Of a stretch of 61,438 nucleotides of DNA, positions 1 to 61,438 are shown piece after piece. The stretch lies in assembly GCA_903907855.1 (NCBI GenBank), contig CAIVPT010000141.1, forward strand, positions 1 through 61,438. Reading direction: 5' to 3'. Position 1 is the stretch's first letter. The number at the start of each line of letters is the position of its first letter. The notes under the pieces are model-generated. The model ran no database searches. It saw nothing but the letters and a program-made list of their open reading frames with translations, and was not told where the DNA came from. The translations under genes were made by a program, and so were the position numbers. This DNA is from an uncultured Synechococcaceae cyanobacterium (GTDB lineage: Bacteria; Cyanobacteriota; Cyanobacteriia; PCC-6307; Cyanobiaceae).

Positions 1-52
1 CTCTGGCAGGCTGTGGCGATCAGCCGGGCCGCGGGAGGCAGCGCAGGGGGCG

Positions 53-3000
53 ATGGGCAAGCGCATGACGGAACGGGAGGCCCAGCGGGCGGCACGGCAG
101 CAGTCGGAGGAGGCTGGTGCCGCGGAGGAGGCTGGTGCAGCGGAGGTGGCCCCTGCGGCGGAGCCGGCGGGCGGAGCCGCGGCGGAACCGGCGGGCGGGC
201 CAGGAGAGGAGCGGCCCTTGCTGCTGCTGGTGGATGGCCATTCGTTGGCCTTCCGCAGCTTTTACGCCTTCGCCAAAGGCGGCGACGGCGGCCTGAGCAC
301 CAAGGCGGGGGTCCCCACCAGCGTGACCTACGGCTTCCTCAAGGCGCTGCTTGAGAACTGCCGAGGCCTGGCGCCCAACGGCGTGGTCATCGCCTTCGAC
401 ACCGCCGAACCCACCTTCCGCCACGAGGCGGACGAGACCTACAAAGCCCATCGGGAGGAGGCCCCGGAGGCCTTCTTCGCCGACCTGGAGAACCTCCAGG
501 CCATCCTGCGCGACGCCCTCGACCTTCCCCTCTGCACCGCGCCGGGCTTCGAGGCCGACGACGTACTCGGCACCCTGGCGGATCAGGCGGCCCAGCAGGG
601 CTGGCGGGTGCGCATCCTCTCCGGTGACCGCGATCTCTTCCAGCTGGTGGACGATGGGCGGGACATCGCCGTTCTCTACCTCGGCGGCGGCCCCCAGGCC
701 CGCGGCAGCGGCCCCTCTGTGGTGCGGCGCGCCGAGGTGATCACCCGCCTGGGCGTTCCCCCCGAGGACGTGGTGGACCTGAAGGCCCTGACGGGCGACA
801 GCTCCGACAACATCCCCGGGGTCAAGGGGGTCGGCCCCAAGACCGCCATCACCCTGCTGCAGGCCCACGGCGATCTCGATGGCATCTACGGCGGCCTCGA
901 CCAGCTGAAGGAGGCCCTGCGCACCAAGCTCGAGCGCGACCGGGAGAGCGCCTTCCGCTCCCGCCTGCTGGCACGCATCCGCACCGACATCCCCCTGCCG
1001 GAGCCGCCCCGCCTGGGCCTGGGCGACGTGCGCGCCGATCGGCTGGAGGAGCGCCTGCAGGAGCTCGAACTCTTCAGCCTGGTGCGCCAGGTGGAGAGCT
1101 TCCGCCGCCAGTTCTCAGCCCATGCCAGCGGCGACGCAGCACCCCGCGACGCGGCCCCAACCCGCAACGCCTCAGCCGCCAGCGAGGCACCGGCCGCCGC
1201 CGCCGCCACAGACCCCACCAACGCCACACCGCTCCCCCACGACGCCCCCCCCCCACCAGCGGCACCGATCCTGCAGCCGCTCCTGGTCGATGACGAGGAG
1301 GCGCTGGCGGCGCTGGTGGAGCGTCTGATGGCCAGCACCGATCCAACCCGACCGGTGGCCCTCGACACCGAGACCACCTCCCTCAACCCCTTCCGTGCCG
1401 AGCTGGTGGGGATCGGCCTCTGCGACGGACCAGCCGAGGGCGATCCCGTCTATGTGCCCATCGGGCACCAGAGCCCCGTTGCCACCGACCTGCTGCAGGA
1501 GGCGCCTCCCCCCCCCGCCAGCTGCCCCTTGAAACCGTGCTCGCCGCCCTGGCCCCCTGGCTGGCCAGCGACGCCCACCCCAAGACCCTGCAGAACGCCA
1601 AGTACGACCGCCTGATCCTCCTGCGCCACGGCCTCGCCCTCGGCGGGGTGGTGATGGACACGCTCCTGGCGGACTATCTCTGCGATCCGGTCGAGCGCCA
1701 CGGCCTCGAGGCGATGGCCCAGCGGGAGTTCGGCTTCACCCCCACCTCCTACGGCGAGCTCGTGGCCAAGGGCGCCACCTTCGCGTCCGTGCCCGTGGCG
1801 GAGGCCTCCCAGTACTGCGGGATGGACGTGCACCTCACCTGGCGGCTCACCGCCCTGCTGCGCCAGCGGCTCGCCGGGCTCGGCGAAGCGCTGCCAGCCC
1901 TTCTGGCTCAGGTGGAGATCCCCCTGGAGCCCGTGCTGGCCCAGATGGAGGCCACCGGCATCCGCATCGATGTGCCCTATCTCCAGGAGCTCAGCCTGGA
2001 GCTGGTCGGAGCGCTGGAGCGGCTGGAGTCCGAGGCCCACAGCGCCGCCGGCGTGGCCTTCAACCTGGGCTCCTCCAAACAGCTGGGGGAACTGCTCTTC
2101 GACACCCTCGGCCTCGACCGCCGCAAATCGCGCCGCACCAAGACCGGCTGGAGCACGGACGCCGCCGTGCTGGAGAAGCTCCAGGACGACCACCCGGTGG
2201 TGCCCCTGGTGCTCGAGCACCGCACCCTCAGCAAGCTCCGCAGCACCTACGTGGATGCCCTGCCAGCACTGGTGGAACCGGAGACCGGGCGGGTGCACAC
2301 CGATTTCAACCAGGCGGTGACCGCCACCGGCCGGCTCTCCAGCAGCAATCCCAACCTCCAGAACATCCCGGTGCGCACCGAATTCAGCCGGCGCATCCGC
2401 AAGGCGTTCCTGCCCCAGGAGGGGTGGCATCTGATCAGCGCCGACTACTCCCAGATCGAGCTGCGCATCCTCACCCACCTCTCCGGCGAGCCCCTGCTGA
2501 TCGAGGCCTTCAACCAGGGCCAGGACGTGCACGCCCTCACCGCCCGGCTGCTGCTGGAGCGGGAGGAGGTGAGTCCCCAGGAGCGTCGCCTGGGCAAAAC
2601 GATCAACTTCGGCGTGATCTACGGCATGGGCCCCCAGCGCTTCGCCCGCGAGACCGGGGTGGGCCAGGCCCAGGCCAAGGAGTTCCTCAGCCGCTACCGG
2701 CAGCGCTATCCCCTCGTCTTCGCCTACCTGGAACTGCAGGAGCGGCTCGCCCTCAGCCGCGGCTACGTGGAGACCCTCCTGGGCCGCCGCAGGGTGTTCC
2801 ACTTCGACCCCGGCGGCCTGGGGCGCCACCGGGGTCGGGACCCCCTGGAGATCGACCTGGAGGCCGCCCGTCGGGCCGGCATGGAAGGCCAGCAGCTGCG
2901 GGCGGCGGCGAACGCCCCGATCCAGGGCTCCAGCGCCGACATCATCAAGGTGGCGATGGTCCGTCTGCACCACGAGCTCGAGCGGCAGGCCCTGCCCGCC

Positions 3001-3165
3001 CGGCTGCTGCTGCAGGTGCACGACGAGCTGGTGCTGGAGGCGGCCCCGGAGGCGCTCGAGGCGGTGTGTGCCCTCACCAAGACCACCATGGAGGAGGCGC
3101 TGCAACTGGCCGTGCCGCTGCTGGTGGAGACCGGCGTCGGCGCCAACTGGATGGACGCCAAATAG
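53..3165 (+). CDS. polA: DNA polymerase I, reading frame broken by one frameshift
   Basis: Replicative and repair polymerase with 5' nuclease, 3'-5' proofreading and polymerase domains; all three look intact. The 5' nuclease part (about residues 60-350) has VDGHSLAFRSF, FEADDV, SGDRDLF and a helix-hairpin-helix GVKGVGPKTA. The exonuclease part keeps the acidic set (LDTETTS, NAKYDR, YCGMD). The polymerase part has motif A DYSQIE at 2443, O-helix KTINFGVIYG at 2596 and motif C HDELVLE at 3019. The frame used from 53 ends at 1615. The correct frame continues from about 1517 to the stop at 3163-3165, so one base appears to be missing at the C9 run 1508-1516. Restored length would be 1037 residues, slightly above the usual size because of Ala/Pro-rich linkers at the N-terminus and near residue 370. 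ATG 53 follows AGGGGG; ATG 65 is an alternative. Confidence 0.93.
1508..1516 (+). other. C9 homopolymer at the polA frameshift
   Basis: Nine consecutive C residues lie inside the exonuclease domain of polA. Upstream of the run the homologous protein is read in the frame of position 53. Downstream it is read one base back, beginning QLPLETVLAALAPW. Ten C residues would restore a single frame. This could be a sequencing or assembly error in a homopolymer, a true mutation, or a slippage site; the sequence alone cannot decide. Confidence 0.85.
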
Positions 3166-3320
3166 GCCGGAACGGGGACCGGACCCTGAATGCCGGTTTC
3201 AGCTAGCAAGTCGCGACCAGGGCTGCGGGATGCGTGATTAACTGTTGCGATCCCGGGACCGCCATCCGTCCCGAATCCTTCGCGCACCGTCTCCTCCGGC
3301 TTTCCGGTTCCGTTCCCGCC

Positions 3321-4841
3321 ATGGTTCATAGCCCGCTGGTTCCGGTCATCCTCTGTGGCGGCACCGGCACCCGCCTCTGGCCCCTCTCCCGCGCCTCTTA
3401 CCCCAAGCAGTACTGGGCCCTCGCCGGCAACCAGGAGGAAACCCTTCTCCAGCAGACCATGCTGCGGCTTCAGGGCCTCCACAGCCTGGGCTCACCCCTG
3501 TTGATCTGCAACGAAGACCACCGCTTCATCGTGGCCGAGCAGATGCGGCAGATCAACGTCGATCCTGCCGCGATCCTCCTGGAGCCCATGGGCCGCAACA
3601 CCGCGCCTGCGGTGGCGGTGGCCGCCCTCAAGGCCACAGCCCGTGGGGAGGATCCCCTGCTGCTGGTCCTGTCGGCCGACCACGTGATCCGCCGACCGGC
3701 TCGCTTCCGCGCCGCCATCAACGCCGGTATTCCCGCCGCCGCCGCCGGCCGGCTGGTCACCTTCGGCATCGTGCCCACCGCCCCGGAAACCGGCTACGGC
3801 TACATCGAAGCGGCCGAGCCCCTGCCCGTAGCCTCCACGGCCCATGGCTCCGCGGCCGATGGACAGGGGGATGACGAGGGCGACGGCACCACTGCCCACC
3901 CCGGAGCGGTTCCGATCGCGCGCTTCGTTGAAAAACCCGACCGGGCCACCGCGGAGCAGTTCCTGGCTTCGGGACGCTTCACCTGGAACAGCGGCATGTT
4001 CCTGTTCCGTGCCTCCACGATCCTGGCGGAGATGGAGAGGCTGTGCCCCGATGTGGTGAGCTTCTGCCGCAGCGCCCTCGAGCACGACAGCGCTGACCTG
4101 GAATTCCTGCGTCTCGAGAGGGAGGCCTTCGCCAGCTGCCCGAATGTGGCGATCGACGTGGCGGTGATGGAGAAGACCGATCGCGGCTCGGTGCTGCCCC
4201 TCAATGCCGGCTGGAGCGATGTGGGCAGCTGGAGCGCCCTCTGGGAAAACTCTGACCGGGACAGCCACGGCAACGTGCTGCGCGGGCGCGTCCTGCACAA
4301 GGACGCCCGCAACTGCTACCTGCGCAGCGAGCACCGGCTGGTGGTCGGCCTTGGGGTCGAGGACCTGGTGGTGGTCGAAACCGACGATGTGGTGCTGGTG
4401 GCCCACCGCGACCGGGCCCAGGACATCAAAGCGATCGTGGGACGCCTGGAGAGCGAAGGGGCGCCCGAAAGCCGAGCCCATCGCCGCATCTACCGCCCCT
4501 GGGGGTACTACGACGGCATCGTCGAAGGCGAACGCTGGCAGGTGAAGAAGATTCAGGTGAAACCGGGCGCCAGCCTCTCGCTGCAGATGCACCACCACCG
4601 CGCCGAGCACTGGATTGTGGTGCAGGGCACCGCCGTGGTGGAAAAGGATGGCCAGCAGGAGCTGGTGGGAGAGAACCAGAGCACCTATATCCCCCTGGGC
4701 TCCCGGCACCGCCTCTCCAACCCGGGCAAGATCCCGGTGGAGATGATCGAAGTGCAGAGCGGCCCCTACCTCGGCGAGGACGACATCGTCCGCTTCGAAG
4801 ACCGCTACGGCCGCACCGAAAGCCCGGTGCTCACCGGCTGA
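3321..4841 (+). CDS. manC: Mannose-1-phosphate guanylyltransferase / mannose-6-phosphate isomerase
   Basis: Makes GDP-mannose from GTP and mannose-1-phosphate, the entry to GDP-fucose synthesis. The protein is 506 residues. It has the nucleotidyltransferase signature GGTGTRLWPLSR near residue 12 and a sugar-nucleotide binding stretch FVEKPDRATAEQFL. A C-terminal cupin (type II phosphomannose isomerase) domain has HHHRAEHWIVV. An upstream in-frame extension to 3234 exists, but ATG 3321 places the GGTGTR motif at the usual distance from the N-terminus. A small acidic Gly/Asp-rich insert lies near residues 170-190. gmd starts 59 bases downstream and is probably co-transcribed. Confidence 0.93.
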   Translation: MVHSPLVPVILCGGTGTRLWPLSRASYPKQYWALAGNQEETLLQQTMLRLQGLHSLGSPLLICNEDHRFIVAEQMRQINVDPAAILLEPMGRNTAPAVAVAALKATARGEDPLLLVLSADHVIRRPARFRAAINAGIPAAAAGRLVTFGIVPTAPETGYGYIEAAEPLPVASTAHGSAADGQGDDEGDGTTAHPGAVPIARFVEKPDRATAEQFLASGRFTWNSGMFLFRASTILAEMERLCPDVVSFCRSALEHDSADLEFLRLEREAFASCPNVAIDVAVMEKTDRGSVLPLNAGWSDVGSWSALWENSDRDSHGNVLRGRVLHKDARNCYLRSEHRLVVGLGVEDLVVVETDDVVLVAHRDRAQDIKAIVGRLESEGAPESRAHRRIYRPWGYYDGIVEGERWQVKKIQVKPGASLSLQMHHHRAEHWIVVQGTAVVEKDGQQELVGENQSTYIPLGSRHRLSNPGKIPVEMIEVQSGPYLGEDDIVRFEDRYGRTESPVLTG

Positions 4842-4900
4842 GCGCCGGGTAAGCCCGTCCGCCCCCATTCCGTTCCCCCCTTCCCCCTTCGCCCCCTGCC

Positions 4901-6019
4901 ATGACCAAAACCGCTCTGATCACCGGGATCACTGGCCAGGATGGCTCCTATCTCGCGGAGCTGCTGCTAGCGAAGGGCTATGTGGTTCACGGCATCAAGC
5001 GGCGGGCCAGCAGCTTCAACACCGAGCGCATCGACCACCTCTACCAGGATCCCCACGAATCCGACCCGCGCCTGGTGCTGCACTACGGCGACCTGACGGA
5101 TTCGACCAACCTGATTCGCATCATCCAGCAGGTGCAGCCGGATGAGATCTACAACCTTGGCGCCCAGAGCCATGTGGCCGTCTCGTTCGAGAGCCCCGAG
5201 TACACCGCCAACAGCGACGCCCTCGGCACCCTGCGCATCCTCGAGGCCGTGCGCATCCTCGGGCTGATTGACAAAACCCGCATCTACCAGGCTTCCACCT
5301 CCGAGCTTTACGGCCTGGTGCAGGAGATTCCCCAGAAGGAGAGCACCCCCTTCTATCCCCGCAGCCCCTACGGCGTCGCCAAGCTGTATGCCTACTGGAT
5401 CACGATCAACTACCGCGAGAGCTATGGGATGTACGCCTGCAACGGCATCCTTTTCAACCACGAAAGTCCCCGCCGTGGCGAAACCTTCGTCACCCGCAAA
5501 ATCACGCGTGGCCTTGCCCGGGTCAATGCCGCCCTCGACCAGTGCCTGTTCATGGGCAACCTCGACTCCCTGCGCGACTGGGGCCACGCCCGCGACTACG
5601 TGGAGATGCAGTGGCGCATGCTTCAGCAGACCGGCATCCCCGAGGATTTCGTGATCGCCACGGGCCGCCAGGAATCGGTGCGTCGCTTCATTGAGCTCAC
5701 CGCCAACCAACTGGGTTGGGGGGGCATCGAGTGGACCGGCAGCGGCGTGGAGGAGCAGGGGCGCCGGGCCGATACCGGTGACCTGGTGGTGCGCATCGAT
5801 CCGCGCTATTTCCGCCCTGCCGAGGTGGAAACCCTGCTGGGGGATCCAACCAAGGCCCACGCCAAGCTCGGCTGGACCCCCACCACCACCCTTGAGGAGC
5901 TGGTGGCGGAGATGGTGGCTGCCGACAAGGAGGAAGCCGCCAAGGAGGCGGTCCTGCGTCGCGAAGGCTTCAACGTGGTCGGGTCGATGGAGAACCCGCC
6001 GATGGCGCTGCAACGCTGA
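4901..6019 (+). CDS. gmd: GDP-mannose 4,6-dehydratase
   Basis: Extended SDR enzyme converting GDP-D-mannose to GDP-4-keto-6-deoxy-D-mannose, the first committed step to GDP-L-fucose. It has the N-terminal Rossmann motif [15 protein letters not shown], the active-site STSELYG, and the YxxxK pair in [11 protein letters not shown]. Length 372 residues is normal. It lies between manC and fcl, the usual order of a GDP-fucose cassette, 19 bases before the fcl start. Confidence 0.96.
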
Positions 6020-6038
6020 TCCCGCCGGAACCCGCACA

Positions 6039-7031
6039 ATGACGTCCCCGATTTCCCCGTCCTCCCTGATCTCCCCCAGCGACCGCATCTTTGTGGCCGG
6101 CCATCGCGGCATGGCCGGATCGGCGATTGCCCGGCGGCTGCGGCAGGGCGGCTATGAACAGCTGCTCACCGCCTCCCGCGACGAGCTCGACCTCGGCAAT
6201 CCCGTGGCGGTCCGCGACTGGTTCGCGGCCTACCGGCCCGAGGTGGTGGTGCTGGCGGCCGCCAAGGTGGGCGGCATCCTGGCGAATGACACCTATCCGG
6301 CAGATTTTCTGCTGGAGAATCTCAAGATCCAGAACCACGTTATTGAGAACGCCTGGCGCCATGGCTGCCGTCGCCTGCTGTTCCTGGGCAGCAGTTGCAT
6401 CTATCCCAAGCTTGCCCCCCAGCCCATCCAGGAGGATTCCCTGCTCACCGGCGCCCTGGAGCCCACCAATGAGTGGTATGCCATCGCCAAAATCACCGGC
6501 ATCAAACTGTGTCATGCCCTGCGCCGCCAGCACGGGTTTGACGCCATCAGCCTGATGCCCACCAACCTCTACGGGCCGGGGGATAACTATCACCCCACCA
6601 ACAGCCATGTGCTGCCAGCCCTGATCCGTCGCTTCCAGGAAGCCTGCGAAAGCGGCACGCCGGTGGTGACTTGCTGGGGCAGCGGCACACCCCGCCGCGA
6701 ATTCCTGCATGTGGATGACCTGGCCGCCGCCGCCGTCCATTGCTTGGAGCGCTGGCAGCCGGGTCCGGACGAGGGGCAGTTCGTCAACGTGGGCACCGGC
6801 ACCGACGTGACCATCCGCGAGCTGGCGGAACAGGTGGCCCAGGCCGTGGGCTACGGCGGCCGCATCGAGTGGGACGCCAGCAAACCCGATGGCACGCCCC
6901 GCAAGCTGCTCGACGTGAGCCGGTTGGCCTCCCTGGGCTGGACCTCCCGCATCTCCCTGGAGGACGGGCTGCGCAGCACCGTGGAGGAATTCATCCAACA
7001 ACGCCAACAGGGTGCGGAGGTTCGCCTTTAG
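6039..7031 (+). CDS. fcl: GDP-L-fucose synthase
   Basis: Epimerase/reductase that turns GDP-4-keto-6-deoxymannose into GDP-L-fucose with NADPH. The protein is 330 residues. It shows the family glycine motif [23 protein letters not shown] (catalytic Ser/Cys region) and the YxxxK motif in [12 protein letters not shown]. The start is the ATG at 6039, immediately after the gmd stop. Together with manC and gmd it gives a complete GDP-mannose to GDP-fucose route from mannose-1-phosphate. Confidence 0.95.
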
Positions 7032-7246
7032 CCCCGCAGCAATTTCACCGCCACAGCGACGAAATAGTTGACCCTTTTCGTATCCACCAGGTCATCTTTT
7101 TCGACCCTGATCAATGACTATTGGCGGGCGCTCCGGTCTGCCGCATACCCCCCAAGCCGGCCGCCGATTCGCCCCCTCGCTGTAGCCAGGAAGGCAAACG
7201 ACTCACCGGTCTCTATGAGAGACTTTCCCCAAGGCATTCGCCCATC

Positions 7247-8254
7247 GTGATCCCAGTGCCCACCCCCAACCCAGCGAATCCGGCAGCGGCGCCGGCCCCG
7301 CACAACACAGCGGAGCTTCCATCCCCTTTATCGCGGCGTGGCATCATCCTCGCCGGGGGCAGTGGCACCCGCCTGGCGCCTCTCACCAGTGCCATCAGCA
7401 AGCAGCTGATGCCGGTGTATGACAAGCCGATGATCTATTACCCGCTGACCACATTGATGCTGGCGGGAATACAAGAAATTCTGATCATCACAACCCCCGC
7501 TGATCAGCCCTCATTTCAACGGCTTCTGGGCGATGGTTCCGCCTGGGGGATCGAGATTCAGTACGCCATCCAACCCAGTCCTGACGGTCTCGCCCAGGCT
7601 TTTCTGATCGGCTCAGATTTCCTTGGAGACCATCCCGCCGCCCTGGTACTCGGCGACAACCTCTTCCACGGTCACGACTTGGTGCCCCAGCTGCAGGCCC
7701 GCAATGGCCCGGGCGCCGGAGCCACCGTTTTCGCCTATCCGGTGAGCGACCCCGAGCGCTACGGAGTGGTGGAATTCGATGGCGAAGGTCGGGTGCTCAG
7801 CCTGGAGGAGAAGCCGAGCCAGCCCCGCTCCCGCTACGCCGTCACCGGCCTGTACTTCTACGACGACACCGTCGTCGAGAGGGCCCGTCGCGTGCAGCCC
7901 TCCCCCCGGGGCGAACTGGAGATCACGGACCTCAACCGTCTTTACCTCGAGGAGGGGCTGCTGACGGTGGAGCTGATGGGACGTGGCATGGCCTGGCTCG
8001 ACACCGGCACCCCCGATTCCCTGCACGAGGCGGCCAGCTATATCCGCACCCTCGAGCACCGGCAGGGCCTCAAGGTGGGCTGCCCTGAGGAGGTGGCCTG
8101 GCGCATGGGCTGGATCGACTCCAGCCAGCTCGAGCGGCTCGCCCAACCGCTGCGCAAGAGCGGCTACGGCACCTACCTGCTCCAGCTGCTCTCCGAGAGC
8201 GTCAGCGACCATGGCGCCCTGCAAACGTCGCTGGAGGTATCCCATGCAGGTTGA
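7247..8254 (+). CDS. rfbA: Glucose-1-phosphate thymidylyltransferase
   Basis: First enzyme of dTDP-L-rhamnose synthesis, joining glucose-1-phosphate and dTTP. Clear signature [16 protein letters not shown], then [16 protein letters not shown] and GDNLFHGHD. The open frame runs back to TTG 7121, but a normal-length protein needs a later start. GTG 7247 or GTG 7256 leave a short Pro/Ala-rich leader before the core, so the start is uncertain. The 215-base gap after fcl is less GC-rich than its surroundings and contains TTGACC at 7068, but no convincing -10 partner. The last 11 bases overlap rfbC. Confidence 0.93.
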
Positions 8255-8828
8255 TCGCTTTGCCGTCGAGGGCCCGCTGCTGCTCACGCCGCGGGTCTTC
8301 GGAGATGACCGTGGCTACTTCCTCGAGAGCTGGAACGAGCGCGGCTTCGGCCAGGCCCTGGGGGTGGAGGACGGGGAAGCCCCCGTGTTCCGCCAGGACA
8401 ACCAATCAAGCTCCTGCCGGGGCGTGCTGCGGGGCCTCCACTACCAGCTCGAGCCCGAACCCCAGGGCAAGCTGGTGCGCTGCGTCGAGGGGGAGATCTT
8501 CGATGTGGCCGTCGACATCCGCCGCAGCTCCCCCACCTTCGGTCAATGGGTGGGCGCCCGCCTGAGCGGCACCGATCACCGCCAGCTCTGGGTGCCGGTT
8601 GGCTTCGCCCACGGCTTCCTCACCCTGAGCGAGAACGCGGTGGTGCTCTACAAGGCCAGCGGCTTCTGGAACCGCGAGTGCGAGCGCTCCCTCCGGTGGG
8701 ACGACCCCGATCTGGCCATCGACTGGCCACGGCAGGATCTGGGGGACCAGGAGATCCTGCTGGCCGACAAGGACGCTGCCGCCCCGGGCCTGGCCGAAGC
8801 CATCGAGCGGGGGGATGTGTTCCGATGA
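8244..8828 (+). CDS. rfbC: dTDP-4-dehydrorhamnose 3,5-epimerase
   Basis: Cupin-fold epimerase acting on dTDP-4-keto-6-deoxyglucose. The protein is 194 residues. Family landmarks are [13 protein letters not shown] near the N-terminus, the active-site histidine region [25 protein letters not shown], and [14 protein letters not shown]. It begins inside the end of rfbA and ends with a 4-base ATGA overlap with rfbD, so the three genes are translationally coupled. Confidence 0.96.
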
Positions 8829-9709
8829 CCAAGGTGTTGCTCACCGGCCGGGATGGCCAGCTGGGCCAGGAGCTGGTCATCACCGCCCCCGCCGGGGTAG
8901 AGCTGATCATCACCGGCCGCGCCGAGCTCGACCTGGCCGATGCCGCCGCCTGCGCCGCCGCCGTGCGAGACCATCGCCCCGACTGGGTGCTCAACGCCGG
9001 GGCCTACACCGCGGTGGACCGGGCCGAAGGTGAGCCCGAGCTCGCCCATGCGGTGAATGCCAGCGCCCCAGGCGCCTTTGCGGCCGCCCTGGCGGAAACA
9101 GGCGGGCGCCTGCTGCAGGTGAGCACCGATTTCGTCTTCCAGGGCGATCAGGGCCATCCCTATGCCCCCAACCAGCCCATGCGACCGCTGGGCGTGTACG
9201 GAGCGAGCAAGGCCGCTGGCGAAGAGGCCGTGCAGTCCGCCCTGCCGGCCGACCGCTTCTGCATCCTGCGCACCAGTTGGGTCTACGGGCCGGTGGGGCG
9301 CAATTTCTGCCTCACGATGCTGCGTCTCCACGCCGCGAAGGCCGCCGCTGGCGAGCCCCTCGCCGTGGTCGCCGACCAGGTGGGCTGTCCCACCGCCACC
9401 CCGGGCCTGGCTGCCGCCTGCTGGGCGGCCCTCGACCGGGGCGTGAGCGGCTGGCATCACTGGAGCGACGCCGGCGCCGCCAGCTGGTACGACTTCGCTG
9501 TGGCGATCGGCGAACTGGGGGTCGCCCGCGGCCTGCTGGCCACCCCCGCCGAGGTGCGACCGATCGCCACCAGCGATTACCCCACCCCGGCCCAGCGTCC
9601 CTCCTACTCGCTGCTCGACTGCCGCGCCAGCCGCGAGGCCCTGGGGCTGCCGCCCCAGCACTGGCGCGCTGCCCTCGCCGGCGTGATCCAACGGGTGCCC
9701 ATTCCCTGA
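8825..9709 (+). CDS. rfbD: dTDP-4-dehydrorhamnose reductase
   Basis: Last step of dTDP-L-rhamnose synthesis, NADPH-dependent reduction of the 4-keto group. The protein is 294 residues. It has the Rossmann motif LTGRDGQLGQEL at the N-terminus, STDFVFQGDQGHPY, and the YxxxK motif in GVYGASKAAGE. The ATG overlaps the stop of rfbC. The gene order rfbA-C-D-B puts the dehydratase last rather than first. Confidence 0.95.
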   Translation: MTKVLLTGRDGQLGQELVITAPAGVELIITGRAELDLADAAACAAAVRDHRPDWVLNAGAYTAVDRAEGEPELAHAVNASAPGAFAAALAETGGRLLQVSTDFVFQGDQGHPYAPNQPMRPLGVYGASKAAGEEAVQSALPADRFCILRTSWVYGPVGRNFCLTMLRLHAAKAAAGEPLAVVADQVGCPTATPGLAAACWAALDRGVSGWHHWSDAGAASWYDFAVAIGELGVARGLLATPAEVRPIATSDYPTPAQRPSYSLLDCRASREALGLPPQHWRAALAGVIQRVPIP

Positions 9710-9769
9710 AAACACCCACCCCGGCCTGACCCCGTTCCTCCCCCGCCCGTTTCCGCCGTCCCTGCCCCG

Positions 9770-10906
9770 ATGAGCAGCCTTCCGCCCTCCACCGCACCTG
9801 GCCCCTCCCCCGACCACGCCCTTCCCGCCGTGGACACCCTGCTGGCGGGGCGCCGCCGCATCCTGGTGACCGGCGGGGCCGGCTTCATCGGCTCGGCGGT
9901 GGTGCGCCGCCTGCTGCGCGAGAGCGATGCCACGGTTTTTAACCTCGACAAGATGGGGTACGCCAGTGATCTGACCAGCATTGAGGCGGTGCTGGCGGAG
10001 CTGGGCGAGAAAGCCACCACTGCCGAGGGGCCGCGCCACCAGTTGCAGCCGGTGGATCTGGCCGACGCCGAGGCCACTGCCGCCGCCGTCCGCCAGGCCG
10101 ATCCCGACCTGGTGATGCACCTGGCGGCCGAGAGCCACGTTGACCGCTCCATCTCCGGCCCCGGCGCCTTCCTTGAGAGCAACGTGCTCGGCACCTTCAA
10201 CCTCCTCCAGGGAGTAAGGGCCCACTGGGAAGCGCTGGGCGAGCCGCGTCGCGAGGCCTTCCGCTTCCACCACATCAGCACCGATGAGGTGTTCGGCAGC
10301 CTCGGGGAGAGCGGCCGCTTCAGCGAAACCACCCCCTACGACCCCCGCAGCCCCTACTCCGCCAGCAAGGCGGCCAGCGACCATCTGGTGCGGGCCTGGT
10401 ATCACACCTACGGCTTGCCGGTGGTGCTCACCAACTGCAGCAACAACTACGGCCCCTGGCAATACCCCGAGAAGCTGATTCCGGTGGTGATTCTGCGGGC
10501 GGCGGCCGGCGAGTCGATCCCTGTGTATGGCGACGGGCGCAACGTGCGCGACTGGCTGTATGTGGAGGACCACGTCGACGCGCTGCTGCTGGCGGCCACC
10601 AGGGGCCAGCTGGGAGAGAGCTACTGCGTGGGCGGTCACGGGGAGCGCAACAACAACGAAGTGGTTGAGCGCATCTGCGCTCTGATGGATGAACTGCGTC
10701 CCGAGGCAGCTCCCCACAGCGGCCTGATCACCTCCGTGACCGACCGACCCGGACACGACCGTCGCTACGCCATCGATCCCACCCGCATCCGCGAGGAGCT
10801 GGGCTGGCACCCGCGCCACAGCTTCGAAGAGGGATTGGCCGCGACCGTGCGTTGGTATCTCGAACACCACGCCGCCAGCCGCGCCGTTCTCGCCCACCAG
10901 GGCTGA
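9770..10906 (+). CDS. rfbB: dTDP-glucose 4,6-dehydratase
   Basis: SDR enzyme producing dTDP-4-keto-6-deoxyglucose. It has the nucleotide-binding motif VTGGAGFIGSAVVRRLL, active-site HISTDEVFGSLGE, and the YxxxK motif in SPYSASKAASDH. The protein is 378 residues, about 20 longer than usual, owing to a Pro/Ser-rich N-terminal leader before the Rossmann fold. It may therefore start a little later than ATG 9770. It closes the rhamnose cassette, 60 bases after rfbD. Confidence 0.95.
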   Translation: MSSLPPSTAPGPSPDHALPAVDTLLAGRRRILVTGGAGFIGSAVVRRLLRESDATVFNLDKMGYASDLTSIEAVLAELGEKATTAEGPRHQLQPVDLADAEATAAAVRQADPDLVMHLAAESHVDRSISGPGAFLESNVLGTFNLLQGVRAHWEALGEPRREAFRFHHISTDEVFGSLGESGRFSETTPYDPRSPYSASKAASDHLVRAWYHTYGLPVVLTNCSNNYGPWQYPEKLIPVVILRAAAGESIPVYGDGRNVRDWLYVEDHVDALLLAATRGQLGESYCVGGHGERNNNEVVERICALMDELRPEAAPHSGLITSVTDRPGHDRRYAIDPTRIREELGWHPRHSFEEGLAATVRWYLEHHAASRAVLAHQG

Positions 10907-10962
10907 AGACCGAGGCCCATTTCCCACCGCTTAGTCCGTCCCCCCGTCCGATTCACCGCCCC

Positions 10963-13900
10963 ATGGTCGCCCTCAGCAGCAGCAACCGCGAAGGCACCAA
11001 TCCCGCCATCCGTGCGCGGGTGTTTTCGATCTCCGCCTTCGATGCCCCCTGGTATCTGGAGGTCAACGGGATCAGCGGCGTGGCCCTCACCAAAGCCTGG
11101 TCGCACTTCCGCTCCATCGGCCAGGCCCGGGGCCTCCGCGCCCGCTACGACGTGAGCGAGGTGGTGCGGGCCCTCCTGCACGAGCGCTACGGACCCGCCA
11201 TCGGCGGCATGATCGATAACCTCCTGGAGCGCAGCGGCCGGGGGCCGGTGCTGTTCTATCCCGAGAATCTCCCCGATCAAGGCCGCCACCGCAGCAGCAC
11301 GATCGACCCTTACTACGCCTTCGCCGAGGTGTTCGGTCGGGAGTTGCGGCGGCTCAATCCCTACGGAAAGCTCCTGAACCTGCGGGCCCTGCTCCAGGAG
11401 TCCAGCGACGGCAGCAACAGTGCCAACGGCATGGTGCTGCACATGCTGGAGGCGTGTGTGCTGCCCACCTACGCAGCCATTGAGGCCAGGCGCGAACGCT
11501 TCGGCAATGGCTGGCAAGGGAACTTCGCCAACCTCTCGGCGGAGGAAATCAGTGGGGTGGAGAACTGCTTCGATGCCGATTTCTACTGCGGTGCCTATGC
11601 CGATATCCGCATGTCTGGGGTGAATCCCCTTGGCCATTTCCTCAGCCAGGGGCGGCTGGAGGGCCGCCAGTGCACACCGATTCTCGATCCCGCTTATTAC
11701 CTCAGTGAAAATCCCGACGTTGATGCGGCCGGGGTTGACCCCTTCGTGCACTACATCATGCACGGCTGGCGTGAGCGCCGCAATCCCAGCGAAGCCTTTC
11801 CCCACGCCTGGTTAGCGCGGGTGTTTCCCGAAGCCCTCAAACATCCGAACGGATTCTGCGGGTATCTCGGCCGAGAGATCTCCGGGGAGCAGAAGCTGCA
11901 GGTGCTGCACGCCAATTACAACAGCAGCGACAACCCTGATTTCCGCCCCCGGCCCGATCGCTGCATCCCCGCCAGCGACCATGACACCTTTCGGGTGTTT
12001 GCCTTCTATCTGACTCAGTACCATCCCATCGCCCAGAATGATCTGGCATGGGGCCAGGGTTTCACTGAATGGCGCAACGTAACCAAGGCGTTCCCGCGCT
12101 ACTTCGGCCACTACCAACCCAAGCTTCCCACCGACTCCACCCTCTACGATCTGCGCCTGCGCGAAAACATCATCAATCACGTGGAGCTGGCTCGCCAGCA
12201 TGGCGTGAATGGCTTCTGCTTTTACTATTACTGGTTCAGCGGCGAGAGGGTGCTGGAGCAACCCCTGGATCTGTTTCTGCAAGCCCGCGAGGAGGCCAAT
12301 TTCCCCTTCTGCATCCTCTGGGCCAACGAAAACTGGACCCGCAAGTGGGATGGCAAGTCGAAAGATGTGATCATCGGCCAGAAATACCACCAATCCGATG
12401 CGTTGCAATTCATTCAAGATGTCGAGCCTATTCTGCTGGATTCACGCTATGAGAGGGTCAACGGAGCGCCGATCCTGATTGTCTACCGACCGGATGATCT
12501 TCCTGATTGCCAGCGCTGTGTGGGGGTCTGGCGCGACTACTGGCGAGAGCAGGGCCACGGCGAATTGCATCTTGTTTGCGTGCAGTTTCTGCCGGATACG
12601 AAACCTGAAGACTATGGCTTTGATGCCATGCTGCAATTCCCTCCCAACGGCTTTCCCAACCACGGAACCCATCAAAAGATCGCGCGCTACACCCGCACAT
12701 TTACCGGCAATCTCTACAGCTACGACGAGATGCAGTGGCGGGCGATGGTGCAGCAGTACAACCACCCCGTTTACCGCACCAGCGTTCCCTCCTGGGACAA
12801 CGAATGCCGCCGCCCCCAGCAGGGCGATGTGTTCGTAGGTTCAACACCGGCAAAATTCCGCGATTGGACCGCCTCCAACCTGCTCCATTCCAGTCGCGAC
12901 AACCAGGCCCACCTCTCCTTCGTCAACGCCTGGAACGAATGGGCAGAGTCGGCCTGTCTTGAGCCAGACAGCCGCTACGGCTACGCCCACCTCGAGGCCC
13001 TGGCCGATGCGCGCGCCATCGCTTCGGTGCAATCGGAAGCACAGTTTTGGATCGCCACGCACAGTTGCGCGATCATGATTCACGTTTTTTATCTCGATAC
13101 CTTCGAGGCCATCGCCGAACGCCTGCAGAGTTATCAGCACAACGTCGATCTTTACATCACCCTACCAGCCCTAGGCTGCAGCGAGAAGATCGCCAGCATT
13201 CGCCAGCGTTTTCCCCAGGCCCGCTTCTTCATCGCCGACAACCGCGGCCGTGACGTTCTTCCTTTCCTCTCGCTGATTCAATCGCTGAATGCACGCCGCA
13301 TTCATTATACCTACGTCTGCAAGCTGCACACCAAGAAGTCATTGCACCGCAGCGATGGCGCCGCCTGGCTAGACGACATGGTCGACTCCCTGTTGCCGCG
13401 GGAGGGACACCAGCGGGTCAAGCAACTGTTTCAAGGGGGCGTCGGCATGTTGATCCCCCGCGATCACGCCATCTCCCTGCGCGAATTCATGGGCGGCAAC
13501 GAAGGCCTTCTCGATCGAATCCTCGAAGCCAACGGCGCCCTTGAACGCAAGAACGCCGACAGCTACTTCTCCAGCGGCACCATGTTCTGGATCCGCGGTG
13601 AGGTGCTGGCCGGCCTCAGCCAGGAGGAGGCCACCTACAGCTTCGAATACGAACGGGCCCAGGTGGATGGCACCCTGGCCCACGCCTGGGAACGGGCCAT
13701 GGCGATGCTGGTGCAGGCCCGCGGCCTTCAGTGCCTCCACTCCGATGGCAGTGAGGTGCAGGTGGCGGCTCCGGGCAGCTATCGCTTCGCCAACCTGGAA
13801 GGGCGGGTGGATCTGGGCTCCAGCGTCGACCGCCGCACCGCCGATGTGGTACGAAGCCTGCAGCGGGAGGCTCCAGCCGCCCGCGAACGGGTGGCGATCC

Positions 13901-14697
13901 TGGCCACCTTCCTGCGTGATGACAAGGATGTGGCGAACGTGCGCAGGATCGGCGCTTACCTTCGCCGCCACGGCTTTTTCGTGGCCTGCGTGAATCCCGG
14001 CTTTGACACCAGCCAGCTCTGCGACGACAACCAGCTGGTCGATTATCTCCACTGCGACCTCTATGTGGAACGTCGCAATAGCGGCTATGACTTTGGATCC
14101 TGGGCCGAGGGATTTTTCACCCTCAAGGCCCGTGGCGAACTCCACTCCGAAACCACCCAGGAACTGCTGATCATCAACGACAGCTGCATTTTAACCGATG
14201 AAAACTCCGACCTAATTGACAAGGCTCGTTCCATTCCTGTTGACGTGGTCGGCCTGACTGACAGCTACCAGTTCCTCCATCACATCCAGAGCAACTTCAT
14301 GCTCGTGCGCCGCTTCCAGCATTGCGACACGGTGCTCGACTCCTTCTTCACCGAATACCTGGGAAGGTCGCTGCAATCCAAAGATGACGTCATCCAATAT
14401 GGGGAACTTGCCTTGGCACGCAAGTTTGAGCAGATGCAGATCCAGTGCAAACCAGTATTTGAGATGCAGCAGCTCCTGGCGATGACCCAGGAGAAATACG
14501 CCGACAGTCCAGCCGGCAGCTGGGAGCGGCAGACCGCGGACAAACTGGCTGAGGGCCAGCTGCTCAATCCCCACCACTACCTGCATGAAGCTCTCTATCT
14601 CGACCTGGGCTGCCCCCTGATCAAGAAGGAATTGCTGCGCGATAATCCCGGCGGTTTCCCCGAGGTCGACCGCTACCGCGAGCGCGTTCCCCACTGA
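10963..14697 (+). CDS. Large WbsX / RgpF-type polysaccharide assembly protein
   Basis: A 1244-residue multidomain protein. Residues 1-340 have no family I recognise; they contain repeated aromatic stretches such as FDADFYCGAYADIR and LDPAYYLSENPDVD. About residues 345-660 match the WbsX family found in O-antigen and capsule loci: FAFYLTQYHPI, GFTEWRN, FCFYYYWFSG, ANENWTRKWDG and FVNAWNEWAE. About residues 700-900 and again 980-1180 resemble rhamnan synthesis protein F, with IADNRGRDVLPFL and CKLHTKKSLHR in the first copy and RRNSGYDFGSWAEG and LLIINDSCIL in the second. It follows the dTDP-rhamnose genes, consistent with rhamnose-containing glycan assembly. No signal peptide or membrane segment is evident, so it is probably cytoplasmic. 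ATG 10963 is preferred over upstream in-frame codons that overlap rfbB. Confidence 0.88.
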   Translation: MVALSSSNREGTNPAIRARVFSISAFDAPWYLEVNGISGVALTKAWSHFRSIGQARGLRARYDVSEVVRALLHERYGPAIGGMIDNLLERSGRGPVLFYPENLPDQGRHRSSTIDPYYAFAEVFGRELRRLNPYGKLLNLRALLQESSDGSNSANGMVLHMLEACVLPTYAAIEARRERFGNGWQGNFANLSAEEISGVENCFDADFYCGAYADIRMSGVNPLGHFLSQGRLEGRQCTPILDPAYYLSENPDVDAAGVDPFVHYIMHGWRERRNPSEAFPHAWLARVFPEALKHPNGFCGYLGREISGEQKLQVLHANYNSSDNPDFRPRPDRCIPASDHDTFRVFAFYLTQYHPIAQNDLAWGQGFTEWRNVTKAFPRYFGHYQPKLPTDSTLYDLRLRENIINHVELARQHGVNGFCFYYYWFSGERVLEQPLDLFLQAREEANFPFCILWANENWTRKWDGKSKDVIIGQKYHQSDALQFIQDVEPILLDSRYERVNGAPILIVYRPDDLPDCQRCVGVWRDYWREQGHGELHLVCVQFLPDTKPEDYGFDAMLQFPPNGFPNHGTHQKIARYTRTFTGNLYSYDEMQWRAMVQQYNHPVYRTSVPSWDNECRRPQQGDVFVGSTPAKFRDWTASNLLHSSRDNQAHLSFVNAWNEWAESACLEPDSRYGYAHLEALADARAIASVQSEAQFWIATHSCAIMIHVFYLDTFEAIAERLQSYQHNVDLYITLPALGCSEKIASIRQRFPQARFFIADNRGRDVLPFLSLIQSLNARRIHYTYVCKLHTKKSLHRSDGAAWLDDMVDSLLPREGHQRVKQLFQGGVGMLIPRDHAISLREFMGGNEGLLDRILEANGALERKNADSYFSSGTMFWIRGEVLAGLSQEEATYSFEYERAQVDGTLAHAWERAMAMLVQARGLQCLHSDGSEVQVAAPGSYRFANLEGRVDLGSSVDRRTADVVRSLQREAPAARERVAILATFLRDDKDVANVRRIGAYLRRHGFFVACVNPGFDTSQLCDDNQLVDYLHCDLYVERRNSGYDFGSWAEGFFTLKARGELHSETTQELLIINDSCILTDENSDLIDKARSIPVDVVGLTDSYQFLHHIQSNFMLVRRFQHCDTVLDSFFTEYLGRSLQSKDDVIQYGELALARKFEQMQIQCKPVFEMQQLLAMTQEKYADSPAGSWERQTADKLAEGQLLNPHHYLHEALYLDLGCPLIKKELLRDNPGGFPEVDRYRERVPH

Positions 14698-14776
14698 TGC
14701 TGCGCGCCCGAGCCCTTCGCTCCGCCCCGCCCCTACCCCTCCGATCCCGCCCCCTGACCCAGCCGTCGTCCACCCC

Positions 14777-16996
14777 TTGGTAAGCGTCTTCGACCGTGCC
14801 GCCGCCGCTCCATCCGTGGCGGACCTGGCCGCCGGCACCTCCGGGGGCTGGGCGGTGGCCGTGGGTCTGCAGGACCCGGTGTTTGTACGCGAGCTCCAGC
14901 CCCGGCTCGCGCGGCTGCTGCTGGTGCAAGCCAATCCGCGTCTGGCCGAGCGGCTGCGGGAGGACTGGCCGGCCGGTCCGCCCGCCGGCGTACAGCTTTC
15001 GGAGGAGCCGCTCGGCCCCCGATCGGAGGAGGTGACCTGGTACCGCTACAACGATCCGCGCCTCGACGGCCCGCTGCCCCCCGACCAGCTGCCCACCCGC
15101 TTCCGCAACCTCAGCCTGTTGGGCGAGGAGCGCCGCCAGCAACGCACGCTTGCGGAGTTGGTGCAGCAATGGTGGGAGTCCTCCGGGACTCCGGAGGGCG
15201 AGGGGGCCCTGCTGGTGCAGGGGCCCGACCCCGCTGCCGTGCTGGCCGGGGCCGCCCCGTTGTTGCCCCATCTGGAGCGGGTGGTGTGCTGGCTCGAGAA
15301 CGGCGGTCGCCGCGAGCCCGTGGCTCTTCCGGAATCCGCCACCGCGCTGCTGCGGGAAGCCTGCTTCCAGAGCGACCCCCAGGATCCCGGTTGCTGGCGG
15401 CGCGATCTGCGGCTACTCCTGCGGCGGGAACTGACGCAGAGCCAGACGGAACTGGCCGAAACCCGCCAGGAGCTGGCCCAAAGCCGCCAGGAACTGGCCG
15501 GAGCCCAGGAGGAGATCGCCCGGAGTCGCCAGGAACTCAGCCAGCACCAGGAGGAGCTGGCCCTCACCCACCAGGCGCTGACCCAGAACCAAGAAGACCT
15601 CGCCCTCACCCATGAGGCCCTAACCCAGAACCAACAGGAGCTCGAGCAGGTCCGCTCAGAGATCGAGCAGGTCCGCTCAGAAATCGAGGAGGTCCGCTCA
15701 GAACGGGAGCTGACCCAGTCTGAGCTCGCCCAGAGCCGCCAATCTCTCACCGAAACCCAACAGACAGCGCAGCAGGCAGCCGATCAGGCCCAGCATCAGC
15801 TCGCGCAGACCCGCCAGGAGATCGGGGAGGCGCGCCAGACGATCGAGCAGGCGCAGCAGCGGATCGTCCGCCTCGAAGACGAAGCCCAGGGCCAGGACCG
15901 CTCCCTCGAAGCCCGGGAACTGCAGGTGGCCGAGCTGGCGGAGAGTGGCCGCGCCCTGGCCGCCCAGCGCGACCAGCTGGCGACCGACTATCAAGCACTG
16001 CAGCTCCGCACCGGCGAACTGGACAGCCACCGGGCTGAGCTGCAACGGGAGCTCGATGGCCTCCATCTGCAACGGGAGGGGTTGATCAGCCAGCTGCAGG
16101 TCCTGGAGATGGAGGCCGACCAAGCCCGGCAGGAACGGGATGCCCTGAGGGTGGCGGAGGAGGACCTGCGCCAGCAGCGCGACATCCTGCGGGCCGCCCA
16201 CGATCTGGCGATGGAACAGCGCGATGGCCTCGAAGCCGAGCGCGCCGCCCTGGAGATCCGCAGCCGTGAGCAGCGCCAGACGATCGGAGTGCTGGAGAAA
16301 GAGATGGCCCAACTCCGACAGGAACGGGACAGCTACCACGCCGCCCACGACCAGGCAGTCCAGCAGCGCGACGAACTGGACGGCCAGCGCAGCCTGCTGG
16401 AGGCCGAATGCGCCTCCCAGGCGGAGAAACGGACCACGCTGGAGCAGGAACGGGACGGGCTGCAGCAGGAACGGGATGGCCTGCAGCAGGAACGGGATGG
16501 CCTGCGCCGCTCGGACAAAGAGCTGCAGGGGACCCTTGCCGAGCTGCAGGCGAACGTCCTGGAGCTGCAGCGCGAACGCCACAACCTCTGGGAGCTGCGC
16601 GATGCGCAGCAGGTTCAGCTGCACAAGCTGGAGGAAGAAAATCGGGTTCTCCGGGAAGAAGGGGCGGAACTGCGGCCGGTTCGTGAGGCTCTCGAGACCG
16701 AACGCCATGCCCTCTGGGAGCAACGGGACCTGCTGCGCGAGGAGCTGGAACGACTGTCGGAGGAACGCGACTCGTACCACGTGGCCCACGACCTAGCCGT
16801 GCGCCAACGGGAGGAACGCGATGCGGAGCTCCAGGAACTGCGGGAGGCTCGCGAGAGGGAACGGGCCGAAATCGAGGGGCTGCGGGAACGGCAGGCGGAG
16901 CTGTCGCGGCTGACCAGCGAGTCGGAACGGCAGGTGGCCCTGATCCGCGATCTCTTCGTGCAGGTGAGCACCGCCCGCGCCCAGCCCGAGGCATGA
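14777..16996 (+). CDS. Long coiled-coil protein with a degenerate FkbM-like head
   Basis: A 739-residue protein, function unknown. Residues 1-220 are globular and include YNDPRLDGPLPPD and LLVQGPDPAAVLAGA, which recall the late motifs of FkbM-family methyltransferases; no clear S-adenosylmethionine-binding glycine motif is seen. From about residue 220 to the end it is an almost unbroken Gln/Glu/Arg-rich coiled coil. It includes tandem heptad-like repeats (QSRQEL, THQALTQNQ, QVRSEIE, QQERDGL). The TTG at 14777 is the first start after the previous gene; GTG 14816 is an alternative. Its stop overlaps the sulfotransferase start by 4 bases (ATGA), suggesting coupled synthesis. A scaffold role is possible but is only inference. 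Confidence 0.75.
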   Translation: MVSVFDRAAAAPSVADLAAGTSGGWAVAVGLQDPVFVRELQPRLARLLLVQANPRLAERLREDWPAGPPAGVQLSEEPLGPRSEEVTWYRYNDPRLDGPLPPDQLPTRFRNLSLLGEERRQQRTLAELVQQWWESSGTPEGEGALLVQGPDPAAVLAGAAPLLPHLERVVCWLENGGRREPVALPESATALLREACFQSDPQDPGCWRRDLRLLLRRELTQSQTELAETRQELAQSRQELAGAQEEIARSRQELSQHQEELALTHQALTQNQEDLALTHEALTQNQQELEQVRSEIEQVRSEIEEVRSERELTQSELAQSRQSLTETQQTAQQAADQAQHQLAQTRQEIGEARQTIEQAQQRIVRLEDEAQGQDRSLEARELQVAELAESGRALAAQRDQLATDYQALQLRTGELDSHRAELQRELDGLHLQREGLISQLQVLEMEADQARQERDALRVAEEDLRQQRDILRAAHDLAMEQRDGLEAERAALEIRSREQRQTIGVLEKEMAQLRQERDSYHAAHDQAVQQRDELDGQRSLLEAECASQAEKRTTLEQERDGLQQERDGLQQERDGLRRSDKELQGTLAELQANVLELQRERHNLWELRDAQQVQLHKLEEENRVLREEGAELRPVREALETERHALWEQRDLLREELERLSEERDSYHVAHDLAVRQREERDAELQELREARERERAEIEGLRERQAELSRLTSESERQVALIRDLFVQVSTARAQPEA

Positions 16997-18309
16997 CGCG
17001 CCCCACCACGACGGCCCGGGAGCTGCTCTGGCGGGCCATCGCCCAATGCGCCGGCGCCCGCTGGCATTCGCTTGCCACCCTGCCGCTGCCGCGCCGCAGT
17101 CGCAGGGGTGGCAGCGCGGATCGCCTCCGCGAGCTGGTGCACCTGATCCAGCAACAGGCCCGCCAGAGGCCGGCCCCTCCCGAGGCCTCACCAACGGCAG
17201 CCCTTTCGGTGGCCCTTGCCTTCCAGCATCGACAGCTGGCTGAGCAGCGCCTGTTGCTCGGCCAGCCGGAAGTGGCGGGCCAGCACTGCCGCCAGTTCGT
17301 GCAGGGGCTGATGGCGGCGGCCGTCGAGGGGCTCGGCCAGGGCTTCACGGTGGAGGAGCGGGCGCTGATCGAGGCCACCGCCCTCCATCTGCCCAGCCGG
17401 CTGGCCGCGCAGATCGAGCTGCGTCAGGCACTGCAGCGGGGTGCCCTGCCAAGCCGCTGGATTCTCATCCTCGGCATGCACCGCAGTGGCACCTCTGCCC
17501 TCAGCGGCATGCTCAGCCAGGCGGGCTATGAGGCCCCCGCCGACCTGATGGCTGCCGATGCGGTCAACCCCAGCGGCTACTGGGAATCCAAGGGTCTGTT
17601 CCACCGCAACGACACGCTGCTGGAGCAGCTCGGCAGCCGCTGGGACCACCCGGAACGGCTACCGCCCGGCTGGGAGGACAGCGAGGCGGCGATCACGTGG
17701 CGCCAGGGGGTGCTGCGCCATCTGGAAACGGTGTTCGCCGGCGCCCACGCCCCCTTGATCAAGGATCCACGCTTGTGCGTCCTGCTGCCGGGCTGGCTTC
17801 CCTGGCTCGAGAGCGGCTGCCTGCGGGTGGAGGTGATGCTCACCCTGCGCCACCCCCTGGAGGTGGCCAGCTCGCTGGAGAAGGCCCAGAATCTGCCGAG
17901 CCAGGAGGGCCTGCGGCTCTGGTTGCAGCATGTGCTGGCGGCGGAGCGGGTCAGCCGGGGATGGCCGCGGCTCCTCCTGCGCTTCGACGAACTGATCGGC
18001 GATCCCGAGACCAGCCTTCAGCGCTGCCTGCACCTATTGGCCAGCCCGAGCGAGGGGTCTGAGCTCCATCGGGAGGCCGCTGACTTCGTGTTGCCCCAGC
18101 TGCACCGCCAGCGGCGCCAGGACCTGGAGGGGGAATTCCGTCAGCGGCTCCAGGGAATCGCCAGCGTTCGCGACCTGGCACTGGCCGTGCATCAGTGGCT
18201 GTGCCAGGAGGATGTCAATTCCCCTGCCACCGCAGGCAGGCTGGATGCGTTGGAGGCCCGCTGGCAGATCCTGAGCGAGGGATCTCAGGCGTTGGCCGCC
18301 GGGATCTGA
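16993..18309 (+). CDS. Sulfotransferase-family protein
   Basis: A 438-residue protein. From about residue 155 it has a P-loop-like 5'-phosphosulfate motif GMHRSGTSALSGML, then NPSGYWES and IKDPRLCVLLP. A 3'-phosphate-binding type segment LRHPLEVASSL follows. These are features of PAPS-dependent sulfotransferases that modify glycans. The N-terminal 150 residues are helical and not assigned. The start overlaps the upstream coiled-coil gene (ATGA). The last 25 bases overlap the end of the convergent flavoprotein gene. In this locus the likely role is sulfation of the exported polysaccharide (inference). Confidence 0.82.
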   Translation: MTRPTTTARELLWRAIAQCAGARWHSLATLPLPRRSRRGGSADRLRELVHLIQQQARQRPAPPEASPTAALSVALAFQHRQLAEQRLLLGQPEVAGQHCRQFVQGLMAAAVEGLGQGFTVEERALIEATALHLPSRLAAQIELRQALQRGALPSRWILILGMHRSGTSALSGMLSQAGYEAPADLMAADAVNPSGYWESKGLFHRNDTLLEQLGSRWDHPERLPPGWEDSEAAITWRQGVLRHLETVFAGAHAPLIKDPRLCVLLPGWLPWLESGCLRVEVMLTLRHPLEVASSLEKAQNLPSQEGLRLWLQHVLAAERVSRGWPRLLLRFDELIGDPETSLQRCLHLLASPSEGSELHREAADFVLPQLHRQRRQDLEGEFRQRLQGIASVRDLALAVHQWLCQEDVNSPATAGRLDALEARWQILSEGSQALAAGI

Positions 18310-19616
18310 GCCACGAGCCGCATGGCCGCATCGATGGCGTTGTCCATATTGTAGTACTGCCACTCGGCAAAACGTCCCAGCAAATGGATACCGTGGCCGG
18401 CCAAAAGACGACGAGCCTCGGCCACCACCTGCGGAGTGTCCTGGCGGTGAACCACGTAGGAGTTAGGGGCGTAATTGAAGGCTATCGGCTCCAAGCCGAT
18501 GCCAGCGCGGGCGATCTCTTCGCCCATCTGCTCGGGCGAAAACTGGCCGGAAAACTCCACCACGCAAGAGCTTGCGGTTTCGGGATTCAGCTCACCGTTG
18601 TTGGACGGGCTGAAGCCGCCTGTGTGAATGATGCGGTGGAAATTAAAGTCCCCCGAGGGCACGTACAACCAGGAGTAGGGAAGTTTACCCGAGCTGCACA
18701 GGGTGCTGCTGGTGCTGTTGGAGGCGAGATCCTCCACCGAGGCCCGCAACCGATCCGGAAAGGCCAAGCCGTGCAGTTGCGCAGGCAGCACACGCAGATC
18801 ACCCGTGTAAATAAGCGAGCGACAGCGAATGGAACCATTCACGAGAATGCCCGTTTCATCCACCATCACAGACTGAACTGGGGTGCTGTGCTGGATGGCG
18901 AGATCACGGCTGAGGCGATCGACAAGAAACTGGGAGCCGTTTACAACAGGGTAGTAAAAAGTAGCGTGGGCCATACTATCATTTTCTTGCCGGAAAATAT
19001 TGGCCATAATCGCCTCAATCGCCTTGGGCTGGGGCAGCTTGCCCTCCAACCAATCCACCCCGATGCTCTGGAGGTCGCGGCGCCAGATTTTCTCGTTATA
19101 AGGCCGGAAGTAGGCTTCGTAGAGGGTTTGACCAAATACGGTGCGCAGATAGCTGCCGAAACTGCTGGCGTCGACTCCCGATCCACCAAGCTGCGCCTCC
19201 ATCATGTCAGCGATGGCACGGGAGCAGAACTCCTCGCCGTACTCATACAGATGCGATTCAATGGGATAACTATATTGACGATCAAATTGATAGCTGATCA
19301 TTGCCTGGCGAACGGCATGCAGAAACTCGCTCTGTTGGTCGAACTGGGACCAGAACCATTGCGCCACCGCCGGGATGCGGGTGTTGAACACATGACCACC
19401 GACGCGGTGGTACAGCACATTGTTGGCCTCGCGAGTGCAACGCACCAGCCCGCCACTGCCGGTTTCCTTCTCCAGAACGAGCACGGAGTCGCCGCGCTCC
19501 TGCAACAGGCGGGCAGCGCTCAGCCCGGAAATTCCAGAACCGACCACAACGGCATCCCACAGCTGGCCGCTGGCGGCAGCGGCGGAGGGGGCCGTGGAAG
19601 AGGAGGCGCTCATCAC
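18285..19616 (-). CDS. UDP-galactopyranose-mutase-like FAD amine oxidoreductase
   Basis: A 443-residue flavoprotein with an N-terminal dinucleotide-binding motif VVVGSGISGLSAARLL followed by VLEKETGSGG. GGHVFNTRIP and FRPYNEKIW resemble the UDP-galactopyranose mutase / protoporphyrinogen-oxidase-like group (COG1232) often found in polysaccharide loci. If a mutase, it would make UDP-galactofuranose; membership of a related oxidoreductase branch is equally possible. It is the only minus-strand gene in this stretch and is visibly AT-richer: 27 of 60 bases are G/C at 18961-19020. The ATG at 19616 or the next one, 19613, could start it. Confidence 0.82.
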   Translation of the reverse strand: MMSASSSTAPSAAAASGQLWDAVVVGSGISGLSAARLLQERGDSVLVLEKETGSGGLVRCTREANNVLYHRVGGHVFNTRIPAVAQWFWSQFDQQSEFLHAVRQAMISYQFDRQYSYPIESHLYEYGEEFCSRAIADMMEAQLGGSGVDASSFGSYLRTVFGQTLYEAYFRPYNEKIWRRDLQSIGVDWLEGKLPQPKAIEAIMANIFRQENDSMAHATFYYPVVNGSQFLVDRLSRDLAIQHSTPVQSVMVDETGILVNGSIRCRSLIYTGDLRVLPAQLHGLAFPDRLRASVEDLASNSTSSTLCSSGKLPYSWLYVPSGDFNFHRIIHTGGFSPSNNGELNPETASSCVVEFSGQFSPEQMGEEIARAGIGLEPIAFNYAPNSYVVHRQDTPQVVAEARRLLAGHGIHLLGRFAEWQYYNMDNAIDAAMRLVAQIPAANA

Positions 19617-20149
19617 AGGCGTGCGCGGAAGGATTCGGGCAGAACCGCGATCGTATGGCGATCACCGCAACGCTCCCTCAGCGCTCAGTCAGCCAAGGAT
19701 CTGGCCTCACGTGCTGGGCGGGGAGCCGCAAGCCCCGCTTCGCCACCGAGGGGACGAACGGTTCCCCGTGATAAAATACCGTATTCAAAGGATTTGACGC
19801 TCATTCCCCCGGCTTCTTGGTTCTACAGCTTGCTCGTGCAACGGCTTTATTCGTCGCACGGGGCTCTCATCCATTGGCTTTCTCGCCCAACGGCTTTCTC
19901 GCCCAACGGCTTTCTCGCCTGACGAAGGCTGGGTCGCCTTACGACGGCTAGCTCGCACGAACCACCTGGGCCCTGTCCTGGAGGTGCACCCCCAAGGGCC
20001 AATGCCCCCAAGGTGAGCTGAGCACAGCCCATCGCGTTCCAAGCCTCCCAAGGGACTCTCCCGCAGACGTCCTCCGCCGCGACCTGCCCCGCGCACTCCC
20101 GGGCCATCCTTCCCTTCGCTGAGCCCGCGCCGCCTCTCCCGACGCCCCC
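19617..20149. other. Noncoding gap of 533 bases
   Basis: Spacer between the divergent flavoprotein gene and the gene at 20150, so it must hold both promoters if they are separate. The only clear structure is the repeat array at 19811-19962. An AT-rich patch near 19770-19798 (GATAAAATACC, GGATTTGAC) could contain promoter elements, but spacing to a partner box is poor on either strand. No credible protein or structured RNA gene was seen. Confidence 0.6.
19811..19962 (+). repeat. Degenerate 16-base tandem repeat array, about nine units
   Basis: Units resemble GGCTTTCTCGCCCAAC. They begin at about 19811, 19827, 19843, 19862, 19876, 19892, 19908, 19927 and 19946, so spacing is 14-19 bases. The units at 19876 and 19892 are identical over 16 bases and that at 19908 differs at two; the outer units are more diverged. 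This is the pattern expected of an array expanding at its centre. It lies about 190 bases upstream of the gene at 20150. Confidence 0.8.
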
Positions 20150-22144
20150 ATGCTTCCCCCTAACGATCTGGCGCTGGCGGATCTTCCCCGCACCATCGCG
20201 CGTGTCCAGGCTCTCGCCAGCGAAGCGCAGACCGGCCGGATGACCGCGCTGGATCAGCGCAGCGAGCGCAATCCGATCACCAGCCCCTTCAGCCCCGGGG
20301 GCGCCCTGACGCTGGAGTCGCTGCGGGGAGCGGATGGCAGCCAGGCCTACCTCCCCCTCGATCTGATCCAGTTGGCACCGGGCCAGGGGCTTTTCCTCCT
20401 GCCAATGATCCAGCTCGGCGCCGTGGACGACAGCACCGTCTGGTTCCTCAACGGCGATCTTCACTACCTGGAGCAGGCCACCGCCACAGCCCTGGACATC
20501 GCCACGCTGTACCGCCTGGCCCAGGCAAGGCCCCTGGCCAGCGCCTGGCTCACCGAACTGCCGGCCGCCACTCGCCACGCCTTCCTCGATGCGCTGCGAC
20601 TGCTGAACCGCCTCTGCCTGGAGGCCGAACAGCAGCGCGACCGCCACGGCATGGAAATTGGCCCGGTCGATCCGCCACCGGAAGCGAGTGCGTTTTTCAA
20701 TACGCTGCTGGCGAAACTGATGCCGGCCGATCCGCTCGGGCAACTGCTCAGCCAGCTGCGCGAAGAGCCCGAGAGCCTGAAGGGCTGCGATGCGTCCCTG
20801 CTGCTGGCGATGTGGGAATTTGCCTGCCCGCGGGCCCTGTTCCCCCCCGAATGCTGTGATTACTCCGCAGCCCTCACCCGCGACAGCCGCTACGCACTGC
20901 TCAAGGAGCTGCACCTGCTGCAGTGTGGCAGGGACCTCGTGTTCAACCCCTTCACGGGCACCCATCAGCCGGGGGGTCTCGCCACCTTCATTCCCACCGA
21001 CTTCAGCATCTCCACGTCGTTTTCGGTGAACAAGGCTGTGCTGTTTCAGCATGGCGATGTCGAGCTCAGTGAGCTGCGTGGTCCCGGCTTCAGCATGATG
21101 GTCACCGGCTATCAGATCGGCGCCCATCGCTTCGTCCAGTCTGTCGCCGCCCCCACGGCCTGGATGCCGGCGGATTACGGCCGATTTGTGGTGCATTCCT
21201 GCCGCTACATCCGCAGGGCACGCCGGCGCGCCCCCAGTCCAGCCGCGCCCCCCGTACTGAACCTCCTCAATCTTTCCCTGGGCACCAACCTCGGCCATAG
21301 CTTCTGGAACGACGTCAGCGGCTACTACCTGGTGCGTGATGTTTTAGAGGCCTTCCCCCAGGTTGAAACCAAGGTACAGATCTTCAGCTATCAAGACGGC
21401 GGCACAACCTTTTCCATCCAATGTTACAACGAGTTTTTCCAGCCGCATCTGCAAACTGAACTCCAACAGTTTGGACTGGGCATCGTTGACGACTTTCAGG
21501 CCGTCGCCGAGCTGCGCCATCCCATGATGCTCAACGGCCTGATCGCTCCGGCCCCCTTGGCCCACCGGCTGCGGGAGCACTTCGCGAGCCTGGTGGATCC
21601 CAGCCGTGATCCGGCCCAGCTGCGGGTGTTGGTGAACCTGCGAGCCCACAACAAATCCATGCTCAATCTTGCGGACTGCCTTGACACCTGGCTGTCCCTT
21701 CCGGAGGTTCAACCCCTGCACGAGCGGCTGCACTTCAGCCTGGAAATGCATAACACAGCCACCGAAATGGCCGCGCAATCGAGCGAAGTGCTGAGCCGGC
21801 ACGGCGTTGCCCACAGCAGCCTGATCGACTGCACCCTCGATGAACTCTGCCAGGAAATTGCCATGGCCAACGTGGTGATCGCACCGGTGGGCAGCGCCCT
21901 GGTCCTGCCCACCTGGGTCTGGAACCGCGACTGCGTTGCCCACGGCGATCCACTGCACATGCGGCAGCTGAGCATGTGGCCAGACGTGGCCCCCTACTTT
22001 CCCGACATGCGCGAGCATCTGCACGTGATTCCGGCGGAAGCGATTCAGCCGGAAAGCGAGCAGCTCTACGCCAACTACCGGGTCGATCCGGCCAGCTTTG
22101 CCACCCAGCTCCAGGGGGCCCTCGCCCGCGCGTTGGCAGACTGA
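20150..22144 (+). CDS. Unassigned protein, possible glycosyltransferase
   Basis: A 664-residue protein with no firm family assignment. The first 380 residues show no motif I recognise. The C-terminal part (about residues 365-660) begins NLLNLSLGTNLGHSFWNDV, then has LRVLVNLRAHNKSM and VVIAPVGSALVLPTWVW, followed by a short tail. The last segment resembles the donor-site region of GT-B-type enzymes, where APxGSAL precedes a helix, so a sugar-transfer role is plausible but unproven. It starts at the first ATG after the noncoding gap and is followed 20 bases later by the second coiled-coil gene. Its position in the island supports a role in polysaccharide synthesis. Confidence 0.7.
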   Translation: MLPPNDLALADLPRTIARVQALASEAQTGRMTALDQRSERNPITSPFSPGGALTLESLRGADGSQAYLPLDLIQLAPGQGLFLLPMIQLGAVDDSTVWFLNGDLHYLEQATATALDIATLYRLAQARPLASAWLTELPAATRHAFLDALRLLNRLCLEAEQQRDRHGMEIGPVDPPPEASAFFNTLLAKLMPADPLGQLLSQLREEPESLKGCDASLLLAMWEFACPRALFPPECCDYSAALTRDSRYALLKELHLLQCGRDLVFNPFTGTHQPGGLATFIPTDFSISTSFSVNKAVLFQHGDVELSELRGPGFSMMVTGYQIGAHRFVQSVAAPTAWMPADYGRFVVHSCRYIRRARRRAPSPAAPPVLNLLNLSLGTNLGHSFWNDVSGYYLVRDVLEAFPQVETKVQIFSYQDGGTTFSIQCYNEFFQPHLQTELQQFGLGIVDDFQAVAELRHPMMLNGLIAPAPLAHRLREHFASLVDPSRDPAQLRVLVNLRAHNKSMLNLADCLDTWLSLPEVQPLHERLHFSLEMHNTATEMAAQSSEVLSRHGVAHSSLIDCTLDELCQEIAMANVVIAPVGSALVLPTWVWNRDCVAHGDPLHMRQLSMWPDVAPYFPDMREHLHVIPAEAIQPESEQLYANYRVDPASFATQLQGALARALAD

Positions 22145-22164
22145 AGGTTCGCCCGCCCAGCCTG

Positions 22165-24774
22165 ATGATGTTTCGCTGGTACAGCCCCTTTCCCCTGCCG
22201 CCCTCGGTGGTCGAGGAGTTGCTGGCCGTCGGAGGCATCCGCTGGGATCCCTCCGGGTCTGCGCAGCAGGAGAGCGAAACTCCCCTGCTGCTGCTGTATG
22301 CCGCCCCCCATGGCGTGCTCAGCGCTGCCGCTGCCGCGCTGGAGGGCTACCGGGGGTTGCTGGAGCTGGCCGGCGCCGGGCACCTGTGTCATGTGGAGCG
22401 CTTGCAGGGCCTCCCTGCCGCGGCCTGGCCCGATCTGGCGCAGGGGTCGGTGGCGCCTCCCCCACCGGAACACGGGCCGCCCCTGGGCACGCCCGATCCG
22501 CTGCGTTCCCTGGTGACCCTGGCCCTGCTGCGCGAAACGCCGGCCGTGCTCGACGCCTACCTCGACCTGGAACTGGCCGCCGACCTGGGGGGGGCCGCTC
22601 CCGACAGCGATTATCTGGAGCGGTTGCGCCGGGCCAGCCCCCTCGATGGACTGGTGGCGGCCCTGGAGGACGAGCGACCCGCCCAGGAGCTCGCCGGCGC
22701 GCGCCAGGAGGCGGATGGTCTGCGTCAGCAGCTCCATCAGGCCTGCAAGGAGCTGGAGCATCAGGTGCGCAGCGAAAGGGAGCAGCAGCAGGCCCAGGAA
22801 CAACGCGACCGGGAGGCCGCCGATCGGGATGGCTCCCAGCGGGCTGCGATCGATGCCCTACACAGCGAGATCGATGCCCTGCGCACCAAGACCGACAGCC
22901 TGCAGGCCGAAGCCGACGCCACACGCACGGAGGCCGACACCCTCCGCCACCAGCTCGCCGAGCGGGAGCGCGAGACACAGGAGATGCGCCAGGAGCTCTC
23001 CGGCCTGCAGGAGGAGCTGGAGCATCTGGTCAGCAACGAGCGGGAACACCAGCTGACCCAGGAACAACGCGACCGGGAGGCCGCCGATCGGGAAGCCTCC
23101 CAGCGGGTTGAGATCGATGCCCTACGCAGCAAGGCGGACACCCTGCAGGCCGAAGCCGACGCCACACGCTCGGAGGCCGACACCCTCCGCCACCAGCTCG
23201 CCGGGCGTGATGAACAACTCGCCCAGCAAGCCGAGCAACTGGCCGAGCGCGACCTGAACAGCACCGCAAAAGCCGAGGAGCACCGCCTCCACCTCGATGG
23301 CCTCCGCAGCGAAGCCGACGCCCTACGAGCCGAAGCTGACACCCTACGGGCCGAAGCCCACGCCACACGCACGGAAGCCGACAACCTCCGCCACCGGCTT
23401 GCCGAGCGGGAGCGCGAGGGAGAGGAGATGCGCCAGGAGCTCTCCGGCCTGCAGAGCGAGCTGGAACAGCTCTTCCTCGCCGAACAACACCACATCGGCG
23501 AGATCGACCGACTCACCCTCGAGCATCAGGCCCAGAGCCGATCCTTGGCGGAGTGGGAGGAGCGCCACCGCCAGCAGGTCAGCCGCATCGAGCGCCTGGA
23601 GGCGGACCTCGCGACCCAGGGGGCCCAGCGGCAGGGGCACGAGGAGGCAATGCGCGCGGCTCTGACCCGACAGAAGGATGCCCAAGAACGGCTCGAGGCC
23701 GGCGAGCGCGCCAACGCCGAGCTGGCCGAGCAGCTGCGACGCGAGCGGGAGAGCCTCACCAGCCGCGACCAGTCCCTGCGCGAGGCGGCCGATCATCTCG
23801 CCGAAAGCGAACGTCAGCGGGAGGCAGCAGCCCTCCAGAGCAGCGCACTGCGCGGTGAGCTCAAGCACGAACAGGAAACCCTCGCCGCCCGCGACGCCAA
23901 TCTGCGCGAGACGCTGGAGCGCCTCGAGGAGAGCCTGCACCTTCTGGAGACCACCGAGCGGGAGAAGGCGGAGCTGATGGAACGCCTCAGCGCCCTCGAA
24001 CGGCAGCACGAAGCCCTCCACGCAACCCTGGAGGAGCGGCACGGGCACCTGGCCGGCCTGGAGGCAGGCAACAAAGACCTGCAGCGAAGGCTCCAGGAGG
24101 AGAGCGATCGTCTTAACGCCCGTGACGCGGCCCTCGGCGAAGCCTCACGCCGGCTGGAGGAAGTCCTGCCGCGGCTGGAGGCCAGCGAGCGGGAGGTCGA
24201 AGCGCTGCAGGAGGGGCTCCAGCGGGAGCGCAGCGAACTGGTCTCGCGTGATGGGCAACTGCGGGAATCGCTGGGCCGCCTGGAGCAAAACCTGCAGCGG
24301 CTGCAGGACACCGAGCGGGAACTCGAGCAAGCCCGCGGCCGCCAGAGCGAGATCGAAGGGCGCAGCCAGAACGAGCGGGACTCGCTGGTGGAGCGCCAGC
24401 ACGAGCTGGAGGAGCAACTGGAGCGCCTCCTGGAGCGCCGCCACCAGGATCAAAGCGACCTGGAGCACTCCCGCGGAGAGGCCCGGCGGGTGCTCGAGGA
24501 TCTGCACCAGGCCGAGGAGGAGCTGGAGCACCACTTCCGCGACAGCCAGAACGGCCGCCGACTGGTGGAGGCCCAACAGGTGCAGTTGCAGCGGGCGGCC
24601 GGCCTCCTGCAACGCATGGCGGTGCTCAAGGGCATGTCTGCCGGGGCCCTACCGCCACCGCCCATCCAGGTGATGGCCCTGCTGGAGGGCTACCGCCACA
24701 GCCTGAAGCGGGCCGAGCGACTCCTCAGGGGGGCGGGCGGCGACGGGGGCGAGGGCGGCAAGGACTCGCTGTAG
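22165..24774 (+). CDS. Second long coiled-coil protein
   Basis: An 869-residue protein, function unknown. Residues 1-220 are globular and hydrophobic (PLLLLYAAPHGVLSAAA, SLVTLALLRETPAVLDAYL). From there to about residue 830 it is continuous coiled coil rich in Glu, Arg, Gln and Leu. Tandem internal repeats are built on DALRSEADTLRAEA and QEQRDREAADR. A short Leu-rich C-terminal tail follows. No membrane segment or signal peptide is visible. The start is one of the two adjacent ATGs (22165, 22168). Its last 85 bases overlap the convergent gene on the other strand. Like the protein at 14777 it pairs a small head with a very long rod. Confidence 0.75.
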   Translation: MMFRWYSPFPLPPSVVEELLAVGGIRWDPSGSAQQESETPLLLLYAAPHGVLSAAAAALEGYRGLLELAGAGHLCHVERLQGLPAAAWPDLAQGSVAPPPPEHGPPLGTPDPLRSLVTLALLRETPAVLDAYLDLELAADLGGAAPDSDYLERLRRASPLDGLVAALEDERPAQELAGARQEADGLRQQLHQACKELEHQVRSEREQQQAQEQRDREAADRDGSQRAAIDALHSEIDALRTKTDSLQAEADATRTEADTLRHQLAERERETQEMRQELSGLQEELEHLVSNEREHQLTQEQRDREAADREASQRVEIDALRSKADTLQAEADATRSEADTLRHQLAGRDEQLAQQAEQLAERDLNSTAKAEEHRLHLDGLRSEADALRAEADTLRAEAHATRTEADNLRHRLAEREREGEEMRQELSGLQSELEQLFLAEQHHIGEIDRLTLEHQAQSRSLAEWEERHRQQVSRIERLEADLATQGAQRQGHEEAMRAALTRQKDAQERLEAGERANAELAEQLRRERESLTSRDQSLREAADHLAESERQREAAALQSSALRGELKHEQETLAARDANLRETLERLEESLHLLETTEREKAELMERLSALERQHEALHATLEERHGHLAGLEAGNKDLQRRLQEESDRLNARDAALGEASRRLEEVLPRLEASEREVEALQEGLQRERSELVSRDGQLRESLGRLEQNLQRLQDTERELEQARGRQSEIEGRSQNERDSLVERQHELEEQLERLLERRHQDQSDLEHSRGEARRVLEDLHQAEEELEHHFRDSQNGRRLVEAQQVQLQRAAGLLQRMAVLKGMSAGALPPPPIQVMALLEGYRHSLKRAERLLRGAGGDGGEGGKDSL

Positions 24775-25679
24775 GCGGCCTGCTCCGCCTGCTGCACCTG
24801 CAGTTCGAGCCGATCGATCAGGCCACGGAAATCCTCCAGGGCCTGCCAGTGGGCCTGGAACTCCAGCGGCAACTCCGCCAGCACAGGGGGTTCCACCACC
24901 GCAGGCAGGGCCGTCGGGGTAAGCGCGACGGCTTCCGCCGCCGAGGGGGGCATGGCGGCGGGAGCGGCCGCTTCTGCCAGAGGAAGCCGCACTGGCGCCG
25001 GCTGGGGAAGGCGCAGCTCCCCGCCCTCATCGAAACTCGCCCAAACGCTGCGGCCGGCCGCCTCGGGCCATTCATGCAGGGGCAGGGAGAAGCCACAGTC
25101 CTCGACGTGGCCCTGGGCAGCCATTCCGGGTCGGTGTTGGGTGCAGCGCAGGGCCCGGGGCGCCCCCCCTTCCGCCTGGAGCCACACAGTGGCAACGGCG
25201 CCATGCTGGCCATAGCACCAGCCCTGCAGCTCCCCTCCGTCCGGACTGAGCCCATCGAAGTGGCCGCACAGCCCCCGCATCGCCGGGGCCAGGGCGGCCC
25301 GCAGCCGCGCCTCGGTGGTCGGGGCCGCCGCGCCGGGTAGGCGGATCTCGAAGCGGGAGGAGCCATCGGCGCTCAGGGCGAGCAGGCGCAGCGGTTCGCC
25401 AGCCCCAGGATCGGGGCGGTCGTCCGGCAGCGCCAGCTCGAAACCGAAGCTGCCGCCGCGGCCCAGGTGGGCACTCACGTCGGGACGGTCGCCCGCGATC
25501 GGCGCAGCGGCGATCAGGCGGGTGCCGCTCACCAGCCGCACCTCGCTCAGATCGGCGGTGGGGTGGAACACCCAACCGGAGAGCTGCGTGGGGGTGACCA
25601 GCTCCAGGCTGCCCTGGAGAAGCTTCTCCGGACCGTTCTGCGGCGACCGACGGCGCCTCAACCAACCCAGCCTAGGCAT
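24690..25679 (-). CDS. Tandem beta-domain protein of a polysaccharide locus
   Basis: A 329-residue protein carrying two copies of a small predicted beta-sandwich. Copy one has LSGWVFHPTADLSEVRLV and GSFGFELALP. Copy two has LQGWCYGQHGAVATVWL and CGFSLPLHEWP. Domains of this style are often seen attached to glycosyltransferases in cyanobacteria; here they stand alone. The C-terminus is a Gln-rich helix followed by a Ser/Pro low-complexity tail that lies in the overlap with the coiled-coil gene. It is the last gene of the kpsMTE-GT2 operon; its ATG overlaps the end of the PhyH-like gene by 8 bases. Confidence 0.7.
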   Translation of the reverse strand: MPRLGWLRRRRSPQNGPEKLLQGSLELVTPTQLSGWVFHPTADLSEVRLVSGTRLIAAAPIAGDRPDVSAHLGRGGSFGFELALPDDRPDPGAGEPLRLLALSADGSSRFEIRLPGAAAPTTEARLRAALAPAMRGLCGHFDGLSPDGGELQGWCYGQHGAVATVWLQAEGGAPRALRCTQHRPGMAAQGHVEDCGFSLPLHEWPEAAGRSVWASFDEGGELRLPQPAPVRLPLAEAAAPAAMPPSAAEAVALTPTALPAVVEPPVLAELPLEFQAHWQALEDFRGLIDRLELQVQQAEQAAYSESLPPSPPSPPAPLRSRSARFRLWR

Positions 25680-26613
25680 CGCTCTCGCCCGCGGATGTTG
25701 CCTGAGACTGCTGGACGAACGGCATGGCGGTCAAGTCCAGTTGTCTCCAGGCCTCGGCGCTCCAGCGGCGCTGGCCCGTACCGATGTCGCGGGGGTTGCG
25801 CAGCCGCGGTCCCCCCTGCTCCAGCGGAAAGCTGTCGAGGGGGGTGGTGTACAGGCAGTCGTCAAAGAAGTAGTGCACCACCTGGCTCCAGCGGCGGGCG
25901 GTGCGGCTTTGCACCGGGCTGCCGCCATGCAGCAGGTTGGCGTGCCACAGCAACACCTGGCCTCGCCGCGGCAGAAAGCTCTGCTGGGTCAGATCCAGGC
26001 GCTCCACCGCCTCGCGCCAGAAGGACTCGAAGAGCACCTGGGGATGGGGCTCGGCCGCCACCCGGGCGGGGGTCAGGCCCCGCTCGCCGGCGCTGAGGTA
26101 CGGCAGCCGATGGCTGCCCGGGTAGTAGGCCAGGGGGCCGCTATCGGGCTCCACGTCGGCCAGGGGAATCCAGAGCCCGCAGAGGAAGCCCTGGGGTTGG
26201 GAGTGGAAGTGCACCGCGTCGCTGTGGAAGCTCTGCTGGCTGCCGACCGCGAAGTTGAGGGTCTGGAAGGGGAAGGGACGACGCCCGTAGACCACCGTCA
26301 GCAGATCGAGCACCTCGGGATGGAGGGCCAGCCGCCGCACCGCCTCCAACTCCTGCCAGCCGTCCTGCACGCGCGGGGGGCCGCCGAGCCCCGCCTCCCA
26401 GTCCTCCAGTTCGCGGGCCAGCCGGGCGCTGTAGGCGGCGATCACCGCCTCGCAGTCAGCCAGAAAAGCCCCGTCCTCCAGTTCGAGGGTGCAATACCCC
26501 TGGGTGGCCAGCCACCAGGCGTGATTCATCCAGCGGCCGAAGTCGCCGGCGGCCAGACGCTCGTGGACATCGGGCCGATCGATCGGCGGGATCGCCTGGA
26601 AATCAAGGCTCAT
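25672..26613 (-). CDS. Phytanoyl-CoA dioxygenase (PhyH)-family protein
   Basis: A 313-residue Fe(II)/2-oxoglutarate-dependent oxygenase-like protein. It has the HxD metal site in QSFHSDAVHF and a distal histidine in HANLLHGGSP followed by an Arg-containing stretch RTARRWSQVVHYFF, which would bind 2-oxoglutarate. The ATG at 26613 overlaps the stop of the GT2 gene (ATGA); a longer frame upstream would overlap the GT2 gene heavily and is not favoured. Such enzymes in glycan loci may hydroxylate a lipid, sugar or small ligand; the substrate here is unknown. Confidence 0.85.
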   Translation of the reverse strand: MSLDFQAIPPIDRPDVHERLAAGDFGRWMNHAWWLATQGYCTLELEDGAFLADCEAVIAAYSARLARELEDWEAGLGGPPRVQDGWQELEAVRRLALHPEVLDLLTVVYGRRPFPFQTLNFAVGSQQSFHSDAVHFHSQPQGFLCGLWIPLADVEPDSGPLAYYPGSHRLPYLSAGERGLTPARVAAEPHPQVLFESFWREAVERLDLTQQSFLPRRGQVLLWHANLLHGGSPVQSRTARRWSQVVHYFFDDCLYTTPLDSFPLEQGGPRLRNPRDIGTGQRRWSAEAWRQLDLTAMPFVQQSQATSAGESDA

Positions 26614-28697
26614 ACCGCCCACCCCTGAGGAGCCCCGCCCGCCCGTGCCCGCACCGGCTCGCGCCGCAGGGCCAGGGAGAAGTTTTCCTCCAACAGCGAG
26701 AGATGGGGGCTGTAGTGGGGGTCGGCCTGCAGCAGCACCCCCCAGCGCTGCTCCATCGCCTCGCGCTCCCGCTGCCATTGGGAGAGGGCCTCGGGGGAGG
26801 AGGGGGCACCGCGGCTGCGGGATTCGTGATGGATCAGCTCGGCATCCGCGCAGAAGATGGTGCGAAGGCCTCGCGCCCCCAGCCGCAGACACAGATCGAC
26901 GTCGTTGTAGTTCACGGCGAAACGCTCCGCATCGAATCCTCCCACCTCCAGAAAGAGGCTGCGGCGGATCACCAGGGTCGCCGCCGTGACCGCACTCACC
27001 GCATGGGTCAGGCGCAGGCGCAGCTGGTAGCCCGTCGCGTCCGACTCGGCGTACTTATGGGCATGGCCGGCAATGCCACCGATGCCCAAGAGCACGCCCG
27101 CGTGTTGCACGGTGCCGTCGTCAAACAGCAGGCGGGCCCCCACCGCGCCGATGCCCGGTCGCACCGCCTCGGCCACCATCGCCCGCAGCCAGCCGGGCCG
27201 CAGGGCCTCCACGTCGTTGTTGAGGAAGGCAAGCACCTCACCGCGGGCCAGCTGGGCCGCCTCGTTGTTGAAGGCGGCAAAGTTAAAGGGGCCGGGGCGC
27301 CGCAGCATCCGCACCCCAGGGCGCTCCGCCAGTTCGGCCAGGTAGGTGAGGGTGGCGGGATCACGGCTGCCGTTGTCGATCACCAGAAGTTCGGTGGGGG
27401 GGCTCCCCTCCGCCTGGTCCTGCAGGGAGTCGATGCAGCGGCGGAGCATCTCGCCCCGGTCGCGGGTGGGGATGATCACACTCACCAGGGGCAGGGGGGC
27501 CGGCAGGGGCCAGTGCAAGCGATGGCCGCCGCCCGCGCGCACGGTGACCGGCACCCGCTGACCGCGCCGGGCCAGGAAGCGCTCCACCGTGGCGGCGGAC
27601 TCCAAATCGCCGCGACGCTCGCCGGGGCGATCGGCACGGTGGTACAGCATCTCGGGTAGGTGCACGATCTGCTCAGCCCGGCAGGCGGCCGTGGCCTCCA
27701 ACACCAGCCCGTAGAGGCTCAGGGATTCGCCGGCGGCCTCCAGCTCGCGGGCAACGCGCTGGGCCAGATCGGAGCGGATCAGCCAGCAGTGGGAGTAGTG
27801 GGGATCGGCGTAGAGCAGCTCCGGATTCCAGGCCGGCTTGAATTGCGGGCTGTGGCGTCGTCCGCCCGGGGTCAGACGATCCTCATCGGCGTAAAGCACC
27901 AGGGCACCGGGATGGAGGGCGAGGGCCTCGCCGCAGCGGCGCAGGGCGTGGGGGGCGAGCTGGTCGCCGCGTTGCAGCATCACGAGCCAGGTGGCGGGAT
28001 CGGCCACCTCGGCCGCCAGGGATGGATCGAGCCGTTCGTAAGGGCCGCTGAGCTGGCGCTCGAGGCTCGAGCGGGAGCGGGTGGTGTCCTCCCCCAGGCG
28101 GCCCTGTCCCCAGAGACCGGGGAGGAACCGCGGCAGGCTGGCGACGGGTGGCGAAGCGGCGGATGGCGCCAGGGCCGGTTGGGGCGGGAGGGCCAGCTCC
28201 CGGGCCAGCGCCGGGCGCTCGCGGCGCTCGATCCATTCGTCGTAGCCCACCAGGTGGCGGTTCCCGCGGGCGAGCAGGCGGTTGTAATCGCTCCAGAGGC
28301 GCGGCAGGGGGCGACTCAGGCAGGAGGGGTCGTAGCCGGGGTGGAGCCGCAGCAGCTTGCGGCGCAACAACCGCCCCACGCGCCAGAAGGGCTGGGGCAC
28401 AAGGCGGAGCACGGGCAGGCTGGCGTCGCCGTTGAGGCCGTGGAGCTCCAGGTGGATCTCACGGGCGCCGGGGGGAATGCGCACCAGCCGGCGGCGCAGG
28501 CGACCGTGGACAAGCACCCGCCCCTGGGACCCCTGGAACAGTGCGTAGCAGCGGGTCTGCTCGCCCCGGTGGCGCAGGCTCAGCATGTACCAGCCCGGCC
28601 GCGGCAGCGAGCGCAGGCGCAGGCGCAGCCGCACTTCATCGGGTACCGCTTGCCAGTCGCTGCGCAGGCGGATTCCGAGCCAGCGGTGCAGGCGCAT
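26610..28697 (-). CDS. Family 2 glycosyltransferase with a truncated extra GT-A domain
   Basis: A 695-residue protein. The C-terminal GT-A domain (about residues 400-670) looks active: LVSVIIPTRDRGEMLRRC, LLVIDNGSRDP, FAAFNNEAAQLARGE, VLAFLNNDVEAL as the DxD-like site and NYNDVDLCLRLG. Residues 255-385 are the back half of a second GT2 domain (VLYADEDRLTPGG, FKPAWNPELLY, EMLYHRADRPGER). Its nucleotide-binding front half is missing, and the usual DHDD site reads LQRGD. The first 120 residues form a separate beta-rich region. It lies directly downstream of kpsE with 13 bases between and is coupled to the PhyH-like gene. Likely adds a sugar to the capsule chain. Confidence 0.9.
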   Translation of the reverse strand: MRLHRWLGIRLRSDWQAVPDEVRLRLRLRSLPRPGWYMLSLRHRGEQTRCYALFQGSQGRVLVHGRLRRRLVRIPPGAREIHLELHGLNGDASLPVLRLVPQPFWRVGRLLRRKLLRLHPGYDPSCLSRPLPRLWSDYNRLLARGNRHLVGYDEWIERRERPALARELALPPQPALAPSAASPPVASLPRFLPGLWGQGRLGEDTTRSRSSLERQLSGPYERLDPSLAAEVADPATWLVMLQRGDQLAPHALRRCGEALALHPGALVLYADEDRLTPGGRRHSPQFKPAWNPELLYADPHYSHCWLIRSDLAQRVARELEAAGESLSLYGLVLEATAACRAEQIVHLPEMLYHRADRPGERRGDLESAATVERFLARRGQRVPVTVRAGGGHRLHWPLPAPLPLVSVIIPTRDRGEMLRRCIDSLQDQAEGSPPTELLVIDNGSRDPATLTYLAELAERPGVRMLRRPGPFNFAAFNNEAAQLARGEVLAFLNNDVEALRPGWLRAMVAEAVRPGIGAVGARLLFDDGTVQHAGVLLGIGGIAGHAHKYAESDATGYQLRLRLTHAVSAVTAATLVIRRSLFLEVGGFDAERFAVNYNDVDLCLRLGARGLRTIFCADAELIHHESRSRGAPSSPEALSQWQREREAMEQRWGVLLQADPHYSPHLSLLEENFSLALRREPVRARAGGAPQGWAV

Positions 28698-28710
28698 CAG
28701 GGCGAGTCGG

Positions 28711-29937
28711 TCACTGGCGATGGCTGGCCTGCATCCCGAGCACGAATTTGGTGAGGCTGAACATCACAAGGCAGCTGGCCAACACGGTGAAGAATCCCTT
28801 GCTCTTCCAGCCGTGCTGGGGGTCTTCGGGCATCTGGGGAGCGGAGAGCAGGGCCATGAACTTCTGCTGGCGCTTGCTCTCCACCCTCGCCTTCTCCACA
28901 GAGGTGAGGGCAAGCTTGTAGGTGTCGGTGGCGAAGGTCACATCGGATTCGAGCTTCACCACATCCGCCGCCTTGCGGTTGAGGTTGCGACCTTTGCTGG
29001 ACACCAGCGAGCGGCGCTCCTGGGCAATCTGCGCCTCCAGCTCCTTGGCCTCATCGGCGATGGCGAGCACCTCCGGTTCACGGGGATCCTTGTATTGACG
29101 CCGCAGGGTGGCCAGCTCCACCTTCTTCTCCACCAAACGCTCCTGCAGCTTGCTGATCGTGGCGCTGGCGAGCTCGGCCTCCCCCTTGGGATCGATCACA
29201 ACGGCGTTGGCGTTCTGATAGGTGATGAGGCGATTCTTGGCCTGCTCAAGATTGGTACGGGTTCGCCGCAACTCCTCCTCAGCAAAATCGAGTTGCTTTA
29301 GGCTTATATCTTGGTTGAGACGGTTCACAAATTGCTCGCTCTTGGCGAGCATAAAGCGATTGAGATCAAAGGAGGATTTTGGGTTCAGGCCAACGGTGCG
29401 CAACACAATTGCACCGGAGAGTTCATCGAGAGTCACCGAAACCTGCTTCTTGAAAAAGCCAAGACGCTTCTCGGGGCTCAGCCCGGGTTTGATGCCGGCG
29501 AAGGGGTCGCGGCGGTCGCGGGCGTAGGCGGCATCGAGGTCGTAGCTGCGGCTGAGATCGTTGAGCACCTGCGGCGACTGCAGGTAGGTTTTAAGGAAGC
29601 GCGCATCCTCGAGCGAAAGCTGGTTGGTGCGGCCGAGCAGGGAGCCGAGGCTGCCGCCATCGGCATTGGCGGCATCCTCCGCCTTGCGGATCACAAAATC
29701 GGAGCGGGTGACGTAGCGATCCCGGGCAACGGCAAAGAAATAGAAGGCGGAAGCTGCAATCGGCAGCAGCAGCAGCTGGGCCACGGAAAGCCGCTGCAGT
29801 GGGTTGACGCGGGGCCGGGGTGGCTTGATGGGAACCACCTTGCCGTCGGTGGCAATGGCGTCGTCGGCGAGCTTTTCCTCCTCCTCCGGGCGGGCAAAGA
29901 AGCGCTTGAGCGGATTGGCGTTGTCGAGGTCGTACAT
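28711..29937 (-). CDS. kpsE: Capsule export inner-membrane protein, KpsE-like
   Basis: A 408-residue polysaccharide co-polymerase/export protein of the KpsE/BexC/CtrB type. It has a basic cytoplasmic N-terminus, a first membrane segment LLLLPIAASAFYFFAVA near residue 55, a long periplasmic part with coiled-coil helices (residues 230-350), and a second membrane segment GFFTVLASCLVMFSLTKFV near the C-terminus. It would bridge the KpsMT transporter to the outer-membrane exporter. There is no C-terminal tyrosine kinase domain, unlike Wzc. The 18-base gap to kpsT indicates one operon. Confidence 0.87.
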   Translation of the reverse strand: MYDLDNANPLKRFFARPEEEEKLADDAIATDGKVVPIKPPRPRVNPLQRLSVAQLLLLPIAASAFYFFAVARDRYVTRSDFVIRKAEDAANADGGSLGSLLGRTNQLSLEDARFLKTYLQSPQVLNDLSRSYDLDAAYARDRRDPFAGIKPGLSPEKRLGFFKKQVSVTLDELSGAIVLRTVGLNPKSSFDLNRFMLAKSEQFVNRLNQDISLKQLDFAEEELRRTRTNLEQAKNRLITYQNANAVVIDPKGEAELASATISKLQERLVEKKVELATLRRQYKDPREPEVLAIADEAKELEAQIAQERRSLVSSKGRNLNRKAADVVKLESDVTFATDTYKLALTSVEKARVESKRQQKFMALLSAPQMPEDPQHGWKSKGFFTVLASCLVMFSLTKFVLGMQASHRQ

Positions 29938-29955
29938 GGCCGGGGAAGGGCGGGT

Positions 29956-30660
29956 TCAGAGAGCGGGATCGCTGGAGAGGGCGGGGGCGGACTCGGTGCC
30001 GGCGAGCAGGCGATCGGTGTGAATCGCCACAGCCTCGTCGAGATTCTCGAAGATCTCAATCTTACCGTCTTCCAAAATGAAAGCCCGATCGCAGTGCAGC
30101 TTGAGCCCCCAGAGGTTGTGGTCCACCATCAAAAAATCGGCATACTTCTTGCGATCAAGAAGCACACGCTTGCTCTTCTCGCGGAAACGCTGGTCGCCCG
30201 CAGCCGTCACCTCGTCGATCAGGTACACATCAAAGTCGAACGCCATCGACAGACCAAAGGCGACCCGGGAGCGCATGCCGCTGGAATAGGTCTTGAAGGG
30301 GCGGTCGAAGTAGACACCCAGCTCGGCGAATTCCTCCACATACCTCACCTTGCGCGGAACATCCGCCTTGCCAGCGTAGATGCGGCTCACAAACGTGACG
30401 TTCTCCCGCCCCGTGAGGCTCCCCTGGAATCCGCCGACGAGCCCCACGGGCCAGGAGATGGAGGCATCACTCTCAATGGTGCCGCTATCGGGCAGGTCGA
30501 TGCCACCGAGCAGGCGCAGCAAGGTGCTCTTGCCAGCCCCATTGGCCCCAAGAATGGCCACCGACTCCCCCGTTTCAATGGTGAAGTTGAGGTCTTTGAG
30601 CACCACGCTGCGCTTGCCCTGGTAGGTGAAGCTCTTCGTGAGGTTGCGTACGCGGATCAT
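29956..30660 (-). CDS. kpsT: Capsular polysaccharide ABC transporter ATPase, KpsT-like
   Basis: ATP-binding subunit powering export of the lipid-linked polysaccharide. Over 234 residues it shows Walker [20 protein letters not shown] signature [12 protein letters not shown], Walker [10 protein letters not shown], and an H-loop histidine in MVDHN. This short form has no C-terminal carbohydrate-binding extension, as in group 2 capsule KpsT rather than O-antigen Wzt. The ATG shares one base with the kpsM stop (TGATG), so the two are coupled. Confidence 0.93.
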
Positions 30661-31502
30661 CAGAGGGTCAGCAGACGTCGCTCGTTGTTGGCGTAGATCC
30701 AGAGGGCGATGGTGGTCTGGATGGTGACCCAGATCAGCACGTACTCCAGATTGGCGTCGGGGGTGAAGTAATCATCGCTAAGGGAGCGGCGGTTGAGCTC
30801 GATGCAATGCATCAGTGGGTTCCAAACGAAAAAAGGTTTGGACCAGACGGGAAAGGTCCAGTAGCGGAAGGGAACGCCAGAGAGGAACCAAAGGATGCGC
30901 GGTATCCAAACCGCAACTTGGTTAAAGGCTGGCACCAGATGGCCGGCGGTCATGAAGATCAGGCCTGTCGAGAATCCAAGCGCCGCGGAAAGTAGCAGGG
31001 AGATCAGAAAAAGGCCAAGATCGGCTATCACCATCTGATCGAGGTAGATCCAGGTGCCCGCCAGAATCACGAAGAAGCAGCAGGTATAGAGGCCGGTTTC
31101 ACAGACCGTACGGGCAATGACGGTATCGATCGGCTTGACTGGCCGGTAGAACAGCAGGGCTTCATTGGCATCCATCGCCGTCAGGCTGCGGTTGGCGATA
31201 TGGCTAAAAATACTGAAGAGGATGATGCCAGAGGTAAGAAAAAGGATGATATTGAGGCTGCCACCGCGGTTGAGGTTGATCGCCGAGAGAAAGGCCAGCC
31301 AGATCGCCAGCAGCCCCAGGGGCTGCAGCAGCACCCCCAGAAAGCCTCCCCGTACTTCGCTGACGCGTGTGCGCAGCTCGCGATACACCAGCGCATCCAC
31401 AACCCGCCACTGGATCTGCCAGCCACTGAGGTTGTGGATCCCGTCCCGGCCCCGCCCCGGGGGCCCCCCGGGGCGCCTGCGATCGGCCGTGGTGGAGGAC
31501 AA
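30660..31502 (-). CDS. kpsM: Capsular polysaccharide ABC transporter permease, KpsM-like
   Basis: Membrane subunit of the exporter, 280 residues with about six hydrophobic segments (for example [47 protein letters not shown]). It ends in a typical ABC-2 type tail with [11 protein letters not shown]. The N-terminal 35 residues are Arg/Gly-rich and cytoplasmic. The frame opens with TTG at 31502; a later start is possible. It heads the minus-strand operon kpsM-kpsT-kpsE-GT2-PhyH-beta-domain protein. Confidence 0.9.
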
Positions 31503-31526
31503 AGCGTCAAGAAAAGTCCAGACACC

Positions 31527-32102
31527 TTAACCTGAGACACCAGGGTCCAACACCCAGGTGAGCAGGTCCTTGCGCAGTCCCCGCTGCAGCCGCCGCTCGA
31601 TCCGAGCCACCACCTGGTCCAGCCCCCGAGCCGCCAACGCCCGCCCCCAGCCCGGCACGGCCGGCGCCAGGAGCAGGGACACCTGCAGCTCCCCCACCAG
31701 CCCCGGCAGCTCCCCCATCCCCCCAGCCGGCTGGGCCTCCAGGCGGGCGGCGAGCGCGAAGGCCAACGAGTGTTCCCAACGCCCCAGCCCCACCAGACGG
31801 CAGGCAACACTGGCCACCTCCAGCCAGGGCTCCTGCCAGCGGGCCTGGAGCTCCAGCGTGGGCACCAGCGCGAACGTCAGTAACCGGAACGGCCGCGAGC
31901 GGTAGAGAAAGCGCCCACCGCCGAGCCGCTCCAGCCGGTCGCGGGCCAGCAGGGCAGCCAGCGGGCGATCCACCAGCGCCAGGTACGCGGCCAGCCGCTC
32001 CGGGCTGGCTCCGGCCTCCGGCACCACCAACACGCAGCGCCGGGTGCGGACCACCGGCTCCCCCTTCGGGAGGGACGGTGGCGGAGCGGGACTGGCGGGC
32101 AT
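31527..32102 (-). CDS. DUF1997-like cyanobacterial protein
   Basis: A 191-residue protein. After a Pro-rich leader it has VVRTRRCVLVVPEAG and LLARDRLERLGGGRFLYRSRPF, then VASVACRLVGLGRWEHSLAF and a C-terminal amphipathic helix IERRLQRGLRKDLLTWV. This pattern resembles a cyanobacterial/plastid family of unknown function (DUF1997), probably a lipid- or ligand-binding fold. The ATG at 32102 is chosen because it leaves a 53-base divergent spacer to kpsC; the frame is open further upstream. It ends 24 bases before the kpsM start, so it is probably unrelated to export. Confidence 0.72.
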   Translation of the reverse strand: MPASPAPPPSLPKGEPVVRTRRCVLVVPEAGASPERLAAYLALVDRPLAALLARDRLERLGGGRFLYRSRPFRLLTFALVPTLELQARWQEPWLEVASVACRLVGLGRWEHSLAFALAARLEAQPAGGMGELPGLVGELQVSLLLAPAVPGWGRALAARGLDQVVARIERRLQRGLRKDLLTWVLDPGVSG

Positions 32103-32155
32103 GGGCGTCGCCGGGGAGACTGACCGGATCGGAGCACGGGGCGGGGCGGCAGGCG

Positions 32156-34228
32156 ATGGAGGGTGGCCAGCGCACAAGCCTTCCCCTGCTGCAGGGGTCA
32201 CCGACGCTGGGGGTGCCCACTGCGGGGGTGGCCCGGATCGCCACGCTCGCGCCGCTGCTGCGGCCGGCCCAGCTGCAGCTGGGGGCCTGGGCCTGCCGGG
32301 GCGAGCGGCTCGATGCGGTGCTGGGCTGGGGCAACAAGCCCTCCGCCGAGCGGGCCGCCCAGCTGGCCCGCCGCCGCGGCGTGCCGCTCTGGCGCTGCGA
32401 GGACGGCTTTGTGCGCTCCCTGGGGCTCGGGGTCGACGGCCCGCCGTACTCCCTGGTGCTCGATGACCTGGGCATCTACTACGACGCCAGCGGCCCGAGC
32501 CGGCTGGAGGCGCTGATCGCCGCCGCGCCGGAGGCCGGCCAGCGCGAGCGGGCCGAAGCGCTGCAACACCTCTGGTGCCAGGAGCGGCTGAGCAAGTACA
32601 ACGGCGGCCCCGAATCGTCCCCGCCCCCGGAGCCCTTCGTGCTGGTGGTGGACCAGACGGCGGGCGACCTCTCGATCCGCGGCGGCCTCGCCGATGGCGC
32701 CCGCTTCCAGGACATGCTCCGCAGCGCCCTGGCCGAACATCCACAGCACACGGTGGTGGTGAAGATGCATCCGGAGGTGGCGCGCGGCCGGCGGCGGGGC
32801 CACTTCCAGGCCGCCGAGCTGGCCGAGCCGCGCGTGCGGATCTGCGCCGATGGCGGCCATCCCGCCGCCCTGCTGGAGCGGGCCGATGCGGTGTATGTGG
32901 TCACCTCCCAGCTGGGATTTGAAGCGCTGCTCTGGGGGCGGCCGGTGCACTGCTTCGGCATGCCCTTCTACGCGGGCTGGGGTCTCAGCCGCGACCGGCT
33001 GGCGCCACCCCAGCGGCGGCGCGGCGGCAGCGATCTGGCGCGACTGATCCACGCCGCCCTGGTCGCCTATCCCACCTACCTGGATCCGCACCAGGGCGAA
33101 CCCTGCTCGCCGGAGCGGCTGATGGCGGTGCTGGGCCTGCAGCAGCGTCGCCGCCGCGAGTTGCCGCAGCGGATCGAGGCTTTCGGCTTCAAACCCTGGA
33201 AACAGCCGATCCTGCGGCGCTTCCTGGCCGGCAGCCAGGTGCGCTTCCGCCGCCGCCAGGCCAGCCCCCACGGGTGGGCCCAGGCCTGCGCCATCTGGGG
33301 CCGCGATCCGGGCCCGGGGGTGGCGCGCCGGCAGCGCCAACCCGATCCGCCGCCGCTGCTGCGCCTGGAGGACGGCTTCCTGCGCTCGGTGGGACTGGGG
33401 GCCAACCTGATTGCGCCCGTCTCCTGGGTGGTCGACCGCCGCGGCCTCTACTACGACGCCGGCGCCCCCTCCGATCTGGAAGTGCTGCTGGCGGACCATC
33501 CCTTCAGCGAGGCGGAGCGGCAGCGGGGGGCCGCCCTGCGCCAGCGGCTCCTGGAGGCCGCCCTCACGAAGTACAACCTGCCCGCCCAGCCCTGGCACCG
33601 CCCCCCCCGGGCCGCTCGGGTGGTGCTGGTGCCGGGCCAGGTGGAAAGCGACGCCTCGATCCGCTACGGCGCCGGCCCCCTGCGCACCAACCGGGCGCTG
33701 CTGGAGGCGGTGCGGGCCGCCGAACCCGAGGCGTGGATTCTCTACAAACCGCACCCCGATGTGGTGGCCGGCCTCCGGCCGGAACGGGGGGACGGTTTCG
33801 ACCCCCATTCCCTGTGCGACGAGGTGGTGACCGCAGCGGCCATCGACAGCCTCTACGACGCGGTCGACGCGGTGCATGTGCTCACCTCACTGGCGGGCTT
33901 CGAGGCCCTGCTGCGGGGGCGGGAGGTGCATACCTGGGGACTGCCCTTCTACGCCGGCTGGGGCCTCAGCCACGACCGGCTGACCTGCGAGCGGCGGCGG
34001 CGGCGGCTCGAGCTGGACGAACTGGTATGGGCGGCTTTGATCGCCTATCCGCGCTACGTGAGCCGGCGCAGCGGGCTGTTCGTGGAGGTGGAGGAGGCGG
34101 TGGAGGAGCTCGCCCGCTGGCGCGAGGAGCCCGCCGGCTCCCTGCGGCTGTGGCAGCGCCTGTTCCGCCGCTGGGGACAAATGCGTGAACGGTTCCGAGC
34201 GGACATCGGAGTGGGCCGTTGGGGTTAG
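32156..34228 (+). CDS. kpsC: Capsule linker glycosyltransferase, KpsC-like, two modules
   Basis: A 690-residue protein made of two related glycosyltransferase modules, as in KpsC, which builds the poly-beta-Kdo linker of group 2 capsules by alternating two transferase sites. Module one (about residues 30-345) has WRCEDGFVRSLGLG, VVDQTAGDLSIRGG, VVKMHPEV and GMPFYAGWGLSRDR. Module two (about 350-670) repeats the plan with LRLEDGFLRSVGLG, ESDASIRYG, YKPHPDVV and GLPFYAGWGLSHDR. Both keep the histidine of the KMHP/KPHP motif. The ATG at 32156 follows a GGCGGGGCGGCAGG stretch; upstream in-frame codons would overlap the divergent gene. kpsS follows after 5 bases. Confidence 0.92.
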   Translation: MEGGQRTSLPLLQGSPTLGVPTAGVARIATLAPLLRPAQLQLGAWACRGERLDAVLGWGNKPSAERAAQLARRRGVPLWRCEDGFVRSLGLGVDGPPYSLVLDDLGIYYDASGPSRLEALIAAAPEAGQRERAEALQHLWCQERLSKYNGGPESSPPPEPFVLVVDQTAGDLSIRGGLADGARFQDMLRSALAEHPQHTVVVKMHPEVARGRRRGHFQAAELAEPRVRICADGGHPAALLERADAVYVVTSQLGFEALLWGRPVHCFGMPFYAGWGLSRDRLAPPQRRRGGSDLARLIHAALVAYPTYLDPHQGEPCSPERLMAVLGLQQRRRRELPQRIEAFGFKPWKQPILRRFLAGSQVRFRRRQASPHGWAQACAIWGRDPGPGVARRQRQPDPPPLLRLEDGFLRSVGLGANLIAPVSWVVDRRGLYYDAGAPSDLEVLLADHPFSEAERQRGAALRQRLLEAALTKYNLPAQPWHRPPRAARVVLVPGQVESDASIRYGAGPLRTNRALLEAVRAAEPEAWILYKPHPDVVAGLRPERGDGFDPHSLCDEVVTAAAIDSLYDAVDAVHVLTSLAGFEALLRGREVHTWGLPFYAGWGLSHDRLTCERRRRRLELDELVWAALIAYPRYVSRRSGLFVEVEEAVEELARWREEPAGSLRLWQRLFRRWGQMRERFRADIGVGRWG

Positions 34229-34233
34229 GGTTT

Positions 34234-36234
34234 ATGTCCATTTCCCCGACCTGCTTGTCGCCAGCGGTATCCATCGAGGGCCCCGTGCTGCTGCTGATGG
34301 GCCCGCTCGGCAGCTTCTTTGCACGGCTCGCCGCGCATCTGGAGGAGCGGGGGGTTGCGGTGTGGAAGGTTGCGTTCCCCCTGCACGAATTCGGATTCCC
34401 GCCCCACATGCGGCTGCCCTACGAAGGGGCGATGGCTGAATTCCGCTCCTTTCTGCGGGAAGAGATCGAAGCCAAGGGAATTCGCCATCTGTTTATGTAT
34501 GGCGATTTCATCGATCCCCACAGCATCGCCATCGAGCTGGTGCGTGAGCTCAATACGGAGCGGCCCCCCGCCAGCCGAATCGACGCCTGGGTATTCGAAC
34601 TTGGCTATGTGCGGCCCAACTATGTGAGCCTGGAGCGCGAAAGCGTCAACGCCCGCTCCGGCCTCAACCGCCCCGTCGATTTCTACCGCGCCCTGCCGCC
34701 GGTGAGCGCCATCCCCCAATCCCAGCGGGAAACGGGCATCCGCTGGCGCAAATGGTGGAAGACCCCCACCTTCATCCAACACGCCTTCACCCCTTACCGC
34801 ATCATCGAGGGCCCCCACAAGCTGCAACCGGAGCCCGCCTATCTGCTGGCCCAGGTGCGCGGCCTGGCCCGCAAGCACCTGTACCGAATCAGCGAGCGCG
34901 CCATCCTGCGGCGCCTGCGCGGCAACGAGCCGTACATCCTCGTGCCGCTGCAGGTCTCCAGCGACTCCCAGATCAGCCTCGGTTCCCACTACCAGGGGAT
35001 GGAGCCCTTCATCGAGGAGCTGATCGCCTCCTTCGCCGCCCATGGCCGCTCCCACGACCTGCTGGCCTTCAAGCACCATCCCCGTGACCGGGGCTACAAC
35101 CACTACGGCCGCCTGATCCGGCGCCTGGCCCAGGCCCACGGGGTTGCCGACCGCGTTCTCTACTTCCACGACGGTCCGCTCGGCCCGATCCTCAAGCGGG
35201 CCCGGGCCGTGGTCACGATCAACAGCACCGTAGGCCTGCAGGCCCTGTACCACGGGCGGCCCACCAAGGTGCTCGGCCGCACCTTCTACAACCTTCCCGA
35301 CCTCTGCGACCAACAGCCGCTGGAGACGTTCTGGCGGTCCCCCCAGCCCTCCGATCGGGCCCTGTTCCGCCGCTTCTACACCCACCTGATCGAGAGCACC
35401 CAGATCAACGGCAACTTCGACGGCCATTTCCCGTTCTCCGACACCTTCCGCATCTCCCCGGCCCTGGCGATCCATGCCGCCGGCCCCTCTCCAGGAGCGC
35501 TGCAGGTGCTGCGGCGCCTGTTCACCCTGCTGCACGGCCTGGCCCTGTACCAGGTGCAGCTGCTGGCGATCGCGGTAGGGGCGCGCGCCACCGCCCGCCG
35601 CCTTTTGGAGCAGGGCGCCCGGCTGGTGCTTGAGGGGCTGGGGGTGCAGGTGCTGATGGAGCGGCGCCATCGCCCGATCGCCCGCCCCCAGATCCACATC
35701 GCCAACCACGGCAACCCGCTCGATGTGCTCCTCGTGCAGGGCTACTTCCGGGAATGCAGCATGACCACCGCGGCCCGCCACCTGCGCTTCCTGCTACCCC
35801 TGTTCCTGGTGAGCGCCCGCAACTACGGCCACATCCACCTCGACCATCTGTGCCCCAGCTCCAGGCTCGAGGGCCTGCGCCAGCTGCGGCGCCTGATGCA
35901 GCAGCGGGGTCGTCTGTTTCTCTTCCCCAGCGGCTCCCTGATAACGCCGATCACCGAGCGGGTCTCCGGCAGCCTCCACCTGCTGGCCCGCTCCAGCGAT
36001 GCGGTGATCGTTCCCTGGACCAGCTCCTACCGCGGCTTCCGCCCCGCCGAGTTCGAGCTTCGTTACCGCCCGTTTGCCCTGATCTGGGCCCGGCTGATCG
36101 GCCCCCAGGCCACGATTCTCTGCCGGGAGGGGGAGCCGATCGATGTGCGTCGCTTCCCCAACTCCGCTGCCCTCAGCCGCCACATCCGCCGGTACTACGG
36201 CGGCGAAGACGGCCGCCGCCGCCAGACCGCCTAA
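34234..36234 (+). CDS. kpsS: KpsS capsule lipid-linker transferase fused to a PlsC-like acyltransferase
   Basis: A 666-residue fusion. Residues 1-390 match KpsS, which in E. coli adds the first Kdo to lyso-phosphatidylglycerol: MGPLGSFFARLAAHLEERG, WVFELGYVRPNYVSLE, LAFKHHPRDRGYN and VVTINSTVGLQALYHGRP. After an amphipathic linker (about residues 415-475), residues 480-660 have lysophospholipid-acyltransferase features. These are an HX4D motif in NHGNPLD (His492) and FPSGS at 564 in place of the usual FPEGT; the downstream AVIVPW fits the later block of the same family. A fusion of these two activities in one chain is not something I know in characterised capsule systems. ATG 34234 is preferred over TTG 34219, which overlaps kpsC. 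The stop overlaps the convergent GNAT gene by 4 bases. Confidence 0.85.
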   Translation: MSISPTCLSPAVSIEGPVLLLMGPLGSFFARLAAHLEERGVAVWKVAFPLHEFGFPPHMRLPYEGAMAEFRSFLREEIEAKGIRHLFMYGDFIDPHSIAIELVRELNTERPPASRIDAWVFELGYVRPNYVSLERESVNARSGLNRPVDFYRALPPVSAIPQSQRETGIRWRKWWKTPTFIQHAFTPYRIIEGPHKLQPEPAYLLAQVRGLARKHLYRISERAILRRLRGNEPYILVPLQVSSDSQISLGSHYQGMEPFIEELIASFAAHGRSHDLLAFKHHPRDRGYNHYGRLIRRLAQAHGVADRVLYFHDGPLGPILKRARAVVTINSTVGLQALYHGRPTKVLGRTFYNLPDLCDQQPLETFWRSPQPSDRALFRRFYTHLIESTQINGNFDGHFPFSDTFRISPALAIHAAGPSPGALQVLRRLFTLLHGLALYQVQLLAIAVGARATARRLLEQGARLVLEGLGVQVLMERRHRPIARPQIHIANHGNPLDVLLVQGYFRECSMTTAARHLRFLLPLFLVSARNYGHIHLDHLCPSSRLEGLRQLRRLMQQRGRLFLFPSGSLITPITERVSGSLHLLARSSDAVIVPWTSSYRGFRPAEFELRYRPFALIWARLIGPQATILCREGEPIDVRRFPNSAALSRHIRRYYGGEDGRRRQTA

Positions 36235-37139
36235 GCCCCGCTCGGCGTTCCATCCACCAGCCCACGCCACACCGGCAGCAGATCGTCCACCACCAGCCGG
36301 CGGCGCTGGCGGGCCGTGAGCTGATCGAGCTCGCAGTGCATGAGGATCTCGGTGATCTGGTTGAAATCCCGCGCCAGGGACAGACCCACCACCCGGGCGT
36401 TGCCGAGCTGGGCGTAGCGGCGCATCAGCACCGGCACCCGGAAGGGCTCCTGATAGTGCTCCTCCAGCCAGCGCTCCAGCTCCGCGTAGTCGGCGGTGGC
36501 CGGCGGGGAGACCATCGGGCGGTGTGCAGGCGACAGCGGATGGCGAGCCGGCGGCACCCCCAGGGAATCGCGGTAGGGGGGCGCCAGCAGGGCCGCCAGG
36601 AAGCCGTCGTTGAGCGCCTCGCTATGGGCGAAATGGTTGTACGAGACCATCCCCAGCAGGTGGTGATGGCCCGTGGCCAGCGGGATGCTCACCATGGCCT
36701 GCAGGAGCACCATCAGCACCAGGCTGGTGCGCTGGTAGGGGGCGGCCACGAAGGTGCGGCCGATCTCGGCGTAGGCCAGGCCCCGCTCCCGCAGGCTGGC
36801 GTCAAGACCCGGATAGCAATGCTCCAGGTAGGAGCGGTTCCCGTCCCACGGAGGCGGCTGCCAGGCGGAGAGGGCCATGCGCAGGGAACCGGCCAGGGTG
36901 CCGCGCTCCCGGTCCCACACCAACAGATGCCAGTAGTGGGCATCACGACCGTCGAGATCGACATGGCTGGGGCCGTGGGGGGAGATGCGCCGGTAGGTGA
37001 GGGCCCTCACGCTGCCCACCCAGGCGGCGACGCCCTGGAACTGAAGGGGCGAGAGAAAATAGGCGCAGAAACGGTCTGTGCCGAAGCAGCGCTGAGCCTC
37101 AAGATCGCGGGTCAGCTGATGGGAGGGGGGAGGCAGCAC
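36231..37139 (-). CDS. GNAT-type N-acyltransferase, OlsB/hemolysin-like
   Basis: A 302-residue protein with the layout of the PF13444/OlsB-like acyl-ACP-dependent acyltransferases: a basic N-terminal part, HYWHLLVWDRERGTLAGSLRMAL, the core EIGRTFVAAPYQR, and a region of hydrophobic helices ending GMVSYNHF. OlsB-type enzymes N-acylate ornithine to form lyso-ornithine lipid; the substrate here is not identifiable. It is convergent with, and overlaps by 4 bases, the KpsS-PlsC fusion. A GNAT/PlsC pairing is the same combination as OlsB plus OlsA. The start is GTG 37139; no better upstream codon is evident. Confidence 0.68.
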   Translation of the reverse strand: MLPPPSHQLTRDLEAQRCFGTDRFCAYFLSPLQFQGVAAWVGSVRALTYRRISPHGPSHVDLDGRDAHYWHLLVWDRERGTLAGSLRMALSAWQPPPWDGNRSYLEHCYPGLDASLRERGLAYAEIGRTFVAAPYQRTSLVLMVLLQAMVSIPLATGHHHLLGMVSYNHFAHSEALNDGFLAALLAPPYRDSLGVPPARHPLSPAHRPMVSPPATADYAELERWLEEHYQEPFRVPVLMRRYAQLGNARVVGLSLARDFNQITEILMHCELDQLTARQRRRLVVDDLLPVWRGLVDGTPSGA

Positions 37140-37258
37140 CCAGCAGTTCGGCGAACGGGCCGGACGTTCTGATCATCCCCCCCTAGGGTCCCAGGGTGAT
37201 GCCTTGACGGACTCTGGCGAAACTGCCCGGACTCCTGATCCGCGCCTCCGGCGCGCGG

Positions 37259-38206
37259 GTGGCCCTGCTGCACCAGGGGGCCGGCTCGACGATCGATCAC
37301 TTCCTGCGGGGTCCACTTGAGGCGCTGGGGGCCCGGATCGTGGAGATCGATTCAGCCGCCCCACCCACCGCCAGCCAGGGCGCGGAGCTGGCCGACTGCG
37401 AGCTGGTGGTGGTGGTGCGGTACCTGAGCCGCCCCTGGCTGGGGCCGCTGGCGGCCCAGAGGCGGGGCGGCACGCCGGTGGTCTTCCTGATGGATGACGA
37501 CCTGCTCGATCCCGCCGCCCAGGCGGAGCTGCCCCGCGCCTACCGGCGCCGCCTGTGGGAGCGCATCACCCACCTGCGGCGGCGCCTGCCGGAGCTGGTC
37601 GATCGCATCTGGGTCACCAGTGAGGCCCTGGCCGAGAAGTACGAAAGCCTGGGGGTGGAGCGGCTGGAGCTGCGCCCCCATCCGAGCCTGCTGGCGCCGC
37701 GGCCGCGGCTGCAGCTGGCCTATCTGGGCACCAGTGCGCACGAGGCGGAAATCCGGTGGCTGCACCCCCTGCTGGCCACCCTCCAGGGCCGCCATGCCCA
37801 CACCCATGTGGAGCTGTTCGGCGACCACGACGTCAACCGCCGCTTCCGCACCCTGCCACGGGTGCGCATCCTGCACCCGATGCGCTGGCCCAACTACCTG
37901 GCCGAAACGGGCGACGGCCGCATCGACATCCTGCTGACGCCCCTGCTGGCCTCCCCCTTCAACGCGACGCGGGCAGCGGTGAAGCTGATCGACGCCGCCC
38001 GCTGCGGCGCCGCCGGCCTCTACTCCGACCGACCGCCCTACCGGGGCTTCGTGCGCGACGGCCAGGACGGGCTGCTGCTGGCCGATGAGCCGGCCGACTG
38101 GCTCTCAGCGATCGAGCGGCTGATGGCCGACCCCGAGGAACGGCAGCGGTTGGCGGCCGGAGCACGGCGCCGGGCCCTCGCCTTGGCTGAGGGCCACCAG
38201 ACCTGA
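37259..38206 (+). CDS. Glycosyltransferase, GT-B fold
   Basis: A 315-residue protein. The N-terminal half has two Rossmann-like strands (VALLHQGAGS, CELVVVVRYLSRP, VVFLMDDDLLDP). The C-terminal half has the donor-site pattern of family 4-like enzymes (AVKLIDAARCGAAGLYSD, FVRDGQDGLLLADEPADW, ERQRLAAGARRRAL). GTG 37259 is the first usable start because an in-frame stop lies at 37205; the gap to the divergent GNAT gene is 119 bases. It probably transfers a sugar to the capsule or its linker; acceptor and donor are not inferable. Confidence 0.78.
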   Translation: MALLHQGAGSTIDHFLRGPLEALGARIVEIDSAAPPTASQGAELADCELVVVVRYLSRPWLGPLAAQRRGGTPVVFLMDDDLLDPAAQAELPRAYRRRLWERITHLRRRLPELVDRIWVTSEALAEKYESLGVERLELRPHPSLLAPRPRLQLAYLGTSAHEAEIRWLHPLLATLQGRHAHTHVELFGDHDVNRRFRTLPRVRILHPMRWPNYLAETGDGRIDILLTPLLASPFNATRAAVKLIDAARCGAAGLYSDRPPYRGFVRDGQDGLLLADEPADWLSAIERLMADPEERQRLAAGARRRALALAEGHQT

Positions 38207-38302
38207 CGGTGCGCCGGGGCCCGGGCGCGCAGCTGGCCCGCCCGCACCCCGGCCATCGATTTTGTCCCCTAGCCTCATAAGACTTTCTTCTGGACCGCCG
38301 CA

Positions 38303-39427
38303 ATGCCGACCCTTCAGCCCCGCCTGGCCCTGCCGCTGGCCGGTCTGCTGATCGCCGCGGCGGCCCTTCCCTCCTCCAGCCAGAGCCTGCGCCCGGGCAC
38401 GGCGCCCGCCGCGGCTCAGGCCGGGATCACCGCCGAGGCCGAGGCCCCGGTGCGCTATCGCCTCGGCCCTGGCGATCGCCTCAAGATGAGCGTGTTCAAG
38501 ATGGAGGGCTACGAAACCACCGCCGAGGTGATGAGCGACGGCACCCTCAACCTGCCGCGCCTCGGATCGGTGCCGGTGTGGGGGCTGACGATGGACGGAG
38601 CCCGCGCCCGCATCACCAGCGGCTACGCCACCATCCTGCGCCGACCGATCGTCTATCTCGACCTGCTGCAGGCCCGCCCGGTGCGGGTGTCGATCAGCGG
38701 CGAAGTGCAGCGGCCCGGTCTGTACAGCATCGGCCAGGGGGGCACCAACCAGCTGGCGAGCACCGCCAGCGGCACCGGCGGCGCCGTGATCCAAACCGCC
38801 GGCTGGCCCACCCTGGTGGATGCGGTGCAGAAGGCCGGGGGGATCACCGCCCATGGAGATCTGCGGCGGGTCACGATTCAAAGGCCCACCGCCGGCCCGG
38901 GCTCACCGGTGCGCACCGTTCAATACAACTTCCTGCAGGTGTTGGAGTCCGGCGGCCCCACCGTCAATCCCCTCCTCTACGACGGCGACAGCGTGCTGAT
39001 CCCCCGCGCTGAGCAGCTCAGCGAGACCGAGCTGCTCAAGGTGGCCTCCTCCACCTTCGCCCCCGACACCATCAGCGTGAACGTGGTGGGCGAGGTGGAG
39101 CGGCCCGGCGCCCAGGCGGTGAAGGCCAACAGCCCCCTGTCCCAGGCCCTCCTCTCGGCCGGCGGCCTCACCCGCCGCGCCAACGCCGGCCAGGTGCGCC
39201 TGCTGCGGTTGGAGCCGAACGGCACGATCCGCCAGAGCTCCGTGGCCTACAACCCCGCCGCACCGATGGGAACCCAGGCCAATCCCCCTCTGCAGCAGGG
39301 CGATGTGGTGGTGGTCGACCGCCACGGCTGGGCGAAGGCCAACGACAGCCTGCGCTCGGCGGTGGAGCCGATCGCCCCGCTGGTGAACGCCGGCTCCCTG
39401 TTCCGCCTGCTGGGGCTTCCCTTCTGA
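38303..39427 (+). CDS. Outer-membrane polysaccharide export protein, Wza/KpsD-like
   Basis: A 374-residue secreted protein. The N-terminus has a signal peptide ([19 protein letters not shown]) without a clear lipobox. Then comes the polysaccharide-export domain ([28 protein letters not shown]) and at least two SLBB repeats beginning [14 protein letters not shown] and [15 protein letters not shown]. It would form the outer-membrane end of the export path started by KpsMT and KpsE, although it lies on the other strand about 6.8 kb away. It closes the island; cysS follows 85 bases later. Confidence 0.9.
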
Positions 39428-39512
39428 GCCAGCGCGCGGAGGGCGGGCCCCTGAAGCCGCGGCCTACCCTGCAGCCGTCCCCTGTCCCTCCGCCGGCGAG
39501 CGGCCCGCTGAC

Positions 39513-41054
39513 GTGACCCTGCGGTTCACCAACACCCTCACCCGCACCCTCGAGCCCTTTGTGCCGCTCGTGCCCGGGCAGGTGAGCGTCTACTGCTGCG
39601 GCGTCACCGTCTACGACCTCTGCCACCTGGGCCACGCCCGCAGTTATCTCAACTGGGACGTGCTGCGGCGGTACCTGCTCTGGCGCGGCTATGCCGTGAC
39701 CTACGTGCAGAACTTCACCGACATCGACGACAAGATCCTGCGCACGGCCGCGGCCGAGGGCAGCTCAATGGAGGCGGTGAGTGAGCGCAACATCACCGCC
39801 TACTTCCGCGACATGGACGCCCTGCAGATCCTGCGGCCCGATCGCATGCCGCGCGCCACCCGCTGCCTGGACGGCATCCGCGCCCTGATCGGCGAGTTGG
39901 AGAGCCGTGGCGCCGCCTACTCCGTCGACGGCGATGTGTATTTCTCGGTGCGCAGTCGCGCCGACTACGGCAAACTCAGCGGCCGCAACCTCGAGGAGCA
40001 GCAGGAGGGGGCCAGCGGCCGCACCCGCGAAGAGGAGGAGGATCGCAAGCGTCATCCATTCGATTTCGCCCTCTGGAAGGGGGCGCGGCCTGAGGAACCC
40101 TCCTTCCCCTCCCCCTGGGGGCCGGGCCGCCCGGGCTGGCACATCGAATGCTCGGCGATGGTGCGCCAGGAACTCGGGGAGAGCATCGACATCCACCTGG
40201 GGGGCGCCGACCTGATCTTTCCCCACCACGAAAACGAAATCGCCCAGTCGGAAACCGCCACCGGCCAACCCCTGGCCCGCTTCTGGCTGCACAACGGCAT
40301 GGTCAACGTGGGCGGGGAGAAGATGTCGAAATCCCTGGGCAATTTCACCACGATCCGCTCGTTGCTCGACACCGGCATCGACCCCATGACCCTGCGGCTG
40401 TTTGTGCTGCAGGCCCACTACCGCAAGCCCCTGGATTTCACCGCCGCCGGCCTGGAGGCGGCGGCAGCCGGCTGGGCGGGCCTGCGCTCCGCGCTGGCGG
40501 TGGGGCACCATCCGGCCCTGGCCTGGCCCCTCGACCCTCGGGACGAGCCTGCGCGCGCAGCTGACGACACCCGCGAGCGTTTCATCGCCGCCATGGACGA
40601 CGACCTCAACACCGCGGCAGCCCTCGGGGAGCTGTTCGACCTGGCCCGGCCCCTGCGGGCCCTGGCCAACCGGCTGCGCAGCGGCGAGGCACCGGCCGCG
40701 GCGGAGCAGACGCTGGCAGCGCACTGGCGGCGGCTGGTGGAGCTGGCGGGAGTGCTGGGCTTGAATGCCGCACCACCGGGAGGGGATGTCCCTGAAGCCG
40801 CAGCTGGGGGTACCGCGGGGGCGGCCGAGGCTGCAGCGGAGGAAGAGCGAGTGCGGAGCGTTCTGGACGAGCGCCTGCGGGCCAAGCGGGATCGGGACTT
40901 TCCCACCGCCGATCGCCTGCGGCAGCAGCTGCAGGCCGAGGGGGTGGAGCTGTTCGACAAAGGGGCCGGGGTCACGACCGCCAGCGGCGGCCCGCTGGCG
41001 CGTTCGATCACCGTGGCGCTGGAGCCGCAGGGCAGCGGCGCTCCGCCGGCCTGA
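39513..41054 (+). CDS. cysS: Cysteinyl-tRNA synthetase
   Basis: Class I aminoacyl-tRNA synthetase charging tRNA-Cys. It has the HIGH motif as HLGH in [18 protein letters not shown], zinc ligands including the nearby Cys and GWHIECSAM, and KMSKSLGNF. Length 513 residues is slightly above average because of an acidic insert near residues 160-180 and an Ala/Glu-rich one near 420-440. GTG 39513 is the start, giving [15 protein letters not shown], the usual beginning of the family. Confidence 0.97.
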
Positions 41055-41070
41055 GGCCGGCGCTCGGGCG

Positions 41071-42078
41071 ATGGAGCCACCGCTGGAGCCGCCCCTGAGC
41101 GCCATCCAGGCCGCCGGCTTCCTCTTGGCCGGTGCTGCCGTGATCGGCAACGACGCCCTGCAGACCCTGGGCACCTTCCTGGCCGCCAACCGCGGCCGCA
41201 TCCCAAGGCCCCTGCAGGCGCTCTATCTGTGTGGCCTTCTCTGCGCGGTGCTGCTGCTGGGCTGGGGCCGCAGCGGCGGCGAACCCTCCTGGGGGCGGCT
41301 GGACACCTTCCCGCTGCCCGAACGGTTGTTCTGGGTGGATCTGCTGCCGCCCCTGGCGGTGTTGGCCCTCACACGCCTGGGGGCGCCGGTGAGCACCACC
41401 TTTCTCGTGCTCACCGCCTTCACGCCCGCCAACCTGCCGGCCCTGCTGCGACAGTCGCTGCTCGGCTACGGCGGGGCGCTGCTCAGCGGTGCCCTGGTGT
41501 ACGGGCTGGTGGCCTGGCTGCAGCAGCGCCGGGGCGGGGAACGGGGCGGGGATCAGGTTGAGGCCCAGGGAAGGCCGCAGCAGGAGTGGCCCTGGCTTGC
41601 CCTGCAGTGGCTGGCCACGGGTTGGCTGTGGAGCCAGTGGTTGATCCAAGACCTGGCCAATGTCTACGTCTACCTGCCGCGCCAGCTGGCGGCTCCGCAG
41701 ATGGGCCTGTCGCTGGCAGCGCTCTGCGGGGCGGTGTGCCTGCTGCTGGCGGGCGGCGGCGGGCCGATCCAGCAGCGACTCACCAGCAAGAGCCACGTGG
41801 ACGACCCCCGTGCGGCCACCCTCATCGCCACCCTCTACGCCCTGATTCTCACGGGCTTCTCCGCCGTGAGCCGGGGCCCCCTGAGCACCACCTGGGTGTT
41901 CCTGGGGCTCCTGGCCGGGCGGGAGATGGCGCTGCAGCTGTCGCTGCGGGAGCGCTCCGTCGCGGCGGTGGCGGGGGTGCTGGGGGGCGACATCGCCCGG
42001 GCTGCCCTGGGGCTGGCCGTGAGTGTGGCGGTGGCGCTGGTGATGCCGGCGTTGCGGCTGGCATGGGGCTTGGACTGA
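41071..42078 (+). CDS. PiT-like integral membrane protein
   Basis: A 335-residue hydrophobic protein with about nine membrane segments. VIGNDALQTLGTF near the N-terminus and GAPVSTTFLVLTAF in the middle recall the two GANDVANA / G-P-V-S-T-T signatures of the PiT (PHO4) family of phosphate and sulfate carriers. A similar SRGPLSTTWVF occurs in the second half, suggesting an inverted-repeat design. Overall similarity to characterised PiT proteins looks weak and the substrate is unknown. It begins 16 bases after cysS, so the two may be co-transcribed. Confidence 0.7.
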   Translation: MEPPLEPPLSAIQAAGFLLAGAAVIGNDALQTLGTFLAANRGRIPRPLQALYLCGLLCAVLLLGWGRSGGEPSWGRLDTFPLPERLFWVDLLPPLAVLALTRLGAPVSTTFLVLTAFTPANLPALLRQSLLGYGGALLSGALVYGLVAWLQQRRGGERGGDQVEAQGRPQQEWPWLALQWLATGWLWSQWLIQDLANVYVYLPRQLAAPQMGLSLAALCGAVCLLLAGGGGPIQQRLTSKSHVDDPRAATLIATLYALILTGFSAVSRGPLSTTWVFLGLLAGREMALQLSLRERSVAAVAGVLGGDIARAALGLAVSVAVALVMPALRLAWGLD

Positions 42079-42087
42079 TCGGGGCGG

Positions 42088-42333
42088 TCAGCCGCGCCCG
42101 GAAACATCCGATGGCGGCGGCTGATCTTTCATCAGCGTTTCGATGCGGCGGATGCGGGTCTGGGTGGTCTGCCACACCTCCAGGCGAAAGGCCGCCGCCG
42201 CATCCCCTGACTCCGCCTCGGCGCGGCAGGAGGCAACGCGAGCGTCGAGATCCTCACCCCGCTCGAAGGCATCCCACAGCTCTCGCTCCAGCCGCGCCCG
42301 TTCGATGAAATTCCAGCGGCGCAACCAGAGCAT
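42088..42333 (-). CDS. Small helical hypothetical protein
   Basis: An 81-residue charged, mostly helical protein (RARLERELWDAFERGEDLDARVA, FRLEVWQTTQTRIRRIETL). It has a good ATG and lies 12 bases downstream of the NSS transporter gene on the same strand, so it is probably the second gene of that transcript. I recognise no family or membrane segment. Confidence 0.6.
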   Translation of the reverse strand: MLWLRRWNFIERARLERELWDAFERGEDLDARVASCRAEAESGDAAAAFRLEVWQTTQTRIRRIETLMKDQPPPSDVSGRG

Positions 42334-42345
42334 GGGGATCGGGGA

Positions 42346-43698
42346 TCAGGAGGGGGCCCAGAAGGGGCGCACCAGCGCCGGCAGATGGACCAGCGACTGC
42401 CACAGCAACACCGCCAGCATCGGCGGGGCCACAAAGCGCAGCACCCGCATCCACCAGACGATGGGCCAGGAGACGTCGGCGAAGCCTACGGCCAACTCAC
42501 GCCTCCCCAGGGCTGGATGGAGCCAGCCGAGCAGCACGGCGATCATCAGCCCGCCAAACAGGAGAACCGCCTCGCCGAACAGCCCGTAGAACACATCGAT
42601 CCAGCGGTTGTCGAGCGCCGGCAGCAGGCCCAGGGCGCCCACCGTGAGGGCCGCCGCGCCGGTAGCCCGGCGCCGGCTCCAGCCCAGGCGGTCGATCAGG
42701 CCGGCGGTGGCCACCTCCAGCAGCGACACCGCCGAGGTGAGCGCTGCGATCGCCAGCACCAGGAAGAAAAACACAGCCACCGGCCGCCCCAGCACCCCCA
42801 GGCCCGCCATGCCACTGGGGATCGCCACGAACAGGGTGCCCACCGTGCTGTCGCTGAGGGAGTCGAGCAGCTGGAAGTGGGACACCAGGGGGAAGGTGAT
42901 CAGCCCACCCACCAAGGCCACGGCGGTGTCGGCCAGGGCGATGGTGCCGCCCAGACGCACCAGATTCTCCCGGCCCCGCAGATAGCTGGCGTAGGTGACC
43001 ATCGCCCCCATCCCCACCGAAAGGGAGAAGAAGGCGTGGCCCGCGGCCGCGGTGATGGTGGGCCAGCGCAGCAGATCACGCCATTCGGGCTGGAGATAGA
43101 AGCGATAGCCGGCCCCGGCGCCGCTGAGGGTGGAGGCCCAGAGCGCCAGGGCGAGCAGCAGCAGGAATAGCAGGGGCATGAACCAGAGCGAAAGCCGCTC
43201 GATCCCTCCCCGCACCCCCCCCGCGATCACCCAGGCGGTGAGCGCCATCGCCAGCAGATGGCCGAGTACCGCCCAGGGACCCTGACTGATGCCCGCGAAG
43301 AAGGCGGCCGGATCGGCGGGCAGGCCCACGGCCAGGCTCTGGCCCAGGGAAAGCAGCGTCCAGCCCGTGACCACCGAATAGAAGGCCAGGATCATCACGG
43401 CGTTGACCACGAAGGCGTAGCCAAGCCAGCGCCAACGGGTACCACCCAGCCGCACCAGGGCCAGGAGCGGGCTCTCGCCGGTGTGGCGGCCGATGACGAG
43501 CTCCGCCAGCAGCAGGGGCAGCACCACCAGCAGGATCACCACCAGGTACACCACCACGAAGGCGGCGCCCCCATGGGCGGAGGCCTTGTAGGGGAAACCC
43601 CAGAGGTTGCCCAGGCCGATGGCGCTGCCGGCGGCGGCCAGCAGGAAGCCCAGGCGGCTGCCCCAGTGCTCGCGGTTGTCCGGCGGAGCGGAGGTCAT
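42346..43698 (-). CDS. Sodium:neurotransmitter-symporter-family transporter
   Basis: A 450-residue membrane protein of the NSS family, sodium-coupled carriers of amino acids or related solutes in the inner membrane. The first membrane helix carries the sodium/substrate site [14 protein letters not shown], followed by [10 protein letters not shown] and [13 protein letters not shown]. About eleven hydrophobic segments are visible, which fits bacterial members with eleven rather than twelve helices. It is transcribed divergently from dxr across a 95-base spacer that contains the GGAGGC repeat. Confidence 0.92.
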
Positions 43699-43726
43699 CG
43701 GGTCTCAGCGATGGGGTGGAGGCGGC

Positions 43727-43756
43727 GGAGGCGGAGGCGGAGGCGGAGGCGGAGGC
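43727..43756 (+). repeat. GGAGGC hexanucleotide repeat, five perfect copies
   Basis: Five uninterrupted copies of GGAGGC (30 bases), flanked by imperfect GGC/GGA triplets from 43718 to 43762. It lies in the divergent spacer between the NSS transporter and dxr, ending 37 bases before the dxr start. Each unit contains a Shine-Dalgarno-like GGAGG on the dxr strand. Repeat number could vary by slipped-strand replication. Confidence 0.9.
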
Positions 43757-43793
43757 GGCGGTGGGAGACTGGCGACACCGCGGGCGATGGACT

Positions 43794-45038
43794 GTGACGG
43801 TCAAGGTACTCAGCGTGCTGGGCTCCACCGGCTCGATCGGCACCCAGACCCTGGAGATCGTGGAGGAATTCCCCGACCGCTTCAAGGTGGCGGCGCTGAC
43901 CGCAGGCCAGAACCTCGATCTGCTGATCGAGCAGATCCTGCGCCACCGGCCCGAGGCGGTGGCCCTGGCCGATGGCGAGCGGGTGGCCGAGCTGCGCCAG
44001 CGGCTGGAGGCCCTGGAGCCGGCCGTGCGCCCCCAGCCCCTCCCCGAACTGCTCGGAGGGGTGGAGGGGCTCTGCACCGCCGCCGCCTGGCCCAGTGCCG
44101 ATCTGGTGGTCACGGGCATCGTGGGCTGCGCCGGGCTGCTGCCCACCCTGGCCGCCATCCGTGCCGGCAAGGATCTGGCGCTGGCCAATAAGGAAACCCT
44201 GATCGCCGCCGGCCCGGTGGTGCTGCCGGAGCTGGCGCGCAGTGGCTCCAGGCTGCTGCCCGCGGATTCGGAGCACTCCGCGATCTTCCAGTGCCTGCAG
44301 GGCACCCCCTGGCCTGACACCGCCCGGCTCTCCACCGGTATCCCCACCCCCGGCCTGCGGCGCATCCAGCTCACCGCCTCGGGCGGCGCCTTCCGCGACT
44401 GGGATCCGGCCGATCTCGACAAGGCCACGGTGGCGGACGCCACCAGCCATCCGAACTGGAGCATGGGCCGCAAGATCACCGTCGATTCGGCCACCTTGAT
44501 GAACAAGGGGCTGGAGGTGATCGAAGCCCACTATCTCTTCGGTCTCAACTACGACCATATCGAGATCATCATCCATCCCCAGAGCATCATCCACTCGATG
44601 GTCGAGCTGGCCGATTCCTCCGTGCTGGCCCAGCTCGGCTGGCCAGACATGAAGCTGCCGATCCTCTGCTGCCTCAGCTGGCCCGAGCGCATCAGCACGC
44701 CCTGGCGCCGGCTCGATCTCACCCAACTGGGAACCCTCAGCTTCCGCCCGCCCGATGCGACCCGTTACCCCTGCATGGGCCTGGCCTACGCCGCCGGCCG
44801 GGCCGGCGGCACCATGCCCGCGGTGCTCAACGCCGCCAACGAGCAGGCGGTGGCCCTGTTCCTCGAGGAGCGGATCCCGTTCCTGGCGATCCCCCGCCTG
44901 ATCGAGCAAACCTGCGAGCGCCACGCCCCCGACCACCGGGGCGATCCCAGCCTCGACGACGTGCTCGCGGTGGATGCCTGGGCCCGCCGGCAGGTGAGGG
45001 AGCTGGCCGCTCCGGCGGCCCCCCTGCTGCACGCCTGA
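43794..45038 (+). CDS. dxr: 1-deoxy-D-xylulose 5-phosphate reductoisomerase
   Basis: Second enzyme of the MEP isoprenoid pathway, making 2-C-methyl-D-erythritol 4-phosphate with NADPH. It has the NADPH motif [12 protein letters not shown] near the N-terminus, [12 protein letters not shown], active-site [10 protein letters not shown], and [21 protein letters not shown]-type metal and substrate residues. The protein is 414 residues from GTG 43794, which gives the standard N-terminus. The frame also runs back through the GGAGGC repeat to 43716, where it would encode a poly-Glu/Ala leader that is unlikely to be translated. Confidence 0.96.
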
Positions 45039-45049
45039 GTCCGGCAGCC

Positions 45050-45457
45050 ATGGCGAGCCCCTCCAGCCCCTCCAGCTCCAACAGCCCCTCCGGGATTAAC
45101 CCCCGGCCCGCTGCGCCCGCACGGGTGCAGCATCACCTGCTGCTGTGCGCCACCCCGGGCAAGCCCCTCTGCGGCGATCCGACGGTGGGGGCGGCGAGCT
45201 GGCAGCGCTTGAAGGAGCTGGTGCGCGATCTGGGGCTGGAGGATCCGGGCCGACCCGAGGGGGTGGTGCTGCGCACCAAGGCCGACTGTCTACGGGTTTG
45301 TCGCGACGGACCGGTGCTCTGGATCTGGCCGGAGGGGGTGATCTACGGGGGCGTGACGCCGGAGCGGATCGAGCGGATCCTGCGGGAACATCTGCTCGAA
45401 GGACACCCGATCGAGGCGTGGATCCTCGGCCGCTCCAGCTTCGGGGGCGATGGCTGA
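45050..45457 (+). CDS. Thioredoxin-like [2Fe-2S] ferredoxin-domain protein
   Basis: A 135-residue protein. After a Ser/Pro-rich leader it has HHLLLCATPGKPLC and TKADCLRVCRDGPVLWIWPEG, giving four cysteines (33, 41, 80 and 84) in the spacing of thioredoxin-fold [2Fe-2S] ferredoxins related to the NuoE/HoxE C-terminal type. It probably binds a 2Fe-2S cluster and carries electrons for an unknown partner. It starts 11 bases after dxr and is likely co-transcribed; the MEP pathway needs ferredoxin at later steps, but a direct link is only conjecture. Confidence 0.82.
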   Translation: MASPSSPSSSNSPSGINPRPAAPARVQHHLLLCATPGKPLCGDPTVGAASWQRLKELVRDLGLEDPGRPEGVVLRTKADCLRVCRDGPVLWIWPEGVIYGGVTPERIERILREHLLEGHPIEAWILGRSSFGGDG

Positions 45458-45477
45458 GGGCCCTCACCCCGGCGGAA

Positions 45478-46626
45478 TCAAGCAGCCCCACCAGGTACAA
45501 CAGCGGCCTCCGTGATCTGCCCCAGCAACCAGGCCGTCAGCAGCCGGTCCGACCAGCTGGCCTGGGGCGGATCCCCCACGCCGTGGAAGCCGCAGTGGCC
45601 CCCCTGGGCGGTGAGCAGCACCGGCAGCTGACCCACCAGCGCCCGGGTGGGTCCGGCGGGCACCCACGGATCATCGGCGGCGTGCACCAGCAGGATCGCC
45701 GGCCGGGCCCCGTCGGGCTCCTGGGCCCAGCGATGCAGATCCGCCAGGGGGCTGGCGGCGGCGTAATACGCATCGACGCTGGCGTACCCCCAGCGGGGCG
45801 CGGTGATCCGCCCATCGAAGCCGCGGATTGTGCGGGGGGCGTCCGCGCCGGCCAGGGCCCGCCGTTCCGTCTCCGCCAGTCCGAGGGGATCGGCCAGGGT
45901 CTGGCGCCTCAGACGGCGCACCAGCCAGCGTTCGTAGAGGGCGTTGCGCGGCCGGCCGATGGCGGCGCTGCAGCCCGCCAGATCGAGCGGACTGCTCAGA
46001 CAAGCCAGGGCCGTGAGCCCGCTGCCCACCCCAGCCCGGATGGCGTTCAGCAGGATCGTGCCCCCCAGGGAAAGTCCGGCGGCAGCCAGGGGCAGCGGTG
46101 GCTGTTCCCCTCCGTGTTCCCAAACGTGTTCCCCAACGTGTTCCCCTGCCTGCTCCCGCTGCCGCTCGCCCCCCAGCTGCTCCGCCAGGGCGAGGGCCTT
46201 CGCCAGAACGGGGGCCAGATCGCGGTCACAGCGGGCGGCGTAGGTGCCGCCGGCCAGAGAGCGGCCCGCCCCAGCCCCGCGCAGGTTGAGGCGCAGGGTG
46301 GCACAGCCGGCGCACCGCAGGGCCAGGGCCAGGCGACGGGGCCCCAGCCCCTCGGCATCGCCGCCCAAGCCGGGCACCACCAGCACCAGCCCCCGCGGCT
46401 GGGGCACTGGATCGAGCAGGGCCAGCAGTTCATCGCCGCCGCCGATCCCGATGCGCACCGGGGTGGGCCGCTCCGGAGGCAGGGCCCGGGGCCGCAGGCT
46501 GTCCCTCAGGGTCTGAAGGTCGGCCCCGAACCAGGGAGCGCGACTCCGGAAGGGGGGCAGACCCAGCCGTTCGGGAAGCCCGGCGGCATCAGGGCCAGCC
46601 GGGCTTGTCGGAGCTTCGGGAGACAA
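45478..46626 (-). CDS. Alpha/beta hydrolase, YheT-like
   Basis: A 382-residue alpha/beta hydrolase. It shows GLVLVVPGLGGDAEG, LRLNLRGAGAGRSLAGG, a nucleophile elbow AAGLSLGGTIL, the acid region LLVHAADDPWVPA and a histidine in GGHCGFHGVGD, all as in the YheT/embryogenesis-associated EMB8 group. The substrate is unknown. A low-complexity insert with GEHVGEHVWEH precedes the nucleophile; it comes from a short DNA repeat at 46113-46148. The frame opens at TTG 46626. It converges with the ferredoxin-like gene. Confidence 0.85.
   Translation of the reverse strand: MSPEAPTSPAGPDAAGLPERLGLPPFRSRAPWFGADLQTLRDSLRPRALPPERPTPVRIGIGGGDELLALLDPVPQPRGLVLVVPGLGGDAEGLGPRRLALALRCAGCATLRLNLRGAGAGRSLAGGTYAARCDRDLAPVLAKALALAEQLGGERQREQAGEHVGEHVWEHGGEQPPLPLAAAGLSLGGTILLNAIRAGVGSGLTALACLSSPLDLAGCSAAIGRPRNALYERWLVRRLRRQTLADPLGLAETERRALAGADAPRTIRGFDGRITAPRWGYASVDAYYAAASPLADLHRWAQEPDGARPAILLVHAADDPWVPAGPTRALVGQLPVLLTAQGGHCGFHGVGDPPQASWSDRLLTAWLLGQITEAAVVPGGAA
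46113..46148. repeat. Three 12-base units inside the hydrolase gene
   Basis: Units resembling CGTGTTCCCCAA occur at 46113, 46125 and 46137 with one to two differences each. Read on the minus strand they encode the GEHV/WEHG tetrapeptide repeat. Being a multiple of three, copy-number change would not break the frame. Confidence 0.75.
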
Positions 46627-46670
46627 TCGAAGGGGGCCGCGCAGGCCTAGGGGAAGGGGCCGGGGAGGCC

Positions 46671-48176
46671 CTAAGCCGCCACCGGCTGGCGAGCCGCCGC
46701 GCCGGCCTTGGCCGGGGACGCCTTGCCGACGCCCATCTCACGAAGCTCAGAGAGCAGGCCGTTGAGCACCGCCTTGGCGTCGCCGAAGACCATGGCCGTC
46801 TGGGGAAGCTCGAACAGGGCGTTGGCGATACCGGCGTAACCGGCGCCCAGGCTGCGCTTCACCACAAACACCTGGCGGGCCTGATCCACCTCCAGCACGG
46901 GCATGCCGTAAAGGGGACTGGTGGGGTCGGTCTTGGCCTGGGGATTCACCACGTCATTGGCGCCGAGCACGATCACCACGTCGGTGCGCGGGAACTCCGG
47001 GTTGATCGCCTCCATCTCCACCAGCTGCTCGTAGGGCACATCGGCCTCGGCGAGCAGCACATTCATGTGGCCGGGCATGCGCCCCGCCACCGGGTGAATG
47101 GCATAGGTCACCTCCACGCCATGGGCCTCGAGCAGCTTGGCCAGCTCCCGCAGGGCGTGCTGGGCCTGGGCCACCGCCAGGCCATAGCCCGGCACGAACA
47201 CCACCCGCTCGGCCCCCTCCAGCGCCATGGCGCATTCCTCGGGGCTGCAGCTGGTGATGCGGCTGTAATCGGCGGCGCCACCGGCGCTCTCGCCGCCACC
47301 GCCGGTGGCCCCGAGGGCACCGCCAAACAGCACCGAAACCAGGGAGCGATTCATGGCCGTGCACATCACCTGGGTGAGGATCAGCCCGGCCGCCCCCACC
47401 ATCGCTCCAGCCACGATCAGCAGCTGGCTGCCCACCACGAAGCCGGCGGCGGCCGCCGCCACCCCCGAATAGGAGTTGAGCAGGGAGATCACCACCGGCA
47501 TATCAGCCCCACCGATCGGCAGGGTCACCCCCACCCCCAGCAGGCTGGCGCTGACCACCAGGAGCCACAGGGGCATACCCGAGGGGTCGGCCAGCAGCAG
47601 CACCGAACCCACCAGGCATGTGATCGCCAGCGAGATGTTGACGACGTGGCGCACCTGGCTCTGGGTCCAGCCGGGGGTGTCCAACCAGCCCTGCAGCTTG
47701 GCCATCGCCACGATCGAACCGGTGAAGGTGATCGCGCCCACGAAAACCGAGATGGCAATCGACACGAGGGCCACCGTGTCACTCGCCTGGCCATCGAAGA
47801 GGGCAACGCCGATGGCGACCAGCAGCGAGGCCATGCCGCCACAGCCGTTGAACAGGGCCACGGTCTCGGGCATGGCGGTCATCGGCACCCGCTGGGCGGT
47901 GACCAGGCCGGCCAGGCCCCCGAGGGCCGTGCCGATGGCGATCCACAACCAGGCCTGGGGATCGGGGCGAATCTGCAGGAGCAGGCCAACCACCGCCAGC
48001 CCCATGGCCAGGGCGGCCAGACCATTGGCGGCCCTGGCCGAGCGCACCTTGGAGAGGCCCTTGATGCCCAGGGCAAGCAGCAGCACCGCCACCAGATCGA
48101 TCAGCTGGGAGAGGCCATCGCCGCGCAGCAGAGCCTGGGGAAGAGAAAGGGCGAAGAGGGGGGTCATCGAGGTCAA
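46671..48176 (-). CDS. pntB: NAD(P) transhydrogenase subunit beta
   Basis: Membrane and NADP(H)-binding subunit of proton-translocating transhydrogenase. It has 501 residues with about nine membrane helices in the first 270, then the soluble domain III with VPGYGLAVAQAQHALRELA, HPVAGRMPGHMNVLLAEA, VIVLGANDVVNP and KRSLGAGYAGIANALF. It is the last gene of the pntAA-pntAB-pntB operon. Its start overlaps the pntAB stop by 4 bases. Confidence 0.97.
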   Translation of the reverse strand: MTSMTPLFALSLPQALLRGDGLSQLIDLVAVLLLALGIKGLSKVRSARAANGLAALAMGLAVVGLLLQIRPDPQAWLWIAIGTALGGLAGLVTAQRVPMTAMPETVALFNGCGGMASLLVAIGVALFDGQASDTVALVSIAISVFVGAITFTGSIVAMAKLQGWLDTPGWTQSQVRHVVNISLAITCLVGSVLLLADPSGMPLWLLVVSASLLGVGVTLPIGGADMPVVISLLNSYSGVAAAAAGFVVGSQLLIVAGAMVGAAGLILTQVMCTAMNRSLVSVLFGGALGATGGGGESAGGAADYSRITSCSPEECAMALEGAERVVFVPGYGLAVAQAQHALRELAKLLEAHGVEVTYAIHPVAGRMPGHMNVLLAEADVPYEQLVEMEAINPEFPRTDVVIVLGANDVVNPQAKTDPTSPLYGMPVLEVDQARQVFVVKRSLGAGYAGIANALFELPQTAMVFGDAKAVLNGLLSELREMGVGKASPAKAGAAARQPVAA

Positions 48177-48454
48177 CGGCGGCGGAACATGGCGAGCATG
48201 CGGTCGGTGACCAGGAAGCCCCCGATCACGTTGTAAAGGGCGAAGCCCAGCGATAGGGCGCCGATCACCAGCAGGGCCTGGTTGCCCTGGCCCTTCTGGA
48301 TCAGGGTCAGGGAGGCCAACACCGTGATGCCACTGATGGCGTTGGCGCCGGACATCAACGGGGTGTGCAGGGTGGGGGGCACCTTGCCGATCAGTTCAAG
48401 GCCCAGGAGGCTGCCCAGGAGCAGCACCCAGAGGGCCTGGGAAAGGGAGCTCAT
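48173..48454 (-). CDS. pntAB: NAD(P) transhydrogenase subunit alpha, membrane part
   Basis: A 93-residue protein with three membrane helices (LWVLLLGSLLGLELIG, SGITVLASLTLI, LLVIGALSLGFALYNVIGG). It corresponds to the C-terminal membrane portion of the E. coli PntA chain, split off as a separate polypeptide as is usual in cyanobacteria. Four-base overlaps with both neighbours show tight translational coupling. Confidence 0.95.
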   Translation of the reverse strand: MSSLSQALWVLLLGSLLGLELIGKVPPTLHTPLMSGANAISGITVLASLTLIQKGQGNQALLVIGALSLGFALYNVIGGFLVTDRMLAMFRRR

Positions 48455-49638
48455 GCGGGGGTGGGGGCCGGGGTGGAGGTGGGGGCGATGGCGTTGGCGG
48501 CGCGGCCGGGGGGCCGCATCACGTCCTCGCGGCGGCAGTGGCCGGCGTGGCTGAGCAGGCAGCCATCGAGGATCGGATCCTCAGGGTCGAGGCGCAGGCC
48601 GCTGGGCTGCTCCGGATCGTGCAGATGCTCGATCAGGGCCGCCAGGTTGCGGGCGTACAGGGCGCTGGCGTGGTTCGGAACGCTGCTGGGCAGGGCATCG
48701 GCCCCGATCAGCTGAACCCCCCGCCGCACCACGGTCTGGCCGGGGATCGTGCCGAAGCAGTTGCCACCCTGGGCCACCGCCAGATCGACCACCACCGCGC
48801 CGGCCCGCATGCCATCGAGCATCGCCTCATCAATCAGGCGGGGCGCGGGTCGGCCGGGCACCTGGGCCGTGCAGATCACCATGTCGGCCTGGGCGAGCTG
48901 CTCAGCCAGCTGGCGGCGCTGGGCGGCGAGGAAGGCCTCGCTGGCCTGGCGGGCATAGCCCCCCTGCTCGGCGGGTCGCTCCTCCTGCTCCGGCGGGTCA
49001 ATGAAGCGCCCGCCCAGGGATTCCACCTGCTCACGCACCGCCTCGCGCACATCGGACACATAAACCACCCCGCCGAGTCGACGGGCGGTGGCCAGCGCCT
49101 GCAGGCCCGCGACCCCGGCGCCGAGGATCAGCACGCGGGCGGGCTGGATCGTGCCCGCTGCCGTCATCAGCATCGGCACATAGCGATCCAGGGCCGCCGC
49201 CGCCAGCAGAACGGCCTTGTATCCCGCGATGTTGGCCTGGGAAGAGAGCACGTCCATCGGCTGGGCCCTGCTGATGCGGGGCAACAACTCCAGGGCGATG
49301 GCGGAGAGGCGGCGGGCAGCCAACAGCTCGCTGAGCTCCACGGCGCCATGGGGGGCCAGCAGGCCCGCCAGGAGGGCCCCCTCCCGCAGGCGCTCCAGGG
49401 CCTCCGTCGCGGGGGTCTGCACGCAGAGCACCCCGTCCACGGACTCCCAGACGCCGTGCTCGAGGATCTCGGCCCCCGCCGCCGCAAACTCGCCATCGGC
49501 GAATCCGGCCTCCAGGCCCGCGCCCTGCTCCACCTGGAGGGCGAAGCCGCGCGCCTGAAGCCGCCTCACGGTCTCCGGCGTGACCGCCACCCGTCGTTCA
49601 CCTGGGGCCCGCTCCCGCGGGATCAGCAGAGTTGGCAA
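48451..49638 (-). CDS. pntAA: NAD(P) transhydrogenase subunit alpha, NAD(H)-binding part
   Basis: Soluble NAD(H)-binding domain I, 395 residues, related to alanine dehydrogenase. It starts PTLLIPRERAPGERRVAVTPE, has the RQDQ-type loop region DVLSSQANIAGYKAV, and the dinucleotide motif VLILGAGVAGLQALATARRLGG. The start chosen is TTG 49638, preceded by GAGGA at a good distance and giving the standard N-terminus; an open frame continues to 49821. TAATCA at 49670-49675 and TTGTCG at 49694-49699 (minus strand, 18-base spacer) form a weak promoter candidate for the operon. Confidence 0.94.
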   Translation of the reverse strand: MPTLLIPRERAPGERRVAVTPETVRRLQARGFALQVEQGAGLEAGFADGEFAAAGAEILEHGVWESVDGVLCVQTPATEALERLREGALLAGLLAPHGAVELSELLAARRLSAIALELLPRISRAQPMDVLSSQANIAGYKAVLLAAAALDRYVPMLMTAAGTIQPARVLILGAGVAGLQALATARRLGGVVYVSDVREAVREQVESLGGRFIDPPEQEERPAEQGGYARQASEAFLAAQRRQLAEQLAQADMVICTAQVPGRPAPRLIDEAMLDGMRAGAVVVDLAVAQGGNCFGTIPGQTVVRRGVQLIGADALPSSVPNHASALYARNLAALIEHLHDPEQPSGLRLDPEDPILDGCLLSHAGHCRREDVMRPPGRAANAIAPTSTPAPTPA

Positions 49639-49862
49639 GGCTGTTCCTCGCTGGCAGTTCTTTACGTCTTGATTAGGAACCCCGGCGAGCCGCCGACAAG
49701 CGATTGGCCAGGAATGTGCGGACACCCCCACAGGAACAGGGCCGGCGGAGAGAGGGGCCGGAGGCCGGGGGCAGCGGCCGGAATGCGCAGATTTCCGGAA
49801 GCGGCGAGGGGCATGCCGCATCCGCTGGCTAGGGCTTGGCTTCCCGTGTTCTGCAGTCCGCG

Positions 49863-50444
49863 ATGGCCCTCTCCGCCCTCGAATGTCCCGATGGCGTCTG
49901 CCACAGCCACCACGGCGGCCATGCCGTAACCCTCGACGAGGTGCGCCGCAACCTGGATTCCCACGGCCAGCAGTGGTGTGAACGGCTGGCGGAGCGGATC
50001 TACGAGATCTCCGTTGACAGCTTCAGCCAGAACGTGATGCCCCACCTGCACCAGCAGGGCTGGCAGCGGCGCCATCTCGACTGGGAGTTCAAGCTCGCCG
50101 AAGCGCCGGCCGAGGTGGAGCGCACCGTGGTCGACGGCACGATCAACGCCATGGAGAGCTTCCTGCGCAGCCATGAGGTGCAGCGGCTGTTCGTCAAGGA
50201 GCTCGTGCAGGGCACCCTGGCCGAGGCGGGAAGCAACCCCCAGCGCGGGCGTGGCGTGCGCTGGCTGATCGAGCAGGAGCTGCTGGGCTGGCTGGAGCGG
50301 GAGCGGGAAGACCTGCTCGACCGCCTGGCGATGGAGCTGCTGGAGAACTGTGGAGGCGATTTTGAGCGGGCGCGGGAGTACGCGCGCCTCGACCTGCGGG
50401 ACGTGGAGCATCTGCTGATGAACCACGCCGAGGCGATGGGCTGA
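49863..50444 (+). CDS. Hypothetical protein, helical, His-rich N-terminus
   Basis: A 193-residue protein I cannot assign. Near the N-terminus is CPDGVCHSHHGGHAV, which could bind metal. The rest is predicted helical and acidic (WEFKLAEAPAEVERTVVDG, LIEQELLGWLEREREDLLDRLAMELL). No signal peptide or membrane segment. The ATG at 49863 is preferred over TTG 49836. It is transcribed away from the pnt operon across a 224-base spacer. Confidence 0.75.
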   Translation: MALSALECPDGVCHSHHGGHAVTLDEVRRNLDSHGQQWCERLAERIYEISVDSFSQNVMPHLHQQGWQRRHLDWEFKLAEAPAEVERTVVDGTINAMESFLRSHEVQRLFVKELVQGTLAEAGSNPQRGRGVRWLIEQELLGWLEREREDLLDRLAMELLENCGGDFERAREYARLDLRDVEHLLMNHAEAMG

Positions 50445-50481
50445 GCGGCAAGGTTCTGGGCGAATGTCGCCCAGAACTTCG

Positions 50482-50715
50482 TCAGAACAGGGGCAGCAAT
50501 TCCTGCTCCAGGCTCAGGGCCTGGGGCAGGGATCCCCGATGGCGGAGCAGGCGCATGCGCAGGATCATCGGATCGATGTCACATTCCTGCCCCCAACAGC
50601 ACTCAAGGTGCTGGCGGGGCTCCGGAACCGGCTCGCGGGGAATGGCCATGGCGGGCGCCGACAGGCTGATGGCCGGAAGGTAGAGGCGCCCGCCGGCTGG
50701 CCCATCGGAATCCAT
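50482..50715 (-). CDS. Small hypothetical protein with CWGQEC motif
   Basis: A 77-residue protein with a good internal pattern: PAISLSAPAMAIPREPVPEPR, then ECCWGQECDIDPMILRMRLL and QALSLEQELLPLF. The balanced composition and clear hydrophobic pattern suggest a real gene rather than a chance frame, although I do not know the family. The three cysteines could bind metal. It is convergent with the gene before it and divergent from the helicase. Confidence 0.55.
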   Translation of the reverse strand: MDSDGPAGGRLYLPAISLSAPAMAIPREPVPEPRQHLECCWGQECDIDPMILRMRLLRHRGSLPQALSLEQELLPLF

Positions 50716-50773
50716 ACCTAACTTCAGGCGCGATCTGTGGCGGGTGCGACGGAATCGGCCACAGAATCGGCCG

Positions 50774-52270
50774 ATGAGCGCCCCTTCCTTCGATCTGGCG
50801 CCAGTGGAGCCCCCCGCCAGGGATGCCGCTGGCCTTCCCCTGCAGCCCCGCCAGTGGCAGCGCGACCTGATCCAACTGCTGCGAGCCCGCCTGCATCAGC
50901 AGCAACCGGCCGGCCACGACGTACTCGTGCATGCCGGTCCGGGGGCGGGCAAGACGTTGGGCTCCCTTCTGGCCTTCCTGCAGCTCCGCCGGGAGGGGCG
51001 CCTCGGGGGCTTCGTGGTGTTCTGCCATCGCAGCTCCATCGCCCGCCAATGGCAGGCGGCTGCCCAGCAACTGGGGCTGGATCTCAGGGAGTGGGAGCCC
51101 TGCCCGGACGCAGCGCCAGCGGTGGGTCTGTTGTTGAGTTACCAGAGCGCCGCCCGCCACCGCCGCCATCTGGAGCAGGTCCTGGCTGGGCGGCTGGAGG
51201 GTGGGCCCTGGTTGGCGATCGCCGATGAGGTGCACCACCTGGGCATCGACCCCGAGGAGCCGGAGGCGACCGCCTGGGGCCATGCCTTCACCACCCTCAC
51301 GGCACAGGCCCGGCTGCGGCTTGGCCTGTCCGGCACCCCTTTCCGGGCGGACAACCTGGCCTTCTGCGCCGCGCGGCGGCTGCGGGTTCTTGAGCAGGGG
51401 GTGCCGTGCGAGCGGATCGTCCCCGACCTGTGCGTGGAGCCGCGGCGGCTGATCGGGGCGGGGGATGTGCGCCCGCTGGAATTCCGTTTCCAGGACGGCA
51501 CCGTGGAGCATGATCACCGCCACGCTCGTAGCGGCAGGCCGGGCGCCAGCGAAACCTCCCCCCTCTCAGCGGAGCAGCGCGAGAGCTGGCGCGCCCGCAA
51601 CCTGCGGCGGGCGATCCGGCTGGGGGATGGGGGAGGCATCGCCCTGCGGCTGCTGCTGCAGGCCCGTCAGCGGTTGGAGCGGGTGCGGCTGGAGCATCCG
51701 GAGGCCGGGGGGCTGGTGATCGCCCGCGACATCGCCCACGCCAGGGCCATCCGCGACCTGCTGGAGGAACAGGGGGACCGGACCCATCTGGTGCATTCCC
51801 AGGATCCGGCGGCGGCGGCCCACCTGGGGAGCTTTCGGGGCGGAGCCGGGGACTGGCTGGTGAGCATCGACATGTGCGCCGAGGGGTTCGACGCACCGCG
51901 TATTCGGGTGGTTGCTTACCTCACCACGGTGGTGACCCGCAGCCGCTTCCTCCAGGCCATCACCAGGGCGGTGCGCATGGACGGGGAGCGGGGGGAGAGG
52001 GAGCCGATTCCACGCCATCCTTCCTACGTGTACGCGCCGGCCGATCCACGGCTGATGCACTACGCGCGAAGCTGGTCGCTGAGCGAGCCGTACTGGCTGC
52101 GCCCCCCAACGGCGCCCCCGCTTCCAGCCGGAGGCGGATCGATGGGTGTGCCGGATCTGCGGGGGCCCCTGGAGGCCGTGGCCGACACGGCGGGGGAGCT
52201 GATCCGGCTGCGGGGCCCCCAGCTGCCGTCCTTCCTGGACCGCGACGCCAGAGCGCGACGCGGAGCCTGA
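50774..52270 (+). CDS. SF2 DEAD/DEAH-box helicase family protein
   Basis: A 498-residue superfamily 2 ATPase. It has Walker A GPGAGKT at residues 55-61, FVVFCHRSSIARQW (motif Ia region), DEVHH at about 151 as motif II, LGLSGTPFRAD as motif III, and a C-terminal lobe with DWLVSIDMCAEGFDAPRI and FLQAITRAVRM as motifs V and VI. Substrate and role are unknown; it resembles the UvrB/RAD25-like stand-alone helicases. ATG 50774 is preferred; GTG 50744 is in frame upstream. Confidence 0.87.
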   Translation: MSAPSFDLAPVEPPARDAAGLPLQPRQWQRDLIQLLRARLHQQQPAGHDVLVHAGPGAGKTLGSLLAFLQLRREGRLGGFVVFCHRSSIARQWQAAAQQLGLDLREWEPCPDAAPAVGLLLSYQSAARHRRHLEQVLAGRLEGGPWLAIADEVHHLGIDPEEPEATAWGHAFTTLTAQARLRLGLSGTPFRADNLAFCAARRLRVLEQGVPCERIVPDLCVEPRRLIGAGDVRPLEFRFQDGTVEHDHRHARSGRPGASETSPLSAEQRESWRARNLRRAIRLGDGGGIALRLLLQARQRLERVRLEHPEAGGLVIARDIAHARAIRDLLEEQGDRTHLVHSQDPAAAAHLGSFRGGAGDWLVSIDMCAEGFDAPRIRVVAYLTTVVTRSRFLQAITRAVRMDGERGEREPIPRHPSYVYAPADPRLMHYARSWSLSEPYWLRPPTAPPLPAGGGSMGVPDLRGPLEAVADTAGELIRLRGPQLPSFLDRDARARRGA

Positions 52271-52358
52271 ATCGCTCCATCGGATCGCAAGAGCGAACCA
52301 TCCAGGCCGAACCATGGCCGAAAAGTGCCACGGGCGATGGAAAGCTGAAGAGAATTGA

Positions 52359-52375
52359 CCCAGGCCTGGCCTGGG
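52359..52375. other. Perfect 7-base-pair stem with 3-base loop
   Basis: CCCAGGC and GCCTGGG flank CTG in the spacer between the helicase gene and the gene at 52457. No T-run follows, so it is not a typical intrinsic terminator on either strand. It may still slow RNA decay or transcription. Confidence 0.45.
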
Positions 52376-52456
52376 ATGTGCGACGGTGTGTCAACCAATA
52401 CCGTCCGATGGGCCACCAGCCGGCAGCCTATGGACCATCCGGGGGGAGACTTGTTG

Positions 52457-52768
52457 ATGAACAGCCACAATCGACGACCTGGCAAAGACAGCACCCCCGA
52501 AGGCCATGACCACCAAGAGCCCTCCGAGGCCCTCCCCCCGGTGCTGCATCGCCGCCTGGAGGTGGCCGTGTGCTGGGCCCTTGCGCGCCGGGCCGCGCTG
52601 GACAGCCGCGAGATGTATGAAGAGAGCTTCGCCCTGAGCGAGGAGTTTCGCGAGTGGCTCCTCTGCCTCGAGGACCATCCGGACATCCTTCAGGCGAACC
52701 TGCTGATGGTGCCCCGTTCCCTGGATCCCGGCAGACGACCGGAAACCGACGGCCTCCTGGAAATCTGA
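52457..52768 (+). CDS. Small hypothetical protein
   Basis: A 103-residue protein. After a polar N-terminus it has VLHRRLEVAVCWALARRAALDSREMYEESFAL and FREWLLCLEDHPDILQANLL, a pattern of amphipathic helices. No family recognised. ATG 52457 sits just behind GGGGGGAGAC, a good ribosome-binding site; ATG 52433 is in frame upstream. NTRC starts about 150 bases later. Confidence 0.62.
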   Translation: MNSHNRRPGKDSTPEGHDHQEPSEALPPVLHRRLEVAVCWALARRAALDSREMYEESFALSEEFREWLLCLEDHPDILQANLLMVPRSLDPGRRPETDGLLEI

Positions 52769-52920
52769 ACAGAATCTAAAGCCCCTTGCCGACGGAGCCC
52801 CTTCCGCGCGGAAATGTTCACGGGGCTTCATATCCCGCCCGACCCCGCCCAACCACCCCACCACCCCACGACAGCGCGCCATCCCCTAGGGTTAACTCAT
52901 AGTCATTCCGCCTTAGCACC

Positions 52921-54354
52921 ATGGCCGAGGAAGCCCCCGCCGCCGTTCCGTCCTCCGGGACCCCATCCGCAGCGTCCGGTGCCGCCGATGGCAACGTGGA
53001 AAATCTGGTGATTGTGGGATCCGGTCCCGCCGGGTACACCGCCGCCATCTACGCCGCCCGCGCCAACCTGCGGCCGTTGCTGATCACGGGATTCCAGGAC
53101 GGCGGCATCCCTGGCGGCCAGCTGATGACCACCACCCACGTGGAGAACTACCCCGGCTTCCCCGACGGCATCCTCGGACCCGACCTGATGGATCGCTGCA
53201 AGGCCCAGGCCCTGCGCTGGGGCACCCGTCTGCTGGAAGCGGATGCCGAAACGGTCGACCTGTCACAGAGGCCCTTTCGCCTGACGGCCGAAGGGCGCAC
53301 CATCGAGGCCCATGCGGTGATTCTGGCCACCGGAGCCAGTGCCAACCGACTCGGACTCCCCCAGGAGGAGCGCTTCTGGAGCCAGGGGATCAGCGCCTGC
53401 GCCATTTGCGACGGGGCCACACCCCAGTTCCGCAATGCCCAGCTGGCGGTGGTGGGCGGCGGCGACTCCGCCTGCGAAGAGGCGGTGTACCTCACCAAAT
53501 ACGGCAGCCATGTGCACCTGATCGTGCGTGGCGATCGCCTGCGGGCCAGCGGTGCCATGGCGGATCGGGTCCTCGCCAACGCCGCCATCACCGTCCATTG
53601 GAACCGCCAGGTGGTGGATGCCGGCGGAGGCTCCTGGCTGGAGTCGATCCAGCTGCGCGACACGGTCAGCGGTGCCTTGGAGGATCTGGCGATCAGGGGT
53701 TTGTTCTACGCCATTGGGCACACGCCCAACACCCGCCTGGTGCACGGCCAGCTCGAGTTGGATGGCAACGGGTACCTCCTCACCCGCCCGGGGCGGCCGG
53801 AAACCTCCGTCGAGGGGGTGTTCGCCGCCGGCGATGTGGCCGATGCCGAATGGCGCCAGGGCATCACCGCCGCCGGCAGTGGCTGCCAGGCCGCCCTCGC
53901 CGCTGAGCGCTGGCTGAGCCACCACGGCCTGGCGGTCACCGTGAGCCACGACCCGCTCGAGCCCGCCGAAGTGGGCGAACCCCAACGCACCGCCGTCAGC
54001 GACGAAGCCAACTACGACCCCGAGGCGCTTTGGCAGAAGGGAAGCTACGCCCTGCGCAAGCTGTATCACGAGAGCGCGCGGCCTCTGCTGGTGGTTTACA
54101 CCTCCCCCACCTGCGGGCCATGCCATGTGCTCAAGCCCCAGCTCAAGCGCGTTCTCGACGAGCTCGGGGGCCGGGCCCAGGGCGTGGAAATCGACATCGA
54201 CGCCGATCCGGCGATCGCTGAGCAGGCGGGAGTCACGGGCACGCCGACCGTGCAGCTGTTCCATGACAAGCAGCTCAGCCAGACCTGGCGGGGCGTGAAG
54301 CAGCGCAGCGAGTTCCGCAACGCCATCGAGGCGTTGCTCGGAGTGCACGCCTGA
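52921..54354 (+). CDS. ntrC: NADPH-thioredoxin reductase fused to thioredoxin (NTRC)
   Basis: A 477-residue fusion. Residues 25-350 form a flavoprotein thioredoxin reductase with FAD motif VIVGSGPAGYTAAIYAAR, redox site CAICDG (Cys160, Cys163), NADPH motif VVGGGDSACEEAVYL, and the late FAD block GVFAAGDVAD. From about residue 370 there is a thioredoxin domain with CGPC (Cys398, Cys401). In cyanobacteria and chloroplasts NTRC reduces 2-Cys peroxiredoxin with NADPH. The symbol collides with the nitrogen regulator, so trxB-type naming may also be used. Confidence 0.96.
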   Translation: MAEEAPAAVPSSGTPSAASGAADGNVENLVIVGSGPAGYTAAIYAARANLRPLLITGFQDGGIPGGQLMTTTHVENYPGFPDGILGPDLMDRCKAQALRWGTRLLEADAETVDLSQRPFRLTAEGRTIEAHAVILATGASANRLGLPQEERFWSQGISACAICDGATPQFRNAQLAVVGGGDSACEEAVYLTKYGSHVHLIVRGDRLRASGAMADRVLANAAITVHWNRQVVDAGGGSWLESIQLRDTVSGALEDLAIRGLFYAIGHTPNTRLVHGQLELDGNGYLLTRPGRPETSVEGVFAAGDVADAEWRQGITAAGSGCQAALAAERWLSHHGLAVTVSHDPLEPAEVGEPQRTAVSDEANYDPEALWQKGSYALRKLYHESARPLLVVYTSPTCGPCHVLKPQLKRVLDELGGRAQGVEIDIDADPAIAEQAGVTGTPTVQLFHDKQLSQTWRGVKQRSEFRNAIEALLGVHA

Positions 54355-54384
54355 GGGGCCAGGCCTGCTGAGGGGCCAGGCCTG
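54352..54384. repeat. Tandem duplication containing the NTRC stop codon
   Basis: TGAGGGGCCAGGCCTG occurs twice with a 17-base period, the first copy beginning with the stop codon of the NTRC gene. It fills most of the short gap to the convergent infA gene. Each copy contains the self-complementary AGGCCT, so stem-loops are possible, but there is no T-run. Confidence 0.7.
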
Positions 54385-54411
54385 AAGGGAGTGCCTAAGG
54401 GCCTGCCAGGC

Positions 54412-54681
54412 TCAGCGACGCCGGGGGCCGCCGGGGCGGTTGCCGCCGGGCCGGGGACCGGTGGCGCCGGCGTTGCGCTCGCGGTAGGTGATGCGCCCGC
54501 GGGTGAGGTCGTAGGGGCTGATCTCCACCAGCACCTTGTCACCCGCCAGAAGCTTGATGCGGAACTTGGTGAGCTTGCCCGCCGCCCGGCAGAGGCACTG
54601 GTGACCGGCCGGCTGCTCGAGGGTGACCAGGTAGAACCCGTTTCCCTGTTCCTTCTCGATCACACCGGACGTTTCGATCAT
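54412..54681 (-). CDS. infA: Translation initiation factor IF-1
   Basis: An 89-residue S1-type OB-fold protein that binds the ribosomal A site during initiation. It has GVIEKEQGNGFYLVTLE, AAGKLTKFRIKLLAGDKV and EISPYDLTRGRITYRER. The last 20 residues are a Gly/Pro/Arg-rich extension (NAGATGPRPGG...PRRR) longer than in E. coli IF-1, of a type common in cyanobacteria. Confidence 0.96.
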   Translation of the reverse strand: MIETSGVIEKEQGNGFYLVTLEQPAGHQCLCRAAGKLTKFRIKLLAGDKVLVEISPYDLTRGRITYRERNAGATGPRPGGNRPGGPRRR

Positions 54682-54785
54682 GCGCTCAGGCGGGGTTGGG
54701 CAATGGTTGTTTTCACTCTAGAGGCCTGGCGACCGGCGCATGCTGCACGGCCGCGGTAGGGTCTGGCCTCACCTGGCCCGTCCCC

Positions 54786-54875
54786 GTGATCCTGCCGCCG
54801 CTCTCGATGGACCTGGGCCTGCTGCTGATCTCCATTGGAGTGGTCAACCTGTGGCGGGCCCGCCAGGCCGACTGA
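54786..54875 (+). CDS. Possible 29-residue single-span membrane peptide
   Basis: GTG-started frame encoding a peptide with one hydrophobic helix (MDLGLLLISIGVVNLW) followed by a basic tail RARQAD. This is the layout of the tiny subunits of photosynthetic complexes, but I cannot match it to any known one. It lies 23 bases upstream of the RluE-type gene. It could be a chance frame; an internal ATG at 54807 would leave 22 residues. Confidence 0.35.
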   Translation: MILPPLSMDLGLLLISIGVVNLWRARQAD

Positions 54876-54898
54876 GGGGCGCGGAACAGCCCAAAGGG

Positions 54899-55528
54899 GT
54901 GCGCACCCTGCTGTTCCACAAGCCCTATGGGGTGCTGAGCCAATTCACGCCGGAAGCCGGCAGCCACTGGGACTGCCTGGCCTCCTGGATCCGATGTCCC
55001 GGGGTCTACGCCGCCGGCCGTCTCGATGCCGACAGCGAAGGGCTTTTGCTGCTCACCAGCGATGGGCGGCTGCAGCAGGCGCTCACCGATCCACGCCAGG
55101 GCCACTGGCGCCGCTACCTGGTGCAGGTGGAGGGAGTTCTGCAGGAGCAGGCCCTGCGCAGGCTGCGGGAAGGGGTGGAGATCCAGGGGCGGCGCACCCT
55201 GCCGGCCCGGGCCGAGGAGATCGCCCCTCCCTCCCTGCCGGAACGGCAGCCGCCGATCCGCCATCGCCTCTCCGTACCCACCGCCTGGCTGTGTCTTGAG
55301 CTAAGGGAGGGCCGCAACCGCCAAGTGCGGCGCATGACAGCCGCCGTAGGCCTTCCCACCCTGCGGCTGGTGCGCACAGCGATCGACCTGATGGACGGCG
55401 ACAGCCCCCTGAGCCTGGAAGGACTGGGACCGGGCGAGTGGCGCACGGTGACGGAAAGGGAAGCCGCCCGGCTCCGTCGGTTGCGGGAAGGGGGCGGAAC
55501 CTCCAGATTCAGCCGAGCACGTCTTTGA
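54899..55528 (+). CDS. rluE: RsuA/RluE-type pseudouridine synthase
   Basis: A 209-residue enzyme converting a specific uridine of rRNA to pseudouridine; closest to RluE (23S rRNA). It has FHKPYGVLSQFT, the catalytic aspartate in AGRLDADSEGLLLLT, QVEGVLQEQALRRL, and EGRNRQVRRMTAAVGLPTLRLVR. No N-terminal S4 domain, in keeping with RluE. The start is uncertain: GTG 54899 gives the usual beginning, while GTG 54850 would add about 16 residues. The 3' end overlaps the convergent small gene by 20 bases. Confidence 0.9.
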   Translation: MRTLLFHKPYGVLSQFTPEAGSHWDCLASWIRCPGVYAAGRLDADSEGLLLLTSDGRLQQALTDPRQGHWRRYLVQVEGVLQEQALRRLREGVEIQGRRTLPARAEEIAPPSLPERQPPIRHRLSVPTAWLCLELREGRNRQVRRMTAAVGLPTLRLVRTAIDLMDGDSPLSLEGLGPGEWRTVTEREAARLRRLREGGGTSRFSRARL

Positions 55529-55724
55529 GCTCCCGGGCGGTCTGGAGCTGACCGTAGTAATAGTTGGCGCGGGCGCGGCGATCGGGATCCTCGAGGCTGT
55601 CGAGGGCATCGAACCCGAGGGAATTCCACAGCTCGTGGCCGCAGGCGCGGGTGACCTCAGCTGCCGCCTCCTCTTCCAGGTGGGCCAGACGGCGCTGCAG
55701 GTTCTTGATCTGGGCGATGGCCAT
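55509..55724 (-). CDS. Small hypothetical coiled-coil protein
   Basis: A 71-residue protein with an N-terminal helix IKNLQRRLAHLEEEAAAEV and the conserved-looking CGHELWNSLGFDALDSLEDPDRR-type core, then ANYYYGQLQTARELKDVLG. No family known to me. ATG 55724 is chosen because an upstream start at 55754 adds a Cys/Ala-rich stretch. It follows ycf39 on the same strand after 56 bases. Confidence 0.62.
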   Translation of the reverse strand: MAIAQIKNLQRRLAHLEEEAAAEVTRACGHELWNSLGFDALDSLEDPDRRARANYYYGQLQTARELKDVLG

Positions 55725-55780
55725 GGCCGGCGATGCCGCGCAACAACAGGCCAATAGTACACCCGTACGAGCCGCCCGGT

Positions 55781-56743
55781 TCAGAACGGCAGTTTCTTCT
55801 TGGCGTCCTTGTCGAGATCGGCCTCCATCTCGCGCAGGCGCTTGAGGATGGTGTCGTAATACTCCTTGAGGTAATCCTCAAGGCGGGTGGTGGCGTCCGG
55901 GTCAAGGTCAAAGGCCCCGTAGCTCGCCTCCATCGGTGCATCAAAAGCCACACCGGCGCTCACCACCTCAGCGAAGGCCAGGCGCTCAGCCACATTCAGG
56001 CTGGCAGCAAAGAAGCTGGTGACCCCCTGCATCAGCCCCATCAGGGCCGGCGGCACCCGCACCAGACGGGCCTCCTTGCCGCTGAATCGCTCGCAGAGCT
56101 GGGTGATCTCGCCGGTGGTCCAGGCCTTCGGGCCCACCACCGGGAAGGCCTGGCGAACCGTCTCGGGATGATCGAGGGCAGCAACGGCAAAGCGCGCGAT
56201 GTCCTGGGTGTTCATGTAGGCGATCGGCGTGGGCGTACCGCTCACCCACACCGTCTGGCTCTCCAGCACCGGGATGGCGAACTGGCTGATCAATCCCTGC
56301 ATGAAGCCTGCACAGCGCAGGATTGTGTACTCAAGATCGGAGGCCGCCAGCCAGGCTTCGGTGCAGGCCTTGATGTCCATCAGGGGCACCGATCGGTGGG
56401 AGGCCGCATCGAGCAGGGAGGTGAATACCAGCCGCTTGACTCCGGCGCGACCGCAGGCGGCGAAGAGCTGTTGCTTACCGCTCCAGTCGACGTCGTAGGC
56501 GCTCACCGCATCCCCTGCCCGGGCGGTGGCGGCGTCGATCACGGCCTCGCGACCCTCCAGGGCGTAATCGAGGCTCTCCGGCTCCAGGAGATCGCCCCTG
56601 GTGAGCTCACAGCCCCACTCCTGCAGGAAGGCCGCCTTGCGTGGAGAGCGGACCATGCAGCGCACCTGGTGGCCGGCATCGAGGGCACGGCGGGCGATCT
56701 GACGTCCGAGGGTCCCCGTGGCGCCGACGACCAGTACCTGCAT
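55781..56743 (-). CDS. ycf39: Ycf39, photosystem II assembly SDR-type protein
   Basis: A 320-residue atypical short-chain dehydrogenase of the NmrA-like group. It has VVGATGTLGRQIARRAL at the N-terminus, CMVRSPRKAAFLQEWG, VFTSLLDAA and TILRCAGFMQGLI. Ycf39 (plant HCF244) helps chlorophyll delivery and D1 synthesis during photosystem II assembly. The usual catalytic YxxxK pair is absent, as is normal for the family. It lies just downstream of petM on the same strand (57-base gap) and about 4.6 kb from psbD. Confidence 0.93.
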   Translation of the reverse strand: MQVLVVGATGTLGRQIARRALDAGHQVRCMVRSPRKAAFLQEWGCELTRGDLLEPESLDYALEGREAVIDAATARAGDAVSAYDVDWSGKQQLFAACGRAGVKRLVFTSLLDAASHRSVPLMDIKACTEAWLAASDLEYTILRCAGFMQGLISQFAIPVLESQTVWVSGTPTPIAYMNTQDIARFAVAALDHPETVRQAFPVVGPKAWTTGEITQLCERFSGKEARLVRVPPALMGLMQGVTSFFAASLNVAERLAFAEVVSAGVAFDAPMEASYGAFDLDPDATTRLEDYLKEYYDTILKRLREMEADLDKDAKKKLPF

Positions 56744-56800
56744 GAAGGGAGAACCAAAGCCGGCCGAGCCTAAGGGTGCGGCCGGACCCGGCGCGACAAC

Positions 56801-56899
56801 TCAGTCTTTGAGAAGCTTCAGCAGCAGGGCGCCACCGGCCAGTCCCACGGGGATCAGCACCCAGAACAGGGCGGCGGTGCCGAAGATTTCAGAGGCCAT
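56801..56899 (-). CDS. petM: Cytochrome b6f complex subunit PetM
   Basis: A 32-residue single-helix subunit of the cytochrome b6f complex in the thylakoid membrane. The peptide starts [20 protein letters not shown] and ends LLLKLLKD, essentially the known cyanobacterial PetM sequence. It precedes ycf39 on the same strand. The frame is short and easily missed. Confidence 0.95.
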
Positions 56900-56929
56900 G
56901 GGCGCGCAGCAGCGGGCGGGGACGCGTCC

Positions 56930-58078
56930 CTATTTAGCAGGGTGATCCCCTCCTGCGGCGCCGGCGGTCGCAAGAATCAGCGGCCAGGGGGCGTCGCTGC
57001 GCAGCTGGCCCACCATCACCCCGCTCGCCCCCGCCCGCCAGCCAGCGGCCCGCAGATCGTCCACCAGGCGCTCCAGCGGCGGCGGACCCTGGCCGAGGGC
57101 CCGGCCGATCCAGTCGGTCGGCCAGCAGCGGGCCGGCTCTCCCGGATCCGCCGCCAGTCGCTCCAGCAGCCGTTGGCTCTCCGGGGCCAGGGTGAGGGGG
57201 CTGGCTTCGGCTTCCGTCCGCATCGCCGCCAGGGTGGGCGGATGCTGCAGCGGCCCCAGCCAGAGGGGTCCGCTCACCGCCAGGGGGGGCGCCGGGCCGG
57301 TGCAGGAGCAGGCCTGCCAGCGCCCCAGGCGCAGCAGGCTCTGCTGCTGCTGGTCGCCGCAGCCGTGGCAATGGGCCAGCAGCCCCAGATGGCGCTCCTC
57401 CCCCGGGGCGGGCTGGCGCTGCACCCGCACAGCGGTGCGGAACGTGCGCCCCTCACTGAAGCTGAGCACCGGCTCCAGGCCCCGGCCGAGGCACCAGGCG
57501 GCCCGGGCCAGGCTGCCGAGCTGCAAGCGCAAGGCCAGCTCCCAACTGGCGGGATGGGCCCGGGCCGCCGCCCCCAGCCGGCGCACCGCGGCGGGGCGGT
57601 CGTGGCCGGTGGGGGAGCGGCCGTCGCTGCTGGCCACGTAGAGAAGGCCACCGAAGGCCACCGCCTCCAGCGCCAGGGGCAGCAGGGCCGAGGGGGAGCC
57701 GAAGGCGTCGAGATCCACCAGCTCGAAGCGCCGTCGCTCCTGCAGGCACTCCGCCAGCAGCCGCTGGGCCGTGTGGGCACTGAGGCGACGGGTCACGGCC
57801 GGCGGCGCGCCATCGAGGTTGGCCTCCAGCAGGGGCAGGCGATCAGGGTCGGCATCGTTGACCCAGACGGCAGCCACCCCGCCTTCCACCGCCGCGCGCA
57901 GGGCGCGGATGCCGCAACCCGCCATGGCATCGAGCAGACGTACCGGGCCCACCGCCGCCAGGGTGCGCGCGAGCAGGACTCCGAAATCCCGGGCCGGCCG
58001 GGAATCCGCCCGGAAGAAGCCGGCGCCGGTGCGCAGGCGCACCATCCCTTCGCAATAGTGAATCTCGTCCTGCGCCAC
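56930..58078 (-). CDS. tRNA (guanine-N2)-dimethyltransferase, Trm1-like
   Basis: A 382-residue SAM-dependent methyltransferase of the Trm1 group, which methylates G26 (and in some bacteria G27) of tRNAs. It has FFRADSRPARDFGVLLA, SAM motif LLDAMAGCGIRALRAA, VWVNDADPDRLPLLEANL, and LVDLDAFGSPSALL, where the common DPFG reads DAFG. A C-terminal zinc-finger-like CHGCGDQQ...ACSC follows. GTG 58078 gives the expected N-terminus; ATG 58045 would be shorter. Its start region overlaps that of the divergent hydrolase. Confidence 0.85.
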   Translation of the reverse strand: MAQDEIHYCEGMVRLRTGAGFFRADSRPARDFGVLLARTLAAVGPVRLLDAMAGCGIRALRAAVEGGVAAVWVNDADPDRLPLLEANLDGAPPAVTRRLSAHTAQRLLAECLQERRRFELVDLDAFGSPSALLPLALEAVAFGGLLYVASSDGRSPTGHDRPAAVRRLGAAARAHPASWELALRLQLGSLARAAWCLGRGLEPVLSFSEGRTFRTAVRVQRQPAPGEERHLGLLAHCHGCGDQQQQSLLRLGRWQACSCTGPAPPLAVSGPLWLGPLQHPPTLAAMRTEAEASPLTLAPESQRLLERLAADPGEPARCWPTDWIGRALGQGPPPLERLVDDLRAAGWRAGASGVMVGQLRSDAPWPLILATAGAAGGDHPAK

Positions 58079-59053
58079 GCCCCGTTGCCCCCGCCGCCGC
58101 CACCGGACGCTCCCCAGCCTGCCTGGGCGCCGCAGGAGGGCAGCGAATGGGGGCGCCACGGGCAGTGGATCTGGCGCGGCCACGGCTGCCACTGGCGGGT
58201 GCTCGGCGAATCCCACCACCCACCCTTGGTGTTGCTGCACGGCTTCGGGGCCGGCAGCGGCCACTGGCGCCGCAACGCCGGGGCCCTGGCGGCCGCGGGC
58301 TGGTGCGTCTACGGCCTCGACCTGATCGGCTTCGGGGCCTCCAGCCAGCCGGCCCTGCGCCTCGACAACCGCCTGTGGGCCCGGCAGCTCCAGGCGTTTC
58401 TGGAGCAGGTGGTGCAGGGCCCGGCGGTGCTGGTGGGGCATTCCCTGGGGGGGCTCGTGGCCCTGAGCTGCGGGGTCTTTTTCCCGCGCTGGGTGCGGGC
58501 GGTGGTGGCGGCGCCCCTCCCCGATCCAGCCCTGCTCACGGCGGCCGCTGCGAAGGGGCCGGGGGCTCCGCGTCAGCCCCCCTGGCGGCGACGGCTGCGG
58601 CGCTGGGTGGTGACGATCCTTTGCCGTCTGCTGCCCCTCGAATTGGTGGTGCCCCTGCTGGCCCATTCGCCGCTTCTGGATCTGGGCATCCAGGCGGCCT
58701 ACCACGGGCCGGTGATCGGGGATGGGGAACTGCACCGGGTGATCGCGCGACCGGCCCGGCGCCCCGGTGCCGTGCGGGCGCTGCGGGCGATGAGCATCGC
58801 CATGGCCCTGCGGCCCCACGGGGCCATGGCGCCGGCGCTGCTGGTCCGCTTACGGCAACCGCTGCTGCTGGTATGGGGCCGCCGCGACCGGCTGGTGCCG
58901 TTGGAGGTGGCCGAGCAGGTAAGACGGCTTCGCCACGACCTGCCCCTGGTGGTGCTGGAGGAGGCCGGCCATTGTCCGCATGATGAGGTGGCCGAGGATT
59001 TCAACGAACTCCTGCTGGGCTGGCTGACACGGCTGGAGGCCCACGGCGGCTGA
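58058..59053 (+). CDS. Alpha/beta-fold hydrolase
   Basis: A 331-residue alpha/beta hydrolase. It has VLLHGFGAGSGHWRRN (oxyanion region), YGLDLIGFGAS, nucleophile elbow GHSLGGL with Ser129, an acid in LLVWGRRDRLVP and histidine in AGHCPHDE. The first 40 residues are Pro-rich. It resembles cyanobacterial/plant hydrolases of the pheophytinase-like group, but no substrate can be assigned. The GTG start at 58058 overlaps the divergent Trm1-like gene by 21 bases; TTG 58085 would avoid this. Confidence 0.85.
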   Translation: MNLVLRHAPLPPPPPPDAPQPAWAPQEGSEWGRHGQWIWRGHGCHWRVLGESHHPPLVLLHGFGAGSGHWRRNAGALAAAGWCVYGLDLIGFGASSQPALRLDNRLWARQLQAFLEQVVQGPAVLVGHSLGGLVALSCGVFFPRWVRAVVAAPLPDPALLTAAAAKGPGAPRQPPWRRRLRRWVVTILCRLLPLELVVPLLAHSPLLDLGIQAAYHGPVIGDGELHRVIARPARRPGAVRALRAMSIAMALRPHGAMAPALLVRLRQPLLLVWGRRDRLVPLEVAEQVRRLRHDLPLVVLEEAGHCPHDEVAEDFNELLLGWLTRLEAHGG

Positions 59054-59114
59054 CGGGCCGGACGCGTACCGTTGAGCGAACATCCCCAGACCCCCCGCAG
59101 GACGGGCCCCAGGC

Positions 59115-59645
59115 ATGAAGCACACCCTCTCGGTGCTCGTGGAGGACGAATCCGGCGCCCTGAGCCGCATTTCCGGCCTGTTTGCGCGGCGCGGCTTCAA
59201 CATTGAGAGCCTGGCGGTGGGCCCGGCGGAGAACCGGGGGGTTTCCCGGCTGACGATGGTGGTGGAAGGGGATGACCGCACCCTCGAGCAGATGACCAAG
59301 CAGCTCGACAAGCTGATCAATGTGCTGGGCGTGATCGATCTGACCACCATCCCGGCGGTGGAGCGGGAGCTGATGTTGCTCAAGGTGGCGGCTCCGGCGG
59401 AAAACCGCGGGGCGATCCTCGATCTGGTGCAGGTGTTCCGCGCCAAGGTGGTCGACGTGGCCGACGACGCCCTGACCCTGGAGGTGGTGGGGGATCCCGG
59501 CAAACTGGTGGCCCTGGAGCGGCTGCTGGAGACCTACGGCATCCTGGAAATCGCCCGCACGGGAAAGGTGGCCCTGGAGCGGGCCTCCGGCGTTAACACT
59601 GAGTGGCTGAAGGCCACCAGCTCCGAGAAGCGTGTGCCCGCCTAA
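59115..59645 (+). CDS. ilvN: Acetolactate synthase small (regulatory) subunit
   Basis: A 176-residue regulatory subunit binding valine and activating the catalytic subunit of branched-chain amino acid synthesis. It has an N-terminal ACT domain [21 protein letters not shown] with [13 protein letters not shown], and a C-terminal domain [21 protein letters not shown] with [13 protein letters not shown]. Usually called ilvH or ilvN. The catalytic subunit is not in the window. Confidence 0.96.
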
Positions 59646-59665
59646 GGAGTGGCCGTCACCCCGGC

Positions 59666-60391
59666 CTAGGGCTTGCCCTTCACCAAGGTGCCGCCTTCGA
59701 TCAGCCGGGCCCGCACCAGCCGATCCCCCTGCTGGATGCGATCCACCACCTCCATGCCCTGGGTAACCCGGCCGAACACCGCATAGCGGCCATCGAGCTC
59801 AGGCAAGGCCTCCAGCGCAACGTAAAACTGGGCACTGGCGGAGTTTGGGTCGTTGGAGCGGGCCATCGCCACGGCACCGCGCTGGTGGCCCAGGCGGAGC
59901 TGCCGGCTGATGCTCGGAGCGGTGATCTCCTGGCCGTAGCGCGGTTCGGCCTCATCCCTCACGCCAATCTCCAGGGGGATCAGACGCGCCTCGCCGGAGG
60001 CCGGATCCACGAAACTGCCGGTGCCGTACTGGCTGGGGGACACCTTCGGATCGGCACTGGCGGGATCGCCTCCCTGCACCACAAAAGGCACCGGCTCGCG
60101 CACCACCCGGTGAAACACGGTGCCGTCGTACACGCCTCGGCGCACCAGATCGACGAAGTTCCCGGCGGTCAGCGGAGCCGCGGCGCCATCGAGGGTGATC
60201 TGCACCGGACCGCGGCTGGTTTCCAGGTTCACCACCGCCTTACCACTGAGGCAGGGAACCGGCGAGGTGCCACAGCCGAGGGCCGCGGTGCCGCGATCGG
60301 CGGCGCAGGCCGCCAGGGAGAACGTGGAGGCCAGCAGCAGGGCCACGAGCAGGGAGCGGCCGGGGAGGCGCCGAAGCAGGGCGTGGGTCAC
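59666..60391 (-). CDS. Cyclophilin-type peptidyl-prolyl isomerase, lipoprotein
   Basis: A 241-residue exported proline isomerase. The signal peptide ends in a lipobox LAAC (Cys29), so the mature protein is probably lipid-anchored. The cyclophilin domain has [42 protein letters not shown] and [18 protein letters not shown] loop of about 25 residues after the QGGDP motif is longer than in the smallest bacterial cyclophilins. Starts with GTG 60391. It may help fold periplasmic or lumenal proteins. Confidence 0.92.
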
Positions 60392-60499
60392 GCGAGCGGG
60401 CGGGAAGGGGTGAGGGTCATCTTCTCAGTCAGGTCAGCCCCACCGAGGAAGAGGAAACGGCTTGAGGCCCAGGCCGCAGGGGGCTCCTCCAGGGGCGGC

Positions 60500-61099
60500 T
60501 CAGAGCCCCTCGAGGGGAACGCCGAGGAAACGGGCCAGACGGGCACCGGCCATCTCGAGGTCCGCCAGGGGGATGGGCTCGCCGACACGGCTGAGGGGGA
60601 GCTCCCTGCGGCCCTGGATCCTCAAGGCGAGGCGCCGACGGGGGCTGAGCCCCTCACGGATCTCCACCTTCACCGCCTGAATATCGCGAAGAGGCACGGA
60701 CACCTCGATCAGGCGGCGGAACCCGCGACGGCTGATCACTGCCTGGCCGCTGGTTCGGTCGAACCGGTTGGTGCCGGAGCCCACATCCACCGCGATCACA
60801 GCCCAGAGATAGGCGGCCAGCAACACAGCAGCCAGGCCATAGAGCCCCATCACCAACCCCTGGGGGACCCACACCAGTTCGGCGGGGTGGCCGAGGGGCA
60901 GCAGGTCGCGGCCGAGGCGGGAAGAGGCGCTGGTGAGCAGGAAGCCGACACCGCCAAGGCTGACCGCCGTGGCCACAAGGAGGTTGGACAGCCTGCGGGA
61001 GCCCAGCACCGGCTGTTCAAGCACCGCTGTGGCGTCGGTCCCGGCGCCGTTGCCGGAGGGTCCGTCGGAGGAGGGGGCGGAAGCGGCGGAGGACGCCAT
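60500..61099 (-). CDS. ycf4: Photosystem I assembly protein Ycf4
   Basis: A 199-residue thylakoid membrane protein needed for efficient photosystem I assembly. After a Ser/Ala/Gly-rich leader it has [23 protein letters not shown] leading into the first membrane helix, a second helix [19 protein letters not shown], and the stromal domain with [17 protein letters not shown]. The leader is about 15 residues longer than usual, so a slightly later start is possible. Divergent from psbD, the common picocyanobacterial arrangement. Confidence 0.93.
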
Positions 61100-61187
61100 G
61101 GAGGGAAGGGAACAACGCGAAGACCGCCCATCCTGGCCCGCGGGCGCCCGGGACGGGGGCCGCAATCGGAAGAAATACCTAGAAGCC

Positions 61188-61216
61188 TGTCGCGACAAGG
61201 CATGTCAGCGCATGTC
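61188..61216. promoter_or_regulatory. Palindrome and helical-turn direct repeat upstream of psbD
   Basis: In the 201-base ycf4/psbD spacer there is a perfect 10-base palindrome TGTCGCGACA (61188-61197). Directly after it come two CATGTC copies 10 bases apart (61201, 61211). One helical turn between repeats is what a dimeric regulator would contact. No protein can be named, and no clear -10/-35 pair was found. Confidence 0.35.
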
Positions 61217-61300
61217 GACCCGACGCGATCACCCGGAAGGGATTGTTACCATCGCCCGGTATCCCACAGCTCCGCGGGGATTCCCGCACCGCTTCCACTC

Positions 61301-61438
61301 ATGACGATCGCTGCAGGGCGCTTGCCGCAGCGGGGATGGTTCGACGTCCTCGACGACTGGCTCAAGCGCGACCGCTTCGTTTTCGTTGGCTGGTCCGGTC
61401 TGTTGCTGTTCCCCACCGCCTACCTGGCGCTCGGGGGC
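61301..61438 (+). CDS. psbD: Photosystem II D2 protein, 5' part only
   Basis: First 46 codons of the D2 reaction-centre protein, cut by the window edge. The peptide has [19 protein letters not shown] and ends inside the first membrane helix [17 protein letters not shown]2 binds the pheophytin, chlorophyll and quinone cofactors of photosystem II together with D1. In cyanobacteria psbD is usually followed by an overlapping psbC, which would lie beyond the window. Confidence 0.98.

Follow-up and report, generated by a model that had tools for sequence, protein, structure and literature searches.

A gene in the analysed window, a stretch of 61,438 nucleotides from an uncultured Synechococcaceae cyanobacterium, probably encodes a cytoplasmic multi-module assembly enzyme for an ABC-exported surface polysaccharide which contains rhamnose and probably fucose. 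We hold this reading, including the assignment of two GT-A modules to the chain, with moderate confidence. The 1244-aa frame proved to be open from the ATG at 10963 to a stop ending at 14697 (frame check and translation). A sequence-only reading had described the product as WbsX plus two RgpF-like domains in one chain; the single chain and both families were confirmed, but not the idea of two copies. According to our model, the two RgpF halves, whose GT-A-type fold is predicted, would extend the chain, possibly with dTDP-rhamnose as donor, as the adjoining rml genes and the analogy to streptococcal RgpF suggest. WbsX, a glycan-acting module with a presumed GH99 fold, would transfer or remodel one linkage of the repeat, and docking to partners, e.g. 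the coiled-coil protein encoded by the next gene, is the probable role of the helical head with its repeats.

Table 1. Features of the window discussed in the text
Feature	Residues	Position	Strand	Basis
manC, gmd, fcl (GDP-L-fucose pathway)		3234..7031	+	NCBIfam
rmlA, rmlC, rmlD, rmlB (dTDP-L-rhamnose pathway)		7121..10906	+	NCBIfam
Whole gene, WbsX-RgpF(C)-RgpF(N) protein	1244 aa	10963..14697	+	Pfam; homologue L019 97% identical
Lineage-specific helical head, no family	1-201	10963..11565	+	Pfam, NCBIfam, AF2
Two helical repeat units of ~38 aa	about 204-275	11572..11787	+	Own profile; AF2
WbsX domain, GH99-like	345-680	11995..13002	+	PF14307 E 3.9e-111; PDB GH99 profile match
NEWAE, GH99-type catalytic Glu pair E659/E662	658-662	12934..12948	+	Alignment, conservation
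RgpF C-half module, predicted GT-A-like fold	692-921	13036..13725	+	PF05045; AF2; fold matches of pair
Disordered linker between RgpF modules	943-969	13789..13869	+	pLDDT <50, model 259-285
RgpF N-half module, predicted GT-A-like fold	979-1230	13897..14652	+	PF05045; alignment; AF2; fold matches
Next gene, 739-aa protein, long coiled-coil-like region		14777..16996	+	3.5-residue hydrophobic periodicity
KpsE-, KpsT-, KpsM-like exporter genes		28711..31502	-	NCBIfam below cut-offs; Pfam over cut-off

The WbsX module is related to GH99

PF14307 was matched over its full length (profile positions 1-350 of 350) with 372 bits, the Pfam cut-off being 25.1. When the WbsX profile was compared with the PDB, GH99 structures were matched with E-values of 2.4e-10 and 1.5e-7, and the matched region lies largely in the C-terminal portion of the domain. 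In the profile alignment NEWAE of WbsX lines up with NEWHE of GH99, whose catalytic Glu pair (EWxE) is stated in PMC11025385. Among 100 aligned WbsX segments E659 is kept in 97% and E662 in 100%. Judged by its sequence, WbsX is a GH99 relative with an intact catalytic Glu pair. Because of this kinship and the retained pair, counting WbsX as a glycosyltransferase is an assumption.

WbsX could instead be a working GH99-type glycosidase or transglycosylase which trims, edits or branches the chain, in which case only the RgpF modules would use nucleotide donors. We rate the chances of this explanation as considerable, albeit somewhat below even. It is favored by the homology to endo-mannosidases and -mannanases with the catalytic pair aligned and conserved, and by the origin of the transferase name, which in the accessible part of the open-access literature on bacterial WbsX stems from annotation only, no enzyme study having been found there. 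However, WbsX is part of biosynthetic loci, where it is joined to modules of GT type, and the GH99 profile match is mostly limited to one end of the domain. Moreover, Burkholderia gladioli, whose WbsX protein exceeds 1,450 residues, becomes resistant to an O-antigen phage when wbsX is mutated; the mutants were interpreted as producing aberrant O-antigen (PMC13391952), a result that suits a builder at least equally well. In the open-access literature we found no paper joining WbsX and RgpF, and none linking GH99 to O-antigen glycosyltransferase biosynthesis. A domain widely annotated as 'glycosyltransferase', and fused to GT-type modules in many bacteria, points by sequence to a glycosidase family. 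An answer to whether WbsX adds, cuts or transfers would settle the interpretation of numerous O-antigen and capsule loci.

Two different halves of RgpF in reversed order

On the evidence of the profile coordinates, the two RgpF matches are different halves of one model, PF05045, and the C-half precedes the N-half. The former covers positions 265-502 in the full scan and 268-502 when scanned alone (103 bits, cut-off 25, E 2e-29). The N-half scanned alone matched positions 17-180 with E 3e-4 and 20 bits, which is under the Pfam cut-off of 25. This weak match is backed by the conserved motifs that appeared on alignment with 14 N-half sequences, by the C-N order in L082, L083, L086 and L087, and by the GT-A-like fold. 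Tandem RgpF copies were rejected, as the matches fall on different parts of the model. Comparison of the supposed copies gave P-values of only 0.012 and 0.024 between the C-half and N-half profiles, with a collinear N-x-G-x-D motif; a common origin of the halves is possible on this basis. In other genomes the halves also stand alone and occur in either order, N-to-C in L099-L103 and C-to-N, as here, also in L138-L141. If RgpF splits into two independent, order-swapped GT-A modules, the Pfam entry is a composite, and the split modules offer a direct route to assign one linkage per module.

Structure searches were carried out against the PDB with the two-module pair and with the N-half alone. 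The AF2 model of the pair (pLDDT 81) had chondroitin polymerase K4CP (2.2e-7) and heparosan synthase 2 (7.3e-7) as nearest Foldseek matches, at low TM-scores of 0.2-0.25 by query length. Mannosylglycerate synthase, the fucosyltransferase WrtF and the rhamnosyltransferase RmlT were matched by the N-half with Z 11.8-13.5. In searches of solved structures by sequence, phmmer with the whole protein gave nothing at E up to 1, and neither RgpF half rose above chance level when its profile was used; the WbsX profile, with its GH99 matches, was the only one to succeed. Both C-terminal RgpF modules are predicted to be GT-A-like. The sequence-only reading had named structure prediction as the check that could overturn the glycosyltransferase character of these segments; since AF2 and the fold searches yielded GT-A-type folds, this part of it stands.

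Neighboring genes and the number of glycosyltransferases

The position of the gene right behind the dTDP-rhamnose genes, pointed out from the sequence, was borne out: TIGR01207, TIGR01221, TIGR01214 and TIGR01181 all exceeded their NCBIfam cut-offs. Of the fucose pathway models, GMP_PMI and gmd were over cut-off and GDPFucSynFcl reached 477.5 bits (cut-off 500). We also inspected flanks of about 6 kb in the best 80 relatives, ranked by similarity to this protein. At least two rml genes were present at 17 of 63 loci with WbsX and the C-half, at one of 12 with WbsX only and at one of five with the WbsX-C-N order. Rhamnose is therefore no fixed partner of these proteins, and the neighborhood is weak proof of rhamnose. 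The exporter genes yielded 230 bits for BexC_CtrB_KpsE and 126 bits for KpsM, both below the NCBIfam cut-offs, and Pfam ABC_tran and ABC2_membrane above cut-off. In the KpsT-like ATPase (234 aa) Pfam finds the ATPase domain alone; at this length the protein probably has no room for the carbohydrate-binding module known from terminator systems of the Wzt type.

That three glycosyltransferases are united in the chain, each adding one residue of one repeat unit, appears doubtful to us. The two predicted GT-A-like folds and the adjoining rml genes agree with this proposal, for which Klebsiella O7 with two rhamnosyl GT2 modules within one chain sets a precedent (PMC11231755), but WbsX groups with a hydrolase family and the rhamnose genes are no constant neighbors.

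The acidic DXD is missing from both GT-A modules

At the expected place, after the fourth strand, neither GT-A module has an acidic DXD. The N-half carries NDSC instead and the C-half HTKKS, the patterns at this site being N-[D/N/T]-[S/T]-C and H-x-K, respectively. For lack of the motif, the suggestion that one enzyme adds several residues of the repeat is plausible and not stronger. One or both modules might even lack catalytic activity and act in binding the acceptor or as a scaffold, with which the divergence of the N-half (16-25% identity to other N-halves) would also be compatible. We consider this rather unlikely, since the family motifs are still conserved, single halves stand alone in other genomes, and purifying selection is strong. 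A separate Synechococcaceae MAG contig (L019) likewise encodes a 1244-aa protein with 97% identity and a dN/dS of 0.04; by part, the values are 0.03 for the C-half, 0.06 for the N-half of RgpF and 0.20 for residues 1-201. Every module is under purifying selection.

Head, repeats and the adjacent coiled coil

Residues 1-344 gave no match in Pfam or NCBIfam, in agreement with the sequence-only reading, which had left the head unassigned. Within it, about residues 202-275 form a helical repeat seen across many relatives. Its unit follows the pattern FDxxYYLxxNPDVxxxGxxPxxHYxxxGxxEGR; a profile made from the repeats finds matches in relatives, and AF2 gave a pLDDT of about 75-89 over them. The head model as a whole had a pLDDT of 54.6 and was confident solely around residues 200-280. 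Residues 1-201 were present in only one of 201 family genomes, the source genome itself.

The hydrophobic periodicity of the 739-aa neighbor reached z 4-10 across residues 151-700. This protein, in which no Pfam match and no capping domain were identified, is a candidate scaffold or ruler. Some relatives carry an enzyme of capping type ahead of WbsX within one chain: methyltransferase models matched at most 10 and sulfotransferase models five of the 42 N-termini scanned. Coil periodicity with z >5 was found in eight of 68 chains, six of which have a methyl- or sulfotransferase ahead of the coil. Six relatives hence combine a capping-type enzyme, a coil and the putative polymerase modules in one chain; here the coil is a separate gene. 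A search of the open-access literature for coiled-coil, molecular ruler, O-antigen and sulfotransferase combined found nothing. Only tentatively do we propose that WbsX-RgpF proteins are an undescribed polymerase class made of a GH99-fold glycosidase-type module and two DXD-less GT-A modules, in many cases with a coiled-coil ruler and a capping methyl- or sulfotransferase ahead of them; RgpF itself would be a shuffled GT-A pair of free order.

Distribution and history of the fusion

WbsX and RgpF(C) share one chain in 68 of the best 80 relatives, and five of the 80 show the WbsX-C-N order. In a phylum-wide sample the fusion occurred at only one of 31 WbsX loci, and separate WbsX and RgpF-type genes adjoin at six of the 31. 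The view that these domains are usually met apart or in two-domain proteins overstates the rarity of the fusion, although the fusion is indeed scarce in the phylum-wide sample. The chain is a variant of a widespread surface-glycan building scheme and not a one-off.

In the WbsX tree the protein falls into a 70-member clade (support 0.97) that excludes the stand-alone WbsX of its own genus, and into an inner clade of 10 (support 0.94) with L082, L083, L086 and L087, which have the WbsX-RgpF(C)-RgpF(N) order with strong Pfam scores. The C-module tree does not group these four with our protein (nearest-node supports 0.21-0.78). Transfer from other phyla is likely from these trees, in which module histories disagree and branches are long.

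An assembly artefact is ruled out by the protein of the separate contig L019. A misassembled fusion or a gene in decay, to which the draft state of the source genome (320 contigs) might point, deserves practically no credit, as the L019 gene differs by 290 nucleotides yet just 39 residues, and as the W-C-N order recurs in L082, L083, L086, L087 and L134.

Comparison with known systems

The closest counterparts in module order are L082, L083 and L086 (gut Firmicutes MAGs) and L087 (Thiobacillus MAG), whose three modules are arranged identically. L086 and L087 begin differently: ahead of WbsX they show coiled-coil matches and a domain of the methyl- or sulfotransferase type, where our protein has the repeat head. 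The fusions of Xanthomonas, Stenotrophomonas, Caulobacter and other bacteria (PF14307 and PF05045) also contain WbsX followed by the C-half but mostly end there, whereas here the N-half, an orphan head and the repeats are added. With the GH99 endo-alpha-mannosidases and mannanases, WbsX shares a homologous domain and the catalytic EWxE pair; the characterized GH99 enzymes are glycan-degrading or Golgi glycosidases, while WbsX is located in polysaccharide-building loci. RgpF of streptococci and lactococci, proposed as rhamnan polymeriser in PMC8327497 and PMC9746298, likewise comprises both halves with rml genes and an ABC exporter nearby. Our protein differs from it by the reversed halves, the fused WbsX and an N-half only ~20% identical to other RgpF N-halves. 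Klebsiella O7 ORF6, O12 WbbB and O3 WbdD/WbdA resemble it in having several GT modules per chain and ABC export (PMC11231755). Those Klebsiella proteins that follow the plan of capping enzyme plus coiled coil, in the same chain or complex, are characterized polymerase-terminators (PMC11231755). They use other GT families, and the paper names neither RgpF nor GH99. The ABC ATPase of such systems carries a carbohydrate-binding module, though some members lack it, as does the KpsT-like ATPase of the window.

Gene and module order

The WbsX-RgpF gene (see table) starts 56 bases downstream of the rmlB stop; an alternative TTG start at 10852 would overlap rmlB. In a nucleotide comparison the spacer between rmlB and the ATG diverged freely from that of L019, a Synechococcaceae MAG locus encoding the same protein (1205 of 1244 residues identical), which fits non-coding DNA. 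The two genes differed at 290 bases, 244 of these at third positions. The dN/dS was 0.04 for the whole gene, 0.01 for WbsX, 0.03 and 0.06 for the C-half and N-half modules, and 0.20 for residues 1-201. Judged by its sequence, the ORF is a working gene. The head (residues 1-344) is new in sequence.

Features of the window and of the encoded protein
Feature	Position	Strand	Remark
WbsX-RgpF(C)-RgpF(N) gene	ATG 10963, end 14697	+	open frame, 1244 residues
WbsX	residues 345-680		Pfam match
Coiled-coil-like gene, next after the WbsX-RgpF gene	14777-16996	+	periodicity
Second coiled-coil-like ORF	21976-24774	+	932 aa; z of the 3.5-residue periodicity reaches 13.5

Pfam matched RgpF (PF05045) twice in the whole protein. 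Scanned alone, the first stretch corresponded to model positions 268-502 and the second to positions 17-180 (20 bits, short of the 25-bit cut-off). The two map to different parts of the model. The sequence-only observation of WbsX plus two RgpF-like stretches stands, with the correction that the C-half of RgpF is followed by the N-half. PF05045 matches occurred in 99 of the 386 genomes of the phylum sample, many spanning one half only. By our own half profiles, the canonical N-to-C order is that of L099-L103 and L142, and L138-L141 are two-module proteins with the order reversed; one more N-half protein is encoded elsewhere in the same genome (L003). The half-only matches and the occurrence of both orders indicate that RgpF is a pair of separable modules.

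Residues 204-275 (window 11572-11787) contain a helical repeat of ~38 aa, FDxxYYLxxNPDVxxxGxxPxxHYxxxGxxEGR, which has no name in Pfam or NCBIfam. It was also found in L021, L078, L080 and other loci, beside WbsX, RgpF modules or other locus proteins.

Relationship of the modules to known enzymes

A profile built from 20 WbsX domains and run against PDB sequences (E up to 1) retrieved GH99-type enzymes only (OpGH99A, 2.4e-10; 4ad1, 1.5e-7). NEWAE at residues 658-662 aligned with NEWHE of GH99, both Glu of which are described as catalytic in an excerpt of PMC11025385; a mechanism through a 1,2-anhydro sugar is given in an excerpt of PMC11403624. Among 100 aligned WbsX segments, a few of them copies of the window's own sequence, the two Glu were conserved in 97% and 100%, respectively. 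Excerpts of three papers call bacterial WbsX a transferase by annotation (PMC6467956, PMC9723277, PMC6985545). According to excerpted text of PMC13391952, nonsense and frameshift mutants of Burkholderia gladioli wbsX (product longer than 1,450 residues) are resistant to a phage that depends on the O-antigen, which suggests that such proteins matter for the surface glycan.

AlphaFold2 predicted residues 685-1244 (33 sequences, pLDDT 81) as two alpha/beta domains with a disordered linker between them. In Foldseek searches of the PDB, two-domain GT-A polymerases took the top ranks (chondroitin polymerase, 2.2e-7; heparosan synthase 2, 7.3e-7), followed by human LH3, which likewise bears glycosyltransferase domains. 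In VIA-align the N-half matched mannosylglycerate synthase and WrtF at a Z of about 13 and TDP-rhamnose-bound RmlT at 11.8; since GlmU and like nucleotidyltransferases of the same general fold scored alike, this match shows the fold, not the function. The C-half was covered by two-module matches only, e.g., heparosan synthase with 338 aligned residues. At the place of the GT-A DXD motif, the N-half reads N-D-S-C (N in 33/33, D in 23/33 sequences) and the C-half H-T-K-K-S (H and K each in 93/94). The RgpF modules may be metal-independent, or one of them may be inactive.

The protein had been interpreted as one enzyme adding several residues of a repeat unit. This was borne out in part: two GT-A modules are supported, and WbsX is a GH99-like module that may either form or cut linkages. 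The protein most likely serves to assemble a rhamnose-containing polysaccharide through the two GT-A modules plus the GH99-like module.

Occurrence of the fusion

The search of genome contigs yielded 536 relatives, of which 80 loci were kept; ranked by likeness to the window protein and thus biased toward fusions, they comprised 63 WbsX-C, five WbsX-C-N (L019; L082, L083 and L086 of gut Firmicutes MAGs; L087 of a Thiobacillus MAG) and 12 WbsX loci without RgpF. A contig from a viral collection (L134) showed the order C-WbsX-C-N. In the evenly drawn phylum sample WbsX was present in 31 of 386 genomes, and RgpF modules were in frame with it at one of these 31 loci, the window's own. The loci were short (about 4 kb each); ten longer stretches covering long WbsX frames of this sample yielded no further fusion. 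The family sample contributed one further genome, in which L143:1571-5146 encodes WbsX-C-linker-WbsX in 1191 residues. These surveys suggest that such a fusion is nothing unusual in other phyla and seldom occurs within this one. A separate RgpF-type gene adjoined WbsX in six of the 31 loci (L005, L007, L153, L156, L158, L169), which points to a joint function.

The linker before the second WbsX of L143 is unassigned. In L024:4645-8661 and L068:4120-8751, WbsX-RgpF(C) is preceded by a sulfotransferase-type domain and followed by a capsule-synthesis NKWYS domain and a methyltransferase, respectively.

Surroundings and parallel with polymerase-terminator proteins

Upstream of the WbsX-RgpF gene lie manC, gmd and fcl, then rmlA, C, D and B; KpsE-, KpsT- and KpsM-like genes reside on the opposite strand. 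The product of the adjacent downstream gene, with a strong 3.5-residue hydrophobic periodicity at residues 151-700 and scarce Pro/Gly, is in all likelihood a long coiled coil and a candidate chain-length ruler or scaffold; its first 200 residues matched no Pfam family. It is followed by a sulfotransferase-like gene (weak match, 21.9 bits, below the cut-off of 27). The scanned part of the second coiled-coil-like ORF gave no clear Pfam family.

At the start of the window, a putative polA, named from sequence (53-3165, +), is split into overlapping frames (53-1615 and 1537-3165), with a run of C near 1510 just ahead of the shift; the split may be due to a sequencing error or to a genuine frameshift.

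At least 150 residues precede WbsX in 42 of the 68 WbsX-C chains; Pfam assigned methyltransferase models to up to ten of these N-termini and sulfotransferase to five. Coil periodicity exceeded z = 5 in eight of the 68 chains, by a rough test with no proper null. Six of the eight (L026, L034, L064, L065, L077, L086) carry a methyl- or sulfotransferase ahead of the coil; none was found in L057, and the head of L083 is short. The window encodes the coil in a gene of its own, no cap domain was recognised in its product, and the KpsT-like ATPase is not long enough to include a glycan-binding module. Thus, the parallel applies to the family and is at most tentative for the window: the relatives' order of cap enzyme, coil, WbsX and RgpF matches the layout of O7 ORF6 and O12 WbbB of Klebsiella, as outlined in excerpts of PMC11231755, where the coil is termed a characteristic marker of the polymerase-terminator strategy.
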